Shown piece after piece: positions 1-64,000 of a DNA stretch of 64,000 nt. Below the pieces are notes generated by a model. That model saw only the letters and a program-made list of their open reading frames with translations. It searched no databases and was not told the DNA's origin. The stretch comes from Devosia sp. 67-54 (GTDB taxonomy: Bacteria > Pseudomonadota > Alphaproteobacteria > Rhizobiales > Devosiaceae), in the NCBI RefSeq assembly GCF_001899075.1, contig NZ_MKVA01000009.1:62001-126000 (forward strand), given 5' to 3'. Both the position numbers and the translations under genes were made by a program. The first letter of the stretch is position 1, and every line of letters begins with the position of its first letter.

Positions 1-384
1 TTGCGCCAGCGCATCGGTGGCGATGTCATAGGCTTCGTCGCCGCTGGCGCCGCCGGCCTGGCTCGCCGCCACATAGGCGTTCTCGAACACGGTCATGCCC
101 GAGAACGGCCGCGGTATCTGGTGCGTCCGTGCCAGGCCGCGCCGGCAACGCGCCGGCGCCCCCAGACGCGTCACATCATCGTCCTTGAAGCGGATGCTGC
201 CCGCCGACGGAGGCTGCGCCCCCGCCAGCACCGACAGCAGTGTGGTCTTGCCGGCCCCGTTGGGGCCGACGATGCCCAGCGCCTCGCCCTCGCCGATGCT
301 GAGGTCGACACCGTCGAGCACCACAAGCGCGCCGAAGCGCTTGTGCAGCCCGTCGGCGACGAGGATCGGCGTTGTGGCCTGCAT
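1..384 (-). CDS. ABC transporter ATP-binding protein, LivG-type (partial, C-terminus off window)
   Basis: This is the N-terminal 128 residues of a cytoplasmic ABC ATPase of the branched-chain amino acid (LivG) class; the gene continues past base 1. The Walker A motif GPNGAGKTT is visible about 50 residues in. It is followed by the LivG-type Q-loop stretch ARTHQIPRPFSGMTVFENA, in which TVFEN is typical of this family. The ATG at 384 lies 28 bases downstream of the stop of the binding-protein gene, so the two form an operon. The neighbouring PcaQ-like regulator and PcaQ-type box suggest an importer for protocatechuate or related aromatic acids, as known for an S. meliloti Liv-like system. The substrate is inferred; the ATPase class is secure. 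Confidence 0.9.
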   Translation of the reverse strand, partial: MQATTPILVADGLHKRFGALVVLDGVDLSIGEGEALGIVGPNGAGKTTLLSVLAGAQPPSAGSIRFKDDDVTRLGAPARCRRGLARTHQIPRPFSGMTVFENAYVAASQAGGASGDEAYDIATDALAQ

Positions 385-412
385 GGCACGGCTCCGGATG
401 GCTCCCTTGCGA

Positions 413-1711
413 TCAGCTATTGTACGGCAACAGCTTGGCCGCGACGGGAACATTCGGATCGGGAGCATTGTCCACGATCACCAGGTCGAACGGATATTTG
501 CTGCCCGGCTTCGACTTCACCCATTGCGCCCCGATGATCGGGGCCTCCGACACGTTCGGCACCGGTCCGGTGTTGAAGTCGACCTTGCCGACCATGGTCG
601 TGGTGTTGAGGGTCGACAGGGCTTTGGCCAACGCTGCCTTGTCGTTGGGCGTCCCTGCGGCGGCCAACGCCGCGAAGCCGCCGTCGAGCAGCGCCATGCT
701 GGCGCCGAGCTGCTGCTGGCGCTGCTTGCCCGCCGTCGCCTCGTAGCCGCTCGCCAGATCTTCGCCCGACATGCCGGTGAGCGACGATTTGTACGGGAAG
801 GTCCAGTGCCAATAGGCCGCCGTCGCCAGCTTGTCACCAAGATCGCCCACCGCTTCGATGTCGCTTGGGAACAACCCGGTCTTGGCGATCTGCGCGATCT
901 TGATCTGCTTGGTCAGGCCCTGCTGCGCCGCCTGCCGCCAGAAGGCCGCAAAGTCCGGCGGGATCGGGAAGGTGTTGAACATCTCAACCCCCTCGTCCTT
1001 GAACTTCTGGATCTGCGACGAATAGTCGGTGGTGCCGTCCTCGTACGGACCCGGATCGATGATCGTATAGCCGCCCTTCTCGAGCAGTGGCGCCAGGGCC
1101 GCGCGAATGGCGTTGCCATCGGCGTCGTTGGGATACATCACGCCGATCTTCTTGTTGGTTTCGATGCCCTTCCACATGCTCAGATAGGTTTCGGCGAACA
1201 CCTCGGTGCCGAAGCTGAACAGGTAGGTCCATTTGAACGGCGACGGTGCGCCCGGCTTGGCGCCACGGCCGAAGTAGAACGCTTCCCACGGCACGATGGT
1301 GCCGAGGCACGGTACACCTGCCGCTTCGCAGGCATCGGCCACCGGATTGACCACCTCGGGCGTCGAAGTGGTGAGCATCATGTCGATGCCCTGGTTGTTG
1401 ATCAGATCCTTGGCCAACTGGCCGGCGCGCGCCGGATCGGATTGCGTGTCCTGGTCGATGATGGTGACGGCATAGGTCTTGTCGCCCACCTTGAAGCCGT
1501 TGGCGAGCGCCTTGCGCGCCATGTCGAGCACGTAGCCGTCGCCCTCGCCGAACCCGCCCAGCGGGCCGGTGCGCGGGCTGATGAAGCCGACCTTCAGCGT
1601 GTCTGCGGCCTGCGCCGAATTGGTGCCGGCGCCAAGCGCGACGGCACCGGCGGCTGCGGCGGACGATGCGAGGAAGCCCCGGCGGGTAAGGCCGGTCCGG
1701 TGTTCTGTCAT
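413..1711 (-). CDS. ABC transporter substrate-binding protein (Peripla_BP_6 type), probable aromatic-acid importer
   Basis: A 432-residue periplasmic binding protein. The N-terminus carries a twin-arginine-like signal (TRRGFLASSAAAAGAVAL) ending near AQAAD. The mature part opens LKVGFISPRTGPLGGFGEGD, the usual start of the Leu/Ile/Val-binding family that also binds aromatic acids. The ATG at 1711 is chosen because an AGGGAGG ribosome site precedes it and the signal peptide starts there; longer in-frame extensions run into the divergent regulator. It is followed 28 bases later by a LivG-type ATPase gene. A PcaQ-like dyad at 1800-1815 lies about 90 bases upstream, a fitting place for LysR activation. 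Protocatechuate or a similar acid is the favoured ligand (inference). Confidence 0.88.
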   Translation of the reverse strand: MTEHRTGLTRRGFLASSAAAAGAVALGAGTNSAQAADTLKVGFISPRTGPLGGFGEGDGYVLDMARKALANGFKVGDKTYAVTIIDQDTQSDPARAGQLAKDLINNQGIDMMLTTSTPEVVNPVADACEAAGVPCLGTIVPWEAFYFGRGAKPGAPSPFKWTYLFSFGTEVFAETYLSMWKGIETNKKIGVMYPNDADGNAIRAALAPLLEKGGYTIIDPGPYEDGTTDYSSQIQKFKDEGVEMFNTFPIPPDFAAFWRQAAQQGLTKQIKIAQIAKTGLFPSDIEAVGDLGDKLATAAYWHWTFPYKSSLTGMSGEDLASGYEATAGKQRQQQLGASMALLDGGFAALAAAGTPNDKAALAKALSTLNTTTMVGKVDFNTGPVPNVSEAPIIGAQWVKSKPGSKYPFDLVIVDNAPDPNVPVAAKLLPYNS

Positions 1712-1799
1712 GTCAGTCCTCCCTTGACGGCCCTCCTGCCGCCGCTGCCACAATCGAGCACCGTTCCGTATTGGTAAAATGAGAAATTTTCCGGTACCC

Positions 1800-1815
1800 A
1801 TAACCCGGAGGTTAT
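1800..1815. promoter_or_regulatory. PcaQ-type LysR binding box ATAACC-N4-GGTTAT
   Basis: A perfect 6-bp inverted repeat with a 4-base spacer, ATAACCCGGAGGTTAT. It matches the motif I recall for S. meliloti PcaQ (ATAACC-N4-GGTTAA) except at the last base. It ends three bases before the ATG of the LysR gene and contains that gene's ribosome site (GGAGG), so binding could also repress the regulator. It lies about 90 bases upstream of the divergent binding-protein gene. Confidence 0.72.
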
Positions 1816-1818
1816 TCC

Positions 1819-2739
1819 ATGACCGATCTTCCGGTAAAGTTCCGGCATCTGCGCACACTGGTCGAGGTGGCGCGCCAGCAAAGCGTCGGCAAGGCCGCCG
1901 ACGTGCTGCATGTGAGCCAGCCGGCCGTCACCAAGACTCTGCGCGAGCTCGAAAGCGCGCTCGGCACGACGCTGGTCGAACGCGACGGCCGCGGCATCCG
2001 CATCACCCAGTTCGGCGAGGTCTTCCTGCAGCATGCCGGCGCCAGCCTTGCCGCCATCCAGCGCGGCATCGACAGCGTGGCGCGCGCCCGCGCCAATTCC
2101 GGCCCGCCGCTGAGAATCGGCGCCCTGCCCACCGTCTCCGCCCGCATCATGCCGGGAGCGCTCGAGCGCTTTTTGGCGCTGCGCACCGGCAATCCGGTCA
2201 AGATCGTCTCCGGCGAAAACGTCGTTCTGCTCGAGCAGCTTCGCCTCGGCCAGCTCGACCTAGTGGTCGGCCGCCTCGCTGCCCCCGAATTGATGACGGG
2301 CCTCAGCTTCTCGCACCTCTACGCCGAGCCGGTGGTATTCGCCGTGCGCCGCGGCCATCCGCTGTTGCAAGGCCGCGGCTTTGACTTCGCCCGCATCCGC
2401 GACTTCACCGTGCTGATGCCGACCCAGGGTTCGGTCATCCGCCCGTTCGTCGAACGCTTCCTCATCGGCCATGGCATCGGCGATCTGCCGGTCGAGATCG
2501 AAACCGTGTCCGACGCCTTCGGCCGCGCCATGATCCGGCAGTCGGACGCCATCTGGGTGATCTCGGAAGGCGTCGTCGCCCCCGATATCGAATCCGGCGA
2601 CACGCAGCGGCTGCCGGTCGATACCTCCGAAACCCGCGGCGCGGTCGGCCTCACCATCCGCGCCGGCGTGCCCGAGCCGCCCGGCAGCGCCCTGCTCGCC
2701 AACTGCCTGCACGAGACGGTGCGGGCGCTGGGACTCTAG
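1819..2739 (+). CDS. pcaQ: LysR-family transcriptional regulator, PcaQ type
   Basis: A 306-residue LysR-type regulator. The N-terminal winged helix-turn-helix reads KAADVLHVSQPAVTKTLREL, and the effector domain contains VSGENVVLLEQLRLGQLDLV followed by VGRLAAPE, a stretch characteristic of PcaQ/GbpR regulators. PcaQ activates the protocatechuate branch of the beta-ketoadipate pathway, and in S. meliloti also a Liv-type protocatechuate importer, in response to beta-carboxy-cis,cis-muconate (family knowledge). Here it is divergent from such an importer, and a PcaQ-like box lies in the shared promoter. No pca catabolic genes are in the window. The gene ends five bases from the convergent hydratase-lyase gene. 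A GbpR-type sugar regulator is the main alternative. Confidence 0.82.
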   Translation: MTDLPVKFRHLRTLVEVARQQSVGKAADVLHVSQPAVTKTLRELESALGTTLVERDGRGIRITQFGEVFLQHAGASLAAIQRGIDSVARARANSGPPLRIGALPTVSARIMPGALERFLALRTGNPVKIVSGENVVLLEQLRLGQLDLVVGRLAAPELMTGLSFSHLYAEPVVFAVRRGHPLLQGRGFDFARIRDFTVLMPTQGSVIRPFVERFLIGHGIGDLPVEIETVSDAFGRAMIRQSDAIWVISEGVVAPDIESGDTQRLPVDTSETRGAVGLTIRAGVPEPPGSALLANCLHETVRALGL

Positions 2740-2744
2740 CCGGA

Positions 2745-3560
2745 TCAGTCCCGCTTGTAGGCGCCCAGCCCCGGCCGGTAGCTCTTGTCGTCGAGGAACT
2801 GCCGAAGCCCTTCGTCGCGCCCACGGCTCTTGTCGAGCAGCAGCATCTGCTCGAGCTTGGCGTAGATGTAGTCGTCCGACGCGTCCCACGGCATGTTGCG
2901 CACGCGCTTGAACGTGTCCTTGGCGGCCTTCAGCGTCACCGGATTCTTGTCGAGCAGCACCCTGGCGAGGGCCATCACTCGCGCCCGCAATTGCGCCGCG
3001 GGCACGGCCTCGTTGACCAGCCCCATCGCCGCCGCCTTGCGCCCGCCGAAGGTTTCGCCGGTCATGATGTAGTAGAGCGCATCGCGATGCCGCATGACTT
3101 CCGCCACCGCGCGCGTGACATTGCCGCCCGGCAAAATGCCCCAGTTGATCTCGCTGAGCCCGAACTGCGCCTCCTCGGCCGCGATCGCCAGGTCGCACGC
3201 CACCAGCGGTGTGAAAGCTCCGCCGAAGCACCAGCCATTGACCATGGCGATGCTCGGCTTCTCGAAATACATCAGCCGCTGCCACCAGGTGCCCGACTGC
3301 CGCCGCACCTTGAGCGTCGCCGCCCGCGGCTTGCCGTCGTTGTCGCGGAAATATTCCTTGAGGTCCATGCCGGCCGACCAGGCCTCGCCGGCGCCGGTCA
3401 GCACCAGCACCCCGACCTCGTCGCGGCCTTCGAGGTCGTCGAGCACCTGCAGCATGCGCTCGTTGAGCGCCGGGTTCATCGCATTGCGCTTCTGCGGGCG
3501 GTTGAAGGTGACCGTCGCCACGCGATCGGCAATTTCGACAAGCACGACATCGTCGCTCAT
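2745..3560 (-). CDS. p-hydroxycinnamoyl-CoA hydratase-lyase (vanillin-forming, crotonase fold)
   Basis: A 271-residue crotonase-family enzyme closely resembling the Pseudomonas hydratase-lyase that converts feruloyl-CoA or p-coumaroyl-CoA into vanillin or 4-hydroxybenzaldehyde plus acetyl-CoA. Diagnostic stretches are LTGAGEAWSAGMDLKEYF, MVNGWCFGGAFTPLVACDL, GLSEINWGI, and the C-terminal DDKSYRPGLGAYKR. The catalytic Glu (E137, in SEINWG) and the substrate-specific Tyr (Y233, in DYIYAKL) are present; the oxyanion Met is M65. The position equal to Ser123 of the Pseudomonas enzyme is Thr117. The ATG at 3560 overlaps the ligase stop (ATGA), so the pair is translationally coupled. Confidence 0.92.
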   Translation of the reverse strand: MSDDVVLVEIADRVATVTFNRPQKRNAMNPALNERMLQVLDDLEGRDEVGVLVLTGAGEAWSAGMDLKEYFRDNDGKPRAATLKVRRQSGTWWQRLMYFEKPSIAMVNGWCFGGAFTPLVACDLAIAAEEAQFGLSEINWGILPGGNVTRAVAEVMRHRDALYYIMTGETFGGRKAAAMGLVNEAVPAAQLRARVMALARVLLDKNPVTLKAAKDTFKRVRNMPWDASDDYIYAKLEQMLLLDKSRGRDEGLRQFLDDKSYRPGLGAYKRD

Positions 3561-5053
3561 CCGAACTCTCCATTCATGAGGCGCTCTCGCAGCACCGGCT
3601 TCAGGATCTTGCCCGCCGCACTGCGCGGAATGGCCTCGACCACCACTACGCGCGTCGGGCACTTGTATTTCGCGAGGCGAGCGGCGCAGTGCGCGCGCAA
3701 CGCGTCCGGATCGAAACTCGCTGCGTCCTCCGGCACAACAAAGGCGACGCCGATCTCGCCCCAGCGCGCGTCCGCTATCCCGAGCACCGCGGCGTCAGCG
3801 ACGGCTCCGCTCGCCGCGACCACGGCCTCGACCTCGGCCGGATAGACGTTCTCGCCGCCCGACACGTACATGTCCTTGAGCCGGTCGACGATGCGATACA
3901 TCCCCGACATCTCGCGCCGCGCCAGGTCGCCGGTGCGGTACCAGCCTTCGGCGAACGCCGCCGCCGTCTCCGCCGGCCGGTTCCAGTAGCCCGGCGTGAC
4001 CGACGGCCCCCGCAACCAGACCTCACCCACGTCGCCAGCGCGGACATCGGCGCCATCCGCCACGAGACGGATTTCAATGTGCGGGGCCGGCAGGCCGACC
4101 GCGCCGGCGCTGCGCCGCACTGCCTCGCGATCGATCGGGACGTGGATCGCCGTTCCAGCTTCACTCATGCCATAGCCATTGACCAGCGGCACGCCGAACT
4201 CCAGGAACCGCTCGATCAGCGCCGGAGCGGGCGGCGCGCCGCCGAGGAAGATCGCGTGCAGGCGCTTGAGCGCGGCGGCGTCGAACGCCGCGTCCGCCGC
4301 CAGCGCCTCGGCCATCATCGGCACGGCAAAATAGTGCGTCACGCCAAGCGCCGCGTCGCTAAGCGCCGCCAGCGTACGCGGCACCAGAAAGCGGTCGGTC
4401 AACACCAATGTGCCGCCCGCCATCAGCGTCGAACGCGCCACCGCGATCAGCCCGATGGTATGGAACATCGGCAGGTCCGACAATGTCACCGACCCGGCAT
4501 GCACCTCGCCCACCGCGATGAAGTTCAGCGCCGCCGCGAAGGCATTACGGGCCGTGACGATGACACCCTTGGGCCGGCCGGTGGTTCCCGAGGTGTAAAG
4601 CAGGATGATCGGCCGGTGCACCGGCAGCGGCTGGGCCGGCAGCGGCGCGGTCGTGCGGATTTCATCGAGCGCGCCCGTCGCGGCGACGCCCGCGGCGAGC
4701 AGCGGCAGGAACTCGTTCTGCGCCACGACCAGGCGCGGCGCACAATCCTCGAGCAGCGCTGCGATCTCCGGCCCCGCGAGCCGCCAGTTGAGCGGCACGA
4801 AAATCGCCCCGCAGCGCTCCGCACCCAGCGCCAACACCAGCAGTTCGACGCCGTTCCGGCCAAGATAGGCGACGCGCTCACCCTGCGTCTCGCCCAACCG
4901 TGACGCGAGCCAGCCGGCTGCGCGATCGGCCAGCGCAGTCAGCTCCGCATAGGCGAGGCGCTCGCCGCTCGCCAGCGCCACCACGGCCGTCTTTGCCGGC
5001 CGCGCCGCCGCCGCATAGGCAAGAGCATCGGTGCTGAACTCGTCCTCGGCCAA
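3557..5053 (-). CDS. acyl-CoA ligase, probable feruloyl/hydroxycinnamoyl-CoA synthetase
   Basis: A 498-residue AMP-forming ligase of the ANL superfamily. It shows the P-loop LLYTSGTTGRPKG, the adenylate motif GYGMSEAG, the hinge motif YRTGDLARRE, and a C-terminal catalytic Lys in SAAGKILKP. It should activate ferulate, p-coumarate or caffeate with ATP and CoA, supplying the coupled hydratase-lyase. I chose TTG at 5053 because GGAGGAG lies just upstream and the usual N-terminus of the family follows (FSTDALAYAAAARP). A start at 5140 would overlap the divergent MarR gene. Substrate preference among hydroxycinnamates is inferred from the neighbour; the ligase class is clear. Confidence 0.87.
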   Translation of the reverse strand: MAEDEFSTDALAYAAAARPAKTAVVALASGERLAYAELTALADRAAGWLASRLGETQGERVAYLGRNGVELLVLALGAERCGAIFVPLNWRLAGPEIAALLEDCAPRLVVAQNEFLPLLAAGVAATGALDEIRTTAPLPAQPLPVHRPIILLYTSGTTGRPKGVIVTARNAFAAALNFIAVGEVHAGSVTLSDLPMFHTIGLIAVARSTLMAGGTLVLTDRFLVPRTLAALSDAALGVTHYFAVPMMAEALAADAAFDAAALKRLHAIFLGGAPPAPALIERFLEFGVPLVNGYGMSEAGTAIHVPIDREAVRRSAGAVGLPAPHIEIRLVADGADVRAGDVGEVWLRGPSVTPGYWNRPAETAAAFAEGWYRTGDLARREMSGMYRIVDRLKDMYVSGGENVYPAEVEAVVAASGAVADAAVLGIADARWGEIGVAFVVPEDAASFDPDALRAHCAARLAKYKCPTRVVVVEAIPRSAAGKILKPVLRERLMNGEFG

Positions 5054-5066
5054 CCGCTCCTCCGCG

Positions 5067-5083
5067 ATTGTCGTTGCGACAAT
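5067..5083. promoter_or_regulatory. inverted repeat, candidate MarR operator 1
   Basis: ATTGTCG-TTG-CGACAAT: perfect 7-bp arms with a 3-base spacer, in the 70-base gap between the divergent ligase and MarR genes. It lies just upstream of the ligase ribosome site, where a bound MarR dimer would block ligase transcription. Confidence 0.6.
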
Positions 5084-5101
5084 TGTATGTAACACGTACA
5101 A
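5083..5101. promoter_or_regulatory. inverted repeat, candidate MarR operator 2
   Basis: TTGTATGT-AAC-ACGTACAA: 8-bp arms with one mismatch and a 3-base spacer, abutting operator 1. It sits about 22 bases before the MarR start, so it is a candidate site for autoregulation. Confidence 0.5.
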
Positions 5102-5123
5102 AATTGCCGAGGAGGACGCAAGC

Positions 5124-5588
5124 ATGTCGACAATCGCCACGGATGGCGACGCCGGCCCCGCCCTGCAACTGGGCTGGCTCGAGGCGCTGCTGGGATTTCA
5201 TCTGCGCATGGCCAGCGCCGCCGTCGCCCGCGACTTTGCCGGCGCGATGCACGGCCTCGACCTGACGCAGAAGCAATATGCGGTGCTGGAGCTGATCGAC
5301 GCCAATCCCGGCGTCTCGCAAATCGATCTCGCCACAACCCTCGGCACCGACCGCGCCACCATGATGGCCATCGTCGACCGCCTCGACGGGCGCCAGCTCC
5401 TCACCCGCCGCCGCTCGGCCAGCGACGGCCGCCGCCAGGCGCTGCACCTCACGGCGGCCGGCGCGCGCCTCCTCATCGTAGCGCGGGACCGCATCGCCGA
5501 ACACGAGCAGCGTTTCATCGCCGCCCTCGGCGGCCGCGGCGACCACCTGATCGCCATGCTGCGCGAGATTTACGGCAGGCCGGTCTGA
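5124..5588 (+). CDS. MarR-family regulator of hydroxycinnamate degradation
   Basis: A 154-residue MarR-family winged-helix regulator. The core reads DLTQKQYAVLELI, then the recognition region VSQIDLATTLGTDRATMMAIV and the wing LLTRRRSASDGRRQALHLT. Start ATG 5124 is preceded by GAGGAGGA. It is divergent from the ligase/hydratase-lyase operon with two dyads between them. This is the arrangement seen for FerC/HcaR/CouR regulators, which are released by hydroxycinnamoyl-CoA thioesters (family knowledge). It is therefore probably a repressor that opens the operon when the CoA ester accumulates. It ends convergently with the permease gene, 64 bases apart. Confidence 0.85.
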   Translation: MSTIATDGDAGPALQLGWLEALLGFHLRMASAAVARDFAGAMHGLDLTQKQYAVLELIDANPGVSQIDLATTLGTDRATMMAIVDRLDGRQLLTRRRSASDGRRQALHLTAAGARLLIVARDRIAEHEQRFIAALGGRGDHLIAMLREIYGRPV

Positions 5589-5652
5589 CGCTGACCCCGT
5601 GCTTAAGGGCCTCCGCGCATGAGGCCGCGGTCGACAGGCCGAAGAAGCAGAT

Positions 5653-7566
5653 CTATTTCAGCAGGCCCGGCGACACCGATCCCTGCAATTGCCGCTGGAA
5701 TACGATGTAGGCCACCAGCACCGGCAGCACCGTGATCACCACGGCGGCGAACAGCGCGCCGAAATCGACCGCATAGCCCGCCTGCGAGGCGAACTTGGCC
5801 ATGCCCTGCGACAGCACGTAGTTGCCGTCCTTGGTGTTGAGGGCCACCGGCAGCAGGAACTGGTTCCACAGGCCGAGGAAGTTGAAGATGGCGACGGAGG
5901 CGAGACCGGGCTTGGCCATCGGCAGCATGATCTGGAAGAAGATGCGCCACGGCCCGCAGCCGTCGAGCGCCGCGGCCTCGGCCACCTCCTGCGGCAGCGT
6001 GCGGAAAAACGCATAAAGGAAGAACACCGTGAACGGCAGCGCGAACGCCACATAGGTGATGATCAGCCCCTGCAGCGTGTTGAGCACGTGGAAGCTCTGC
6101 AGCACGAAGAACAGCGGCACGATGGCGAGGAACGGCGGAAAGGTCAGGCCGGCCAGCATCGCATAATAGATGATCTTGTTGCCCTTGAACTCGTAGCGCG
6201 CCAGCACATAGGCGCACATGGCGCCCAGCAGCATGACGATGACCAGCGCGCTGGCCACCACGATCACCGAATTGAAGAAATATGTACCGATGCCGGCGCT
6301 GGTCCAGGCCGAGACATAGTTGTCGAAATTCCAGTTGGCGGGCAGCGTGAAGGGCGAGCTCAGCACCTCCTTGGTCGTCTTGAACGACGACAGCAGCACC
6401 CACAGCAGCGGAGCACAGACGATGATCATCCAGGCAATCAGGGCGACGTGCGAGATCGTGGCGACTGTCTTGTCGGTCCAGATGCCGGGCCGTGACGGCG
6501 TCTTGCGGACGAGCTTCGGCAGCGGCTGCATCGGCGAGGTGTTCACCGGCCGCCGACCCTCCGTCACCGGACTGACCGACTTGGTCCGCGGCGGCTTCTT
6601 TTCGCCGGTGAGATAGAACACCAGGAACACCAGCGCCGCGAACAGCAGCGTGACCACCGCCATCACCACGCCCATCGAGCTGGCGTAGCCGAACTTGGTT
6701 TTCTTGAACGCGGTAACCAGCAGGTCCTGCGAAATGGTCAGCGTCGAATTGTTCGGCCCGCCATTGGAGTTGAGGGCCTGCATGTAGACGAAGGCATCGA
6801 GCGCGAGGATACCCAGATAGATGTAGGCAGTGCGGATGTTGTCGCGGATCATCGGCACGGTGATGAACACCGCCGTGCGGAAGCGGCCGGCGCCATCGAC
6901 GCGCGCCGCGTCGTACACCTCGGACGGGATGCCTTTGATCGCGGCGATGAACAGCACCATGTAGAAGCCGACCATCGACCACACGATCACGAAGATCGAC
7001 GCGCCCATGGCGGTGCGTTCGTCGCCCAGCCATGGGAACGATTTGAACCCGCTGAGTCCGATGCCCGTCAGCAGCCCGTTCAACAGGCCGTTGGAAGGGT
7101 CGTACATCTGCGCCCAGATGATGCCGATGACGATCGCCGGCACCACATAGGGAAAGAACGAGACGATGCGGTAGATGCCGGAATTGGCGATGCCGCGCAC
7201 CTCGCCGCGACTCACGCCGCCGACCGTGACCAGTGTTGCCAGGGTGAGCGACAGCACGATGGTCAGGGGCGGCAGGACGAGCGCCAGCACCAGATTGTTG
7301 CTGAGTGCCTTGAGGAAGACGCCGTCCTGCAGCAGCCTGAGGTAGTTGTCGAACCCCACGAAGTTCATCTTCCTGGAGAACCCACCCCAATCGGTGAGCG
7401 AGTAGTAGAACGCCTGCACGATGGGCAGGATCACGAAGATGATGTAGATCGCCAGCGGGATCCCCAGGAAGGCCAGCACGAAGCTGGCCTGCCCGAAGCT
7501 CGGAAGCGTCCACCGCCGCTTTGCAGCGGCCACCCTTTGTGCTCCTGCCATCGTGCCTTCGGTCAC
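5653..7566 (-). CDS. fused MalF-MalG type sugar ABC permease (NgcF-NgcG fusion)
   Basis: One uninterrupted reading frame of 637 residues that contains both inner-membrane permeases normally encoded separately. The MalF-like half (about residues 25-330) has the EAA loop EVYDAARVDGAGRFRTAVFI. A charged Pro-rich linker follows (near KKPPRTKSVSP to VRKTPSRPG), then the MalG-like half (about 365-637) with EVAEAAALDGCGPWRIFFQI. GTG at 7566 overlaps the stop of the binding-protein gene (GTGA). ATG at 7551, with GAAGG upstream, is an alternative start. The pair should import GlcNAc, chitobiose or a related sugar, given the NgcE-like partner. No ATPase gene lies in this cluster. Confidence 0.88.
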   Translation of the reverse strand: MTEGTMAGAQRVAAAKRRWTLPSFGQASFVLAFLGIPLAIYIIFVILPIVQAFYYSLTDWGGFSRKMNFVGFDNYLRLLQDGVFLKALSNNLVLALVLPPLTIVLSLTLATLVTVGGVSRGEVRGIANSGIYRIVSFFPYVVPAIVIGIIWAQMYDPSNGLLNGLLTGIGLSGFKSFPWLGDERTAMGASIFVIVWSMVGFYMVLFIAAIKGIPSEVYDAARVDGAGRFRTAVFITVPMIRDNIRTAYIYLGILALDAFVYMQALNSNGGPNNSTLTISQDLLVTAFKKTKFGYASSMGVVMAVVTLLFAALVFLVFYLTGEKKPPRTKSVSPVTEGRRPVNTSPMQPLPKLVRKTPSRPGIWTDKTVATISHVALIAWMIIVCAPLLWVLLSSFKTTKEVLSSPFTLPANWNFDNYVSAWTSAGIGTYFFNSVIVVASALVIVMLLGAMCAYVLARYEFKGNKIIYYAMLAGLTFPPFLAIVPLFFVLQSFHVLNTLQGLIITYVAFALPFTVFFLYAFFRTLPQEVAEAAALDGCGPWRIFFQIMLPMAKPGLASVAIFNFLGLWNQFLLPVALNTKDGNYVLSQGMAKFASQAGYAVDFGALFAAVVITVLPVLVAYIVFQRQLQGSVSPGLLK

Positions 7567-8951
7567 TTCACGACGACCTTGTTGACCGAGCTGTCGTTGT
7601 AGACGGCATCGGTGATGCCCTGCAGCGCGCTGGTGAGGCCCGCCACGTCGAGCTTGCCGTCAAGGAAGCTGTTCCAGGGAACCAGCATGTCCTTGTTGGT
7701 GCCGTAGAGGTCGACGAAGTTCCAGCTGAAGATGTCCGAGCCGCCATCGGCCAGCATCTTGTTCTGCGACACCAGAGCGGTCGATCCGAACCCGTCTTCG
7801 GGAACCAGGCCCTTGACGATGGTGGGAGCGAGACGCGTCTTGCAGAAATTGGTCGCAGCTTCCTTCGACAGCATGGTGCGCAGCAATTCCTTGCCGCCCG
7901 CCACGTTGGCGCCGCCCGTCGGAATGATGAACGGCTCGCCGGCAGTGGCGTGCAGCGCGGTCGGCTTCATCTTCGAGCCGGCCGTGACCGCGAGGTCCGG
8001 CATGCCGGTCATCTTGAAGCCGTCCTTGGTCGCCTTCTTCATCTCGTTCTCGATCCACGAGCCCGAGGGATAGAGCAGCCATGCCTGATCGTTCGACCAC
8101 TGCGCCTGCGCCGCGGTGAACTGCGTGCCCGACCCACCGGGATGCATGTAGCCGGCCTGGATGATGTCGTAGAGGTGCTGGAACGCTGCCTGCACCGCCG
8201 GATGCGACCAGCACTTGGGCTGGATGTTGTCCAGGGCGAGACGAACCTCGTCGCCACCTTCCTTGATCGCCGAAGCGATCATCGTGGTCTGGTAGTAGGT
8301 CGCGGCTTCCTTACCCCAACCGAGCAGGTACTTGCCCTTTTCCTTGGCCTTGGCGCCAAGTTCCTTGGCCTCGTCCCAATTGGTCGGAGCCTTCCAGCCA
8401 TTCTCGTCAAACAGGCTCTGCGAATACCAGATGCCATAGACGGTCATGACGTAGTTGAGCGCCACGAACTTGTCGCCGAAGGTGCCGGGAGCCTCGACGC
8501 CGCCGAACAGCGTGTCGCGGATCTTGGTGCCTTCCAGGTTCGGTGCGTCCAGAACGCTGTTCATGTCCTCGAGTTGGTCGAGGATGGCGTTGAAGCCGAT
8601 GGCGTCGGCGCCCGAATTGTCGATGATGTCGGGCGGGTTGCCGCCAACGAAGCGCGGCTGCAGTTCCGTCGCGATCTGGGTCGACGGCGACACCGTGACC
8701 TTCACCTTCGGGTGGGCCTTCTGCATCACGTCGGCAGCGAACTGCACGTAGTCGATGCCATAGCCGCCGTTGAAAATCACCGCGTCGACGGCCGAGCCGT
8801 CGGCAACGCCGAACGGATTGGCCGCATCCTGCGCGAAGGCGCCGGTCGACAGCCCGGTCGAGCCGAGCAGGCCGCCCAGCGGCAGGGCCGCCGCTGCTGC
8901 CGCCGTCCCGCGCATGAACGAGCGGCGGTCGATAGTCTTATTGATACCCAT
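7563..8951 (-). CDS. NgcE-like N-acetylglucosamine/chitobiose-binding protein
   Basis: A 462-residue extracellular sugar-binding protein of ABC family 1. The signal peptide carries a Tat motif (DRRSFMRGTAAAAAALPLGG), cleaved near AFAQD. The mature domain includes ELQPRFVGGNPPDIIDNSGA and a long NYVMTVYGIWYSQSLF stretch resembling Streptomyces NgcE, which binds GlcNAc and diacetylchitobiose. ATG 8951 follows GGGAAGGA. The gene overlaps the fused permease by 4 bases. Context (SIS protein, RpiR regulator, BadF kinase) supports an amino-sugar ligand; a different hexosamine oligomer is possible. Confidence 0.85.
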   Translation of the reverse strand: MGINKTIDRRSFMRGTAAAAAALPLGGLLGSTGLSTGAFAQDAANPFGVADGSAVDAVIFNGGYGIDYVQFAADVMQKAHPKVKVTVSPSTQIATELQPRFVGGNPPDIIDNSGADAIGFNAILDQLEDMNSVLDAPNLEGTKIRDTLFGGVEAPGTFGDKFVALNYVMTVYGIWYSQSLFDENGWKAPTNWDEAKELGAKAKEKGKYLLGWGKEAATYYQTTMIASAIKEGGDEVRLALDNIQPKCWSHPAVQAAFQHLYDIIQAGYMHPGGSGTQFTAAQAQWSNDQAWLLYPSGSWIENEMKKATKDGFKMTGMPDLAVTAGSKMKPTALHATAGEPFIIPTGGANVAGGKELLRTMLSKEAATNFCKTRLAPTIVKGLVPEDGFGSTALVSQNKMLADGGSDIFSWNFVDLYGTNKDMLVPWNSFLDGKLDVAGLTSALQGITDAVYNDSSVNKVVVK

Positions 8952-9019
8952 TTCTGGTCCTTCCCTTTCCTTAGTGTAGTCCATTAAACCTCACGCCGGC
9001 CGGCTTCACAATAAAGCCA

Positions 9020-9769
9020 TCAGGCCTCCCTGCGGATTCGCAAGCCGTAGAGATCTTCGAGAGCACGATTGTGCTCGTCACCTCCTGGAATATTGGCAGA
9101 AATATAGACCGGAGGTGTCTTGCCGCGCTGCCGCATCGTCTCGGCCACGCCGATGGTGATGCGCTGCGCAATAAAGGCCGCTGTGATCGAGGACACGGCG
9201 CCCACGCCGATGCCGCCCTCGAGCTGCATGGTGCTGTCGCCATAGGGCGCCAGATTGTCGATGACGATATCGGCGATTTCGCTCAGGCGCTTGCCGCTCG
9301 GATGCTTGGGCGTCACCCGGCTGGTATGGTCGAGGCTGGTCACCGCGATCACCTTGTGGCCGCGCGCCTTGGCCGCCAGCGCCACGCCCAGGATCGAGCC
9401 GTTCACGCCGGAATTCGAGGCGATGATGAACACGTCGTTGGGCTGCACGTCGAACAGCGCCAGCAGGTTCTCGCCGACATTGGGGTCGCGCTCGAATTCG
9501 GCGCCCCCCAGTTCCGACACCTTGCGGTCGCCGCGCAGCACCAACGTGCGAAGCGCGATGCGGTTGGTGGCGATCAGCCCGCCGGCGCGACCTGCGATTT
9601 CCATGGCGAATGCCTCGGAGTGGCCGGTGCCGAACGCCTGCACCACGCCGCCCGCCTCGAGCGAGTCCGTGATCAGCGCGATGGCGTCGTCGATCGGCCC
9701 GCCGGTAACCGCCAGGCGCTCCAGCCGCGTCGTGATCTCGCTGAGGTACTGCTTGATAAGGTCGGTCAT
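9020..9769 (-). CDS. SIS-domain sugar-phosphate protein
   Basis: A 249-residue single SIS-domain cytoplasmic protein of the type annotated as sugar isomerase domain-containing (UPF0309-like). The phosphosugar-binding segments are visible: QAFGTGHSEAFAMEIAGRAG near residue 45, and IIASNSGVNGSILGVALAAK, the Ser-rich loop. It starts two bases after the stop of the RpiR gene, so the two are cotranscribed. A gap of 68 bases separates it from the NgcE-like gene. It may act on, or sense, N-acetylhexosamine phosphate produced by the divergent kinase. The exact reaction is unknown. Confidence 0.8.
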   Translation of the reverse strand: MTDLIKQYLSEITTRLERLAVTGGPIDDAIALITDSLEAGGVVQAFGTGHSEAFAMEIAGRAGGLIATNRIALRTLVLRGDRKVSELGGAEFERDPNVGENLLALFDVQPNDVFIIASNSGVNGSILGVALAAKARGHKVIAVTSLDHTSRVTPKHPSGKRLSEIADIVIDNLAPYGDSTMQLEGGIGVGAVSSITAAFIAQRITIGVAETMRQRGKTPPVYISANIPGGDEHNRALEDLYGLRIRREA

Positions 9770-9771
9770 GG

Positions 9772-10722
9772 TCAACTTGGCTCGTTGGACAGAGGGGCCG
9801 GCGCCCGGCGCGCCGCCGCGTGAGAGGAAGGTCCGCCGCGCATCGGCCGGCGGCGTGGCGCCACCGCGGCGCCGGAGGCCGCGAGCAGCCGCGTGGTGCG
9901 ATCGAAATTCGACTGCGCGATGAGCAAATAGAGCAGGTCGACCACGAACAACTGGCAGTGCCGCGCCGACAGATCCGCCGGTTGCAGATAGCCGTCCGGC
10001 GACGCCGCGATCAGCACGTCGTCGGCCAGCCGCGCCAGCGGCGACTCCGGATTGCCGGTGATCGCCACGGTGCGGGCACCCGAAGCCTTGGCCACCGACA
10101 GCATCTGGATGGTCTCGTCGGTGCGGCCGGTATTGGAAATGCCGATCGCCACGCATTTGCGATCGAGGATCGCCGCGCTGGTAAGACCGTTATGCACCTC
10201 GGCCCAGGTGTGGACATTGATGCCGATGCGATAGAGGCGCGCCTCGATCTCCAGCGCCGTCAGGGCACTGCCGCCGACGCCGTAGACGTCGACATGCGGC
10301 GACTTGGCGATCGCCTCGGCCACGCGCATCGCCGTCGGCAGATCGAGCAGCCCCGCCGTCGTCTGCAGCGACAGCACATGCGTGTTGAGCAGCGCCCGCC
10401 GAATCTCATCGGGCGGATCGTGCGGGCCGAACGACCGCCCGATATCGGCGATCCATGCCGCCTGCGCCCCGCCGCGACCGACATCTTCGGCGATGCCGAC
10501 GCGCAGTGGCGAGTAGCCGCCATAGCCGATCATCCGGCAGAACCGCGTGACGCTCGCCGCCGACGTTCCCGCGCGGTCGGCCAACTCGGTGATCGACAGG
10601 TTCAGCGGCGCCTTGGGATCTTCGATGAGCACCGCCGCAATCTTCGCCATCGTCGCCGGCATCTGCGACTGATACGTCTTGATGCGGTCCAGAACGCTGA
10701 ACGTCTTTGCGGGAACGGTCAT
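9772..10722 (-). CDS. RpiR-family regulator (HTH plus SIS domain)
   Basis: A 316-residue RpiR-type regulator. The N-terminal helix-turn-helix reads SITELADRAGTSAASVTRFC and continues CRMIGYGGYSPLRVGIAEDV. The C-terminal SIS domain, which binds a sugar phosphate, contains VDVYGVGGSALTALEIE and AIGISNTGRTDETIQMLSVA. It is first in a probable operon with the SIS protein, the NgcE-like protein and the fused permease, and divergent from the kinase. It probably represses or activates these genes in response to an amino-sugar phosphate. The last 30 residues are Arg/Ala/Pro-rich and look like a disordered tail. Confidence 0.88.
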   Translation of the reverse strand: MTVPAKTFSVLDRIKTYQSQMPATMAKIAAVLIEDPKAPLNLSITELADRAGTSAASVTRFCRMIGYGGYSPLRVGIAEDVGRGGAQAAWIADIGRSFGPHDPPDEIRRALLNTHVLSLQTTAGLLDLPTAMRVAEAIAKSPHVDVYGVGGSALTALEIEARLYRIGINVHTWAEVHNGLTSAAILDRKCVAIGISNTGRTDETIQMLSVAKASGARTVAITGNPESPLARLADDVLIAASPDGYLQPADLSARHCQLFVVDLLYLLIAQSNFDRTTRLLAASGAAVAPRRRPMRGGPSSHAAARRAPAPLSNEPS

Positions 10723-10822
10723 CTATGCTAACGAGCCCACGCCTGAAAATTGCTCTCAAGAAGGTCGACACGCTGGTGAAAACAATTCTTATCGAGCAAG
10801 TGCGCCGATTGCAAGCGACGTG

Positions 10823-11836
10823 ATGGCTGAAATGGACAAGACCCTGCTCGCCATCGATGTCGGTGGCTCGACCTCGCGGGCCTGCCTGATCGACACCAGC
10901 GGCCGCTGTCTCGGGCGTGGCCGCAATCGCGGCGGCAACCCCGCCTCGAACACCCCCGAGCAGGCCGCCGCCGCCATTATTTCCGCAGTCGAGGCCGCCA
11001 TCGCCGAGGCGGCGATCGAACATCCCGACATCGCCGTCGCGCTGATCGCGCTCGCCGGCCCGCAAAAGCACGTCGCGCTGGCGAAACTGGAAACGGCGTT
11101 CCGCGCCGCCGGGCTCACCGGTCCCATCGTCTTTGCCGGCGACGTCCAGGCGATGTTCTCGTCCGTCACTGCGACCACCGAGGGCTATTGCGTCATCGCC
11201 GGCACCGGCGCCGGCGCCGTGCGCATCCGCGGCGGCGAGGTGGAACGCGTCGTCGACCTTGCGGGCTGGCTGGCCGGGGACCTTGGCTCCGGCTTCTGGC
11301 TGGGCCAGCAGGCGGCGCGCGCCGCCGTCGCCGATCTCGAGGGCCGCGGCGAAAAAACGTCGCTGACCTCCGCCCTGCTCGCGGCCTTCGACATCCCCTG
11401 GAGCGAAGACCGCATCCTCGGCCGTCCCGCCCCGCTTCGTCTGTTGATCGACGCGATCTACGCCATTCGCCCGATCGAATTGGCGCGCTTCGCGCCGCTG
11501 GTTTTCGCCGATCGCAACGACCCCGTCGCGACAGGCCTCATCGCGGCGGCCGAGCGCTATCTCGCGCGACACTTTGCCTTGGCGTTCGACGCCACAATGC
11601 CGGGACCTGTCGTCTTGGGCGGGGGCGTCGTCACGCATTTGACCGGCGTCGCGCCCGCCATCGCCGACCTCGTTCGCGCTGCCGGGCACGAGCCCGACAT
11701 CCGGGTGGCCGCCGACGGCTCGGTCGGCGCCGCCGTGCTCGCCCTGCGCGCAGTCGGCATCACCGTCGACGAACCGACGGTCGCGACCATCGCCGCCTCG
11801 ATGGCAGCACCAAGCCTGGGCCCGGCAGCGCCTTAG
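10823..11836 (+). CDS. BadF/BadG-type ATPase, probable N-acetylglucosamine kinase
   Basis: A 337-residue ASKHA-fold kinase of the BadF/BadG/BcrA family. Phosphate 1 motif is LLAIDVGGSTSRACLI, phosphate 2 is YCVIAGTGAGAVRI, the stretch LAGDLGSGFWLGQQAAR is typical of GlcNAc kinases, and the adenosine motif is VVLGGGVVTHL. It should phosphorylate the imported amino sugar with ATP. ATG 10823 or ATG 10832 are both possible; the ribosome site is poor. It is divergent from the RpiR regulator, with a 100-base promoter region between them, and ends in a 4-base tail-to-tail overlap with the DUF5107 gene. Confidence 0.85.
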   Translation: MAEMDKTLLAIDVGGSTSRACLIDTSGRCLGRGRNRGGNPASNTPEQAAAAIISAVEAAIAEAAIEHPDIAVALIALAGPQKHVALAKLETAFRAAGLTGPIVFAGDVQAMFSSVTATTEGYCVIAGTGAGAVRIRGGEVERVVDLAGWLAGDLGSGFWLGQQAARAAVADLEGRGEKTSLTSALLAAFDIPWSEDRILGRPAPLRLLIDAIYAIRPIELARFAPLVFADRNDPVATGLIAAAERYLARHFALAFDATMPGPVVLGGGVVTHLTGVAPAIADLVRAAGHEPDIRVAADGSVGAAVLALRAVGITVDEPTVATIAASMAAPSLGPAAP

Positions 11837-13827
11837 TCTTCGAGTTGGTGCATGCGCAGATCAAGCGCTCGCGGCAGCGGGTGCGTCGTCAGGTCCTGTC
11901 GGATTTCATCGATCGTCGCGAGACGCCCGAGTTCGGCCTCCAGCCGCCCGCGCCGCAGCCGGCCCCACAGGTCCGAGAGCAACGTCTCGCCTTCGCGGAT
12001 CGTGGCGAAGCGCCGGCTCAGCAGCAGCCGTTCGAGCTCGTCGAATTGTCCCGCATCGGCTGCCACGACCGCCCGCGCCAGAATGATCCGCTCGTTGTCG
12101 CGAATGCCCGCCGGCAAGGCCTCGACGAACGCCTTGAGTTCGGCGGGCCGCTCGGCCGCCATGAAATGCGTGGCGATCTCCACTGCCAGCTCGGCGGGTG
12201 CCTCGCCTGTCCGCCAGGCGCGCAGATAGTCCGCTGACGCGGCGCCGGCATCGACGGCCATGAGCGCGCGCAGCCGATAGGCCGGCCAGCTCGGCCGCAG
12301 CGCCAGCGAGCGCTCCACGTGCTCGTACGCTGCGATGCGGTCGCCTCGATCGAGCAGCGCGGTACCCAGTGCCAGTTCATGCAGCCAGCTCGTGCCCTGC
12401 GCCGCAGCACTGCCAGCGATCCGATCGGTCCAGACCTGCGACACCGCGATGCCTTCGGGCACTTGGCGCAGGCTGCGCTCCGAAACGGTGCTCCCTCGCG
12501 CCAGTTCGTCCCAGAAATCGTCGGGCGCCGTCACGGCGAAGTCGAGGCCCGCCGCCAGCGGTCGGCCCAGCAGCAGTTCCTGCCGCTGTCCCCATGGCTC
12601 CCCCTCGGACACGCGTCCATCGAGCGGCAGTCGCGCCTGCTCGCGCAGGAACGCATCGATCTCGGCCAGCTCGGTCGGCGGCACCGCGCCGTCGACAAAA
12701 TCTGCCGCGTGCGCCACCGCCGCGCCGTATTCCGCATCATGAGCGCGACCTGCTTCCAGCCGCACTGGAAAGAATGCCTCGGTCCAGTCGAGCTCGGCGC
12801 CGCCACCGAGCACGAAGCGCTGGTTCTGCGTCGGCGCGACGCCGCTCTGGATTTCGAGGTACTTTCCCTCGCCCGGCCGCGACAGATAATCCATCCAGTT
12901 CTGCCCGCCCGGCGCACTGCCGAAATAGAAGAATTTGCGGCCCACCATTTCGCCGGTGCTGGTCTGTCCCAGCCCGAAACCGTCGCGGCCCACCGACATC
13001 ACGAAGCGCCGATCGGCATGCGGCGCCCGGAAGAACACCGATGTCGCGTTTTCCCAATTGTCCGGGTAGGACGCATCCCAGTCCGGCCGCGGAAACTCGC
13101 AGCGGCCGAGATTGTTGCCCGGCCAGATGTGTTCAACCGAATAGTCGGCGGGACTCAGCACCCGCGTTCCCTCACCCATCGGCGCGGCGATGTTGGTCCA
13201 CCAATAGGCGAGCTTCGCCTCGGCCGACGGATTGACGATGCGTCCGTGGGCATAAAGACACGCACCGTCGCTGGGCAGGAACAGGTCGACCTGCCACGTC
13301 GCCTCGACGATCCGGTCGAATTCGTAGATCCGGAGGACCGGCCCGCGCGGCGTGTCGCGCACGCCCGCGAACACCGGGGCACAGGTGAACGGCGTATGCC
13401 CGGGGATCAGCCCGTTCCACTCGATACCGCCCGAGAACCAGGCGTTGAGCGCGGCAAGGTTGGCCGGCTGGAACACCGGATTGCGGAACACCAGGTCGCG
13501 GCCAGTCTCGAGGTCCTTGAGCTCCAACAGCCGCCCGCCGAGCGAGGGCGCCACGACCGCCCGCAACCGTCCATTCTCGATCGCCACGACATCGAGCTTG
13601 CCCGGCCGCACCTCGCGATCGTAGTCGTCCGAAACCTGATACGGCAGGATCGAATCCTCGCCCCAGCGGAAGCCGTTGGCGCTCTCCTCCTCGGTGAGAC
13701 CGACGTTAGGCGGAGTCGGACGGTCCGGCATCGGCTGCTGCCAACGGAATCGTGGCATGTTGCTAGGACGCCCCAGCCGCGCCATCGGCAGGCTGAGGAC
13801 CTCCTTGCGGATTTGCGTGATTCCCAT
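11833..13827 (-). CDS. DUF5107 domain-containing protein with C-terminal helical (TPR-like) repeats
   Basis: A 664-residue cytoplasmic protein without a signal peptide. The N-terminal two-thirds resembles DUF5107, an aldose-epimerase-like beta-sandwich seen beside sugar catabolic genes: VAPSLGGRLLELKDLETGRD, GGIEWNGLIPGHTPF and YWWTNIAAPMGEGTRVL. The C-terminal third (about 470-650) is alpha-helical with TPR-like Ala/Leu pattern, for example LALGTALLDRGDRIAAYEHV. Its catalytic activity is not known; handling of a sugar anomer or glycoside is a reasonable guess. ATG 13827 has AAGGAG upstream. A dyad at 13874-13888 precedes it, and it overlaps the kinase gene end by four bases. Confidence 0.75.
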   Translation of the reverse strand: MGITQIRKEVLSLPMARLGRPSNMPRFRWQQPMPDRPTPPNVGLTEEESANGFRWGEDSILPYQVSDDYDREVRPGKLDVVAIENGRLRAVVAPSLGGRLLELKDLETGRDLVFRNPVFQPANLAALNAWFSGGIEWNGLIPGHTPFTCAPVFAGVRDTPRGPVLRIYEFDRIVEATWQVDLFLPSDGACLYAHGRIVNPSAEAKLAYWWTNIAAPMGEGTRVLSPADYSVEHIWPGNNLGRCEFPRPDWDASYPDNWENATSVFFRAPHADRRFVMSVGRDGFGLGQTSTGEMVGRKFFYFGSAPGGQNWMDYLSRPGEGKYLEIQSGVAPTQNQRFVLGGGAELDWTEAFFPVRLEAGRAHDAEYGAAVAHAADFVDGAVPPTELAEIDAFLREQARLPLDGRVSEGEPWGQRQELLLGRPLAAGLDFAVTAPDDFWDELARGSTVSERSLRQVPEGIAVSQVWTDRIAGSAAAQGTSWLHELALGTALLDRGDRIAAYEHVERSLALRPSWPAYRLRALMAVDAGAASADYLRAWRTGEAPAELAVEIATHFMAAERPAELKAFVEALPAGIRDNERIILARAVVAADAGQFDELERLLLSRRFATIREGETLLSDLWGRLRRGRLEAELGRLATIDEIRQDLTTHPLPRALDLRMHQLED

Positions 13828-13873
13828 GGCCGCCGGCTCCTTCAGGTCAAGACCGCCACCTGCTCGCAGACAA

Positions 13874-13888
13874 TTGCTCGGAGAGCAA
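13874..13888. promoter_or_regulatory. inverted repeat TTGCTC-N3-GAGCAA upstream of the DUF5107 gene
   Basis: Perfect 6-bp arms with a 3-base spacer, 46 bases upstream of the DUF5107 start. The same half-sites occur apart from each other in the RpiR/kinase promoter region (ATTGCTC at 10749-10755 and GAGCAA at 10794-10799). It is a weak candidate for an RpiR site shared across the amino-sugar locus. Confidence 0.35.
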
Positions 13889-13928
13889 GACGGCTCGCCG
13901 ACGCTATGATCGGTGCTGTTTAGAACGA

Positions 13929-13942
13929 TGCACTGGTGTGCA
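13929..13942. promoter_or_regulatory. LacI-type operator 1 upstream of the importer/phosphatase operon
   Basis: TGCACTGGTGTGCA, a dyad of the form TGCA-N6-TGCA. A second copy lies 68 bases downstream (13997-14010), and the same pattern occurs upstream of the LacI gene that ends the region. This suggests common control, possibly with looping. Confidence 0.62.
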
Positions 13943-13996
13943 CGGGTGATCTTTCCCTACATATTCAACTCCTGCAAAACAGCCTATTGCGATCAC

Positions 13997-14010
13997 TGCA
14001 CAGGTGTGCA
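13997..14010. promoter_or_regulatory. LacI-type operator 2 upstream of the importer/phosphatase operon
   Basis: TGCACAGGTGTGCA, differing from operator 1 by one base and located 75 bases before the permease start. Two near-identical dyads in one 258-base promoter region are unlikely by chance. Confidence 0.62.
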
Positions 14011-14085
14011 ACCGTAGTCGACGCCGGCAGAGGAGGAACAAGTGCAGGCGGAGGGGACAAGATACCTGCGGCGGGGCGGAACCGC

Positions 14086-15942
14086 ATGAGTACGCCGGAC
14101 GCGCCGGCGAAGCCGGCCCTTGCCGCAACGCCGCGGCAGAACGAGCAAATGCGGTCGAAGGGCCGCTCGCGTTCCGTCTGGCGGCTGGCCCTGCGCGACC
14201 CCACCACCATCATCGGCATCCTCGCCGCGATCCTGTTCGCCTACCTGATCGTCGTGCCGGTGATCTCGATGCTGTCGGACGCCATCCTGGTGCAATTCGG
14301 CGAGGAGCGCCGGGCGCACGCCGCGGTCGGCATGCCGACCCTCTACTACCTCACGCGCACATTCAGCTCGGCAGTGTCGTCCGACCTGTTCTGGCAACCC
14401 CTGGTTCACACGCTCGAAGTCGCGGCGGGGGCAATCATCCTTGCGGTCGCCATCGGCGGCACCATGGCGTGGCTGCTGAGCCGCACGAACATGCTCGCGC
14501 GCCGCTGGCTCGCCACCGCCCTGATCGTCCCCTACATGCTGCCAGCCTGGACCTTTGCGCTCGCCTGGACGACGCTGTTCAAGAACCGCACCATCGGCGG
14601 CCAGCTCGGCTGGCTCGAGGCCATCGGGCTGTCGCCGCCCGACTGGCTCGCCTATGGCCAGGTCCCCATCACCATCATCATGGCGCTGCACTACGCGCCC
14701 TTCGTGATCCTGCTGTTCGGCAATGCGCTGCGCCGCTTCGACTCGCAGCTCGAGGACTCGGCCCGCGTGCTCGGCGCCGGCACCACCACGGTGACCACCC
14801 AGATCATCCTGCCGCTGATGCTGCCGTCGCTGCTGTCCGCGATCATCCTGATCTTCGCCAAATCGCTGGGCGAGTTCGGCGTGCCCTACGTCCTGGGCCT
14901 GCCGGTCGACTTCGACGTGCTCTCCACCTCGCTCTACCGCAACATCTCCTCGCGCCACACCGGCGTCGCCGCCGTCCTGGCGGGTTCGATCATGCTGATC
15001 GGCATCCTCTCGATGCTGGTCGACGCCCGGCTCGTGCGCGAGGCCCGGCGGTTCGTCACCATCGGCTCGAAGGGCTCGATGAACCGGCTGAGCGCCCTCG
15101 GCCCGCTCCGCCTGCCGGCCACCGGCCTTGCCTTCCTCATCTTCCTGCTCAGTGTCGGCCTGCCGCTCGCCACGCTGTTCCTGTCGACCATCATGCGGCA
15201 GCCGGCGAATTTCTCGCCCGACAATTTCACCCTCGATTTCTGGATCGGACACGATCTCGGCACGGTAGCGCTGCGGACCGGCATTCTACTGTCACCCGAC
15301 CTCTGGAACGCCGCCTGGAACAGTCTGTGGATCGTCGGCACCGCCTCGGTCACCTCCGGCATTCTCGGCCTGCTCGTCGGCTACGTCGTCGCCCGCACGC
15401 TGCTCTGGCCGCTGGCGATGTTCCTGCGGCACGTGACTTTCCTGCCCTATCTGGTCCCCGGCATTGCCTTCGCCGCCGCCTATCTGTCGCTGTTCGCCGT
15501 GCCGCGCGGCCCCATTCCGTCGCTCTATGGTACCGCCTTCATCCTGCTGCTGGCGCTCGTCGCCGAGCAGATGCCCTATGCGTCGCGCGCCGGCATCTCG
15601 GCCATGATGCAGCTCGGCAAGGATCCGGAAGAAGCCGCGCAGATCGCCGGCGCCGGCTGGCTGCGGCGCATGTTGTCGATCGTCATCCCGATCCAGAAGG
15701 GCTCGCTCAGCACCGGCATCCTCATGCCCTTCATCTCGGGCATCAAGGGGCTCAGCCTGTTCGTCATTCTCGCGGTGCCCAGCACCGACGTGCTGACCAC
15801 CTATTCGCTGCGGCTCGTCGACTACCATTATACGCAGGCGGCCAACGCCGTCGTGCTCATCATCGCCGGCCTCGCCTATTTCGGCACGCTGCTGGCGCAG
15901 AAACTGACCAAGACCAATTTGGCCGAAGGACTGGGTGGCTAA
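14086..15942 (+). CDS. FbpB/AfuB-type double-domain ABC permease
   Basis: A 618-residue inner-membrane permease with two homologous halves, as usual for the Fe(III)/phosphosugar (FbpB/AfuB) family. EAA-type cytoplasmic loops are EDSARVLGAGTTTVTTQIIL in the first half and EEAAQIAGAGWLRRMLSIVI in the second. About twelve hydrophobic segments are visible, starting with IIGILAAILFAYLIVVPVIS. The ATG at 14086 opens a polycistronic unit controlled by two LacI-type dyads. Though this family is often annotated as iron transport, the AfuABC relative carries hexose phosphates. The phosphatases downstream favour a phosphorylated organic substrate here (inference). Confidence 0.88.
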   Translation: MSTPDAPAKPALAATPRQNEQMRSKGRSRSVWRLALRDPTTIIGILAAILFAYLIVVPVISMLSDAILVQFGEERRAHAAVGMPTLYYLTRTFSSAVSSDLFWQPLVHTLEVAAGAIILAVAIGGTMAWLLSRTNMLARRWLATALIVPYMLPAWTFALAWTTLFKNRTIGGQLGWLEAIGLSPPDWLAYGQVPITIIMALHYAPFVILLFGNALRRFDSQLEDSARVLGAGTTTVTTQIILPLMLPSLLSAIILIFAKSLGEFGVPYVLGLPVDFDVLSTSLYRNISSRHTGVAAVLAGSIMLIGILSMLVDARLVREARRFVTIGSKGSMNRLSALGPLRLPATGLAFLIFLLSVGLPLATLFLSTIMRQPANFSPDNFTLDFWIGHDLGTVALRTGILLSPDLWNAAWNSLWIVGTASVTSGILGLLVGYVVARTLLWPLAMFLRHVTFLPYLVPGIAFAAAYLSLFAVPRGPIPSLYGTAFILLLALVAEQMPYASRAGISAMMQLGKDPEEAAQIAGAGWLRRMLSIVIPIQKGSLSTGILMPFISGIKGLSLFVILAVPSTDVLTTYSLRLVDYHYTQAANAVVLIIAGLAYFGTLLAQKLTKTNLAEGLGG

Positions 15943-15943
15943 G

Positions 15944-17062
15944 ATGCCGACGATCAGCCTGCGCAATGTCGAAAAAAGCTACGGCAACGGCGCCCTCAAC
16001 GCCGTGAGCGACCTCGATCTCGAGATCGGCGACGGCGAATTCATGTGCCTGCTCGGCCCCTCCGGCTGCGGCAAGACCACGACGCTGCGCATGATCGCCG
16101 GCCTCGAACATCTGAGCGGCGGCGAGATCCAGGTCGGCAGCGACAAGGTGGACGATGTCGACGCCGGCATCTTCGTGCCGCCGGAGCGACGCGGCATGGG
16201 ACTGGTGTTCCAGAGCTACGCGCTGTGGCCGCATCTGACCATCGAGCGCAACACCGATTTCGGCCTCCGGCTGCGCAAGGTCCCGAAGCCCGAGCGCGAA
16301 GCGCGCGTCACCGAAGTCATGCAGGCTCTGGGGATCGAGCAATACCGCGACCGCTATCCGTCGCAACTGTCGGGCGGCCAGCAGCAGCGCGTGGCGCTCG
16401 CCCGCATGCTCGCCGTCAATCCGCAGGTCCTGCTGCTCGATGAGCCGCTGTCCAACCTCGATGCACGCCTGCGCCTCGAGATGCGGGCCGAGCTCAAGCG
16501 CCTGCACGAGGCGTTCAAGACCACCATCGTCTTCGTCACTCACGACCAGTGGGAAGCCATGACGCTGGCCACCACCATCGCCGTCATGCGCGACGGCCGG
16601 CTGCAGCAGGTGGGAACTCCCAATGACATCTACGATCGGCCGGCCAACCGTTTCGTCGCCGAATTCGTCGGCAATCCACCCATCAACCTCGTCGAGATGA
16701 GCGCGGCCGAAACGTCGACTCTGGCAAGGGCGCTGCGGCCGGTGCTCGGCGAGCGCACCGACGTCGGATCGGTCGGCATCCGGCCCGAAGCGCTGCATCT
16801 GGCCACCACCGATGCCGAGGTTCCGACCGGAGCCTTCCACGTCCGCGCGCGCATCAGTGGCGTGCTGCCGACCGGGGGAAGCTGGATCGTCGAAATTGCC
16901 GCCGGCAACGACAAGCTGTTTGCGGCCGCGCACGAGCCGCCCGGCTTTACCGCCGGCGACGACGTGGTCGTCTGGGCGAAACCGGCGGCGCTACACCTGT
17001 TCAATGCCGCGGGCGATCGGCTGGCAGGTTTGGCGTCGCCGGACCACGCCCGCAAGAACTGA
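15944..17062 (+). CDS. FbpC/AfuC-type ABC transporter ATP-binding protein
   Basis: A 372-residue cytoplasmic ATPase of the MOI/CUT1 type. Walker A is GPSGCGKTTTLRMIAG, the Q-loop VFQSYALWPHL, the signature LSGGQQQRVALARML, and Walker B LLLDEPLSNLDARL, followed by the H-loop VTHDQ. A regulatory TOBE-like domain forms the last ~120 residues. ATG 15944 is one base after the permease stop; GTG 15935 is an alternative that would overlap it. It energises the permease just upstream and serves the two tandem binding proteins just downstream. Confidence 0.92.
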   Translation: MPTISLRNVEKSYGNGALNAVSDLDLEIGDGEFMCLLGPSGCGKTTTLRMIAGLEHLSGGEIQVGSDKVDDVDAGIFVPPERRGMGLVFQSYALWPHLTIERNTDFGLRLRKVPKPEREARVTEVMQALGIEQYRDRYPSQLSGGQQQRVALARMLAVNPQVLLLDEPLSNLDARLRLEMRAELKRLHEAFKTTIVFVTHDQWEAMTLATTIAVMRDGRLQQVGTPNDIYDRPANRFVAEFVGNPPINLVEMSAAETSTLARALRPVLGERTDVGSVGIRPEALHLATTDAEVPTGAFHVRARISGVLPTGGSWIVEIAAGNDKLFAAAHEPPGFTAGDDVVVWAKPAALHLFNAAGDRLAGLASPDHARKN

Positions 17063-17081
17063 CACCGAGGAGGGGAACGAA

Positions 17082-18197
17082 TTGACATCATCATCCACCA
17101 TCTGCCGCTGGCTCATGGGAGCAGCGTTGCTCGCCGGCTCTGCCATGCCGGCGCTAGCCGACGACTTCAGCCTCGACGCGCTGATCGCGGCCGCCAAGCA
17201 GGAAGGCCCGATCACCGTCTACGCCACCACCGGCAAGATCGTTGAAACGGCGCAGAACTTCACCAAGAAGTACGGCGTCCAGGCCACCGGCAAGAAGGTC
17301 AACGAGCCGACCCAGGTCGAGCTCTTGATCCGCGAGTCGCAGGCCGGCAAGATCGTCGGCGATGTATCCGTCTCCGGTGACGTCGCGGCTTCTGTGGCGC
17401 AACTGATCCCGGAAGGCATCGCCTATAGCTGGGTGCCGCCGGACCTCGCTGCCGACATCCCCGCCCCGCTGCAAAATCCGCTGGTGGTGGTCAGCGACGA
17501 GCACGTCATCACCTACAACACCGAAGCCTACGACAAGTGCCCGATCACCAATCTCTGGCAGCTCACCGAGCCCGAGTGGAAGGGCAAGGTGGCAATGCTC
17601 GATCCGCTCGACAAGCCGAACTACGCCGACTGGTTCAACCAGATGGCGATGCATCACGACGCCGACCTGGCCAAGGCCTATCAGGACCTCTACGGCAAGC
17701 CGCTTGATGCGGAGCCCGGCAGCGCCACCAAGGCCTGGGTCAAGGCGCTCGCCGCCAACGCCCCGCTGCTCGCCGATTCCGAAGCGGTCTCGGCCGCCGT
17801 CGGCGCTCCGGGACAGAAGGCGCCGTTCGTCGGCCTCAACTCGGTGGCCAAGTTCCGCAACAATGTCGACAAGGGTTACAAGCTCGGCATCTGCGGCGGC
17901 ATCGATCCGGTCTCGGGCTTCATCTATCCGGGCTTCGGCCTCATCGCCAAGGGCACCAAGAGCCCCAACGCCGCCAAGCTCTTCATCCACTATCTGATGA
18001 CCGAGGAAGGCATCTCCAACCAGACCATCGACGGCAAGATGTCGGGCAACAGCAAGATACCGCCCAATCCCGACGAACAATCGGGCATTGCCGCCTACAT
18101 GAACCAGCTTACGCCCTACGACAGCTCCACGGCCGCCGATGACTACGACGCCCGCCAGGACTGGCAGGATTTCTGGACCGTCAACTACAAGCGCTGA
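17082..18197 (+). CDS. periplasmic substrate-binding protein 1 of the FbpA/AfuA-like importer
   Basis: A 371-residue binding protein of ABC family 1. I chose TTG at 17082 because GAGGAGGGG stands seven to eight bases upstream and the start gives a complete signal peptide (WLMGAALLAGSAMPALA, cleaved before DDFSLDAL). The mature protein begins ITVYATTGKIVETAQNFTKK, the FbpA/AfuA style of opening. It is clearly a tandem paralogue of the next gene: both share DDFSLDALIAAAK, the TEAYDKCPITNLWQLTEPEW-type core, APGQK and the QDWQDFW-type end. The ligand is unknown; a phosphorylated sugar or polyol is proposed from the phosphatases downstream. Confidence 0.88.
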   Translation: MTSSSTICRWLMGAALLAGSAMPALADDFSLDALIAAAKQEGPITVYATTGKIVETAQNFTKKYGVQATGKKVNEPTQVELLIRESQAGKIVGDVSVSGDVAASVAQLIPEGIAYSWVPPDLAADIPAPLQNPLVVVSDEHVITYNTEAYDKCPITNLWQLTEPEWKGKVAMLDPLDKPNYADWFNQMAMHHDADLAKAYQDLYGKPLDAEPGSATKAWVKALAANAPLLADSEAVSAAVGAPGQKAPFVGLNSVAKFRNNVDKGYKLGICGGIDPVSGFIYPGFGLIAKGTKSPNAAKLFIHYLMTEEGISNQTIDGKMSGNSKIPPNPDEQSGIAAYMNQLTPYDSSTAADDYDARQDWQDFWTVNYKR

Positions 18198-18221
18198 ACA
18201 AGACAGAGAGGAGAGACCACC

Positions 18222-19343
18222 ATGAGCAGGACGCTCACCGCCGTCGCCGCCCTGGCCATCGCCGGCGTCGCTGCGGCCGCCATCGCCGCGCCGGCCCTGG
18301 CCGACGACTTCAGCCTCGACGCCCTCATCGCCGCCGCCAAGGGTGAGGCGCCGATCACCGTCTACGACAGCACGGGCAAGATCGTCGAGCAGGCAAAGGC
18401 CTTCACCAAGAAATACGGCGTCGAGGCCACCGGCACCAAGATCAAGGCGCCCGACTCGCTCGAAATGGTGATCCGCGAACACCAGGCCAACAATGTGCAG
18501 ACCGACGTGATCCTGCTCAGCGATCCGCCGGCCGCCATCGCCCAGCTGCTGCCCGAGAAATTCGCCGAAAGCTGGATGCCGCCCGACATGCTCGACAAGG
18601 TGCCCAAGCTCTACCAGGACCCGCTGGTCGTCACCAACGACGCTAACGTCTGGGCCTACAACACCGAGGTCTATGACAAATGCCCGGTGAGCAACATCTG
18701 GCAGCTCACCGAGCCGCAGTGGAAGGGCAAGGTCGCCCTGCAGGACCCGCTGGGCAAGCCGAACTACGACGACTGGTTCAACCAGATGCAGACGCATGAC
18801 GACGCCAAGGTCGCCGCCGCCTACAAGGCCCTCTACGGCAAAGACCTCAAGACCGACGAGGACAGCGCCACCAAGGCATGGGTGAAAGCCCTGGCGCAGA
18901 ACGCGCCGCTGTTGACCAGCAGCGACGACGAAGCCTCGGCGGCGGCCGGCGCTCCGGGGCAGAAGGAGCCCTTCATGGCGCTGGTGAGTTCCGCCAAGTT
19001 CCGCAACAATGCCGACATGGGCTACAAACTCGGCCTGTGCACCGGCATGGACCCGTGGTCCGGCTGGCTGTCGTCGAAAGTGGCGCTCATTTCGTCGGGC
19101 ACCAACAGCCCCAACGCCTCGAAGCTGTTCATCCACTACATGCTGACCGAGGAAGGCATCGCGCCGCAGGCGATCGACGGCAAGCGCTCGACCAACATGT
19201 CGCTGTCGCTGCCCGCCGACGAACCTTCAGGAATTGGCAAGGTGTGGGACCAGCTCGAGGACTATGACGTCTCGACCGCCGCGTCGGACTGGGACGCGCG
19301 CGAGGACTGGCAGGATTTCTGGCGTCTCAACTATCACAAGTAA
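18222..19343 (+). CDS. periplasmic substrate-binding protein 2 of the FbpA/AfuA-like importer
   Basis: A 373-residue binding protein with a Sec signal peptide (LAIAGVAAAAIAAPALA, cleaved before DDFSLDAL). It is paralogous to the preceding gene along its whole length, with the same order of blocks (ITVYDSTGKIVEQAKAFTKK, WQLTEPQWKGKVALQDPLGK, GAPGQKEPF, DARED followed by WQDFW). The two starts of the mature proteins are almost identical while ligand-contact regions differ, for example QTDVILLSDPPAAI here against VGDVSVSGDVAASV in the first. This suggests a recent duplication with a change in ligand range. A strong terminator follows. Confidence 0.9.
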   Translation: MSRTLTAVAALAIAGVAAAAIAAPALADDFSLDALIAAAKGEAPITVYDSTGKIVEQAKAFTKKYGVEATGTKIKAPDSLEMVIREHQANNVQTDVILLSDPPAAIAQLLPEKFAESWMPPDMLDKVPKLYQDPLVVTNDANVWAYNTEVYDKCPVSNIWQLTEPQWKGKVALQDPLGKPNYDDWFNQMQTHDDAKVAAAYKALYGKDLKTDEDSATKAWVKALAQNAPLLTSSDDEASAAAGAPGQKEPFMALVSSAKFRNNADMGYKLGLCTGMDPWSGWLSSKVALISSGTNSPNASKLFIHYMLTEEGIAPQAIDGKRSTNMSLSLPADEPSGIGKVWDQLEDYDVSTAASDWDAREDWQDFWRLNYHK

Positions 19344-19356
19344 TACTCCCGACTGT

Positions 19357-19391
19357 GCCGGATCGGAATTGCGTTCTGGTCCGGCCTTTTT
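19357..19391 (+). terminator. rho-independent terminator after the second binding-protein gene
   Basis: A 12-base-pair stem (GCCGGATCGGAA with TTCTGGTCCGGC, two G-U pairs), loop TTGCG, then CTTTTT. It lies between the transporter genes and the phosphatase genes, so it probably acts as a partial terminator setting transporter above enzyme expression, unless the phosphatases have their own promoter. Confidence 0.8.
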
Positions 19392-19448
19392 CCCGATTTG
19401 GCGCGGTGCGCGATAGCCGCCGGACGAACACGACGAGGATCACCTGGC

Positions 19449-20264
19449 ATGAGGCCGGAAAACCGTATTCCGACGGGCAGGTTGTGCCGCCCCAAGGCGC
19501 TGCTGCTTGACTTCGGCGGCGTCGTGGTGCTTACCCGCCACAACCCGGATTGGCCCGAGCGCCTGGCCGCTCACGTCGCGGCCCTACTGCGCGATGTGGG
19601 CGCGGCCGACCCGCGACTGCCTACGCCGTCCATCGCTGCCGACATCCGAGCCGCCGCCATCGCCGATTCGCACTGGAAGAACGCCATGTCGCGGCCCTAC
19701 GCGCCGCGCGAGCTGCGCCACGAAGAGTATTGGGGCGACTTCGTCGCCGCCGACTGGCCGGCAGCGGCTCGCGATGCAGTGGTCGCCGAAGCCGCCGAAC
19801 TCTGCCGCGTCATGGGCCATCTGCGCTCCGAGCGCACGCTGCGCGACGGCATGCTCGACCTGCTCGACGCCGCTCGCGCCCGTTCCATTCCCGTCGGCAT
19901 CGTCAGCAACGCGCTGGCCGGTCAGGTGCATGTCGACTTCCTCACCGAGCACGGCCTGCTCGACCGCTTCGCCGCCATCGTTCACTCCGACGCCGTGGCC
20001 ATGCGCAAGCCCAACCCCGGCATGATCGAGTATGCCGCGGGGCTGCTTTCGGTCGCGCCTGCCGACTGCTGGTATGTCGGCGACAACTACGATCGCGACG
20101 TGCTGTGCGGCCGCCGCGCCGGCGTTGGCGGAAACATCCTGATGGAAGCCCGCAAGACCTACGATCCCCCCTACGATCTCGACCTGCGCCCCGACGCCAT
20201 CGTCGCCGATCCGGTCGGCCTGCTGGCGTTGTTCACGGGCATGACCGGCGAGGTGGCAGCATGA
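19449..20264 (+). CDS. HAD-family phosphatase (subfamily IA-like)
   Basis: A 271-residue cytoplasmic HAD hydrolase. Motif I is LLLDFGGVVV (nucleophile D21; the usual second Asp is Gly, as in several phosphatases of the YihX kind). Motif II is VGIVSNALAG, motif III the Lys in MRKPNPGMIEYA, and motif IV WYVGDNYDRDVLCG. A helical cap lies between motifs I and II. It should remove phosphate from a small phosphorylated metabolite. ATG 19449 follows GAGGA. Its stop overlaps the next start (ATGA), so it is coupled to the inositol-monophosphatase-like gene. No signal peptide. Confidence 0.85.
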   Translation: MRPENRIPTGRLCRPKALLLDFGGVVVLTRHNPDWPERLAAHVAALLRDVGAADPRLPTPSIAADIRAAAIADSHWKNAMSRPYAPRELRHEEYWGDFVAADWPAAARDAVVAEAAELCRVMGHLRSERTLRDGMLDLLDAARARSIPVGIVSNALAGQVHVDFLTEHGLLDRFAAIVHSDAVAMRKPNPGMIEYAAGLLSVAPADCWYVGDNYDRDVLCGRRAGVGGNILMEARKTYDPPYDLDLRPDAIVADPVGLLALFTGMTGEVAA

Positions 20265-21136
20265 GCGATCACGCCGAAGCCACCTATCTGCGCGACATCG
20301 CGATCCGCGCCGCGCGGCTGGTCGAAGCGCCGCTGCGCACCGCCTTCCGCTCCGGCATGGACGTCGCCTACAAGCGCGACTGGCACGACGTGGTGACCGT
20401 CCACGACAAGCAGGGCGAAGCCACCATTGCCGAATTCATTCTGCGCGAAGTGCCCGACTCCACCCTGGTGGGTGAAGAGGGCGGGCATCGCGGCAGCGGC
20501 CGTGTCCGCTGGTACGTCGATCCCATCGACGGCACCGCCAATTTCGCACGCGGCTTCGCCTTCTGGTGCGTGTCGATCGCCGCGGTGGTCGACGACGTGC
20601 CGGTTGCCGGCGTCGTGCTCGACCCTGTGGCCGGTCACCTGTTTGCCGCCGACCTCGATGGCGCCACATGCAATGGCCGCCCCATCCGCTCGCGCGCTCG
20701 CGTCGACGAGCGCGAAGCGACGTTGATCACCGGCTATCCGGCGAGCCGCGATTTCGAGCGTGACGGACGACCCAAGGCGCTCACCCATTTCGCCAACCTC
20801 GCCGAGGCGTTCCAGACGCTGCGGCGGCCGGGCAGCGCCGCACTCAGCATTTCGCACGTCGCTGCCGGCTGGGTCGATGCCGCCCTTGGCCTCTGGGTCA
20901 ATCCCTGGGACGTCAGCGCCGCCATTCTCATCCTGCAGCAGGCGGGTGGCCGCTATTTGCCGTTTGACCTCGGCAAGGTACCACCCGGCACGCCCGCCCA
21001 TCTATGTCCCGGCTACGTCGCGCTCGGCGAGGGCGCCGACTATCCCACTCTGCTTAGCATCGCCGGCGAGATTTCGCTCGACCGCAGCCGGGGTGAGCGC
21101 CCTGTCCCATCGTCAACCACGCCTGTCCACGCCTGA
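20261..21136 (+). CDS. inositol monophosphatase family protein 1
   Basis: A 291-residue metal-dependent phosphatase of the IMPase/FBPase fold. The metal site is complete: Glu in LVGEEGGHRG, the DPxDGTxN motif as VDPIDGTANFARGF, and the distal Asp in WVNPWDVSAAIL. Substrates in the family include inositol phosphates, histidinol phosphate, sugar phosphates and nucleotide bisphosphates, so the exact one is open. It has no signal peptide and is translationally coupled to the HAD gene. The next gene is a second, diverged member of the same family. Confidence 0.88.
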   Translation: MSDHAEATYLRDIAIRAARLVEAPLRTAFRSGMDVAYKRDWHDVVTVHDKQGEATIAEFILREVPDSTLVGEEGGHRGSGRVRWYVDPIDGTANFARGFAFWCVSIAAVVDDVPVAGVVLDPVAGHLFAADLDGATCNGRPIRSRARVDEREATLITGYPASRDFERDGRPKALTHFANLAEAFQTLRRPGSAALSISHVAAGWVDAALGLWVNPWDVSAAILILQQAGGRYLPFDLGKVPPGTPAHLCPGYVALGEGADYPTLLSIAGEISLDRSRGERPVPSSTTPVHA

Positions 21137-21202
21137 CCAACGAACGAGACCCGCATTGACCACCCCCTCCATTTGCACCGCGACCCGGAAAGGATCTTTC
21201 CG

Positions 21203-22021
21203 ATGGCTGCCGTGACCGCCCTGCCCTCGGACGAGACCCGCCTCGATCTCGACCGGCGCGAAGCGGCGTGTCGCGCGTTGGCGCTATCGGCCGGGCAACT
21301 CGCCAGCCGCGCCTTCGCCGAACGCGGCGCCAGCGGCGCCGTCAGCCTCAAGGGGCCGCAGGATTTCCTGACCGAGACCGACGCCGCCGTCGAGCAGCAT
21401 CTGCGCACCGGCCTCGCCGCTGCCTTCCCCGATGACGGCTTCCTCGGTGAAGAGGGCGGCGGCGTCCTCAAGGACCGCGTCTGGGTAGTCGACCCCATCG
21501 ACGGGACCGCCAATTTCGCCCGCGCCATTCCGCACTTCTGCATTTCCATCGCGTTCGTCGCCGCCGGCCGCATCGAACTCGGCGCCATCTGCAACCCCAG
21601 CACGGCCGAGCTCTATTTCGCCCGTCGCGGCCGCGGCGCCACCCGCAACGGCATGCCTATCCACGTTGCCGCCACCAGCGACTACCGCGCGGCCTGCGTC
21701 GAGTTGGGCTGGTCGACGCGCGTCCCCAACGCCGACTATGTCGGAGCGCTGAGCCGCATCCTCGACCGTGGCGCCAACGTGCGCCGCGCCGCCTCCGGCG
21801 CGCTCGGCCTCGCTTATGTCGCCGATGGTCGGTCCGACGCCTATGCCGAGCTGCACATGCATCCGTGGGATTGCCTCGCCGGCCTGCTGCTGGTTGAAGA
21901 GGCTGGCGGCATCGTCGCCCCCTTCCTCGAGCTTGGCGGGCTCGAGCATGGCGGCGCCGTTCTGGCCGCCACACCAGCCATTGCCGGTGGGATCAGCGAG
22001 GTTACCGGAATTGCACTCTAG
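21203..22021 (+). CDS. inositol monophosphatase family protein 2
   Basis: A 272-residue IMPase-family phosphatase. The motifs are GFLGEEGGGVLKD, VDPIDGTANFARAIPHFCIS and MHPWDCLAGLLLVEEAGG, so all metal ligands are present. It shares fold and motifs with the preceding gene but is well diverged elsewhere, which suggests a different substrate or step rather than a recent duplication. ATG 21203 follows AAGGA; TTG at 21173 is a longer alternative. Cytoplasmic, in the same operon direction as the other phosphatases. Confidence 0.87.
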   Translation: MAAVTALPSDETRLDLDRREAACRALALSAGQLASRAFAERGASGAVSLKGPQDFLTETDAAVEQHLRTGLAAAFPDDGFLGEEGGGVLKDRVWVVDPIDGTANFARAIPHFCISIAFVAAGRIELGAICNPSTAELYFARRGRGATRNGMPIHVAATSDYRAACVELGWSTRVPNADYVGALSRILDRGANVRRAASGALGLAYVADGRSDAYAELHMHPWDCLAGLLLVEEAGGIVAPFLELGGLEHGGAVLAATPAIAGGISEVTGIAL

Positions 22022-22631
22022 TGAAAAGCATGCGGTGTCGCCGCGCTACGATCGAGCGAGCATCAGCCGCGTAGCCGAGAACGTGCAGCCATATGGCGTC
22101 GATTTGTTCATTAGTGGCATGGAGGGGGCCAGCAATCTCGCGCTGTTGCACGCCAACGATATCGGCATCGTCGTCAACTGCGCCGTCAATCTCGACCTCG
22201 ATTTCGTCGACCAGCCGCTGTCGCCGCCCGGCCAGGCGGTCGCCTATGGCTACAGCCCCATCCGCTACTACAAGCTCGGGCTGATCGACGGCGACGGCAA
22301 CCCCGACACCATGCTGCTCGCCGGCTATTACCTGCTCAAGGGGGCGCTCGAGCAGGTGCTGCCCGACAAGCCGAGCTACCCCATGCGCGGTGGCCGCAAC
22401 GTGCTGCTCAACTGCCGCGCCGGGCGCAGCCGCTCGGCCATTCTCGCCTCGCTGTTCCTGTGGCAGACCGAGCCGGCGCGCTTTCCCAGCCTCGAGGCGG
22501 CGCTGGACCAGGTGCGCCAGCGCCGTGAGCTGCATCCGGACGAATGGTTCGAAACCCCGAAACCGGTGCTGATCGCTGCCGCCCGCCGCGCCGGCGCCTG
22601 GGCTGGCATGATCGAGGCGTCCGGCCACTAG
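22011..22631 (+). CDS. CX5R dual-specificity-type (tyrosine-phosphatase-like) phosphatase
   Basis: A roughly 206-residue protein with the cysteine phosphatase signature CRAGRSR (Cys135, Arg141) preceded by a hydrophobic strand (VLLN), and a general-acid candidate Asp in LGLIDGDGNPD. This layout fits the dual-specificity/PTP-like family, which contains phosphatases of proteins and of inositol phosphates. The start is uncertain: TTG 22011 with GAGG upstream overlaps the previous gene by 11 bases; GTG 22035 is an alternative. It stands two bases before the metallophosphoesterase gene. No signal peptide. The substrate is unknown; a phosphorylated small molecule is favoured by the neighbours. Confidence 0.75.
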   Translation: MHSSEKHAVSPRYDRASISRVAENVQPYGVDLFISGMEGASNLALLHANDIGIVVNCAVNLDLDFVDQPLSPPGQAVAYGYSPIRYYKLGLIDGDGNPDTMLLAGYYLLKGALEQVLPDKPSYPMRGGRNVLLNCRAGRSRSAILASLFLWQTEPARFPSLEAALDQVRQRRELHPDEWFETPKPVLIAAARRAGAWAGMIEASGH

Positions 22632-22633
22632 CC

Positions 22634-24313
22634 ATGCAGATCGCCGTCGTCGCCGACCCGCACTACCACGACATTTTCGGCTGGCCGGACGCCACCGGCG
22701 AGCGGCCGGCGCTGCGCAGCTTCGCCGACTCCATGGCCTCGACCCGCATTTTCAACGAGAGCTTTGCCGTTTTCCGCGCCGTGCTCGACGATATCGTGCG
22801 TGCCGGCATTTCCATCGTCGTCATCGTCGGCGATTTGACGGACGATGGCCAGGCTGCGACCGTCCGTTCGGTCAATACGCTGCTCGCCGACTACACCAAC
22901 CGCCACGGCCTCCGCTTCTATATGACGCCGGGCAACCACGACCTCTTCGCCCTCGCCGGCCGCCACCAGTCCAAGCGGTTCCTCAACACCGACGGCAGCA
23001 CCCTCTTGGTAACCAGCGACGCGGCGGAATCGGCCGGATCGTCCATTGCGCGCCTGGTGACGCCCGAAATGCAGTGCGGCGGCTATGCCGATGGCCTCGA
23101 AGCCTACGGCCACGGCTTCTTCCGTCGCCCGGAGGATCTGCATTGGGAAAGCCCGTTCGGCGCCAGCGACGCTCTGGCAGACCGGCGCTTTGTCATCCGC
23201 TCCGCCGACCACGGCATGTCCGTCCAGATGGTCGACGCTTCCTACCTGGTCGAGCCCGTCCCCGGCCTCTGGCTGCTGTCGCTCGACGGCAACGTGTTCG
23301 AGCCGCGCAACGGCAGCAGCGACCCGCTCGCCGAAGCCACCTACTACGACAGCAGCAACGCCGGCTGGAACGCGGTGCTCAAGCACAAGCGCTTCCTGTT
23401 CGACTGGGCGGCGGACGTCGCGCGCCGGGCGCGCCAGCAGGGCAAGCAACTGCTCGCCTTCTCCCACTATCCGCTGATCGACCCGCAGGCCGACAGCTTC
23501 GCCGACGAACTGGCCCTGTTTGGCCAGTCGAGCGCGGTGCGCCGCTCGCCTCGCCCGCCGGTCGTCGCCGCCGGCGTCGACACCGGCATCGGGGTGCATT
23601 TCAGCGGCCATCTGCACGTCAATGGGACGACCGCCGTGTTCGACAAGGGCAAGTTCCTCGTCAATATCGCGGTCCCGTCGCTGGTGGCCTATCCCGCAGC
23701 CTATAAGCGCGTCCGCTTCGACGCCGACAGCATGTGCATCGAAACCGTAGCGGTCGACGAGGCTCCCGGCTTCGATGCCGCCTTCGCCGGCTATCGCAGC
23801 GAGGCCCGCCGCGAGGGCTCCGGCACCGCCGGGCTCGACGCCGTGTCAAGCTATGCCGATTTCTGCGACATGCACCTGCGCGAGCTGGTCCGGCATCGCT
23901 ATCTGCCGCTCGAATCCCCCGCCGACCTTGCCGGCCTCATCGGCGATCTTTCGATGGCGCAACTGGCCGAGCTGGCCGGCCTCGAAGCCGGCCTCGATCC
24001 GCTTGCCACCACCCTACCCGCCTTCGAATTCCTGGTGGACTGGTATCGCCTGCGCAAAGCGCGCGAGTTGGCCCTGCCGCTCGTCGCGCCGCAACGCCTG
24101 GCGCTCTACCGCGAGCTCTGCGCCCGCTTTCGCCGCGGCCATTGGCCGGAGGGCAGCGTCGCCGCCCGCCTCGCCGCGATTTTCCGCATTCTCGAGATCA
24201 ACCTAGGCGGCCTGCCCTCGGATCGCTTCGTCATCGACCTGAGGAACGGCCGGGTCACTTCGGCCGGACGGACCGACGCCACACCGGCTCCGCTTGCAGG
24301 TAATGCGGCCTAG
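22634..24313 (+). CDS. calcineurin-like metallophosphoesterase with C-terminal extension
   Basis: A 559-residue cytoplasmic phosphoesterase. All the dimetal motifs are visible: VVADPHYHD (D and H), VIVGDLTDDGQ, TPGNHDLFAL, LLAFSHYPLI and FSGHLHVNG. After the catalytic domain (about 1-380) comes a ~180-residue helical extension, SSYADFCDMHLRELVRHRYL onward, that I do not recognise. It likely cleaves a phosphomonoester or phosphodiester produced from the imported substrate. It is the last phosphatase gene, and its end overlaps the convergent LacI gene by 59 bases. Confidence 0.87.
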   Translation: MQIAVVADPHYHDIFGWPDATGERPALRSFADSMASTRIFNESFAVFRAVLDDIVRAGISIVVIVGDLTDDGQAATVRSVNTLLADYTNRHGLRFYMTPGNHDLFALAGRHQSKRFLNTDGSTLLVTSDAAESAGSSIARLVTPEMQCGGYADGLEAYGHGFFRRPEDLHWESPFGASDALADRRFVIRSADHGMSVQMVDASYLVEPVPGLWLLSLDGNVFEPRNGSSDPLAEATYYDSSNAGWNAVLKHKRFLFDWAADVARRARQQGKQLLAFSHYPLIDPQADSFADELALFGQSSAVRRSPRPPVVAAGVDTGIGVHFSGHLHVNGTTAVFDKGKFLVNIAVPSLVAYPAAYKRVRFDADSMCIETVAVDEAPGFDAAFAGYRSEARREGSGTAGLDAVSSYADFCDMHLRELVRHRYLPLESPADLAGLIGDLSMAQLAELAGLEAGLDPLATTLPAFEFLVDWYRLRKARELALPLVAPQRLALYRELCARFRRGHWPEGSVAARLAAIFRILEINLGGLPSDRFVIDLRNGRVTSAGRTDATPAPLAGNAA

Positions 24314-25271
24314 GCGCCGGCGGCGCCGGTGACTCGACCGACAGCAGGTGCGCGATATGCTCAGCCATCCGCTCGATCGGCTGCCGGAAGGTCGTGAGCT
24401 GATACGACACCCAACCGGCCTGTTCGATGTCGTCAAAACCCACGATGCAGAAATCGTCGGGAATGCGCAGGCCGAACTCGTGCCGAGCCGCGTCCATGAA
24501 GCCGCAGGCCAACAGATCGGTGACGCAGAAAGCAGCGTCCGGCCGGTCGGCGCGGCTCAGCAGTGCGCGCGCCGCCTCGAGCCCCGTGGCGTAGGCCGTC
24601 GGCCCCGCACGGACCAGCGAGACGAGAACTCCCCCGGCTTTGGCGGCGGCGGCGAAGGCCTGCTCGCGACCGACGAGGCTGCTGGTCCCCGCCTGCGACG
24701 AGACGATGCCGATATGCCGGCAGCCGGCGCGATACAGCATGTCGAAGGCGCGGCGGGCCGCATCCTCGTTGTCGACGATCAGATGCTCGGTGCCGGGATG
24801 CCGATCTTCGCGGTTGATCAGGATGACGTGCTGCCCGTTGGCGATACAGGTGTCGATCAGCGACGACGCCGGCGATCCCGACAGTACCACCGAGGCGTCG
24901 GCACGATAGTTGAGCGTCTGCCGCAGCGCCGCCTCGACACTTCCCGAGGGGCCCGCGGCGTTGATCACCATCGGCACCTTGTCGACGTCCTGCAGCCGCC
25001 GCGTCAGCGCCTCCAGCATCTTGGCCTGGAACGGCGCCTGCAGATCCGCGGCGATCAGGCAGACGATGCCGGAGCGCTCATGGATCAGCCCGCGCGCCAG
25101 ATGGTTGACGTGGTAGCCGAGCGACTCGGCCGCCTCCAGCACCTTGCGCCGGGTCGGCTCCGACACGCTGGCGCCCGGCGTGAAGGTCCGCGACACGGCC
25201 GAACGCGATACGCCGGCGCGCTCCGCCACCTGCTGCGCGCTTACGAAGGATTTGCCGACCCGAAAGGCCAT
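24255..25271 (-). CDS. LacI-family regulator of the importer/phosphatase region
   Basis: A 338-residue LacI/GalR regulator: DNA-binding head SAQQVAERAGVSRSAVSRTF followed by a hinge helix (LGYHVNHLARGL), and a periplasmic-binding-protein-like effector domain (HIGIVSSQAGTSSLVGREQA; DDFCIVGFDDIEQAGWVSYQ). ATG 25271 fits the family N-terminus. Its own promoter carries TGCA-N6-TGCA dyads like those upstream of the permease gene at 14086, so it probably controls that operon and itself. Its 3' end overlaps the metallophosphoesterase gene by 59 bases on the other strand. Confidence 0.88.
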   Translation of the reverse strand: MAFRVGKSFVSAQQVAERAGVSRSAVSRTFTPGASVSEPTRRKVLEAAESLGYHVNHLARGLIHERSGIVCLIAADLQAPFQAKMLEALTRRLQDVDKVPMVINAAGPSGSVEAALRQTLNYRADASVVLSGSPASSLIDTCIANGQHVILINREDRHPGTEHLIVDNEDAARRAFDMLYRAGCRHIGIVSSQAGTSSLVGREQAFAAAAKAGGVLVSLVRAGPTAYATGLEAARALLSRADRPDAAFCVTDLLACGFMDAARHEFGLRIPDDFCIVGFDDIEQAGWVSYQLTTFRQPIERMAEHIAHLLSVESPAPPAPRPHYLQAEPVWRRSVRPK

Positions 25272-25290
25272 CTACCGTCACCGCCATCGT

Positions 25291-25305
25291 TGCACACACT
25301 GTGCA
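25291..25305. promoter_or_regulatory. operator-like dyad near the LacI start (TGCAC-N5-GTGCA)
   Basis: TGCACACACTGTGCA, 19 bases upstream of the LacI start codon. The half-sites equal those of 13929-13942 and 13997-14010, but the spacer is one base longer, so it may be a weaker site. Confidence 0.45.
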
Positions 25306-25355
25306 CCCGATCAGAATACAGTTCAAAAAAACATTGCACTCCAATATGTTGCTTA

Positions 25356-25371
25356 TTGCAATCCCGTGCAA
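25356..25371. promoter_or_regulatory. operator-like dyad upstream of the LacI gene (TTGCA-N6-TGCAA)
   Basis: TTGCAATCCCGTGCAA, perfect 5-bp arms with the same TGCA-N6-TGCA spacing as the two dyads before the importer operon. It lies 85 bases from the LacI start, in the 228-base gap that also serves the secretion operon in the other direction. Confidence 0.55.
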
Positions 25372-25499
25372 ATGTCCACCGACACCGTAGTTTTCCTCAC
25401 GTTTGCTTCGAATTCTACCGTTGTGCTGGACGTCCCTTAAGAACACTCCTATTACAAAGGTCGACTGCGGCGGTTACCGTGGCCCCTGGGGGCGTTTCT

Positions 25500-26216
25500 T
25501 TGCAAAAGCTATGGTCAACGCGATCGGCCTCGCGGCAGAGGACAGCTGTCGCTTTGCTGTGGCTGGTTCCGACCCTTCTCGTGCTGGCGGCGCCCACCCT
25601 TGCCGCCGGTTCGGCCAACCCACCTGCGGCCGCGCCGGTCGCGACGGAGGCGCCTCCCGCAAAGAGCGACTTCGTGCTCGAGGGGTTCCGCTCGGCCAAG
25701 TTCGGCATGACACAGGACAAGGTGCGCGCCGCCATCAAGGCCGATTTCGGACTCAGCGGCGATGCCGTGGTCGCCGGTACTAACGCCGCCGAGCGCACGC
25801 AATTGCTGACCATCGTCGTGCCGGATCTGTTGCCCGACGGCGGCAAGGCCCAGGTCTCTTACGTCTTCGGCTATTCCAGCAAGACCCTGATCCAGGTTGG
25901 CGTCTCCTGGAATGCCTCGATCGACCCCAAGGTCGACGCCGCCAAGCTTTATGCCAACAGCGACGTGCTGGTCGCCTATTTCACCGCGCAGGGCTATCTG
26001 CCGGCGACCATCCGCACCGGCGTGGTGCTCGACAATGGCATCCTGCTGTTCCGCGGCGAGGACAAGGACGGCCACGCAGCGATCGTGCTGCTGCAGGGCG
26101 ACTTCACCGGGGGCGGCGACACCCAGAAGGTACTGAAGCCGACCAGCCTCGCTTTGCTGTATGCGGCGGACTCCAAGGAGCCCGATATCTTCAAGCTCGA
26201 TCCGGGGGCGTTCTAG
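25500..26216 (+). CDS. small secreted protein of unknown function, first gene of the two-partner secretion operon
   Basis: A 238-residue protein that I cannot assign to a known activity. It has a signal peptide (basic start, then VALLWLVPTLLVLAAPTLAA), a Pro/Ala-rich spacer, and a domain beginning FRSAKFGMTQDKVRAAIKAD, a pattern seen in several proteobacterial envelope proteins. The start is uncertain; TTG 25500 gives a good signal peptide and has a G-rich ribosome site, with GTG 25479 as an alternative. Its stop (TAG 26214-26216) abuts the ATG of the giant adhesin with no spacing, so the two are cotranslated. A role in adhesin export or surface display is a guess from position. Confidence 0.68.
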   Translation: MQKLWSTRSASRQRTAVALLWLVPTLLVLAAPTLAAGSANPPAAAPVATEAPPAKSDFVLEGFRSAKFGMTQDKVRAAIKADFGLSGDAVVAGTNAAERTQLLTIVVPDLLPDGGKAQVSYVFGYSSKTLIQVGVSWNASIDPKVDAAKLYANSDVLVAYFTAQGYLPATIRTGVVLDNGILLFRGEDKDGHAAIVLLQGDFTGGGDTQKVLKPTSLALLYAADSKEPDIFKLDPGAF

Positions 26217-29200
26217 ATGACCCGCCGCCGTCGCATCGTTCGATCTGCGACGGCTCCGGCATTGCCCAGACAACCGCGTGAGCGGGCGCCGTCGCGCGCG
26301 ACCCTGCTGCTCGCCTCGAGCCCGGTGGTTCTCGGCCTCGTGGCAGCGATGGCGGGCGCCTCCCCTGCCCATGCGCAGGCCGTCAATCTGGGCGGCGGCA
26401 ACAACATCGTCGCCGATGGCCGCACGCAGACCCACGTCACGGTGCAGGGCGCCAAGACCTCGATCACCACCGACACCGTGTCGCGCGGCACCGGCTTCAA
26501 TTCCTTCTCCGACTTCCAGCAGGCCGCAGGCACGCAGGTCGACCTCTACGTTCCCGACGGCGCCGGCAATCTGCTCAACATCGTCCACAACGGCCCGGTC
26601 GTCATCGACGGCATCCTCAATGGCTACAAGGGCGGCCAGATCGGCGGAAACATCTACTTCTCGGACTCGCACGGCTTCGTGGTCGGGTCCAATGGCGTGG
26701 TCAATGTCGGCTCGCTGACCGTCAATACCCCGACCTCGCAATTTCTCGAGAATGTCGTTCTTCCCGATGGCACCGTCAACGATGCCGCGGCCGACCAACT
26801 GATGCAGGGGGCGATCCCGATTTCGCCCGACGGCTCGATCTCGATCGCCGGCACCATCAACGCCAAGGGCAACATCACCCTGCAGGGCCATGACGTCGAC
26901 GTCACCGGCGGCCACATCAGCATCGACGATGCGCCCAATCACGTTGCGATCTTCAAGTCGACCGTCAACACCGGCGGCGTCAGCGAAGGCGGCAGGCTGG
27001 TGTCGCAAGGCGGCGAGATCCGCATCGTTGCGACCGATCAGGCGCGCCTCGGCGGCACCATCAAGACCAGCGCCCCCAAGACCGGCGGCCAGGGTGGCAA
27101 GATTGCCGTCAATGCCGGCAACATCACTATCGACGGCATGGCCCGGCTCACCGCCGACGGCGAGGTCGAAGGCGGCGGCGGCACCATCGATGTCGTCGCC
27201 GCCGACAAGCTGCTGGTCGAAGATGGCGCCCTGTTCAGCGCCCGCGGCGCCGGCAGTGGCATGGGCGGCTTCGTCGAGCTCAGCGGCAAGCTGGCGCAGA
27301 TCGGCTCTATCGACGTTAGCCTCGGTTCCGATCGCGGCGCCGCCGGCACGCTGCTGTTCGATCCGTGGGATCTCTATATCGGCGGTACCCTCACGGACTC
27401 AGATGCATCGGGCGACTATTCGAGCGCACCCAACATCGTCACGCACGGCGCCAACGTGCTTTTGCAAGCTGACAACTCGATTACTGTCAGCTCAGGCGGC
27501 AAGATCGACACGACGAGCGCTACCGGTGATGCAGGCACGATCCGGCTCGAGTCGCGGCTGATCACGATCGCGGACAACGCTACCCTCGATGCTCAGGCAA
27601 CCGGCATCCATGCCGCGGGGGACATCTTCCTCATTGCCTCGGCAACGGGCACGGCGCTCTCGCCCACGGCGGTGTCTGGCATCACCATCGGTTCGGTTGG
27701 CGGGACTGGTCCTACGATCTCAGGCAAGAACGTCACCTTCGCCGCCACGTCTGAGATAGGCTCCGGCCTTGCGCTGGTCGACGTTCCTGACGCCGAGGCA
27801 ACTATTGGCGTCAATGGCGGCACTATCGACGCGACCGGAGCCTTTACAGCAACTGCCACAGCCTCGATTGAAAGCAGCATCGGCTTCCTGCCGGTCGGCG
27901 TCGTGGTGACCAACCTCAACGCGGCCGTCAACGTGAGCGGCAACGCACAGATCACCGCCGACAGCGCCAATCTCAGCGCCCTGGCTACCGTCGTCTCCGA
28001 GATTCAGACGATGTCGCTAGCGCCGCCCGGAACGCCTGTCGATGGCGCCGTTGCCGTCTCGACCGTCGACAGCAATGCGACCGTCGGCATCGCAGGCGAC
28101 GCCAGTTTCAACGTCGCGCATGCGCTCGAACTTGACACCAAGAACGACATTACACTGATCGCCAACGCCACGCCGGCAACGGCAGCTCTCGGGATCAGCG
28201 TCGCAGTTGGTGTCATTGACGCTACGACCACGGCGGAAGTCGGAGGTAATGCCAGCGTTTCTACCGACAGTCTCGTGGTCAACGCGACGACGACGACCGC
28301 CGCCACGGTCACCGCGGCAGCGTCCGAGGGCGGCGGTGGCGCGCCGCAGCAAGGCGATCTTGCCAAGTCCATCCTCGACGACGACCGTTACAAGCCCGGC
28401 ACCACGACATCGGAGGGCAGCGTCTCGGCCGTCGGTGGCTTTGCCATCACCGACCTGACCTCGACAACACTGGCGAAGATCGACTCGACCAGCAGCGTGA
28501 CCGCGACGGGCGACGTCTCGCTGGCCGCCAAGACCAGCAACAGTGCCGAGACTACCGCCGATGGCTCGGCGGTCGACTCCAAGACCGGCGTCGGCGTTGC
28601 CGTGGCGTTCAACCTCGCCCATGTGAGCAACGACGCCATCGTCGATGGCCCGCTGCACGCAGGTGCGCTCGACATCACCGCCGGCATGCTCGCGCCCGAC
28701 GGCAAGAACAGCTTCACCGCCACTGCGACGTCGGGTGCCGGCGCCAGCAATGTCGGCGTCGCCGGCTCGCTCGCGACCAATCTGGTGGACACCGAAAGCG
28801 TCGCCGGCATCGGCGGCAACGGCGCCGTGACGCTGTCTGGCGCTGCGGCCGACGCATCGATCGAAGCCGCCGACATCACCGAGACCAGCGCCAAGGCCAC
28901 GCCCAGCGCGCCCGCCAGCGGCGACAAGGCCGGCATCGGCGCCTCCGCCGCGCTCAACATCGTCGCCAACCGCTCCACTGCGGAGCTCGCCAAAGACGCG
29001 ACGCTCACCGGCGCGCGCAACGTGACGCTCTCGGCCGAGGGTGAGTTCACCGCCGAAGCGGAAGCCGAGGCCGGCGCCGAAGGCGGCATCTCGCTGACCC
29101 CGGCGCTGGGTCTCAGCCTGATCAACAACAGCACCACGGCGCAACTCGGCACGGGCGGCACGCTCGTCGCCACTGGCAAGGTCGACCTGTCGGCCATCCA

Positions 29201-32200
29201 GCAGGCCGACACCACCACCAAGGCGTCGGGCAAGGCGGTTGGCAGCAAGGCCGCCATCGGCGCCGCGCTGGCGCTCGCCATCGTCAACGATCAGGTGGTC
29301 GCCACCACCAACCGGTCGATCACCACGACGGGCACCGGCAATGTCGACTTCCTCGCCATGGGCGCCTCGTTCTCGAGCCTCGAGGCCGAAGCCAGCGCCA
29401 CCGGCGGCGAAGAATCCAAGGACGACGGCTCGGCGCCCGCCGACGACCAGGACGTCGACGGCAAGGTCGACGCGCAGTTCACCGACGCCGAAGGCAAGCA
29501 GACCAAAGGCGGCGTCGGCGACAGCACGCAGAAGGACAAGACCGCCTCCGACGTTGGCGACAAGGACGGCCGCTCCGCCTCGACCAGCGAGGGCAAGGTC
29601 AGCGTCGCCGCGGCGGTCGGCGTCAATGTGCAGACCGCCAGCGTCAGCGCCACGGTGCCCGATACCCGGGTGATCACCGCCGGGGGCACGCTGACGCTGG
29701 GCACCGCGGCCAACACCGACGGCAGTGTCACCGCCAATGGCTCCGCGGTCGGCGAGGACGGCGCGGCGCAGTCCAAGGTGGGCATCGGCGTCGGTGTCGC
29801 CGTCAACAAGATCGCCGCCAGCAACATCGCCCAGCTCGGGGCCGCCGCGCATACGCTGGGCGGACTCAGGATCGAGGCGACAAAGACCGATATCGCGGCA
29901 AAGCTCGCGAATCCGACCAGCACCGCCATGCACACCGACGCCATCCTCGCCTCGGCCACCTCCGGGGCCGGCGCGTCCAAGGTCGGCATCGCCGGGTCGC
30001 TGGCGCTGAACCTCATCGACAGCGAGAGCACGGCCCGCATCGCCGACGGCTCGACCGTCACCATCACCGGAAGCAAGGCGGTCAATCTCAGCGCCGCGGG
30101 CGCGGGCATGGTCACGGCGACGGCGGCGCCGACGGAAAACGGTGGCGCCAGCGGCGATTCCGTCGGCGTCGGCGTGTCGGCCGCCATCAACATCGTCGCC
30201 AACCGCTCGACGGCGGAGCTTGCCAAGGACAGCGACCTGACCGGGGCCGATGCGGTGACGCTGCACGCCTCCGGCGACTTCACCACCAAGGCCGACGCCA
30301 AGGCCGGCTCGGCCGGCGGCATCTCGGTGACCCCGGCACTCGGCCTCAACCTCGTCAGCAACAGCACCACCGCGCAGCTCGGTGAGGGGACGACGTTCCA
30401 CGCGGGCTCGCTCGATGTTTCGGCGACCCAGCTCGCCTCGACCATAACCAAGGCCTCGGGCGAGGCCGCCGGTAGCAAAGCCGCCGTCGGCGTCGCCCTC
30501 GCGCTGGCGCTCGTCAACGACGACGTGGTCGCCACCACCAGCCGCGATCTCGACATCGACAACGCCGTCAGCTTCACCGCCATGGGCGCCTCGTCGTCCG
30601 AGATCGAGGCCACGGCCAGCGCCAGCGGCGGCGAGGCGGCCAAGGACGACGGCTCCAACCAGGCTGGTGACAAGGACGTCGACGGCAAGGTCGACGACCA
30701 GCTCGGCACCGCCCAGAGCAAGCAGACCGATTCCAAGGTCGGCGACAGCGCGCAAAAGAGCAAGACCGCCTCGGACGTCAACGACAAGGACGGCCGCTCG
30801 GCCTCGACCAGCGAAGGCAAGGTGAGCGTTGCTGCGGCGGTCGGCGTCAATGTGCAGACCGCGACCGTCAGCGCCACGATCCCCGACACCGTCGCCGTCA
30901 CTGCCGGTGGCACGCTGACCCTCGGCACCGCCGCCAACACCGACGGCAGCGTCAGCGCCGATGGCTCGGCGGTGGGCAAGGAGGGGGCGCAGGCGTCGCA
31001 GGTCGGCATCGGCGCCGCCGTTGCGGTCAACAAGGTCGCCGCCAGCAACGTTGCCCGCCTCGGCGACAACACCCACTCGCTCGGTGGGCTTACCATCGAG
31101 GCGCTGAAGACCGACGTCGCCAAGCAGCTCGCCACACCCAGCGTCGTTGCGACCCGCGACGACGATTTCTCGACCACGGCCAAGTCCGGCGCCGGCGCCT
31201 CCAAGGTGGGTATCGCCGGGTCGCTGGCGTTGAACCTCATCGATACCGAAAGCTCTGCCCGCATCGCCGGCGGTGCAAATGTCACCATCACCGGCACTGG
31301 TGCCGTCAGCTTGAGTGCCGAGGGCAGCGGCGGCGTCACTGCCACCGCGGCGCCCACCGACGAAGGCGGCGCCACCGGCGACAAGGCGGGCATCGGCGTC
31401 TCCGCCGCCGTCAACGTGCTGGCCAACCGCGCCATTGCCGAGCTCGAAAACGATGTGGTGCTGTCGGGCGTCGGCGCGCTGACCCTCTCGGCCAGCGGCA
31501 CCTTCGCGGCCACTGCCGACGCCACCGCCGGGTCGGCCGGCGGAGTGTCGCTCACCCCTGCCCTCGGCCTCAACCTCGTCAGCAACAGCACCACGGCGCA
31601 GCTTGGCACCGGCGGTCTGCTGACCGCCGGCTCGGTCGACATCAGCGCCACGCAGGAAGCGACCACCACGACCAAGGCCTGGGCCGACGCCAAGGGCGGC
31701 ACTGCGGCGATCGGCGTGGCCCTGGCGCTGGCGCTGGTCAACGACGACGTGGTTGCCACGACCTCGCGCTCGATCACCACCACCGGCTCGGGTGCCGTCA
31801 CCTTTACGGCCATGGGCAAGTCCGAGGGCACGCTCGAGGCCAAGGCCGGAGCCAGCGGCGCCAAGGCAGCCGACGACAATGGCGAGGCGCAGGCCGGCGA
31901 CAAGGATGTCGACACCAAGGTCAACGACCAGCTCGACACCGCTCAGACCAAGCAGACCGACTCCAAGGTCGGCGACAGCACGCAGAAGGGCGAAACCGGC
32001 ACCGCCGTCGGCGACAAAAGCAGCCGTTCGGCCAAGACCTCCGAGGGCAAGGTGGCGGTCGCCGCCGCCGTCTCGGTCGATGTGCAAAAATCGAGCGTCA
32101 CCGCCGTGGTGCCCGACGCAGTGGTGATCACCGCCGGCGGCAAGCTCACCATCGAAAGCGGCAACACCACCGGCGCCAATACCAGCGCCGACGGCAGCGC

Positions 32201-35200
32201 GGTCGGCGAGAACGGCAGCTCGTCCGGCGCACAGGTCGGCATCGGCGTCGGCGTTGCCATCAACGTCGTCAGCAAGACCAATATCGCGAGCCTCGGCAAC
32301 GGCAGCCACAGCGCCGATGGCGTCGAGATCACCGCCCGGCAGTTCGGTGACCCCTTGGCCCCCGATGTCGATGACTACGAGACTACCGCCACCTCCGGCG
32401 CCGGCGGCTCGAAAGTCGGCGTCGCCGGCTCGCTGGCGCTCAACCTCATCAACGCCACCACTACCGCGCACATCCTCGGCGATATCGACGCGCACTCCGG
32501 CGCCTCCAGCATCAGCGCCGATCAGCGCATCACCGCCAAAGCCACGGCGGCTCCTTCCGGCAACGGCGCCAATGGCGGCAAGGTGGGCATCGGCGCCTCG
32601 GTCGCGCTCAACCTCATCACCGACAGCGTCACTGCCGAGCTTCCCAACGGCGTCACCTACAGCCATGGCGGCGGACTCGCCGTCAGCGCCAACAGCGTGC
32701 TCAACACCACCACCGAAGCTGAAGCCGGCGCCGGTGGCGGCGTCGCTGTCGACGCGGTGGTGGCGCTGGCCACGCTCGACCAGACGACCACGGCGCGCAT
32801 CGGCAGCGGCGCGGCGATCGACACCGCCGGCGCCGTTACCATCGAGGCGACCAGCAGCGGCGACCAGGAGGCCTCGGCCAAGGGCGACACCAAGGCCGCG
32901 AGCGTGGGGGTCGGCGCCGCCGCGGCGATCATCATGGGCGGCGGCACGCAGGTCGGCGCGCTGTGGAACACCTCGGTCACCTCGGCCGAGCTGGCGCGCG
33001 ACGTCACCGCGGCCTCGCTCGACATCTCCGCCGAAGCCGATCACGGCTATACCGCCGACGCCACGGCCACCGCCAAGGGCGGCAAGGAAGACACCACCAC
33101 CACGCAGTCGGGCGGCAAAGCGACGAGCGCCGACGCGCTCGACAAGACCAAGGGCTCACAGCAGGGCGCCAGCGGCGGCGGCAAGGTGACGGTGGCGGCC
33201 GCCGTGGGTGTCGCGGCGGCGCAGGACGTGGTCAGCGCCCGGCTCGATGCGGTGACCGTGCACGTCACAGGCGACCTCAAGGTCGATGCCAGCAACAATA
33301 CCGGCATGGCGGCCTCGGGCAGCGGACTGGCGGTCAACTCGTCGAGCAAGGTCGGCGTCGGCATCGGCGTCGGGCTCGGCATCATCAACAACACCACCAG
33401 CGCCACGATTGCCGACAACGCCCGGATCACCCAGTCGGGCAGCGTCGAGGTCAAGACGACGACGGCCGAAAACACCGATCCAGATTTCGCCGACAAGCTG
33501 ACGGCGCTGGCCATCGCCGGCGCCTCGGCCTCCAAAGTCAGCGTCGCCGGTGCGCTGGCGGTCGGCATCTCCACCTCGTCATCCACCGCCGCCATCGGCG
33601 ACAATGTCACGGTCAGCAGCAGCGGCGCCGTCAATGTGCTGGCCGACAACACCAGCAAGCTTTCGGCCAAGGCGCTGGCCGGCTCGTATTCGGGCGGCAA
33701 TGTCGGCATCGGCGCTTCGGTCGCCACGGTCTATGCCGACCACAGCCTGACGGCCGCCATCGGCGCCGGCGACACCATCGGCGGTGCGAGCGTGTCCGTC
33801 AAAGCGCTCGATCACAAGTTCACCGGCACCGGCTTCTCGCTCGATTTCACCCATCCCGATACGCTGGTCGACCAGGCCAAGGACGCGGCGCAGCACGGCA
33901 GCCTGCTCGGCCAGGGCAATTATTATGCCGAGGCCATGGGGGGCGCGGCGGCGGGCAGCGGCGTGGCGGTGCAGGGCTCCTTCGCCGTCATGGTGTTTTC
34001 CGACGACGTCAGCGCCTCGATCGGCAAGAGCCTGGCCACGACGCCTGTCACTACGGCCACAACCGTAAACTCGAGTGGCGCAGTCGCCATCGAGGCTGGC
34101 AACGATCTCGTCGCCAGGGCGCTGTCGGGCGGCATCGCGCTGGGCAGCAGCGTCGGCGTCGGCGTCTCGAGTTCGGCGATCGACAGCACCGGCACCACCA
34201 CAGCCCTGCTCGCGCAGAATGCGGAGGTCCAGAGCTCGGCCAGCTTCAGCGATGCGGCGCATGCGACGCAGGACATTCTCGCCATCGGCGTCTCCGCCGC
34301 CGCTGCCGACAGTAACGCGGTGGCGGGCGTCGCCACCGTCATCACCTCCGCCAACAGCGTCCAGGCGCTGCTGGCACTCAACTCCAGCGTAACCTCCGCC
34401 GGTAGTGTCACGCTCGGCGCCAGGAACGACTTCGACACCTTCAGCATTGCCGGCGGTGCGGCGGGGGGCGGCTCGAACGGTATTGGCGCAGCGGCGTCGG
34501 TGATCACCGTCGACAACGTCACGCGCGCGGCTCTCGCCGATGGCACGGGCACCGGTGATGCGGTGGTCATCGATGCCGGCGGCGCCGTCGCGATTTCTGC
34601 CGACGCTACGGAGACCGGCACCACCCTCACCGCGGCCGGCGCTGCGGCCGGCGAGGTGGCCGTCGGAGCCGGTGCCGCAGTCTACGTGCTCGACACCACC
34701 ACCGAAGCGCTGGTCGGCAAATATGCAAAGATCGGCCAGAGCACGACCATCCGCCCGGCCTCGCTCGGCCTCGAGGCCAGCGACGACACCGACCTCACCA
34801 CCATCGCCGGCGCCCTTGCTGGCGGCGGCACGGCAGGCGCCGGAGCCGGCGTCGCTGTTGGTGTCGTCGGCAAGACGACGTCAGCCCGCATCGGCGACGA
34901 TGCCGCGATCTTTGCCGGCGATGTAAGCGTCGTTGCGAGCAGCAGCGAGAGCGCTCTTACGACGGCCGTGGGCGTCGGCATAGGCGGCACGGCAGGCCTC
35001 GCCGGTGCGGTCTCGGTGTATTCCGTCACCGACGTCACGACGGCCGAGATCGGCGACGCCGCGGTCTGGTCCAACGGTAATGCCGCCGTGCTCGCCGGCG
35101 ACGATGTCGCTATCGACTTCATTTCCGGCGCCGCCGGCATCAGCGGCACAGCCGCGGTCGGCGCCGCCGCCTCGGTGGCACTGGTCACCACCACCACGCA

Positions 35201-38200
35201 CGCGCTGATCGACGACAACGCCAGCGTCACGGCGCTGGGCAACGGCACGGCGGTCGACTACGTCACCGGCTACGCGCCGTCCCTCGGCAGCGGCTCCGGC
35301 GACTACGCGGCGCCCACGCCCACCGACTACGCCTATGCAACCACCGGCGCCGATGGCGAGGTGCTGAGCGCCGACGACGCGCAGCGCCAGGGCCTGCGCC
35401 TTCTGGCCCTGACTCGTAGCGCCACGCCGATCACCGCCAGCGGCTACGGCGTCGTCGTCAACGCCAGCGGCGACACCTCCGTGCGCTCGCTGGCCATCGG
35501 CGCCGGCGTCAGCGGCACCGCCGGCATCTCGATCTCGGCCAACGTGCCGGTCATCGACACCGACATCGCCGCCAGCATCGGCGCCAACACCAAGATCAAC
35601 GTCGACAACGACACCTCGCCCAACGCGAACCAGTCGGTGATCGTCGCAGCGGCCGGTGATGTTTACCGCGCCGGCCTCTCCGGCTCTGTCGGGGGTGGCA
35701 CGGTCGGCATCGGCGGCGGTCTCGAGACCGCGATCCTCAGCCCCACCATCACCGCCTCGATCGGCAATAGCTCGACCGTCAACGCCAAGCGTGACGTCAT
35801 CGTATCGGCCTCCGGCCACGAGGACATCGTGGGCGCGGCGGCAGCGGCCGGAGCCGGCGTCACGGTCGGCGTCTCTGGCGGCGTCACCGCTTTCGCGCTG
35901 AACAGCCACACTCACGCCGGCATCGGCAATGGCGCGACCGTCACCGCCGGCGGCAATGTCGTGGTGGCGGCCGACGACGTGACGCGGACAGGCATGGTGG
36001 TCGGCTCCCTGGCCATCGGCGCCACCGGCGGCGGCGTCGGCGGCAGCCTTGGCCTGTCGCTGCTCACCAAGAACACAAATGCGACCATCGCCGATACCGC
36101 CTCGGTCACGGCCCTCGGCGGCGGCAGCGCACTCACCCCTTGGTCGGGCGCCGATTTCAGCGCCACGCAGGCGGCGCAGGGCGTCATCGTCACCGCCAAT
36201 TCCAACGAAAGCGTCTTCACCCTCTCTATCGCGGGCGCCGGCGGCTTGTTCGCCGGCATCGCCGGCGCCGTGTCGGTGCAACTACTCGATATCACCACCA
36301 CTGCAGCGATCGGCGACGCCACCATCAACGGCGACAATACCGGTGCCAACAGCGCCCAGGACGTGGTTGTGGTGGCGCGCGACAGCACCAGCGTTGCTGC
36401 CATCGACGGCGGCCTCGCCATTGGTGCGGTGGGGCTTGCCGGCGCCGTCGACGTCGGCGTGCTGCGCAACACCACAGCCGCCTCGATCGCCAACGGTGCG
36501 ACTGTCAACGGCAAGGACCGCGTCGAAGTTGCCGGCCTGCAGCAGACCGATGTCGATTCCACCGTGGTCAGCGCAGCGGGCGGCATCGTCGGCATCGCCG
36601 CCGGCGTCTCGGTTTATTCCATCGGCGACGGCATCGACCCCAACAGCAAGGGCAATGCCGAGCTGCAATCGGGCGGCAGCAACCCCGGCGACTATGCGCA
36701 GGGCCAGCTCGGCAACAGCACCGTCAACGACCTGCTCGCCTCCTCGGACGATACGCGGATCAACGATATCGGCACCCGCATGGCGGCGGCGCGCGCCGGC
36801 GTCAATGTCGCCAGCCTCAACACGCAGGCGAGCACGCCGGCCGGCACCTCGGCCAGCATCGGCAACGCCGCGGTCACTGCCGGCGGCGCGGTGACGGTCG
36901 CCTCGCTCGATACGCTTGGCACCGATGCCACCACCGGCGCGGTCGGCGTCGGCCTTGGTGGCCTCGGCGCCGGCGTCGGCGTGGTGGTGGTCGATACCAC
37001 CAACACCGCGCAGGTGACGGGCAGTTCCACGCTCGGCGCCGGATCGCTCGCCGTCACCGCGACCACCACCCACACGCTCGACACTCACAGCCTTGCGGCG
37101 GCGTTCGGCGCCCTCGGCGCTGAAGCCTCGATCGCCATCCTCATCGACAACGCCACGACCACCGCCAGCATCGATGGCATGACCATCGCCACCTCCGGCG
37201 CGGTCGTCGTGCTCGCCACCGACCAGCGCACTGCCAACACGAAGGCCGATGGCGCCTCGTTCGGCGGCGTCGCGGTGGGTGTGTCGGCGGCAGCCGTCAA
37301 TCTCGGCGGCTCAGTGACCGCGTCCCTGCACAATGCGAGCATCGGCACCAGCGGCAGCCGTGCCGGCAGCGTCACGGTCAGCGCCTCGAGCCGGAACAGT
37401 GCCAAGACCTCGGCTCTCGCGGCCTCGGGCGGCCTCGGCCTCGCGGCGCAGGGCTCCGACGCCGAAGCCAACACCACCACCCTCGTGTCGGCGCTCGCCG
37501 ACGGCGCCACCATCTATGCCAGCGGCGCGGTCTCGATTGCCGGTAGCGCCGCCGGCCGCGCCTCCGCCGACGCCACCGGCTTCGCACTGGCCGGCATCGT
37601 TGCGGCCGGCGGCTCCTTCGCCCATGCCAACGTCGCCGAGCAGGTCGCGACCACCGTCGGCGGCCACAGCCTGATCGACGCCGGCAGCATCAGTATCGCC
37701 GCCGCGGTTACGCCCGACACCACCACTCCGGCGGTCGATGCCAGCGCCACCGGTTCGTCAGGCGCCATGGTGGGCCTCACCGCCACCGAGTCCAAGGCAA
37801 CCAATAGCTCCTCGGCCAAGACCCTGGCCGAAAACAGCACCCTCACCGCGAGCGGCCTCGTTGCCGTCACCGCGACCACCGCCACCTCGCAGCACGCCAG
37901 CGCCAGCGGCTTCGCCGGAGGGCTGCTGGCGGCCGGTGCCAACGTTGCCCAGGCCGACTCCACCATCGTCACCACCGCGCTCTTCTCCGACATGACGGGC
38001 GTCACCGGCGGCAACGTCGACCTGCACGCAACCGGCACCGATACCAACGTCGCCGACGCCGTGTCCGGCAGCGGCGGCCTGATCGCCGGCGCCGCTGCCG
38101 ACGCCTCCACCAATTCCGTCAGCACCACCCGTGCCGCCGCCAACACCAGCTCGAGCGCGGCCAAATACCTGATCTCGGCGCTCGGCGGCACGGTCGATGT

Positions 38201-41200
38201 GGCCGCCACCCACACCGCCAATTTCGGCGGCAGCGTCGACAGCACGCAGGCCTCGCTGGTCGGCGCCAGCGGCGCCAGCATCGAGCACGCGGTGACGGCC
38301 ACGGTCGACGCGCATCTGGGCGACAACACTTGGCTGCTCGCGACGAACCTCGCCGTCGCGGCGCACAATCTCATCCACAATTACTTCATCAACGAGCCGA
38401 CTGGCTCCACGAGCTTCAATCCGGATAATGGCGGCTGGAACGTCGATTCAGGCTCCGGCGGTCTGGTGAACCTGCCCGCCGGCAGCGTCACCGTCGAGCT
38501 TACCCAGAACACCAGCGCCGCCATCGGCACGAACGCCGACGTGCACCTGGTGGCGCCCACCTCCGGCGTTTCCTCGCTATCGCTCGAGGCCTACAACGAC
38601 ACCGTCTCGCACCAGAAGGTGAAGCTCGATTCCGGCGGCGCCATCGCGCTGGCCGAGACCTACGGCGAGATCACATCGACGGCCAATGCCGCCGTATCGG
38701 TCGGTGACACCGGCAGCATCATCGTCGATATCGGCGATGTGGCGCTCGCCGCCTGGGGCGATGCCGATCTCGGCGCCCGCGCCGCCGCCACCACCTATGG
38801 CCTCGCCGGCGCACCGTCCGGCCGCGCCTATGCCACCTATACCGGGAACAACACCGTCACCCTCGGCCAGAACGTCAGGCTCGAGGCCAGCGACGGCATC
38901 GATCCCACCGACGGCTCGCTGCCGAGCAGCGGCACCGTGTCGCTTTCGGCCGGCACCGGCCTCGACGGCACGCCGCAATCGCTGCGCCTCGCCACCACGG
39001 TCGATCTCTACAACAAGACGGCGATCCCGATCTCGACCACGCCGGACGCTCGCTCCACCGTTCACTCCAACCCCGGTGTTACCGTCGGCGCCGATCCCGC
39101 GACCTATCCGGATTCATCGGGCGCCTATGGCGTCAACGCGGCCGGCGACATCATGCTGCGGGCCAACCGCGGCAACATCGATGCCACCGCGGTCGGCACC
39201 GGCAAGGACATCTATCGCGAGGAATTGGCCAAGGCCGCGAGCGCCGTCTCCAACCTCTTCGGCGGCGGCGACGTCACCTTCGACTATCATGGCGGCACCG
39301 TCACCAAGGACGGCCAGGCCGTGGTGACGATCAATGGCCTCGTCGACACCGGCCTGCAACGCCACAAGGTCATCACCTTCGACTATGCGCCCAATTGCGA
39401 TACGCTGACCGCGGCCTGCCTCGCCTCCACCGCGGCGTACAACATCAAATACACGACCAGCGGTCCCAAAACGGTCGGCACTGAGATCGTCCAGCGCGTC
39501 GCCGAGCTCAACAAGCTGCTGAGCCAGTACAGCAGCGACCCCGTCGCCGCCGGCGCCTACCGCTCCGAAATCACCTTCCTGCAAAAGAAGCTCGTGGCGC
39601 TCGGACTCGGCACATTCGACAGCAACGGTAATTTCGTCGCGGGCACCTATGCCGGCCCGTCACCGCGCGATGCTGCGCTGGCGAACGTCGCCGACACGCA
39701 GACGCAGATCAGCACCGCCAACACCAATCTCGTGATGAGCACCAGCGTCGCCGATCCGGGCAGCGTGACCCTCAGCGCCAGCCTCGTTTCCGCCTATAGC
39801 GATGCGACGCACGGCCTCGTGGCCAGCGCCAATGCTGCCAAGGACAGTGTCTCGTCCAACGCCAATTTCAGCAAATATTACGACGCCAAGAAGGGCAATG
39901 GCGACGACAACCCCGATTACGACGCGACGTTCCACAACGCCTACGATGCGCTGGTGGCGGCGATCAGCGCCGGGCAGACGGCCGCCAACGCCGTGCAGAC
40001 CTACATCTCGGGCGCTCCCAACGACACCACGAGCAATGCCTATCATCAGGGCCAGATCGACAGCCTCGTCGCCCAGATCCAGAGCCTCGAGACCGACCTC
40101 GCCAACGCGCTGCTCAGCAACGACGGCACCGCCTCAACGATCGCCACCAGCATCGGCAACAAGCAGACCCAGCTTGCCGCCGAGATCACCGCGATCAACA
40201 ACAACAACAGCGCCATCGCCACGCAGTCCGCGGCGGCCAGCTCCAACGCCGCGCTGGTGTCGCAGGACCTCACCACGCTGTACAACAAGCTCGGCCTCAG
40301 CACGACCGGGCTCGATGCGGTGCGCAGCGCCGTGAGCGGCGTCACCCCGCAGGGCGACCCCGCCAATGGGCACCAGCCCGGCATCGCCGACTACAACAGT
40401 AGCCTGCAGAGCGCGCTGACCGCCTCGAGCACCAAGATCACGGCGCTGACCGGATCGGGCAGCGGCTCGGTGTCGGCCCAAGTGACCGGCCTCAACACCC
40501 TTGCCAGCACGCTCGCGACGCAGACCGCCGCCGCCGCGACTGCGGCGACCTCGAACGGCTCGCCCACCGCCTACTCCATCGACGTCGCCGATACGGCCGC
40601 GCGGCTGGGCAATATCTCCATCGTCGCCGATCAGTTGAATGGCGCCGCCACCGGCGCGCTCAAGGCTTACGGCGATGCGGCGATCAGCATCACCAACAAC
40701 ACCGCCAACACGCTGACGCTCGGCAATCTGCTGATCCCGGACTACGACGCCGGCAATGTCCGGTTCAACGGCGCCCTGGTCACCAGCAGCGGCGACATCA
40801 ACGCGCTCAATGCCAGCGGCTCGGGGGCCAATTTCGGCCCAGGCTCTGTCGTCACCGGGGCAACGTCCAGCCGGCCGCAGGTCACCATCGTCTCGAACTA
40901 CAATCCGGACTCGACGACCTACTACGATCCCCACAGCACCGACCAGCGCTACAACGCCTCGCATCTGCCGCCCGACATCATCCTCAAATCCGGCAAGGCG
41001 ATCGACAATCTGACGGGCGCGGTGAACATCACCAGCGCCGCCGGCAACATCTATGTGCAGGGCGTCATCAATGCCGGCTCGGTGAGCATCCTCGCCAAGA
41101 ACGGCGATTTCGTTTCGAGCTACGTCAACGGCTTCGACCATATCGGCGGCGATCCGGCGAGCTTCAACGACCCGACACGCGCCCAGGAAGCCGGCAAGGG

Positions 41201-44200
41201 CATCACCGCCAACGGCGCAATCTCCATCGCCGCACGGTATCTCAACATCAACAGCACCATCCAGAGCGGCATCGCCGACTGGACGCTCGATCTCGACGGC
41301 ACCGAAAAGCTCACCCTCTCCATCGCCGACGCCGCCGCGATCGGGCTCAACTCAGGTGACGTGCAGGCCAAGCTCGATGCCTTCAAGACCGCGGTTCAGG
41401 CCGCGACCGACTCCACCAGCACGCCGTCGCCGCTGATCGATCTCGGCACCGATTCCGGGGGCCGGCACATCTACCTGAACATGGCGCCGGAAGGCGTCGA
41501 CACCGCCGACCTCAAGGACAAGATCGCGGCCTATGTTGCCGGCGTACATGCCGGCGGCAGCCTGCCCAATCCGGTGGTGGCGGTGAAGCTCGCCGCCGAT
41601 TCCACCAAGACGGTCACCGTCAACATCAAGGATTTCCTGTCCGACCAGGTGACCGGCCGCATCGAGTTCAGCATGGCGACGGCGGACGCCTATGCCGCGG
41701 CCAACACCTCGGCGCGCGCCGTCTACAGCGTGATCAGCCCGACCAGCAATATCGGCGTCTCGTACGACGCACGGCATGCCCAGTACGAGGTCGACGGCAC
41801 CAGCGTGCATGGCGGCTCGATCCAGCTCTACGGCCAGATCATGAATACCGCCTCGAGCGGCGGGCAGCTGAACGTGCTGGACGGTTTCGGCACCATCGAC
41901 ATCGCCAACAGCAGCGCCATCCCGGTCGTTCTCGCCACGCTCAAGACAGGCGACGATCCCACCGGCAGCGGGCGCGGCACCGCCGGCGTGATCGACATCA
42001 TGGACATCACCGGGGTCAACGTCAGCAACCCCGCAACGCCGGTCGTGTCGGCGACCCACACGATCTATACCCGCGACTACGACCCGCTCACCCCCAACTC
42101 CGGGCAGGTCAAGAAGCAGGCGCAGAGCGGCTTCATCGACAGCCAGACAGGCAACTTCGTCGACGGCGCCGGCCATGTGCTCGACACGACGCTCGTCGCC
42201 AAGGTGTGGGACGGCACCGACCGAAACACGTCCTACGCCACGACCGCCGGCCAGCGCTATGTGTGGACCACCGGCGACTATTACGAGGCGTCGACCGACT
42301 TCGAGACCGGCGGCACGCGGCTGTTCGGCAGCGACGATCTCACGGTCAACTCATTCACCAACCTGACCGCCACCAGCGGTCCGACGCAGACGGCGCATGT
42401 CCGCCTCGACGACGGCACCTATATGACGCTGGCCGGCGACATGACACGGACCGGCAATGACACGGTCTACAGGTCGGGCTCGACGGCCGGCATCATCATC
42501 GTGCCGGCTGACCAGTCGGTGTCGTCGATCCCGAACACCGATTCGAGCATCCTGCCGTTCGAAACCTCGACGCACAGCTTCCTGACGCTGAACGATCTCG
42601 AGCCGAACGGGTCGAGCTCGAGTTGCGTCTGGTGGACCGCCTGCATCGCGTCGGACTACACCTATTATTACAAGCTGACGCAGCACTATACGACCATCAC
42701 CACCAACTCGCTGAAGGCCGATAACCCCATCGGCATCAACTTCATCGGCTCCGATACCGGCGCGATCACCGTCAATTCGTCCAGCGACGTGGTGCTCACC
42801 AACAGCGTCAGCGCCAACAACGGCACCGTCAGCATCAAGACCACCGGCACCGGGTCGATCATCGAGGGCAACCTTGCGGGCCAGATCGTCGCGCGCAGCG
42901 CCGACCTCGAAGCTGCCGGATCGGTCGGCGGCGTCACCTGGACGGCCGACCCCAGCGCGCCGACCGCAGCCGCGATCGCGGTGACCCTTGATGGCCCCCT
43001 GACCGCCAAGGCCGCCAATGGCGATGTCGACATCACCTCGCGCAGCGACCTCAAGGTGGCTACGATCACCGCCGCCCGCACCACAGGCACCGCCGCGGTC
43101 AACCTCACGACCAGCAAGTCGATCAGCGGCGTCGACGCGAACGCCCGTATCGAAGCGCCGCGCGTTACCCTCACCGCGCTCAACGGCTCGGTCGGCTCGA
43201 CCGCCGACGGCCAGCAATTGCTGGTCAACACCGGCTTCCTCTACGGCGACACCACACGGGCCTTCGGCAACCCGGCGATCACCAACCCGACCCTTGGCCT
43301 CTCGGTCACCGCCGGCGGCGACATCGGCATCAAATCCAGCATCTGGAGCGGCAACGCCGACGGCACCATGCTGCTCGACCAGGTGCTGTCGCTGGGCGGC
43401 GATGTCCGGCTCGTCTCCACCGGCCAGATCCTCGACAACAACCCCAACGAGACGATCGACCAGCGCACCTACGCGCAATTGCTGTCCTACTGGAACACGC
43501 TCGGCCTGCTCAACGATCCGAACAGCACCAACGACGCCAACGACCTGAAGCAGGCGGCGACCATCAAGGCCTACGAGAATTCGAGGACGCAGGCCTACGA
43601 CCAGTACTGGCAGATCCGCCGCCTGCAGGCCGATGGCGGCACCACCTACGATGCGAGCTTCCAGTACACGCTCGATCCGTCGTCGGCGCAGTACACCGCG
43701 CTCAGCCAGCAGTTCGACGCCCAGGTGCGCGCCGCCAATCCGGGCTACACCGACACGCAGGTCGCCGCCGCGGTGACGCAGAAGCTCGGCGATTTCGTGG
43801 ACGGCCAGACCGAACTCTACCATGACCTCAATGCCGAGGTCGGCGCGCTGACCACCAGCTACGATCCGGGCTATCGCTACCACGCCAGCGATACCGAAAA
43901 GACCAGCCTGACCGATGGCGCCGTGTGGACCGATCGCGAGCTCGCCTTCTCGCTGACGCCGGGCGCGCTAAAGACGGTGACGGCCACCAATCCAGTGATC
44001 AAGGACCCCAACGTCTCCGGTCGCAAGGTCACGCTCGAGGCCCAGACGAGCGTCGGCGAGACCATCGGTGCCGGCACGCCGACGCCGGGCATCCGTATCG
44101 CCGCCGACATCGCCCCATCGGCGCTGACGCTGGACCAGAAGGTGGCGTTGGCCTCGGCCGAACGGTCCGACCTGCAACTCGATGTCGTCTATCACGGCGT

Positions 44201-46199
44201 CACGCAGCACATCCCGCTCGGCGCCGACTACACCACGCTGACGCCCGACCAGCAGGCCGCGCTCGACGCTGCGGCGGCGCACACCTTGCCCACGTCCGAC
44301 ATCACCATCGTCGTGCTCAGCAAGCGCCCGCTGAACTTCAATGCGACCGGCAGCCTCAACGTCACCGTCGCCGACGCGCCCGACACCACGCTCGACAAGG
44401 GCGACGCCTACCTGGCGTCGCGCCAGGATGGATTGCTCGGCAACATCACCGTGCCCGGCGAGACGCGGATCAAGGTGCTGGGCAACATCGCCAACGCCCT
44501 CAGCAGCCACCTCGCGACCGGCAACCTCGTGCTCGAGGCCGCGCAGGGCAGCATCGGCACCGCCATCACGCCACTGCAACTCGGCCTCAACACCAACGCC
44601 ACGCTTACCGCCCGCGCCCAGGGCGGCGTCAACCTCGACTTCACCGGCGATGCCCGCATCGACACGGTATATTCGCCGCAGGACGTCAACCTCGACACCG
44701 ATAGCTCGCTGCTCAACGCCAACAGCGACCAGTTGATCAACATCCTCGGCACCAACGTGCGGCTGCACGCCCAGGGCACCATCGGGTCGGCCGCCAGGGC
44801 GCTGAATGTCGGCAACAATCAGGGCGGCGGCATCACCGCCAGCGCCGGCGGACTGATCAATCTCTACGGTCCGTCCAACAGCCTGTTCGTGGTAAAGTCG
44901 GCCGCGTCGCAGGCTGCCTCGATCACCCTCACCGCCGGCTTCGAAGGCATTCTCGACGGCAGCGCCGACGCGCCTGGCCGCGTCACCCTCAACGCCGGCG
45001 GACGCTTCATCATCAGCGGCACGAGCACCGTGCATTCTACCGCCGGCGACGTCCTTGTCGACGCCGGCTCGCTCAAGATGATCAACGGCGCGGCAATCAC
45101 CGCTGACATCGGCCGCGTGCTGATCGACACCGATGGCGACGCGCTCGTCACCGGCATCACCAGCGGTTCGACTAACCCTTACGCCGTCGACATCACCGCC
45201 GGTGGCCATGTCATCGCCGCGACCGACCCCGACCGCGCTTACGACATCAAGGCGATGAGCGCCGGCGCCGGCGTTCGCATCACCGCCGCGCTCGGCATCG
45301 GCGACCTGACCGAGGCCGACGACAAATGGGCCGACGGTCCCAGCGATCCTGCCGGCGGCGCCAACGCCATCACCTCGGTCGGCAACGCGCTGCGCATCCT
45401 GAGCTCCAGCGTCACCCTCGATGCGGCCGCCGGCGACATCTATGCCGACCTGCTCGCGCCGGACGTGACGCTCAATCTCAAGGCCGGCAGCGGCAACGTC
45501 TATATCGAGGCAGCGGGCAAGCTGAACATCGGCGACTTGCAGGTGAAGCGGGAACTGACGCTGGGCGTCAACGAGCTCAGCGGTCATATCACTCAAGTGC
45601 CGCCGGGACCCGATCCGCTGCGACTGTCGATCACCGGCTACCATGGTGGCATCGGCACCTCGGCCAACCTCGTGGTCGACGCGCCCTCCGGCCTGATCAT
45701 GCCGATCCTGCGCTTCTACGACAGCCAGATCGAAACCACCGCCAAGAGCGTCGCCATCCTCAGCGCCTATGTGCCCGGATCGCTGCGTCTCACGACGCCA
45801 TTCCAGACGCTGTGGGTCGACGACCGCTCGCCTCGGCCGACACCGGGCAGCAATGCCCAGATGTATCAGCCGGACTACGCCTTCTCGCTCGATCTCGACA
45901 CCTACCACACCACCACCAACGCCTTCGTCGTCTGGTACGACCCCACCGCCCAGATCACCAATCTGCTGAACGGTTTGCCGGTCGACGGCGCCAGCCTCGT
46001 CCGCGATACCGTGCGGCTGATGACCCACAACGATCCGCTGCAGGTGTTGCTGATTGTCACCGTCGGACCCGATGGCGAACCGGTGCAGCACGAATTCTTC
46101 TTTGACGAAAAGGGCCACCGTGTTGTGATAGATGGCGTGGTCTATCCCGTCGGCGTCGTCGGCGATGGCCCGGCGGTGCAGCTCAGCGAGGCGAATTGA
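26217..46199 (+). CDS. giant two-partner-secretion exoprotein (TpsA), LktA-family filamentous adhesin
   Basis: A 6660-residue surface adhesin. After an extended signal (residues 1-54, hydrophobic LLLASSPVVLGLVAAMAGAS, ending AHAQA) comes the TPS secretion domain, with NSFSDFQQAAGTQVDLYVPD, NIVHNGPVVIDGILN and SHGFVVGSNGVVNVGSL. The rest is beta-helix-like Gly/Ala/Thr/Ser/Asp-rich sequence. It includes about four tandem units of 390-410 residues (from residue 732) with acidic Asp-rich linkers. A helical insert lies near residues 4330-4780. There is no C-terminal barrel, so export relies on the TpsB gene two bases downstream. The family is named after a Fusobacterium leukotoxin, but adhesion is the likelier role. 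No frameshift was seen. Confidence 0.92.
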   Translation: MTRRRRIVRSATAPALPRQPRERAPSRATLLLASSPVVLGLVAAMAGASPAHAQAVNLGGGNNIVADGRTQTHVTVQGAKTSITTDTVSRGTGFNSFSDFQQAAGTQVDLYVPDGAGNLLNIVHNGPVVIDGILNGYKGGQIGGNIYFSDSHGFVVGSNGVVNVGSLTVNTPTSQFLENVVLPDGTVNDAAADQLMQGAIPISPDGSISIAGTINAKGNITLQGHDVDVTGGHISIDDAPNHVAIFKSTVNTGGVSEGGRLVSQGGEIRIVATDQARLGGTIKTSAPKTGGQGGKIAVNAGNITIDGMARLTADGEVEGGGGTIDVVAADKLLVEDGALFSARGAGSGMGGFVELSGKLAQIGSIDVSLGSDRGAAGTLLFDPWDLYIGGTLTDSDASGDYSSAPNIVTHGANVLLQADNSITVSSGGKIDTTSATGDAGTIRLESRLITIADNATLDAQATGIHAAGDIFLIASATGTALSPTAVSGITIGSVGGTGPTISGKNVTFAATSEIGSGLALVDVPDAEATIGVNGGTIDATGAFTATATASIESSIGFLPVGVVVTNLNAAVNVSGNAQITADSANLSALATVVSEIQTMSLAPPGTPVDGAVAVSTVDSNATVGIAGDASFNVAHALELDTKNDITLIANATPATAALGISVAVGVIDATTTAEVGGNASVSTDSLVVNATTTTAATVTAAASEGGGGAPQQGDLAKSILDDDRYKPGTTTSEGSVSAVGGFAITDLTSTTLAKIDSTSSVTATGDVSLAAKTSNSAETTADGSAVDSKTGVGVAVAFNLAHVSNDAIVDGPLHAGALDITAGMLAPDGKNSFTATATSGAGASNVGVAGSLATNLVDTESVAGIGGNGAVTLSGAAADASIEAADITETSAKATPSAPASGDKAGIGASAALNIVANRSTAELAKDATLTGARNVTLSAEGEFTAEAEAEAGAEGGISLTPALGLSLINNSTTAQLGTGGTLVATGKVDLSAIQQADTTTKASGKAVGSKAAIGAALALAIVNDQVVATTNRSITTTGTGNVDFLAMGASFSSLEAEASATGGEESKDDGSAPADDQDVDGKVDAQFTDAEGKQTKGGVGDSTQKDKTASDVGDKDGRSASTSEGKVSVAAAVGVNVQTASVSATVPDTRVITAGGTLTLGTAANTDGSVTANGSAVGEDGAAQSKVGIGVGVAVNKIAASNIAQLGAAAHTLGGLRIEATKTDIAAKLANPTSTAMHTDAILASATSGAGASKVGIAGSLALNLIDSESTARIADGSTVTITGSKAVNLSAAGAGMVTATAAPTENGGASGDSVGVGVSAAINIVANRSTAELAKDSDLTGADAVTLHASGDFTTKADAKAGSAGGISVTPALGLNLVSNSTTAQLGEGTTFHAGSLDVSATQLASTITKASGEAAGSKAAVGVALALALVNDDVVATTSRDLDIDNAVSFTAMGASSSEIEATASASGGEAAKDDGSNQAGDKDVDGKVDDQLGTAQSKQTDSKVGDSAQKSKTASDVNDKDGRSASTSEGKVSVAAAVGVNVQTATVSATIPDTVAVTAGGTLTLGTAANTDGSVSADGSAVGKEGAQASQVGIGAAVAVNKVAASNVARLGDNTHSLGGLTIEALKTDVAKQLATPSVVATRDDDFSTTAKSGAGASKVGIAGSLALNLIDTESSARIAGGANVTITGTGAVSLSAEGSGGVTATAAPTDEGGATGDKAGIGVSAAVNVLANRAIAELENDVVLSGVGALTLSASGTFAATADATAGSAGGVSLTPALGLNLVSNSTTAQLGTGGLLTAGSVDISATQEATTTTKAWADAKGGTAAIGVALALALVNDDVVATTSRSITTTGSGAVTFTAMGKSEGTLEAKAGASGAKAADDNGEAQAGDKDVDTKVNDQLDTAQTKQTDSKVGDSTQKGETGTAVGDKSSRSAKTSEGKVAVAAAVSVDVQKSSVTAVVPDAVVITAGGKLTIESGNTTGANTSADGSAVGENGSSSGAQVGIGVGVAINVVSKTNIASLGNGSHSADGVEITARQFGDPLAPDVDDYETTATSGAGGSKVGVAGSLALNLINATTTAHILGDIDAHSGASSISADQRITAKATAAPSGNGANGGKVGIGASVALNLITDSVTAELPNGVTYSHGGGLAVSANSVLNTTTEAEAGAGGGVAVDAVVALATLDQTTTARIGSGAAIDTAGAVTIEATSSGDQEASAKGDTKAASVGVGAAAAIIMGGGTQVGALWNTSVTSAELARDVTAASLDISAEADHGYTADATATAKGGKEDTTTTQSGGKATSADALDKTKGSQQGASGGGKVTVAAAVGVAAAQDVVSARLDAVTVHVTGDLKVDASNNTGMAASGSGLAVNSSSKVGVGIGVGLGIINNTTSATIADNARITQSGSVEVKTTTAENTDPDFADKLTALAIAGASASKVSVAGALAVGISTSSSTAAIGDNVTVSSSGAVNVLADNTSKLSAKALAGSYSGGNVGIGASVATVYADHSLTAAIGAGDTIGGASVSVKALDHKFTGTGFSLDFTHPDTLVDQAKDAAQHGSLLGQGNYYAEAMGGAAAGSGVAVQGSFAVMVFSDDVSASIGKSLATTPVTTATTVNSSGAVAIEAGNDLVARALSGGIALGSSVGVGVSSSAIDSTGTTTALLAQNAEVQSSASFSDAAHATQDILAIGVSAAAADSNAVAGVATVITSANSVQALLALNSSVTSAGSVTLGARNDFDTFSIAGGAAGGGSNGIGAAASVITVDNVTRAALADGTGTGDAVVIDAGGAVAISADATETGTTLTAAGAAAGEVAVGAGAAVYVLDTTTEALVGKYAKIGQSTTIRPASLGLEASDDTDLTTIAGALAGGGTAGAGAGVAVGVVGKTTSARIGDDAAIFAGDVSVVASSSESALTTAVGVGIGGTAGLAGAVSVYSVTDVTTAEIGDAAVWSNGNAAVLAGDDVAIDFISGAAGISGTAAVGAAASVALVTTTTHALIDDNASVTALGNGTAVDYVTGYAPSLGSGSGDYAAPTPTDYAYATTGADGEVLSADDAQRQGLRLLALTRSATPITASGYGVVVNASGDTSVRSLAIGAGVSGTAGISISANVPVIDTDIAASIGANTKINVDNDTSPNANQSVIVAAAGDVYRAGLSGSVGGGTVGIGGGLETAILSPTITASIGNSSTVNAKRDVIVSASGHEDIVGAAAAAGAGVTVGVSGGVTAFALNSHTHAGIGNGATVTAGGNVVVAADDVTRTGMVVGSLAIGATGGGVGGSLGLSLLTKNTNATIADTASVTALGGGSALTPWSGADFSATQAAQGVIVTANSNESVFTLSIAGAGGLFAGIAGAVSVQLLDITTTAAIGDATINGDNTGANSAQDVVVVARDSTSVAAIDGGLAIGAVGLAGAVDVGVLRNTTAASIANGATVNGKDRVEVAGLQQTDVDSTVVSAAGGIVGIAAGVSVYSIGDGIDPNSKGNAELQSGGSNPGDYAQGQLGNSTVNDLLASSDDTRINDIGTRMAAARAGVNVASLNTQASTPAGTSASIGNAAVTAGGAVTVASLDTLGTDATTGAVGVGLGGLGAGVGVVVVDTTNTAQVTGSSTLGAGSLAVTATTTHTLDTHSLAAAFGALGAEASIAILIDNATTTASIDGMTIATSGAVVVLATDQRTANTKADGASFGGVAVGVSAAAVNLGGSVTASLHNASIGTSGSRAGSVTVSASSRNSAKTSALAASGGLGLAAQGSDAEANTTTLVSALADGATIYASGAVSIAGSAAGRASADATGFALAGIVAAGGSFAHANVAEQVATTVGGHSLIDAGSISIAAAVTPDTTTPAVDASATGSSGAMVGLTATESKATNSSSAKTLAENSTLTASGLVAVTATTATSQHASASGFAGGLLAAGANVAQADSTIVTTALFSDMTGVTGGNVDLHATGTDTNVADAVSGSGGLIAGAAADASTNSVSTTRAAANTSSSAAKYLISALGGTVDVAATHTANFGGSVDSTQASLVGASGASIEHAVTATVDAHLGDNTWLLATNLAVAAHNLIHNYFINEPTGSTSFNPDNGGWNVDSGSGGLVNLPAGSVTVELTQNTSAAIGTNADVHLVAPTSGVSSLSLEAYNDTVSHQKVKLDSGGAIALAETYGEITSTANAAVSVGDTGSIIVDIGDVALAAWGDADLGARAAATTYGLAGAPSGRAYATYTGNNTVTLGQNVRLEASDGIDPTDGSLPSSGTVSLSAGTGLDGTPQSLRLATTVDLYNKTAIPISTTPDARSTVHSNPGVTVGADPATYPDSSGAYGVNAAGDIMLRANRGNIDATAVGTGKDIYREELAKAASAVSNLFGGGDVTFDYHGGTVTKDGQAVVTINGLVDTGLQRHKVITFDYAPNCDTLTAACLASTAAYNIKYTTSGPKTVGTEIVQRVAELNKLLSQYSSDPVAAGAYRSEITFLQKKLVALGLGTFDSNGNFVAGTYAGPSPRDAALANVADTQTQISTANTNLVMSTSVADPGSVTLSASLVSAYSDATHGLVASANAAKDSVSSNANFSKYYDAKKGNGDDNPDYDATFHNAYDALVAAISAGQTAANAVQTYISGAPNDTTSNAYHQGQIDSLVAQIQSLETDLANALLSNDGTASTIATSIGNKQTQLAAEITAINNNNSAIATQSAAASSNAALVSQDLTTLYNKLGLSTTGLDAVRSAVSGVTPQGDPANGHQPGIADYNSSLQSALTASSTKITALTGSGSGSVSAQVTGLNTLASTLATQTAAAATAATSNGSPTAYSIDVADTAARLGNISIVADQLNGAATGALKAYGDAAISITNNTANTLTLGNLLIPDYDAGNVRFNGALVTSSGDINALNASGSGANFGPGSVVTGATSSRPQVTIVSNYNPDSTTYYDPHSTDQRYNASHLPPDIILKSGKAIDNLTGAVNITSAAGNIYVQGVINAGSVSILAKNGDFVSSYVNGFDHIGGDPASFNDPTRAQEAGKGITANGAISIAARYLNINSTIQSGIADWTLDLDGTEKLTLSIADAAAIGLNSGDVQAKLDAFKTAVQAATDSTSTPSPLIDLGTDSGGRHIYLNMAPEGVDTADLKDKIAAYVAGVHAGGSLPNPVVAVKLAADSTKTVTVNIKDFLSDQVTGRIEFSMATADAYAAANTSARAVYSVISPTSNIGVSYDARHAQYEVDGTSVHGGSIQLYGQIMNTASSGGQLNVLDGFGTIDIANSSAIPVVLATLKTGDDPTGSGRGTAGVIDIMDITGVNVSNPATPVVSATHTIYTRDYDPLTPNSGQVKKQAQSGFIDSQTGNFVDGAGHVLDTTLVAKVWDGTDRNTSYATTAGQRYVWTTGDYYEASTDFETGGTRLFGSDDLTVNSFTNLTATSGPTQTAHVRLDDGTYMTLAGDMTRTGNDTVYRSGSTAGIIIVPADQSVSSIPNTDSSILPFETSTHSFLTLNDLEPNGSSSSCVWWTACIASDYTYYYKLTQHYTTITTNSLKADNPIGINFIGSDTGAITVNSSSDVVLTNSVSANNGTVSIKTTGTGSIIEGNLAGQIVARSADLEAAGSVGGVTWTADPSAPTAAAIAVTLDGPLTAKAANGDVDITSRSDLKVATITAARTTGTAAVNLTTSKSISGVDANARIEAPRVTLTALNGSVGSTADGQQLLVNTGFLYGDTTRAFGNPAITNPTLGLSVTAGGDIGIKSSIWSGNADGTMLLDQVLSLGGDVRLVSTGQILDNNPNETIDQRTYAQLLSYWNTLGLLNDPNSTNDANDLKQAATIKAYENSRTQAYDQYWQIRRLQADGGTTYDASFQYTLDPSSAQYTALSQQFDAQVRAANPGYTDTQVAAAVTQKLGDFVDGQTELYHDLNAEVGALTTSYDPGYRYHASDTEKTSLTDGAVWTDRELAFSLTPGALKTVTATNPVIKDPNVSGRKVTLEAQTSVGETIGAGTPTPGIRIAADIAPSALTLDQKVALASAERSDLQLDVVYHGVTQHIPLGADYTTLTPDQQAALDAAAAHTLPTSDITIVVLSKRPLNFNATGSLNVTVADAPDTTLDKGDAYLASRQDGLLGNITVPGETRIKVLGNIANALSSHLATGNLVLEAAQGSIGTAITPLQLGLNTNATLTARAQGGVNLDFTGDARIDTVYSPQDVNLDTDSSLLNANSDQLINILGTNVRLHAQGTIGSAARALNVGNNQGGGITASAGGLINLYGPSNSLFVVKSAASQAASITLTAGFEGILDGSADAPGRVTLNAGGRFIISGTSTVHSTAGDVLVDAGSLKMINGAAITADIGRVLIDTDGDALVTGITSGSTNPYAVDITAGGHVIAATDPDRAYDIKAMSAGAGVRITAALGIGDLTEADDKWADGPSDPAGGANAITSVGNALRILSSSVTLDAAAGDIYADLLAPDVTLNLKAGSGNVYIEAAGKLNIGDLQVKRELTLGVNELSGHITQVPPGPDPLRLSITGYHGGIGTSANLVVDAPSGLIMPILRFYDSQIETTAKSVAILSAYVPGSLRLTTPFQTLWVDDRSPRPTPGSNAQMYQPDYAFSLDLDTYHTTTNAFVVWYDPTAQITNLLNGLPVDGASLVRDTVRLMTHNDPLQVLLIVTVGPDGEPVQHEFFFDEKGHRVVIDGVVYPVGVVGDGPAVQLSEAN
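28410..33170 (+). repeat. four tandem ~1.2-kb repeats inside the adhesin gene
   Basis: Units begin near 28410, 29586, 30810 and 32040, each with SEGxVxVAAAV-like sequence, and a fifth partial unit starts near 33170. Shared landmarks are SKVGIAGSLALNLI (codons for the GSLA block at 28761, 29991, 31215 and 32424), TPALGLNLVSNSTTAQLG, and an acidic linker ending in a KTSEGK or STSEGK type sequence. Spacing is 403-410 codons between landmarks. Units two and three are closest; the first and fourth are more diverged. Confidence 0.85.
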
Positions 46200-46201
46200 C
46201 G

Positions 46202-47851
46202 ATGCGGCAGGCGGGTACATGGCTCCCGTCCAGGGCGGCGGCTCCCGCAGCTGCGGCATTGGCCCTGGCGCTGGCACTGGGCGGCCCCGCGGTCGCCCAA
46301 TCCGATCCGGCCAGCAAGGTGCTGCAGCAGACCGAGCGCAACGCCGAAACGCTGCGCGACGCCACGCAGCCGCCTCCCGGCGGCGTGGTGAGCACGCCGT
46401 TGCAGCGGGCGGAGCTGCCGCCCCCTGGTGGTCCGCTGGTGCAGCTCAGATCGGTGACCTTCGAGCCACCCTCGGCCTTCCTGAGCACGGCCGAGCTCGA
46501 CGCCATCATCGCGAAATATGTGGGCCGCAAGGTCGATTTCTCGCAGATCTCGGCCCTGGTCCGCGACGTCAACGATCTCTACGCCAAGAAAGGCGTGGTG
46601 ACCGCAGGAGCCATCCTGCCGCCGCAGAACCTGACGGCCGGCAGGCTGACCGTCCGTCTCGTCGAGGGACGCGAGGGCGCCGTCAGCATCGTCGGCCAGC
46701 ATGTGACCAGGAACGACATGCTGCTCAAGGCCGTGCGGCTGACGCGCAACGGCGACATCGTCGACGTGCCGACAGCGTCACAGGACATCGCCCGCTTCAA
46801 CAGCACGCATCACGCCCAGCTCAGCCTGCTGCTGCAGCCTGGTGCCCAGTTCGGCATGACCGACATCACCCTGGGAGTGCGCGAACCGGCGCCCAATCTG
46901 TTCCAGCTGACCCTCGACAATCAGGGCGTCGCCTCGACCGGCGAGATTCAGCTCGGTGCCATGTTCCAGAAATACGGCATGCTGGGCATCGACGACCAGT
47001 TGATGGTGCTGGCGACCGCGACCCGCGGCAGCCTCGCCGGTACCGTCAATTTCGACATGCCGTTCGGCCACGTCGGCACCCGCATCTCGCTCGGCGCCAC
47101 GGCCTCGGCCATCAAGGTCATTGCCGGGCCCACCAAGCCGCTCGACATCACCGGACGCTCCGACGCCGTGACCGCCACATTGACCCAGGCGCTCTACACC
47201 GGCATGGATTTGACGGCCATCGCCCTCGCCACCCTTTCGTCCGGCACGTCGCAATCCTTTGCGGCGGGAACGCCCATCGTCGATACCAACGTGCTCAAGG
47301 CGTCGCTCGGCGTGGCCGTCAGCTACTCCAACGCCCGCCTGTCGATCGGGGCGCAGCCGCAGATGATCTACGCGTCGGCCGACGATCATCTGTTCGCGAC
47401 CAAGCGCGGCATCTGGCTGTTCGCCGGCAACGCCAATGGCAGGATCGCGCTGTCGGACTCGTTCAGCATCACCAGCCGCGCCGCCTGGCAATATACGCGC
47501 GAGCAATTGCTGCCCGGCAGCCTGCTGTTCCAGATCGGCGGCTACAACAGCGTACGCGGCTACCCGTCCGATGGCGTCGGCGGCGACAGCGGCTTCTTCG
47601 CCCAGACCGAGTTGCACTGGACCGGCTCCGGCCAGACCGAAGGCCTCGATGTCTATGGACTGCTCGATATCGGCCGTGTCGTTTCCACCTTCCCGGCGAG
47701 TACCAACATGGCCTCGCTCGGCGCCGGCTGGACCTACACCCTGCCCGGCCGCGCCAGCCTCGATATCAGCGCCGCAGCACCCATCCTGCCGGCCATCGCC
47801 GGCCAGCCGAGTCTCGCCGTCTATGCGAAGCTGACCGGCACGCTGCAATAG
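46202..47851 (+). CDS. two-partner secretion outer-membrane pore (TpsB, ShlB/FhaC family)
   Basis: A 549-residue outer-membrane translocator. A signal peptide (AAALALALALGGPAVAQ) is followed by a Pro-rich plug region (QPPPGGVVSTPLQRAELPPP). Two POTRA domains follow (DLYAKKGVVTAGAILPPQNL and GRLTVRLVEGREGAVSIVG), then a beta-barrel. The conserved L6 loop motif is visible as GGYNSVRGYPSDGVGGDSGF. It recognises the secretion domain of the adhesin and exports it unfolded. ATG 46202 lies two bases after the adhesin stop. Gene order A then B is less usual than B then A. Confidence 0.92.
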   Translation: MRQAGTWLPSRAAAPAAAALALALALGGPAVAQSDPASKVLQQTERNAETLRDATQPPPGGVVSTPLQRAELPPPGGPLVQLRSVTFEPPSAFLSTAELDAIIAKYVGRKVDFSQISALVRDVNDLYAKKGVVTAGAILPPQNLTAGRLTVRLVEGREGAVSIVGQHVTRNDMLLKAVRLTRNGDIVDVPTASQDIARFNSTHHAQLSLLLQPGAQFGMTDITLGVREPAPNLFQLTLDNQGVASTGEIQLGAMFQKYGMLGIDDQLMVLATATRGSLAGTVNFDMPFGHVGTRISLGATASAIKVIAGPTKPLDITGRSDAVTATLTQALYTGMDLTAIALATLSSGTSQSFAAGTPIVDTNVLKASLGVAVSYSNARLSIGAQPQMIYASADDHLFATKRGIWLFAGNANGRIALSDSFSITSRAAWQYTREQLLPGSLLFQIGGYNSVRGYPSDGVGGDSGFFAQTELHWTGSGQTEGLDVYGLLDIGRVVSTFPASTNMASLGAGWTYTLPGRASLDISAAAPILPAIAGQPSLAVYAKLTGTLQ

Positions 47852-47858
47852 CGCCCGA

Positions 47859-48575
47859 TCAATCGGCCGCCTGCAACCGCTCCGACAATTTCGGCAATGC
47901 ACCGAGGCTGATGAGGTGCGCATAGATCGGACGCAGGAATTTCTGTCGCTGCAGTTCGGCGAGATCGGGCTCCGGCAGAGCGTTGAGCGCCTCCTCGTCG
48001 ACCACCATCAATCCGTGCACGACCACCGACTGCGCGTCCGGCGGCTTGGCCTCGAGCGTCACCGACCGAAACAGCTTCAACCGCTGCAGCGTCATGCAGA
48101 ACTCGTCGGTGCGCTGCGCACCGAGCCGATAGTTCTCGGCCAGGGTCAGCGCCTGCGTCACCACCGGTGCCGGCGCTCCCGTCTCCAGAAACAGCGGCTC
48201 GCCCGTATCGCCGAGGCCCGCAAACGCGCCGTCGACGCACAGGATCGGCTGCCCGCCGGGCACGTCGCCCATGATGAAGGGGTAGCGCCGCAGATAGGCC
48301 GGGACATAGCTGCCGGCCCAAAGCCCCTCCGCCGTCACCAACAGGTTCTGGTTGGGCTTGAAACCGACGACGAACACCGCTGCGGGCTTGTCCGCGCCCG
48401 GCAGGAACGCCACCGGCATGACGCCAGCCGCCGCGCTGAATTCCTCTGCCAGCGCCGGGATCAGATTGGCATCGCCGGCAAAGCGGTAAGGCCTGGCAAT
48501 CGGGGCGAGTCGAAGGCTGCGATGCGCGGCGCTGTCGAGCGGCACGATGCGCTGGTAAAAAAGAGGATTGACCAT
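47859..48575 (-). CDS. SapC-family protein
   Basis: A 238-residue protein of the SapC family, named after proteins encoded near S-layer loci; the biochemical role is not established. Family features are the start NPLFYQRIVPLDSAAHRSLR, PVAFLPGADKPAAVFVVGFK, GLWAGSYVPAYLRRYPF and a C-terminal helix-rich part. No signal peptide or membrane segment is visible, so it is probably cytoplasmic. It is convergent with the TpsB gene, seven bases apart, which may mean a link to surface-protein display, but transcription is separate. Confidence 0.85.
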   Translation of the reverse strand: MVNPLFYQRIVPLDSAAHRSLRLAPIARPYRFAGDANLIPALAEEFSAAAGVMPVAFLPGADKPAAVFVVGFKPNQNLLVTAEGLWAGSYVPAYLRRYPFIMGDVPGGQPILCVDGAFAGLGDTGEPLFLETGAPAPVVTQALTLAENYRLGAQRTDEFCMTLQRLKLFRSVTLEAKPPDAQSVVVHGLMVVDEEALNALPEPDLAELQRQKFLRPIYAHLISLGALPKLSERLQAAD

Positions 48576-48633
48576 CTTTTGACGCTAGCACGCGCCGCTG
48601 CAACGGTCACCACCTTGCCACCGTAACGTCGCT

Positions 48634-49353
48634 TCAAAGGTCGTTGGCCTGCGGCAGGATCACGAGGTCGCGGATGGTCACGTTGCGTGGCCGGGTCAGC
48701 ATGAAGGCGACGGCGGCGGCCACCTCGCTGGCTTCCATCAGGTCGCCCGCGGCGCGCGCGGCGTCGAGCTTTTCCTGCGGCCAGTCGCTGATCAGCCCGG
48801 TGACCACCGGACCTGGCGCCACGGCGCCGACGCGGATGCCGTGCCTTGCCACCTGCCGCCGTACCGTATGCACGAACGCCTGCACCGCATGCTTCGATGC
48901 CGTGTAGATGGGCTCCCACACCACCGGCACCAGCCCCGCGATCGAGCTCGTCATGATGATGTCGCCGGTCCGCCGCTCCACCATGTGCGGCAGCACCGCG
49001 CGCACCGAGCGAAACGCCGCGTTGACGTTGAGGTTCAGCATCCGGTCCCACGCATCGGGATCGCCCTCCGCCACCTCGCCGCCGACATACGAGCCGGCAT
49101 TGGCGTGAAAGATGTCGAGCGGGCCGACGAGATCGACGATGGCCGGGAGCATGCGGTCGACGCTGACGCCGTCGAGCAGGTCGATACGCAGCGGGAACGC
49201 ATTGTCGCCGAGGTCGCTCGCCGCCCGCCGCAGGGCCTCCTCATCCCTGTCGATCAGCACCACGCGCGCGCCCAGCGACAGCAGCTCACGGGCGCAGGCG
49301 AGGCCAATGCCAGACGCGGCTCCCGTGATTGCGGCACTCTTGCCCTGCAGCAT
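48634..49353 (-). CDS. short-chain dehydrogenase, ribitol 2-dehydrogenase-like
   Basis: A 239-residue classical SDR. NAD-binding motif [14 protein letters not shown], structural NAG in [12 protein letters not shown], catalytic Ser in IIMTSSIAG, and Tyr/Lys in YTASKHAVQ. Long stretches such as [20 protein letters not shown] and the ending [15 protein letters not shown] closely resemble Klebsiella ribitol 2-dehydrogenase, which oxidises ribitol to D-ribulose. It is the second gene of a TetR-SDR operon with a two-base gap. The TetR neighbour is unusual for polyol use, so another secondary alcohol is possible. Confidence 0.82.
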
Positions 49354-49355
49354 TG

Positions 49356-50024
49356 TCAGACTCCATTCTCCGATTGCTCGGCGCGGTCCCTGCGAGGCTC
49401 GGCTGCCGGAAGACAGATCCGCTTCAGCAGATCCATCTGCTGCGCAATCAGTACCCGACGCTCGGCCTGCGCGTATTGGCTCCAGGTTTCGAGGAAGTAG
49501 CGGTCACAGGCTTCGACCATCGCCATGACCGACTGGATCAGCAATTCGTCCGGCAGGTCGCTCCGCACCACGCCCAGCGTCATGCCGTGCCGCAGCAGCG
49601 ACGCCACCCAGGCTTCGACCGATCCCATCGCTCCCGCGGCGGGCCCCCTGCCCTTTTCGTGATGCCGGAAGCGGTGGAACAATTGTCCGACCCGCACATA
49701 CCAGGCGTTGCGCTCGGAGAATGCCACGCCCTTCAGGAACAGCGCCTCGATTTCCGGCCAGAAGCTCTCGGCCGTCAGCGTGCGATAGTCGAAGCCGCCG
49801 ATGTCGCGCACGAAATGCTCAAACACGGCCTGGATCAGCTGCCCGAACAGATCCCGCTTGTCTTCGAAATAATAGTAGAGCGAGCTCTTGCCGATGCCGG
49901 CGCGCTCGATGATGCGGTTGAGCGACGCAGCCTCGTAGCCCTGTGCGGCGAATTCCTCGGCCGCGCTCTCAAACAGCTTGTCGCGCCGTTCCGGCGACAT
50001 GCGCTTCAGTCGTTCCCTGCTCAT
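49356..50024 (-). CDS. TetR-family regulator
   Basis: A 222-residue TetR-type regulator: N-terminal helix-turn-helix [20 protein letters not shown] then [15 protein letters not shown], and a C-terminal helical ligand domain with FYVR-type dimer helices that I cannot assign to a ligand. It is divergent from the flavin monooxygenase, with a large perfect inverted repeat filling the gap, and two bases upstream of the SDR gene. It probably represses both directions and is released by a substrate of the oxidoreductases. Confidence 0.88.
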
Positions 50025-50050
50025 GCAAATCTATTTGCCTTTTCCAGTCT

Positions 50051-50095
50051 TGTGGACCAATGATATGTACTACTGGTACATATCATTGGTCCACA
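50051..50095. promoter_or_regulatory. perfect inverted repeat with 20-bp arms, probable TetR operator
   Basis: Left arm TGTGGACCAATGATATGTAC, five-base spacer TACTG, and right arm its exact reverse complement. It fills most of the 83-base gap between the divergent TetR and monooxygenase genes. The arms contain TATCAT/ATGATA, which could act as -10 elements in both directions, so binding would shut off both promoters. Confidence 0.8.
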
Positions 50096-50107
50096 CAAGG
50101 AAGCGCC

Positions 50108-51295
50108 ATGTCCGGAAAAATCCTCGTCTCGGGCGGCGGCATCGCGGGGTGCTGCCTTGCCTGGTGGCTCCGCAGATACGGATACGCGGTGACCATCGTG
50201 GAGCAGGCGGCCGAGCCGCGCGCCGGCGGCTACGTCATCGACTTCTGGGGATTGGGCTACCGCGTTGCCGAAAAGATGGGCCTGGTGGACGAGCTTCGCC
50301 GGTCCGATCTCGTGATCGAGGAGTTTCGTGTGGTCGATCGCAATGGCCGCAAGATCAGCGGCATCGACCAGCGAGCCTTGCAGGATATCGCAGGCGGCCG
50401 CATCATGAGCTTGCAACGCTCCGCCGTCGCCTCTGCCCTCTATCATGCACTCGACGATGACGTCTCAGTTCGCTTCGGGGACAGCGTGGCTACCCTCACC
50501 GAGCATCCGGACGGCGTCGAGGTGACATTCCGCAGCGGCGCGCACGAAGGCTACGATCTCGTGGTCGGCGCCGATGGGCTGCATTCCGCCGTGCGCCACC
50601 TCGCTTTCGGCGAACAGGCCGAGTACGAGCGCTTCCTCGGATATTACGTGGCGGCATTCAGCGCTCACGACTACCCGCATCGCGATCCGCACGTCTATGT
50701 GACCTATGGCGAACCCGGCAAGCAGATCTGGCGAGTGACCATGGACGACGAGACGACGGTTTTTCTGCTGGTCTTTGCCGACGCCAGCCCTCAGGGGATC
50801 CCGATGCACGATCCGGCGCAGCAGAAGGAGATTCTAGCCCGCCGCTATGCCCGCAGCGGCTGGGAAACCCCGGACATGCTGCGCGCGCTTGCGGCCACCA
50901 CGGACCTCTATTTCGACCGCGTCAGCCAGATCGTCATGCCGCGCTGGACCAAGGGACGTGTCGCGTTGATCGGCGATGCCTGTGCATGCCCGAGCCTGCT
51001 GGCCGGCGAAGGTTCGGCGATGGCGATGGCAGAAGCCTACACGCTGGCCGGCGAGCTCCACGCTGCAAGCGGAGATCATGCGGCCGCCTTCGCAGCGTAT
51101 GAGCAGCTCCTGCGGCCTTACGTCGAGCGCAAGCAGAAGGCCGCGCGCGGCTTCGCGGCGAGCTTCGTGCCGCAGAGCGCCCTCGCGCTATGGCTGCGAA
51201 ATACCTCCATCAACGTCGCCAACACCCTCGGTCTGACCAGGCTGCTGTTCGGCGCCCAGATCAACGATCGCCAGGCGTTGGGCGACTATCGCTAA
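50108..51295 (+). CDS. FAD-dependent monooxygenase (group A, aromatic hydroxylase-like)
   Basis: A 395-residue flavoprotein monooxygenase. Dinucleotide motif ILVSGGGIAGCCLAWWLRR at the N-terminus, the DG motif VVGADGLHSAVRHLAF in the middle, and the GD motif RVALIGDACACPSLLAGEGS near residue 285. It should hydroxylate an aromatic or polyketide-like compound using NAD(P)H and O2; Tet(X)-like inactivation enzymes share this layout. ATG 50108 follows AAGGA. Divergent from TetR; its end overlaps the FGE gene by four bases. Confidence 0.87.
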   Translation: MSGKILVSGGGIAGCCLAWWLRRYGYAVTIVEQAAEPRAGGYVIDFWGLGYRVAEKMGLVDELRRSDLVIEEFRVVDRNGRKISGIDQRALQDIAGGRIMSLQRSAVASALYHALDDDVSVRFGDSVATLTEHPDGVEVTFRSGAHEGYDLVVGADGLHSAVRHLAFGEQAEYERFLGYYVAAFSAHDYPHRDPHVYVTYGEPGKQIWRVTMDDETTVFLLVFADASPQGIPMHDPAQQKEILARRYARSGWETPDMLRALAATTDLYFDRVSQIVMPRWTKGRVALIGDACACPSLLAGEGSAMAMAEAYTLAGELHAASGDHAAAFAAYEQLLRPYVERKQKAARGFAASFVPQSALALWLRNTSINVANTLGLTRLLFGAQINDRQALGDYR

Positions 51296-52260
51296 GCCGC
51301 TGGCTCGGGTGCGGGTTCGGCCGGTGGATCGAACGCCAGCCGCAGCCCGATATGGCCGGCGGCGCTATCGGGCGACCGCCCCATGCGGGCCGCGATGCGG
51401 TACCGATGGCAATAGCTGCGATGGCAGAGATACGAGCCGCCCTTGAGCGTGCGCTCCTGCTCCCGCAGGGCGTCGATATCGCGCTGCTTGGCCGCCGCCG
51501 ACAGCGACCGCACCCGAAACCGGTCCGCGCACCATTCCCAGGTGTTTCCCGACATGTTGTAGAGGCCGAACGGGTTGGGTGCGAAGCTGTCGACCGGCGC
51601 CGTACCCAGATAGCCGTCGGTCGCGAGGTTGCGGCGCGGGAATTCGCCCTGCCAGATGTTGAGCGGCGGCGTGTCGTCGCTGGGCTCGTCGTCGCCCCAC
51701 GGAAAGATATGTTCGGTGCCGCCGCGCGCTGCGTGCTCCCACTCCGCTTCGGTCGGCAGGCGTCCACCGGCCCAGGCGGCGAAGGCATTGGCGTCGGCCC
51801 ACGACACCTGCACCACCGGATGGTCGAGACAATCCTCGATGCTCGAGCCGGGACCCGCGGGGTGGCGCCAGTCGGCACCGTCGACGGCGTGCCACCATGG
51901 TGTCCCCACCACCTGCCGCGACGCACGTGCCAGCTCCTCGGGCAGGAACATCCAGAACACGAACGACCAGCCGAACCGCTCGGCCTCGCTCACATATCCC
52001 GTCTCGTCGGCGAAGGCGCGGAACTGCCGGTTGCTCGCGGCGTAGCGGCTCATCCCGTAGCGGCTCAGCTTCGTCGGACGCGGCGGACCTTCGCCGTCGG
52101 CGCGGATCACCGGCTGCCGGGTACCAACGAAACTGTGGCCGCCCTCGATCCAGGCGATCGCGTCGCGCAGCATGGGGTGCGGCTCGGCACGCCCGCGCGC
52201 CGGCGTCATCGCCTGGACGTCGAGCAAGTGTGGCATGTTGGGTGAACAGCAGGACTCCAT
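51292..52260 (-). CDS. formylglycine-generating enzyme (sulfatase maturase, SUMF1 family)
   Basis: A 322-residue copper-dependent formylglycine-generating enzyme, which oxidises the motif cysteine of sulfatases to formylglycine. Signature stretches are GGHSFVGT, HPVVQVSWADANAFAAWAGG, RLPTEAEWEHAARGG, NMSGNTWEWCADRF and TLKGGSYLCHRSYCHRYRIA. The two active-site cysteines are C279 and C284, spaced as in the human enzyme, so it should be active rather than a generic SUMF1-fold protein. No signal peptide. It follows the LacI gene by nine bases on the same strand. Its targets are probably the two CxPxR sulfatases nearby. Confidence 0.92.
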   Translation of the reverse strand: MESCCSPNMPHLLDVQAMTPARGRAEPHPMLRDAIAWIEGGHSFVGTRQPVIRADGEGPPRPTKLSRYGMSRYAASNRQFRAFADETGYVSEAERFGWSFVFWMFLPEELARASRQVVGTPWWHAVDGADWRHPAGPGSSIEDCLDHPVVQVSWADANAFAAWAGGRLPTEAEWEHAARGGTEHIFPWGDDEPSDDTPPLNIWQGEFPRRNLATDGYLGTAPVDSFAPNPFGLYNMSGNTWEWCADRFRVRSLSAAAKQRDIDALREQERTLKGGSYLCHRSYCHRYRIAARMGRSPDSAAGHIGLRLAFDPPAEPAPEPAA

Positions 52261-52269
52261 TGCAGCCTC

Positions 52270-53409
52270 CTATTTTCCGGCCTCGAGCGGCAGCTCGGCC
52301 CGAACGCGGCGCCGTGTGCCGGCCTCGGCACGCGGCGCCCTGCGCCGCGGCGCGGCGACGGACTCGCGCGCAACATAATCGCAGGCGATGCGGCTCGTGA
52401 CCGATCCCGCCGCTCTTTCCCCGGCCGCGCGCCCCAGCAGGTACTCGACCGCGATCTCGCCCATTCGCGCATGCGGCACGCGCACCGTGCTGAGCGGCGG
52501 CGTCACGATGCTTGCCAGCGGATCATCGTCGAAACCGATGACCGAAACATCGCCGGGCACGCTGAGGCCCAGCGTCTTCAGCGCTTCGTAGCACCCCACC
52601 GCCGTGCGATCGGAAGCGCAGAAGATCGCGGTTGGAGGCTTGCGCAGCGCCATCAGCACCGTGGTCTCGCGCTCGCCGGGGCCGATGGTGAAGTCGCCGT
52701 CCCGGATCAACTCCGGATCGACTGCCAGACCGCGGTCTTCATGCGCCTTACGATAGCCCTCGAGCCGATGGCGCGAGGCTTCAACGCTGCTCTTGCCATT
52801 GATGAAGCCGATGCGCCTGTGCCCCGCGTCGAGCAGCGCCGCCACGGCCCCGCGTGCACCGTCCGCGTGTCCCGGAATGATGAACGGCACGTTGGGGTCG
52901 CGTGTGTAGCAATTGAGCAGAATGATGTTGGCCGTCCTGAGCACCTTGGGCAGCGTCAATTCCTGCGTGAAGTACGACTGATAGACGATCCCGACCAGTC
53001 GCTGCGCCATCAGCAGGTCGATGGCACAGCGCTCCAGGTCCTTGTCGCCGTGGATCGGCAGCACCACCAGCACGCAGCCGTCCTTCCAGGCCCGCTCGCG
53101 CGCCGCCTCGACCGCGTTGAGCGACAGCGGATTTGACCCGATGTCGTCGACCAGCAGTCCGATCGTACGGATCGAGCCGCTGCCCACCGGCGAGCGCCGC
53201 CAGATCCGGTAGCCCAGCTCCTCGGCGGCCTCGCGCACCTTTTGCCTGGTCGCGTCCGCCACGCGCACGCCGCCGGTATCGTTGAGCACCAGCGATACGC
53301 TCGCCTGCGAGACGCCGGCGCGGCGCGCCACGTCGATCATGGTCGGACCGCGCGACGTCCTCCCCTGCTCCTTGCTGGCCTTGTTCACGTTGTCGCTTCG
53401 TCTCGGCAT
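52270..53409 (-). CDS. LacI-family regulator of sulfatase module 1
   Basis: A 379-residue LacI/GalR regulator: helix-turn-helix MIDVARRAGVSQASVSLVLN, hinge region LGYRIWRRSPVG, effector domain with RIGFINGKSSVEASRHRLEG and DVSVIGFDDDPLASIVTPPL. The C-terminal 40 residues are Arg/Ala-rich and probably disordered. It heads an operon with the formylglycine-generating enzyme and is divergent from the first sugar importer/sulfatase operon. Its head is similar to that of the LacI regulator at 58261-59292, so the two modules seem related. It presumably senses the sulfated or desulfated sugar. Confidence 0.9.
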   Translation of the reverse strand: MPRRSDNVNKASKEQGRTSRGPTMIDVARRAGVSQASVSLVLNDTGGVRVADATRQKVREAAEELGYRIWRRSPVGSGSIRTIGLLVDDIGSNPLSLNAVEAARERAWKDGCVLVVLPIHGDKDLERCAIDLLMAQRLVGIVYQSYFTQELTLPKVLRTANIILLNCYTRDPNVPFIIPGHADGARGAVAALLDAGHRRIGFINGKSSVEASRHRLEGYRKAHEDRGLAVDPELIRDGDFTIGPGERETTVLMALRKPPTAIFCASDRTAVGCYEALKTLGLSVPGDVSVIGFDDDPLASIVTPPLSTVRVPHARMGEIAVEYLLGRAAGERAAGSVTSRIACDYVARESVAAPRRRAPRAEAGTRRRVRAELPLEAGK

Positions 53410-53502
53410 TCGGACTCAGAAGGCCCGCTCGATGGTCGTCACCCGCGGGACATGATTGCACTATGCCGCCACACGCAACCCTCAAGCTTGTCGCATTCAG
53501 AA

Positions 53503-53510
53503 TAGCGCTA
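53503..53510. promoter_or_regulatory. short palindrome TAGCGCTA, candidate LacI operator
   Basis: A CG-centred 8-bp palindrome, 55 bases before the binding-protein start and within the 156-base gap between the divergent LacI and importer genes. The flanks match only in part, so this is a modest candidate. Confidence 0.4.
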
Positions 53511-53565
53511 GACAGAAGTCATAAATAACCCGATAGTTCATCGCCATGCAAACAGGAGGATCAGC

Positions 53566-54987
53566 ATGAGCACGAGACAGACTGGCGGCATCAACCGCCG
53601 CGATGCGCTTGTCGGACTGGGGACGCTGGCGGCCGCGATGGCCACGGCATCGGGCCGGTCCGCATTTGCCCAGGACGCCAAGACCATCAAATGGTGGGAC
53701 CATTTTCAGCCCATCGCTCCCCTGTTCGAAAAGGCGTGGGCCAACTACGGCGCTGTGCATCCCGGCGTCACCGTCGAACATACCGTCATGAACCCGGCCG
53801 ACATGATGCAGGCGCTGCAACTGGCGTTCCGCTCGGAGCAGGCGCCCGACGTGATGTCGATTCCCGCCCCGCTGGCGACGCTGAACCAGCTCGCCGGCTC
53901 GAGCTGGTTCGCCCCAGCAGGCTCCGGCCTGCACCTCGACAAGCCGTTCCAGAAGGACGTGCTGTTCGAGGGCCTGACCAATTTCGGCGGCAAGGTCTAT
54001 TCCTTCCCCCTGTTCAGCTTCCGCCAGCATTCGACGTCGTTGTGGTCGCTCAAGGACAAGATCGACACCGACGGCAACGCCATCAAGGGCTGGGACCAGA
54101 TCCGGCAGGTGGCCAAGGCCGCCACCAAGAATGGCACCTACGGCCTGTTGCTGCCGATCCAGTTCACCGACCGCATGCGCGTGCATGTCGACGACCTGTC
54201 GCAGATGATCGGCGGCGCCGGTCCGATCGATTGGAAGACCGGCCAGTACAACTATGCGGCCGACGAATATGTCGAGACGCTGCAGCAATTGCTGTCGTTC
54301 CAGCAGGACGGCACGCTGCACCCTGCCTCGTCCTCGCTCGATGCCCGCCAGGGCCGCACCCGCTGGGCAGCGGGCGAAGCCGCGATGTTCACCGATGGTC
54401 CGTGGAACAGTGGCGTCATCGCAAACAGCTTCGCCCAGGTGCTGCCCAACATCGCGGTATCGGGCAACCCGGTGCTGACCGACAGCGGCCATGTGCATTC
54501 GTCACCGCAGGCGGGCACCTTCTGGATCTCCGCGCAGTCGAAAAACCCCGACATCGCCTCGGAGCTGCTCAACCTGTTCACCACCGACGAGTTCTACATC
54601 AAGCTCGCCGAGCGCATGGACCAGCCGCCGCTGAACCTCGACGCCGTGGCCCAGGCCAATGTGCACCAGACCTACAAGGACGTGGTCGCCGGCTACAAGG
54701 ACAGTGTGCGCCTCGCGCCCGAGCCGGTCATCCGCAATGCCGATGTCGGCAAGGTCTATGGCGAAATGAAGCCGGTGAGCCCGAGCCTCGGCGAGATCGT
54801 GCAGGGCGCGTTCGCCGGCGCCTTCGCCGATCCAAAGCCGGTGCTCAAGCAACTCGCCGACCAGATGACCGCCGAACGCGACCGGGCGATCAAGGCCGTC
54901 AACGATGCCGGCGGCAAGGTCAGCGTCGACGACTGGAAGTTCGACGCCTGGAACCCTGCCGAGGACTTCACCCCGGACAAGTACTGA
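53566..54987 (+). CDS. sugar ABC transporter substrate-binding protein (module 1)
   Basis: A 473-residue family 1 binding protein. A Tat-like signal (INRRDALVGLGTLAAAMATA, cleaved near FAQDA) precedes the mature start TIKWWDHFQPIAPLFEKAWA. The body has the usual sugar-binding-protein blocks (SFRQHSTSLWSLKDKI; WAAGEAAMFTDGPWNSGVIA). ATG 53566 has AGGAGGA. It starts an operon with two permeases and a sulfatase, so a sulfated sugar is a plausible ligand. The divergent LacI regulator should control it. Confidence 0.9.
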   Translation: MSTRQTGGINRRDALVGLGTLAAAMATASGRSAFAQDAKTIKWWDHFQPIAPLFEKAWANYGAVHPGVTVEHTVMNPADMMQALQLAFRSEQAPDVMSIPAPLATLNQLAGSSWFAPAGSGLHLDKPFQKDVLFEGLTNFGGKVYSFPLFSFRQHSTSLWSLKDKIDTDGNAIKGWDQIRQVAKAATKNGTYGLLLPIQFTDRMRVHVDDLSQMIGGAGPIDWKTGQYNYAADEYVETLQQLLSFQQDGTLHPASSSLDARQGRTRWAAGEAAMFTDGPWNSGVIANSFAQVLPNIAVSGNPVLTDSGHVHSSPQAGTFWISAQSKNPDIASELLNLFTTDEFYIKLAERMDQPPLNLDAVAQANVHQTYKDVVAGYKDSVRLAPEPVIRNADVGKVYGEMKPVSPSLGEIVQGAFAGAFADPKPVLKQLADQMTAERDRAIKAVNDAGGKVSVDDWKFDAWNPAEDFTPDKY

Positions 54988-55000
54988 TCAAGGATTGCAT

Positions 55001-55933
55001 GTGAGTCTCTCCCACTCCGCAATCCGTCCATCGATCCGCCGGCGTCTCTGGGCGGATCGATGGATCTACCTCTTCCTGCTGCCCACCGTCGTGCTGGTCG
55101 CGAGCTACACGATCTGGCCGATGTTCGCCAGCATCTGGTTCTCGCTGCTCGACTGGAACGGCTTCGAGCGCGCCGGCAGGTTCATCGCCTTCGGCAACTA
55201 TGCCGAGATCTTCGCCGACCGGCTGTTTTGGAACGCCTTCGCCAACACGGTGATCTTCGTCGTCGTCGCGGTACCGATCCGCGTCGGCCTTGCCCTGCTG
55301 CTCGCCGTGGTGCTGAACGCCGGCCTGCCATTCTCGCGCAGCTTCCGCACCGCGATTTTCCTGCCGGTGGTCACCACCGCGGCGATCCTCGGCGTCGTGA
55401 TGCGCTTCGTCCTCGATCCCGCCAGTGGACCGGTCAACGAGGTGCTGCTGCAGCTTCACCTCATCACCCAGCCGATCAACTTCCTCGGCCGTGCCGGCCT
55501 GTCGCTCTACACGGCGATCGGCGTGTGGGTATGGAAATGGCTCGGCATCACCCTGATCTACTGGATGGCGGCACTGCAGACGATCCCCGCCGATCTCTAC
55601 GACGCCGCGCGCATCGACGGCGCCGGCCGCTGGCAGCGCTTCCGCTACATCACCGTGCCGCTGCTCACGCCCTTCACCATCATCATCACCCTGATCACCG
55701 TGGTCGAGGCGACCAACGTCTTCGATCTCATGCTGACCCTGACCAATGGCGGTCCGTTCTTTTCCTCCGAGGTCATCGACATCTTCGTCTATCGCCAGGC
55801 CTTCGCCGCCAACATTCCGCGGCTCGGCTACGCCTCCGCCGCCGCGCTGCTGTTCGGCGTCTGCGTCATGGCCGTCATTGCCGCGCAGATCGTCGTCGTC
55901 GCGCGCCTGCGCCGCCGGGTGGCCGAACAATGA
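55001..55933 (+). CDS. sugar ABC permease, MalF type (module 1)
   Basis: A 310-residue inner-membrane permease with six hydrophobic segments, the first being WIYLFLLPTVVLVASYTIW, and the EAA loop ADLYDAARIDGAGRWQRFRY. GTG at 55001 is chosen because AAGGA stands six bases upstream and the family N-terminus follows. It begins 13 bases after the binding-protein stop and overlaps the next permease by four bases (ATGA). No ATPase gene accompanies the pair. Confidence 0.9.
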   Translation: MSLSHSAIRPSIRRRLWADRWIYLFLLPTVVLVASYTIWPMFASIWFSLLDWNGFERAGRFIAFGNYAEIFADRLFWNAFANTVIFVVVAVPIRVGLALLLAVVLNAGLPFSRSFRTAIFLPVVTTAAILGVVMRFVLDPASGPVNEVLLQLHLITQPINFLGRAGLSLYTAIGVWVWKWLGITLIYWMAALQTIPADLYDAARIDGAGRWQRFRYITVPLLTPFTIIITLITVVEATNVFDLMLTLTNGGPFFSSEVIDIFVYRQAFAANIPRLGYASAAALLFGVCVMAVIAAQIVVVARLRRRVAEQ

Positions 55934-56781
55934 GCGCCGCCGCTTCCTCGCGCTCCGGCGCCCGCTTCTGGACATGGCTCTCGGTACTGGTGCTTGCCGT
56001 CCTCTGCCTTGTCTGGATCTATCCGTTCCTCTGGCTGGTCTCGGCCTCGTTCAAGGACCCGCTGGAAATCTTCTCCAAGGGCCTGAGCCTCGTTCCCAAC
56101 GCGCTGCGCTGGGACAACTACGTCCGCGCCTGGGCCACGGCGGGATTTTCCACCTACATGCTGAACACGGTGCTGGTGACGGTCGGCACCGTGTTGCTGG
56201 TCATCTTCCACACCTCGCTCACCGGTTACGTTCTGGGGCGCTACAACTTCATCGGCCGCAAGCTGGTCATCGGCGTACTGGTCGCGACCTTCATCATTCC
56301 GGCCGGCTTTGCCATCATCCCCATCGTCGACCTCACCAAGACGCTTGGCCTGCTCAACAACCGCTGGGGCATCATCCTGGCGCTTGCCGGCAGCGGCCAT
56401 GCTGCCTCGATCCTGCTCTATGCCGGCTTTTTCAGCCAGTTGCCCAAGGAGCTGGAAGAGGCCGCTGTGGTCGACGGCGCCGGCTTCTTCACCATTTTCG
56501 GCCGCATCATGCTGCCGCTCGCCGGCCCCGTGACTGCCACGGTTGCCGTGCTGACCTTCCTGGCCGCCTGGAACAGCTTTCTGATTCCGCTGGTGCTGAC
56601 CTTCGGCGCGCCCGGCCAGCGCACTCTGGCGGTCGGCATGCTGGCCTTCGTCGGCACCAATGAAACCGACTGGCCCGGCATGGCCGCTGCCGCAACGCTG
56701 TCGCTGGTGCCGGTGATCGTCTTCTTCTTTTTCGTCCAGCGGTTCTTCGTCGAAGGGGTCGCGGGCGCCATCAAAGCCTGA
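55930..56781 (+). CDS. sugar ABC permease, MalG type (module 1)
   Basis: A 283-residue permease of the MalG kind, with WTWLSVLVLAVLCLVWIYPF as first membrane segment and the EAA loop KELEEAAVVDGAGFFTIFGR. It forms the heterodimeric channel with the preceding MalF-type protein, to which it is translationally coupled. A sulfatase gene follows after 23 bases, consistent with uptake first and desulfation in the cytoplasm. Confidence 0.9.
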   Translation: MSAAASSRSGARFWTWLSVLVLAVLCLVWIYPFLWLVSASFKDPLEIFSKGLSLVPNALRWDNYVRAWATAGFSTYMLNTVLVTVGTVLLVIFHTSLTGYVLGRYNFIGRKLVIGVLVATFIIPAGFAIIPIVDLTKTLGLLNNRWGIILALAGSGHAASILLYAGFFSQLPKELEEAAVVDGAGFFTIFGRIMLPLAGPVTATVAVLTFLAAWNSFLIPLVLTFGAPGQRTLAVGMLAFVGTNETDWPGMAAAATLSLVPVIVFFFFVQRFFVEGVAGAIKA

Positions 56782-56804
56782 ACTAAAAAGGATTGAGTCA
56801 GCCG

Positions 56805-58253
56805 ATGACACAAAAGCCCAATATTTTGTGGATCTGCACCGACCAGCAGCGCTGGGATACGCTGGGCTGCTACGGCAACACCGCGGTGCATTCGCCCAAC
56901 ATCGACCGGCTCGCCACCGAAGGGGTGCTGTTCGAGCGCGCCTTTTCGCAAAGCCCCGTCTGCACCCCGAGCCGCGCCAGCTTCCTCACCGGCCGCTACC
57001 CACGCACCACGCGCACGCGCCAGAACGGCCAGGACATCCCCGCTGACGAAAAACTCATCAGCCGGCTGCTCGCCGACAACGGCTACACCTGCGGCCTGTC
57101 GGGCAAGCTGCATCTGTCGGCCTGCCACAAGAGCGTCGCGCCCGATCACGAACGCCGCATCGACGACGGCTACGCCGAGTTCCACTGGTCGCACCATCCC
57201 GGCCGGCCGAACAATTCCTGGCCGACCAACGAGTACGACCTGTGGCTGCGCGAACGCGGCAAGGCATACGGCACCACGCCCGTCGACGGCTCGAAATACG
57301 TCTCCTACGGCATGGACGAGGCCGACCACCAGACCACCTGGTGCGCCCAGAAGGCGATCACCTTCATGGAGGCGCATGAAGGCGTGGATCGGCCGTGGAT
57401 GTTCTCGGTCAACATCTTCGATCCGCATCATCCCTTCGATCCGCCCAGGGCCTACCTCGACCGCTATCTCGCCGATCTCGATGCGATCGAGCTTCCCGAC
57501 TACCAGAGGGGCGAGCTTGCCGAGAAAACCGCCGTACAGCGCATCGACCACGACGGCGCCTATGGCGGGCAGGCTGGCTTCCCCTACGACAAGATGGATG
57601 AGCGCGATCACCGGCTGGTGCGTGCCGCCTATTACGCCATGTGCGACCTGATCGACTCGCAGGTGGGGCGCATGCTCGACGCGCTCGAGCGCACCGGACA
57701 GCGCGACAACACCATTGTCATTTTCATGTCCGACCACGGCGAGATGCTCGGCGACCACGGCATCTACCTGAAGGGCCCCTATTTCTACGAAGAAGCCATC
57801 CACGTGCCGCTGGTGATCTCCGGCCCGGGCTTTGCCCGCGGCCGACGGGCACAGGGCATGGTCGAGCTGGTCGACATCGCTCCCACCCTGCTGGAGGCCG
57901 CCGGCATTTCCCGCTACGCCGGCATGCAGGGGCACTCGCTGCTCGCGACGCTGCAGGGCAAGGACGAAGCCGCGCGCGACGACATCTATTGCGAATACTA
58001 CAACGCCATGCCCTGGCATCCGCCCGAAATCGACCCGCAGATGACCATGCTGCGCACCGACCACCACAAGCTGGTGATCTCGCACTCCGATGGCGATGCC
58101 GAGCTCTACGACCTCGCGGCCGATCCGCACGAGCACCACAATCTGTGGCACACGCCGGGGCACGATGCGCTCAAGCTCGACCTGATGCGGCGCATGCTCG
58201 ATCGCATGGCCTGGACCGTCGACCCCCTGCCCGAGCGTCGCGCCGACTACTAG
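56805..58253 (+). CDS. type I sulfatase, formylglycine-dependent, cytoplasmic (module 1)
   Basis: A 482-residue sulfatase of the alkaline phosphatase superfamily. The maturation motif is CTPSRASFLTGR (Cys53, Arg57). Metal ligands are in ILWICTDQQRWD (D13) and FMSDHGEMLGDHG, with HHPFDPP-type active-site His. There is no signal peptide: the catalytic core starts within a few residues of ATG 56805, so it should act in the cytoplasm. Its likely substrate is a sulfated mono- or oligosaccharide brought in by the importer encoded just upstream. A TTG at 56793 is too close to the ribosome site. It is convergent with the next LacI gene. Confidence 0.92.
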   Translation: MTQKPNILWICTDQQRWDTLGCYGNTAVHSPNIDRLATEGVLFERAFSQSPVCTPSRASFLTGRYPRTTRTRQNGQDIPADEKLISRLLADNGYTCGLSGKLHLSACHKSVAPDHERRIDDGYAEFHWSHHPGRPNNSWPTNEYDLWLRERGKAYGTTPVDGSKYVSYGMDEADHQTTWCAQKAITFMEAHEGVDRPWMFSVNIFDPHHPFDPPRAYLDRYLADLDAIELPDYQRGELAEKTAVQRIDHDGAYGGQAGFPYDKMDERDHRLVRAAYYAMCDLIDSQVGRMLDALERTGQRDNTIVIFMSDHGEMLGDHGIYLKGPYFYEEAIHVPLVISGPGFARGRRAQGMVELVDIAPTLLEAAGISRYAGMQGHSLLATLQGKDEAARDDIYCEYYNAMPWHPPEIDPQMTMLRTDHHKLVISHSDGDAELYDLAADPHEHHNLWHTPGHDALKLDLMRRMLDRMAWTVDPLPERRADY

Positions 58254-58260
58254 CCTCGCA

Positions 58261-59292
58261 TCAGCGCGTCGTCTGTCGCGGCACCAGCGGACAGCGGATC
58301 GACACCGTCATCGGTGCGTCGAGCCGGTCGCGCTGCGCCAACAGCCGCATGCCACGTTCCGCCATCGCGGCATGCGGCAGCAGCATCGTCGACAGCCCGA
58401 TGTCCTTGGCAAACTCGCGATCGTCGAAGCCGAGGATCGCAATGTCGCCGGGCACGCTGAGTCCGACCTCTGCGACCGCTGCCAACGCTCCACGCGCCAG
58501 CATGTCGTTCTGGCAGAACACGCCGTCCGGACGCTCGTCGAGCGCCAGCAGCTCCAACATCGCGGCCCGCCCGCTCTCATGGCGCCAGTCGCGATGCTTT
58601 ATGCGAGTCGCATCGAGCGACTGTCCGGCCACCGTCATGCCGCGCCGGAACCCCGACAGCCGCCGCTGCGTGCTCGAATGCCAGCTATCGCCCGTGATGG
58701 TCGCAAGGCGCGTGCAGCCCGTACCGATCAGGTACTGCGCCGCCGCGAAGCCCGCCGCCCGCTCGCCGGGAATGACGGCAACCCCCTGCCCGTCATTGCG
58801 GAAGCAGTTCACATACACATGCGCAAAACCCTGCAGCGCATCGCTCGGATGCACGCCGGCGGTAAAGGTGTTGGCATAGATGACGCCGCTGGCGCCCAGC
58901 CGCCGCAGCGAGGTGAGCGCTTCGGCCTCGCGTTCCACCACGCCATCCGTCACGAAGATCGCGAGCTGCGTCGCGGCGCTCCGTGCGGCCATGTGCAGCC
59001 CGTCGATGATGTCGATCGGATAGGCCGCCGAAATCTCGTTGATGAGCACCCCGATGATCGGCAGGTGGTCGTCCTGCAGGTCGTGTAGCATCGGCCCGGG
59101 CGAATAGCCTAGGCGCCGTGCCGTCTCGATCACCAATTGCCGCGTCGCCTCGGCGATGCGCACGCCGCCGATATTGTTGAGGACCAGCGAGACCGTCGTC
59201 TGCGACACCTGCGCTTGGCGCGCGACGTCGATCATCCTCACGCGCTTTTTCGAGTCTTTGGTCACCAGGGCCGTCCGCCGTGCATTCGGCAT
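58261..59292 (-). CDS. LacI-family regulator of sulfatase module 2
   Basis: A 343-residue LacI/GalR regulator: helix-turn-helix MIDVARQAQVSQTTVSLVLN, hinge LGYSPGPMLHD, effector domain with IIGVLINEISAAYPIDIIDG and DIAILGFDDREFAKDIGLST. ATG 59292 is preferred; TTG 59304 is possible, with no clear ribosome site for either. Divergent from the second importer/sulfatase operon, with a clear dyad in the gap. The DNA-binding head resembles that of the LacI regulator at 52270-53409, but the effector domains differ. Confidence 0.88.
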   Translation of the reverse strand: MPNARRTALVTKDSKKRVRMIDVARQAQVSQTTVSLVLNNIGGVRIAEATRQLVIETARRLGYSPGPMLHDLQDDHLPIIGVLINEISAAYPIDIIDGLHMAARSAATQLAIFVTDGVVEREAEALTSLRRLGASGVIYANTFTAGVHPSDALQGFAHVYVNCFRNDGQGVAVIPGERAAGFAAAQYLIGTGCTRLATITGDSWHSSTQRRLSGFRRGMTVAGQSLDATRIKHRDWRHESGRAAMLELLALDERPDGVFCQNDMLARGALAAVAEVGLSVPGDIAILGFDDREFAKDIGLSTMLLPHAAMAERGMRLLAQRDRLDAPMTVSIRCPLVPRQTTR

Positions 59293-59325
59293 CGTGCTTG
59301 ACAAAACAGCACGAGCTAATCAATT

Positions 59326-59343
59326 TGCTAAAGAAATTTAGCA
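59326..59343. promoter_or_regulatory. inverted repeat TGCTAAA-N4-TTTAGCA, candidate LacI operator
   Basis: TGCTAAAGAAATTTAGCA: perfect 7-bp arms with a four-base spacer, in the 155-base gap between the divergent LacI gene and the second importer operon. Size and symmetry fit a LacI-family operator. Confidence 0.65.
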
Positions 59344-59447
59344 GCCGTGGCGAGAGGACGCGACGGCTTTCTGGCGGCAATCCATCTCCACTACCCGCGC
59401 TGGCGCCTCGCCGCGCGACGGAGGCGGCTTGCCCGGGTGGAGGAGTC

Positions 59448-60398
59448 ATGGCGATGCCACAGACCGCCGAGACGGCCGTGCCGCATGCCCGGCCCGCCGC
59501 CGCCCTTCGGCCGGCGCCGCGCGGCAGGAAGCGCGACACCGTCCCGGCTCTCGTGATGCTCACCCCGTGGCTGCTGGGGGTGACGTTGCTCACCGCGCTG
59601 CCGATGGTCGCCTCGCTGGTGCTGTCCTTCACCAATTACGACCTGCTGTCGCTGCCGCGCTTCATCGGCACCGCCAACTACCAGCGGCTGCTGTCGGACC
59701 CGCGCTACATCCAGTCGCTCGAAGTGACGACCACCTACGTGCTGGTCTCCGTGCCGCTGTCGGTGACCGTCGCGCTGCTGATCGCGGTGTCGCTGTCCTC
59801 GACCAGCCGGTCGGCGAACCTCTATCGCGGCATCTACTACCTGCCCTCGCTGCTCGGCGGCAGCGTCGCCATCGGCGTGCTCTGGCGCCAGCTCTTCGGC
59901 GGCCAGGGGCTGCTGAACTCCGTCCTCGGCCTGTTCGGCGTCGCGGGCACCAGCTGGATCGGCGACCCGCGCTACTCCCTCGGCACGCTGATCATCCTGC
60001 ACATCTGGCAGTTCGGCGCACCGATGGTGATCTTCCTCGCCGGTGCCCGGCAGATTCCGAAGGAAACCATCGAGGCCAGCATCATCGACGGCGCCAATCC
60101 GGTGCAGCGCTTCTTCCGGCTGACCCTGCCGCTGCTGAGCCCGCTGATCCTGTTCAATCTGGTGATGCAGACCATCACCGCCTTCCAGGCCTTCGTTCCG
60201 GCCTACGTCGTCAGCGACGGCTCCGGCGGTCCGATCGACTCCACGCTCTTCTACACCCTCTACCTCTACATCGAGGGCTTCCGGAACTTCCACATGGGCT
60301 ACGCCATGGCCATGGCGTGGGTGCTGCTCGTCATCATCGCGGTGTTCACCGCGCTCGCCTTCTGGTCCTCGCGCTTCTGGGTTCATTACGAGAATTGA
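59448..60398 (+). CDS. sugar ABC permease, MalF type (module 2)
   Basis: A 316-residue permease. A hydrophilic N-terminus of about 30 residues precedes the first membrane segment (VMLTPWLLGVTLLTALPMVA); the EAA loop is KETIEASIIDGANPVQRFFR. ATG 59448 has GGAGGAG upstream. It is first in an operon ordered permease, permease, binding protein, the reverse of module 1, so this module is not a simple copy of the first. Control by the divergent LacI protein through the dyad at 59326-59343 is likely. Confidence 0.9.
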   Translation: MAMPQTAETAVPHARPAAALRPAPRGRKRDTVPALVMLTPWLLGVTLLTALPMVASLVLSFTNYDLLSLPRFIGTANYQRLLSDPRYIQSLEVTTTYVLVSVPLSVTVALLIAVSLSSTSRSANLYRGIYYLPSLLGGSVAIGVLWRQLFGGQGLLNSVLGLFGVAGTSWIGDPRYSLGTLIILHIWQFGAPMVIFLAGARQIPKETIEASIIDGANPVQRFFRLTLPLLSPLILFNLVMQTITAFQAFVPAYVVSDGSGGPIDSTLFYTLYLYIEGFRNFHMGYAMAMAWVLLVIIAVFTALAFWSSRFWVHYEN

Positions 60399-60406
60399 GC
60401 GAGCCC

Positions 60407-61258
60407 ATGCACCCCGCGAAGCCGAACCGCCTCCCCGCCACGCTGCTGCGCCACGCCATCCTCATCGCGCTCGCGATCCTGATGAGCTATCCGCTGCTGT
60501 GGATGATCTCGAGCTCGTTCAAGCCCGAACACGTGATCTTCTCCGAGCCCGGCCTGCTGCCCGACCCGTTCACGCTCACCAACTACATCGCCGGCTGGAC
60601 CAAGCTCGGCCTGCCCTTCGCCGCGTTCATGCTGAACTCGGTGATCATCTGCGTGCTGTGCATCCTGGGCAATTTGTTCTCCTGCACGCTCGCCGCCTAT
60701 GCCTTCGCCCGGCTCGAATTTCCGTTCTCGAAGGCCGCCTTCGCCATCATGCTGCTCACCATCATGCTGCCGTTCCACGTGACGGTGCTGCCGCAATACA
60801 TCATGTTCCAGAAGCTGGGTGCGGTGAACACCATCATCCCGCTGGTGCTGCCGAAGTTCTTCGCGGTGGACGCCTTCTTCGTATTCCTGCTGGTGCAGTT
60901 CATCCGCGGCATTCCGCGCGACCTCGATCAGGCCGCCGAGATCGACGGCACCAACAAGTATCAAACCTTCTGGTACATCATCTTTCCGCTGTGCCGGCCG
61001 GCGCTGGTGATCGTCGCCATCTTCACCTTCCTGTGGACGTGGAACGACTTCTTCGGCCAGCTCATCTACCTGACGCAGACGCAGAACTACACCGCGTCGC
61101 TGGCCCTCAACCTGTTCATCGATGCCACCAGCGGCGAGTCGGCATGGGGCATGCTGTTCGCCATGTCCGTCGTCACCCTCACTCCCATCTTCGTGCTGTT
61201 CGTACTGTTCCAGAGGCAACTGGCGGACGGCATCGCGACCACCGGCCTCAAGGGATGA
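60407..61258 (+). CDS. sugar ABC permease, MalG type (module 2)
   Basis: A 283-residue MalG-type permease with membrane segments starting ILIALAILMSYPLLWMISSS and the EAA loop RDLDQAAEIDGTNKYQTFWY. It begins eight bases after the preceding permease stop and pairs with it. No ATPase gene is seen up to the end of the window, although one could lie beyond it. Confidence 0.9.
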   Translation: MHPAKPNRLPATLLRHAILIALAILMSYPLLWMISSSFKPEHVIFSEPGLLPDPFTLTNYIAGWTKLGLPFAAFMLNSVIICVLCILGNLFSCTLAAYAFARLEFPFSKAAFAIMLLTIMLPFHVTVLPQYIMFQKLGAVNTIIPLVLPKFFAVDAFFVFLLVQFIRGIPRDLDQAAEIDGTNKYQTFWYIIFPLCRPALVIVAIFTFLWTWNDFFGQLIYLTQTQNYTASLALNLFIDATSGESAWGMLFAMSVVTLTPIFVLFVLFQRQLADGIATTGLKG

Positions 61259-61306
61259 GCCCCGCTTCCACTCACGCAGATCTGCGATCACCAAGGAGGA
61301 GTATCC

Positions 61307-62590
61307 ATGTCTAGACCGAATATGCCCGGCCTCAACCGGCGCGACCTGCTCAAAGTCTCGGTCGGCGGCGCCGCCGCGCTGTGGCTTTCGACGTCGAACT
61401 TCGCACTGGCCGACAGCACGTCCATCAAGGCCGGCTGGTATGGCGGACAGGACACGCATGACCGCATGCAGAAGGCCATCGCGCAGTTCACCGCCAAGAA
61501 CCCCGACATTGCTGTGAGCGTCGAATTCGCGCCTTTCGCCGAATTCTACGATCGCCTGCCGGTCGAATATTCCGGCGGCACGGCACCCGATATGCACCGT
61601 CATTCGATGACCTATCTGTTCGACTACGTGAAGCGCGGCCTGCTCGCCGACCTCAGCCCCTTCATCGGCAAGAGCATCGACATTTCCGCGCTTTATCCGG
61701 GCGTGGTCGAGATCGGCAAGGATGGCGACCAGGTGCACGCCATCGGCAACAACCAGATCGCCGTTGCCCTGTTCTACAACAAGGCGAAGGTTGCGGCCGC
61801 CGGCTCGCTCGACAACCTGACCTGGGACGGTTTCCGCGACCTCGCCATCAAGATCGGCAAGGCGGGCGGCGCCAATTCCTATGGCACCAATGACGGCGGC
61901 GGCTTCTTCGCCTTCCTCGAGCTGTTCGTCACCCAGCGCGGCAAGTCGCTCTACAGCGGCGACAACGCCCTCGGCTTCGAGCCCAAGGATCTCGTCGACT
62001 GGCTCGACTACTGGGAATCGATGCGCAAGGACCAGGGTGCGCCGCCGCCATCGGTGACCGCCGAAAGCGCCGGCTTCCAGAATGCGCCGCTGGTCAAGGG
62101 AACTGCCGCCATGCAGGTCGGCTGGAGCCAGCAGATCGTCTTCTACCAGGCCCTAATGCAGGACGAGCTCGATATCCACGCCTGCCCGGTGCCGGCCGGC
62201 GCCGCCGACAACGGCCATTTGATCCGCGCGCTCGACTTCTGGGTCGTCCCGGAAGGGTCGCGCAACAAGGAGGCGGCAGCCAAGCTGGTCAACTTCCTGC
62301 TCAACGACGAGGGCGCGCTGGCAACGCTCGGCCTGTCGCTCGGCGGCCCCGCCTCCGACAAGGCCGCCAGCGTCCTGGCGAAGACGGCCGACGTGCCGAG
62401 CGGCAAGGTGCTCACCTACCTCGCCGACCTGCGCGGCCATGCGCCGTCGGCAACGCCGCGCTGGATCAGCGGCCATGGCGAGCTCGAATCGACGCTCAAC
62501 CGCCTCAATGCGTCGGTCGGCTTCGGCCAGGCGACGCCGCAGGCCGCCGCCGACAGCTTCTTCACCGAGGCCAAGCGCATCCTGGGCTGA
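61307..62590 (+). CDS. sugar ABC transporter substrate-binding protein (module 2)
   Basis: A 427-residue family 1 binding protein. A Tat-type signal (LNRRDLLKVSVGGAAALWLS, cleaved near ALADS) precedes the mature start IKAGWYGGQDTHDRMQKAIA. The body shows the usual blocks (EYSGGTAPDMHRHSMTYLFD; KGTAAMQVGWSQQIVFYQ). ATG 61307 has AAGGAGGAG. It is followed by a strong hairpin terminator and then by the second sulfatase gene. A sulfated sugar ligand is inferred from the context only. Confidence 0.9.
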   Translation: MSRPNMPGLNRRDLLKVSVGGAAALWLSTSNFALADSTSIKAGWYGGQDTHDRMQKAIAQFTAKNPDIAVSVEFAPFAEFYDRLPVEYSGGTAPDMHRHSMTYLFDYVKRGLLADLSPFIGKSIDISALYPGVVEIGKDGDQVHAIGNNQIAVALFYNKAKVAAAGSLDNLTWDGFRDLAIKIGKAGGANSYGTNDGGGFFAFLELFVTQRGKSLYSGDNALGFEPKDLVDWLDYWESMRKDQGAPPPSVTAESAGFQNAPLVKGTAAMQVGWSQQIVFYQALMQDELDIHACPVPAGAADNGHLIRALDFWVVPEGSRNKEAAAKLVNFLLNDEGALATLGLSLGGPASDKAASVLAKTADVPSGKVLTYLADLRGHAPSATPRWISGHGELESTLNRLNASVGFGQATPQAAADSFFTEAKRILG

Positions 62591-62605
62591 TCTCCCGTGG
62601 GCCCA

Positions 62606-62645
62606 GGCGCCTCCGGCCGCACGTTGGCCGGAGGCGTCCATTTTC
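62606..62645 (+). terminator. hairpin terminator after the module 2 binding-protein gene
   Basis: An 11-base-pair perfect stem (CGCCTCCGGCC at 62608-62618 with GGCCGGAGGCG at 62626-62636), loop GCACGTT, followed by a T-rich stretch (TCCATTTTC). It separates the importer from the sulfatase gene and may lower readthrough into the enzyme. Confidence 0.7.
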
Positions 62646-62673
62646 TCCAGTGAATTAGGTCAGGGTCGCTTCA

Positions 62674-64000
62674 GTGTCCGACAAGCCGAACATCGTTCTT
62701 ATCATGACGGACCAGCAGCGGGCCGACTTCTTTGCCTCGGAAGGCTTCCCTGTCGACACCATGCCGTTCGTCGACGCCCTCGGCGCCAAAGGCACCCGCT
62801 TCGACCGCGCCTACACCCCGATGCCCATCTGCTCGCCGGCGCGCAGCAGCATGCTGACCGGCCGCTTCCCCAAGGCGACGCGCGTCAAGCAGAACTGGGA
62901 CATGGACAAATTCATCACCTTCGGCAAGGACCTGCCGGCGGTGCTGCACGAGCAGGGTTACACCGTCAACCTCGCCGGCAAGAATCACTCCTACGCTGGC
63001 CGCGACGCCTTCGATTTCTACGGCGCCCCCTACAGCCACACGAACGGCCCGGCCGATCGCGCCACTGCCAGCCAGAGGCAGTCCGACGACTGGCTGTTCG
63101 AGCTCGACCACCACGTCTCGACCACCGCCACGCCGTTCCCGCTGGAAAACCAGCTCTGCTACCGCATCGTCTCCGACGCCATCACCTGCGTCGACCAGCA
63201 GCGCGACAAGCCGTTCTTCCTCTGGCTGTCGCTGCCCGAGCCGCACAACCCGTACCAGGCGCCGGAGCCGTATTTCTCCATGTTCTCGCCTGACCAGATG
63301 CCCGGTCGCGTCGCCGGCCCCCAGGCGAGCCTGGCGCGCGGCGGCAAATGGCAATGGCTGCGCACGCTCGAGGAAGAAAAGCGCCCCGGCTACGATGACG
63401 ACTGGCGCCGCTACCGTGCCGTCTATGCCGGCATGCTGCGCATGATCGACGACCAGGTGAAGCGTTTCGTCGACCATCTCGACGCCAGCGGCAGGCTCGA
63501 CGACACCATCATCATCTTTCTTGCTGACCATGGCGACTATGCCGGCGACTACGGCCTGCAGCGCAAGGGTGCCGGCCTGCCCGAATGCCTGGTCCGCGTC
63601 CCCTTCATGGTCACCGGCCCCGGCATCAGATCACACCATAACCGCCTCGACTTCGTGTCTCTGGTCGACATCCTCCCGACCGTGTGCGAGATCGCCGGCG
63701 CCGAGATTCCGTTCGGCTGCCAGGGACGAAGCCTCTGGCCCATGCTCACCGGCGCCGACTATCCGGCAGCGGAATTTTCCAGCATCTACGCCGAGCTCGG
63801 CTTCGGCAGCCTGCCCTACGGACCGCACGAGCGGCCGCCGCTGCATTTCGACTATGCCGGGCCGACCTACGACGAGCTGAACTCCGTGACCCAGAGCGGC
63901 AACCTCAAAATGGTGCGCAAGGGCAATTGGAAGCTTATCTTCGACGTGCTGTCAGGAGGCGAGCTCTACGACCTCGATAGCGATCCGGGCGAGCTTGAGA
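62674..64000 (+). CDS. type I sulfatase, formylglycine-dependent, cytoplasmic (module 2; partial, C-terminus off window)
   Basis: The first 442 residues of a sulfatase; the end lies beyond the window. The maturation motif is CSPARSSMLTGR (Cys53, Arg57), a CxPxR variant with Ala in place of the common Ser. Metal ligands are in IVLIMTDQQRAD and IIIFLADHGDYAGDYG. GTG 62674 is preferred, with AGGG upstream, as the catalytic core begins right after it. There is no signal peptide, so it should act in the cytoplasm on what the preceding importer brings in. It differs from the module 1 sulfatase outside the motifs, suggesting a different sulfated substrate. Confidence 0.9.
   Translation, partial: MSDKPNIVLIMTDQQRADFFASEGFPVDTMPFVDALGAKGTRFDRAYTPMPICSPARSSMLTGRFPKATRVKQNWDMDKFITFGKDLPAVLHEQGYTVNLAGKNHSYAGRDAFDFYGAPYSHTNGPADRATASQRQSDDWLFELDHHVSTTATPFPLENQLCYRIVSDAITCVDQQRDKPFFLWLSLPEPHNPYQAPEPYFSMFSPDQMPGRVAGPQASLARGGKWQWLRTLEEEKRPGYDDDWRRYRAVYAGMLRMIDDQVKRFVDHLDASGRLDDTIIIFLADHGDYAGDYGLQRKGAGLPECLVRVPFMVTGPGIRSHHNRLDFVSLVDILPTVCEIAGAEIPFGCQGRSLWPMLTGADYPAAEFSSIYAELGFGSLPYGPHERPPLHFDYAGPTYDELNSVTQSGNLKMVRKGNWKLIFDVLSGGELYDLDSDPGELE

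Follow-up and report, generated by a model that had tools for sequence, protein, structure and literature searches.

The Agrobacterium agrocinopine (acc) operon, which handles a sugar phosphodiester by means of an ABC importer, a phosphodiesterase and an IMPase-like phosphatase, resembles the gene cluster described here in its set of functions, whilst differing from it in its transporter and regulator classes. Phytate, the phosphorus store of plants, is one of the main forms in which organic phosphorus is stored in soils and seeds; little is known of how bacteria handle the lower inositol phosphates left by phytases, and we know of no myo-inositol catabolism (iol) system with either phosphatases or an FbpA-type importer. 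In the available part of a review from 2025 on inositol metabolism in the gut, the iol uptake described is that of free inositol, and no bacterial inositol-phosphate importer is named (PMC12482443). As described in the accessible text of its report, AfuABC is an importer of hexose and heptose phosphates that was once annotated as an iron uptake system; it has a cluster D binding protein, AfuA, with ligand residues Ser37, Thr150, His205, Asp206 and Glu229, and takes in the phosphate ester intact (PMC4546632). A relative 54% identical to AfuA belongs to P5PAB, a pyridoxal-5'-phosphate importer whose phosphorylated ring ligand shows that ligand drift in this class has a precedent; it serves vitamin uptake, and the available part of the source mentions no phosphatases, unlike the cluster considered here (PMC8427247).

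This cluster lies in a window of 64,000 nucleotides from Devosia sp. 67-54, the whole stretch of DNA that was analysed (Table 1). Nine genes occupy the + strand from 14086 to 24313, those of the importer being followed by five encoding phosphatases, the widest gap between them being 105 bp and the tightest junction a 4-bp overlap (HAD/IMPase-1); a convergent gene for a LacI-family regulator, on the - strand, overlaps the 3' end of the metallophosphoesterase (MPE) gene. An earlier, sequence-only reading had described an importer with five phosphatases of four folds, encoded by overlapping or nearly abutting genes, and this is borne out by the ORF coordinates, Pfam matches and catalytic motifs; the regulator, a core part, had been overlooked. 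No RNA families or tRNAs were found within the window. The transporter shares its class, its iron-uptake annotation and its type of binding protein with AfuABC, but is distant in sequence, and differs in being accompanied by its own phosphatases and a LacI-type regulator and, in relatives, by nearby phytase or iol genes. We are fairly confident that the cluster constitutes a LacI-controlled system for the uptake and cytosolic dephosphorylation of inositol phosphates.

Table 1. Genes and operator-like sites of the cluster (positions in the window)
Feature	Position	Strand	Evidence
Fused ABC permease, FbpB/AfuB/PhnU class	14086-15942	+	ORF, Pfam BPD_transp_1, NCBIfam
ABC transporter ATPase	15944-17062	+	ORF, Pfam ABC_tran + TOBE_2, NCBIfam
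Periplasmic binding protein 1, class II / cluster D type, TTG start	17082-18197	+	Pfam SBP_bac_11
Periplasmic binding protein 2, paralogue of binding protein 1	18222-19343	+	Alignment, profile search, AlphaFold2 model
HAD-family phosphatase, accessory	19449-20264	+	Pfam HAD, catalytic motifs
IMPase-1, inositol monophosphatase fold	20261-21136	+	Pfam Inositol_P, catalytic motifs
IMPase-2, inositol monophosphatase fold, core	21203-22021	+	Pfam Inositol_P, locus comparison
CX5R phosphatase, dual-specificity-phosphatase fold, GTG start, core	22035-22631	+	Pfam DSPc, motif, structure model
Metallophosphoesterase (MPE, calcineurin-like), accessory	22634-24313	+	Pfam Metallophos, locus comparison
LacI-family transcriptional regulator	24255-25271	-	Pfam, NCBIfam; relative in 31/33 loci
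Weaker operator-like palindrome, ATGCACTGGTGTGCAC, 2 mismatches, 68 bp before main site	13928-13943		Palindrome search
Likely LacI-type regulator operator upstream of permease, CTGCACAGGTGTGCAA	13996-14011		Palindrome search
Operator-like site at IMPase-2/CX5R junction, TTGCACTCTAGTGAAA	22011-22026		Palindrome search
Likely operator 85 bp upstream of regulator's start, TTGCAATCCCGTGCAA	25356-25371		Palindrome search

The fused permease, the ATPase with its TOBE domain and the cluster D binding protein together place the importer in the FbpABC/AfuABC class. Of the NCBIfam models, PhnU2 (PhnSTUV and PhnT2-PhnU2 systems) fits the permease best, yet with only 128 of the 593.25 bits required, and the ATPase reaches 325.9 bits against 457.7 for the 2-aminoethylphosphonate transporter model; membership of PhnT2/PhnU2 is ruled out by both scores falling below the equivalog cut-offs. 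Binding protein 2 is 60% identical to binding protein 1 and matched no Pfam model at E 0.001; neither protein matched an NCBIfam model, and a single-sequence search of the PDB with binding protein 1 returned no chain at E 0.001. A profile search matched the AfuA entries 4r72-4r75 at E 5e-9 with an alignment covering only part, whilst the weak profile of the C-lobe did not list AfuA. The nearest folds found by Foldseek to the AlphaFold2 model of binding protein 2 (pLDDT 91.7) were HitA, MctA, FbpA, FutA and VcA0625, the fold being equally close to iron or metal-citrate binders and to a glucose-6-phosphate binder. Sequence and fold are both compatible with Fe(III) binding. FbpA has adjacent Tyr-Tyr iron ligands in its C-lobe; a Tyr-Tyr pair near residue 298 occurs in only 3/33 aligned binding proteins, the equivalence of this site to that of FbpA being unconfirmed, and the motif AK[FY]R, present in 30/33 (27/33 for the narrower S.AK[FY]R), is found at what we take, on an unconfirmed mapping, to be the place of those ligands.

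Catalytic motifs were found in all five phosphatases: DFGGV, KPNP and GD in the HAD protein; EE, DPIDGT and WD in both IMPases, which also reach the gathering score of PF00459; and DPH, GDLTD, GNHD, SH and GHLH in the MPE. A profile built from the two IMPases and their relatives has inositol-1-monophosphatases as its nearest match (E 3.7e-68), with both proteins below the NCBIfam equivalog cut-offs for inositol-1-monophosphatase, HisN and CysQ among the matches listed. The only PDB relative of the MPE at E 0.001 is LMO2642 (2xmo), which we take to be a cyclic-nucleotide phosphodiesterase-like protein. The CX5R phosphatase scores 29.6 bits against DSPc (PF00782), under the gathering score of 33.5, but it carries the signature CRAGRSR at residues 127-133, and its structure model (pLDDT 88.2) has VHR/DUSP3 as its best fold (E 1.2e-7, TM 0.58-0.59 by query length); the signature and the modelled fold together indicate a dual-specificity phosphatase. 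It does not look like a PTP-like (cysteine) phytase, which would be secreted: no signal peptide is visible by eye, and the best 50 of 985 PDB fold matches are, judging by their titles, dual-specificity-type phosphatases. Since the permease, ATPase, IMPases and HAD protein reach no NCBIfam equivalog cut-off among the matches listed, and the CX5R phosphatase and MPE match no NCBIfam model, no substrate can be read from family names. None of the five phosphatases has an N-terminal signal peptide by eye, in agreement with the earlier reading; by a crude hydrophobicity maximum the enzymes score 0.5-1.43, binding protein 2 scores 2.3 and binding protein 1 scores 1.39; taken alone, this measure does not tell the CX5R phosphatase (1.43) apart from binding protein 1.

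Thirty-three loci from alpha- and gammaproteobacteria were collected using CX5R patterns, hence the linkage counts apply solely to close CX5R relatives. Genes for the CX5R phosphatase, permease, ATPase, binding protein, an IMPase and the LacI regulator are linked in 30 of them, which argues that the association is not due to chance; the core linkage is present with a divergent importer in L003 and L013. A lack of co-conservation between phosphatases and importer, which the earlier reading had named as refuting its proposal, was looked for and did not refute it. The wider set of phosphatases is rarer, with IMPase-1 in 5/33 loci (the copy in L013 being only 29% identical), the MPE in 2/33 and the HAD phosphatase in 0/33. 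The conserved core is one IMPase and the CX5R phosphatase, the MPE and HAD proteins being accessory. Three relatives of the same family possess the module (L144-L146), all with IMPase-1 and the MPE; the HAD gene is present in one, L144, which has all five phosphatases. The CX5R gene is absent from nine other sampled genomes of the family. The MPE, seen only in alphaproteobacterial loci, is also found in Shinella and S. meliloti. The IMPase and CX5R domains are fused in some enterobacteria: they form one called ORF in L017, L019, L020 and L024, and a single annotated CDS covers both on Klebsiella and Erwinia plasmids. A nucleotide search with the Enterobacter IMPase-CX5R gene found no match in E. 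coli. Versions of the cluster lie on plasmids, among them a conjugative-type plasmid of Klebsiella and rhizobial megaplasmids.

The palindrome TTGCACnnnnGTGCAA was found with at most one mismatch in 30/33 loci (exact in 24, with one mismatch in six more), whilst a reversed control had no matches in the same 650,426 bases, and all but one of 31 permease start regions contain it. The window contains three sites at this threshold, against 0.07 expected, a number reached in 0/100 shuffles; these include sites upstream of the importer and upstream of the regulator. At up to two mismatches there are four sites, which is not above chance (mean 2.22 in 100 shuffles), hence the ATGCACTGGTGTGCAC site is weak. 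With LacI DNA-binding and sugar-binding domains in the regulator and palindromes at both the target and its own gene, the arrangement is that of a LacI-family regulon with predicted operators. A strict 14-base form of the palindrome, absent from the window, was found in 2/398 Pseudomonadota genomes, in neither case at the module, with the reversed control found in three genomes. The single exact palindrome in the window's genome (C2:60817) falls within a called ORF and seems to be there by chance.

Phytase (MINPP or PhyK) and porin genes adjoin the module in 8/33 loci, in three arrangements: MINPP-porin follows the regulator in six Halomonas/Vreelandella loci and is divergent in one Vibrio locus, whilst in Klebsiella indica a KdgM porin-PhyK pair precedes the permease, an arrangement also seen on a conjugative-type plasmid of K. 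pneumoniae. The MINPP of L022 matches the multiple inositol polyphosphate histidine phosphatase 4fdt (1.3e-38), and the gene in L066 matches the 3-phytase 2wnh (6.8e-89), presumably the Klebsiella enzyme PhyK. By eye, the N-termini of these phytases resemble signal sequences, and the enzymes are expected to work outside the cytoplasm. Four Marinomonas-family genomes have an unlinked MINPP-porin operon, with the exact 12-base palindrome in 4/4 loci of that MINPP type; 7/11 PF00328 loci in this family, belonging to another MINPP type, had no palindrome at up to two mismatches in approximately 4.1 kb. PF00328 occurs in 10 of 48 genomes of this family, all 10 being among the 20 with the CX5R gene (hypergeometric 2.8e-5, ignoring kinship). 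Across module genomes PF00328 is found anywhere in 15/28, comprising 14/17 gammaproteobacterial and 1/11 alphaproteobacterial genomes as classed from record titles; several of these genes resemble glucose-1-phosphatases by eye. Linkage of phytases to the module is solely gammaproteobacterial, the genome of the window has neither a PF00328 nor a PF02333 phytase, and PF02333 was found in none of the 33 genomes. Genes of iol catabolism, which takes the expected end product myo-inositol, lie in 5/33 loci, with a full iolGBAEDC set in Marinomonas arctica; one same-family relative has iolB beside the cluster and iolE about 0.1 kb further out, and the window's genome has two iolE matches over the cut-off. 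Few lineages show such linkage. A Na/Pi-cotransporter-PhoU gene lies inside the cluster of all three same-family relatives with the module, in one of them directly behind an exact palindrome.

The phytase and iol linkages and the shared operator-like palindrome support the earlier proposal that a phosphorylated compound is imported and dephosphorylated stepwise in the cytoplasm, and favour inositol phosphates among the substrates then listed. From the computed gene content, conservation, palindromes and linkages to phytase, iol and Na/Pi transporter genes in relatives, we infer a scheme of DNA binding, ligand, enzyme activities and their order, inducer and direction of phosphate flow. Lower inositol phosphates, arising from phytate through phytases of the same or other organisms, or from phosphoinositides, would pass the outer membrane, be captured by the two periplasmic binding proteins and be carried into the cytoplasm by the FbpB/FbpC-type transporter. 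There the CX5R phosphatase and IMPases would successively strip the phosphates to leave myo-inositol, which in many of these bacteria would enter iol catabolism, the freed phosphate being exported or used. The MPE and HAD proteins may broaden the substrate range, for instance to phosphodiesters such as glycerophosphoinositol, and inositol or an inositol phosphate, as the probable inducer, would free the regulator from its TTGCACnnnnGTGCAA operators.

Four other explanations overlap with one another and in part with this one, and their odds do not sum to one. It is unlikely that the system serves to scavenge phosphorus, with inositol mostly waste: several phosphatases would release phosphate, and iolE over the cut-off is missing from 10/33 module genomes, including 5/8 of those with linked phytases (G318, G321 and G322 being the exceptions), with five module genomes having no match at all, but the regulator is LacI-type, iol genes are linked in five loci, and the Na/Pi-PhoU protein of the relatives would fit the disposal of surplus phosphate. 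Scavenging of glycerophosphoinositol or another phosphodiester, cut by the MPE before the IMPase and CX5R phosphatases finish the monoester, would account for the MPE in the window, its three same-family relatives, Shinella and S. meliloti, and for the likeness of this enzyme to LMO2642; it is nonetheless quite unlikely as the main function, given an MPE in only 2/33 wider loci and in no gammaproteobacterial locus, eight of which have phytases. Diester use may be an add-on in the alphaproteobacteria, the window's group.

The best Foldseek matches to ferric-binding HitA, FbpA and FutA and metal-citrate-binding MctA would suit an iron importer, perhaps for ferric-inositol-phosphate chelates, with phosphatases destroying the chelator to free the iron; phytate does chelate iron, and public records name the permease an iron ABC transporter permease. 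However, the LacI-family regulator with its conserved palindrome and the co-located iol and Na/Pi genes point to carbon and phosphate, and AK[FY]R stands in 30/33 binding proteins where, if the unconfirmed mapping is correct, FbpA has its tyrosine ligands, making this explanation highly improbable. The earlier suggestion that an iron-transport label hides the function of such importers is in line with the comparative evidence. Least probable of the four is the import of hexose or other sugar phosphates as in AfuABC, with phosphatases freeing the sugar: the transporter class is shared, AfuA and VcA0625 are among the solved relatives and LacI-type regulation befits a carbon source, yet the linked genes are for phytases and iol catabolism, and hexose phosphates enter glycolysis directly, which should make a dedicated IMPase-CX5R pair unnecessary.

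No description of such a system was found in the open-access literature among the matches listed, and guessed S. meliloti locus tags gave only an unrelated match. Returning to inositol phosphates, it seems on balance likely that this is an undescribed, widespread and horizontally moving system, comprising an iron-annotated importer, a cytosolic IMPase and a dual-specificity-fold phosphatase (a single fusion protein in some enterobacteria), a Na/Pi-PhoU transporter for phosphate disposal, and a LacI-type regulator with additional control, in some genomes, of the phytase and its porin. If so, it would account for a set of transporters that carry an iron-uptake annotation, and would make a family of importers, two cytosolic enzymes, a regulator with its defined site and the question of the inducer all testable together. 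The trait would lie on plasmids, among them the conjugative-type Klebsiella plasmid and rhizobial megaplasmids, and these bacteria would complete the breakdown of phytate within the cell rather than in the periplasm.

All of the genes that the sequence-only reading had placed in the cluster proved to be real and correctly located. They run in the order fused permease, ATPase, two paralogous binding proteins, HAD phosphatase, IMPase-1, IMPase-2, CX5R phosphatase and metallophosphoesterase (MPE), with spacing ranging from a 4-bp overlap up to 105 bp, and the catalytic motifs are intact in all five phosphatases. The reported absence of signal peptides from these enzymes holds by eye, and rests on inspection because a crude hydrophobicity measure did not separate the CX5R phosphatase from binding protein 1. 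Missing from the original list was the gene for a LacI-family regulator (see table). The cluster is flanked upstream by a DUF5107-domain gene divergent from the permease and, going by gene names assigned by eye, by a sugar ABC transporter, a SIS-domain protein, an RpiR-type regulator and a BadF/N-acetylglucosamine-kinase-like gene; just downstream lies an ORF of 6660 residues, the N-terminus of which resembles haemagglutinin-type adhesins by eye.

Locations of features in the window and, where a locus is named, in other genomes
Feature	Location	Strand	Remarks
Importer and phosphatase cluster	14086-24313		
LacI-family regulator	24255-25271	minus	overlaps 3' end of MPE gene
Palindrome site			90 bp upstream of permease start (site at 13996)
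Palindrome site			IMPase-2/CX5R junction
Palindrome site			85 bp upstream of regulator
Palindromes	13928 and 13996		could act on DUF5107-domain gene as well
DUF5107-domain gene	11833-13827	minus	
Upstream sugar transporter region	5653-11836		
6660-residue ORF	26217-46199	plus	
Klebsiella pneumoniae plasmid module (L150)	NZ_CP031851.1, 6216-14970		
Pantoea phytase locus (L050)	598-2691		

The composition of the module was assessed across 33 CX5R loci from alpha- and gammaproteobacteria, identified through a pattern scan of genome contigs that reaches close relatives only. In 30 of these, by a count that leaves out weak matches, CX5R is accompanied by all three importer components (permease, ATPase and binding protein) as well as by an IMPase and a LacI regulator, the importer being divergent in two of the 30 (L003 and L013); the exceptions are L007, which is a 6.7-kb contig, L018 and L030. 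In the same count, IMPase-1 is present in five of the 33 loci, MPE in two and the HAD phosphatase in none. Among 297 genomes sampled from the window's order, CX5R matches reaching E 1e-25 were obtained in 12. Five of these were close (the window, three genomes of the same family and one of the same order), and the other seven belonged to a divergent type; nine further genomes of the family gave no match. The three same-family relatives (L144-L146) each encode IMPase-1, IMPase-2, CX5R, MPE, LacI and a Na/Pi-cotransporter-PhoU protein, with the HAD phosphatase in L144 alone, as found in a Pfam run on that locus. On the basis of these locus counts and relatives, IMPase and CX5R constitute the core, to which the remaining phosphatases have been added in alphaproteobacteria.

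A single called reading frame spans IMPase and CX5R in four loci (L017, L019, L020 and L024, both domains being confirmed in L020), and Klebsiella and Erwinia plasmid records likewise carry one annotated CDS over both. In two Candidatus Symbiopectobacterium loci (L021 and L033), the permease, ATPase or LacI gene is broken into several ORFs, as if these copies of the module were decaying. Loci L043-L049, each 3.3-3.5 kb long, represent a divergent relative of the system: their CX5R matches at 30-37% where the gene was called, and is adjoined by a metallo-beta-lactamase-fold hydrolase (Pfam-confirmed in L046, by eye in the rest), by a LacI regulator (40-41%) in L046-L049 and by a permease end (37-41%) in L044-L047.

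A palindrome search of 31 regions around permease starts returned TTTGCACnnnnGTGCAAA in 30, the exception being S. meliloti (L035). When counted directly, the 12-base form TTGCACnnnnGTGCAA was exact in 24 of the 33 loci and had one mismatch in six more, giving 30 of 33. In 29 of these it coincides with or precedes the start called for the permease, and in L007 it precedes CX5R; the reversed control gave none across the 650,426 bases covered. The window contains three sites with at most one mismatch, against 0.07 expected, and these are among only five in the whole 4.2-Mb genome. Judged from sequence, the sites fit binding by a LacI-type regulator that controls both the cluster and its own gene. 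A strict 14-base palindrome, a form not present in the window, was found in two of 398 Pseudomonadota genomes, in neither case at the module (reversed control, three). Within the Marinomonas rhizomae family it was found in 13 of 48 genomes (reversed control, one), with seven of the 13 sites at the module permease, three at an unlinked gene for the MINPP type of phytase and three elsewhere. The exact 12-base palindrome is present at all four MINPP-porin loci of one MINPP type in this family, and absent from all seven loci of the other type.

A histidine phytase and a porin are encoded in eight of the 33 loci. Six Halomonas/Vreelandella loci have MINPP-porin downstream of the regulator; a Vibrio locus has them divergent, with one exact palindrome between MINPP-porin and the permease; and Klebsiella indica has a KdgM-type porin and a PhyK-type phytase ahead of the permease. 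The MINPP assignment follows a match to PDB 4fdt (1.3e-38), and that of PhyK a match to the 3-phytase 2wnh (6.8e-89). The K. indica layout of KdgM porin, phytase, importer, IMPase/CX5R and LacI recurs, accompanied by an exact palindrome, on an IncF plasmid, typed as conjugative, from a Klebsiella pneumoniae blood isolate. In the 48 genomes of the Marinomonas rhizomae family, PF00328 was found in 10 and CX5R in 20, with all 10 of the former having CX5R (hypergeometric 2.8e-5, a figure inflated by relatedness). Across 28 module genomes PF00328 was found in 15, comprising 14 of 17 gammaproteobacterial and one of 11 alphaproteobacterial genomes (classes from record titles), counts that, like the other PF00328 figures, are lower bounds because the family search overlooks some MINPPs: the whole-genome search of G319 gave no match, yet its locus L026 includes a gene with 89% identity to a MINPP query. 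Several of these PF00328 genes resemble glucose-1-phosphatases by eye. In a Pantoea genome with the module elsewhere (G317), an IMPase-like gene, named by eye, lies directly 5' of a PhyK-looking PF00328 gene. The phytase linkage is gammaproteobacterial; the window belongs with the alphaproteobacteria, the group of those genomes that come closest to it in gene content.

The CX5R model (pLDDT 88.2) has a dual-specificity-phosphatase fold nearest to VHR/DUSP3, with a modest TM score of about 0.6. The binding-protein model (pLDDT 91.7) belongs to cluster D, near HitA, MctA, FbpA, FutA and VcA0625, the last having an entry titled as a G6P-binding protein; this fold does not distinguish an iron from an organophosphate ligand. 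That iron-annotated members of the FbpA/AfuA class can transport phosphate esters is shown by AfuA (PMC4546632) and P5PA (PMC8427247). An AK[FY]R motif, which we guess to bind phosphate, is present in 30 of 33 binding-protein rows in an alignment read by eye, and missing from L003, L013 and L030.

The proposal that the cluster takes up and dephosphorylates a phosphorylated compound is supported and narrowed, its core being IMPase, CX5R and the LacI regulator. Four observations point to inositol phosphates as the likely substrate: the phytase and porin genes in eight loci, the iol genes in five and, in the Marinomonas rhizomae family, the palindrome at unlinked MINPP genes and the co-occurrence of PF00328 with CX5R. 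In the scheme envisaged, a phytase and porin, encoded in some relatives, would act first; the binding proteins and an importer of recognisable ABC class would then bring in the presumed inositol phosphate ligand; and CX5R and IMPase, as their folds and motifs suggest, would strip the phosphates, CX5R plausibly opening positions that IMPase leaves. Control would be exerted through the palindrome by the LacI-type regulator, with a putative inducer. No such system appeared among the matches listed in searches of the open-access literature; the parts are of known kinds, and what is new is their combination.

Phosphate freed in the cytoplasm would leave through the Na/Pi-cotransporter-PhoU protein, which we read as a disposal route with transport running outwards; its gene is in or beside the cluster in two of the 33 loci (L002 and L003), in S. 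meliloti (L035 and L152) and in L144-L146, lying directly behind an exact palindrome in L145. The myo-inositol produced would enter the iol pathway, genes of which are present in most of the module genomes. Five of the 33 loci themselves contain iol genes: iolG, B, A, E, D and C in Marinomonas arctica and iolE, D and C in Cucumibacter, all above NCBIfam cut-offs, with similar genes in L014, L015 and L018, the last being a Marinomonas pontica locus in which CX5R, without an importer, adjoins iolG and iolB. In one relative from the window's own family, iolB borders the cluster and iolE lies about 0.1 kb beyond. Genome-wide, iolE exceeds the cut-off in 23 of 33 module genomes, with two copies in that of the window, and in three of eight phytase-linked genomes (G318, G321 and G322); there is no match whatever in five of the 33 (G306, G311, G313, G315 and G320). 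On these counts, inositol does not serve all of these bacteria as a carbon source, and in some gammaproteobacteria its phosphates may be used chiefly for phosphorus. Family searches found neither PF00328 nor PF02333 phytases in the window's genome, so its host would need either another class of phytase or a supply of inositol phosphates from other organisms.
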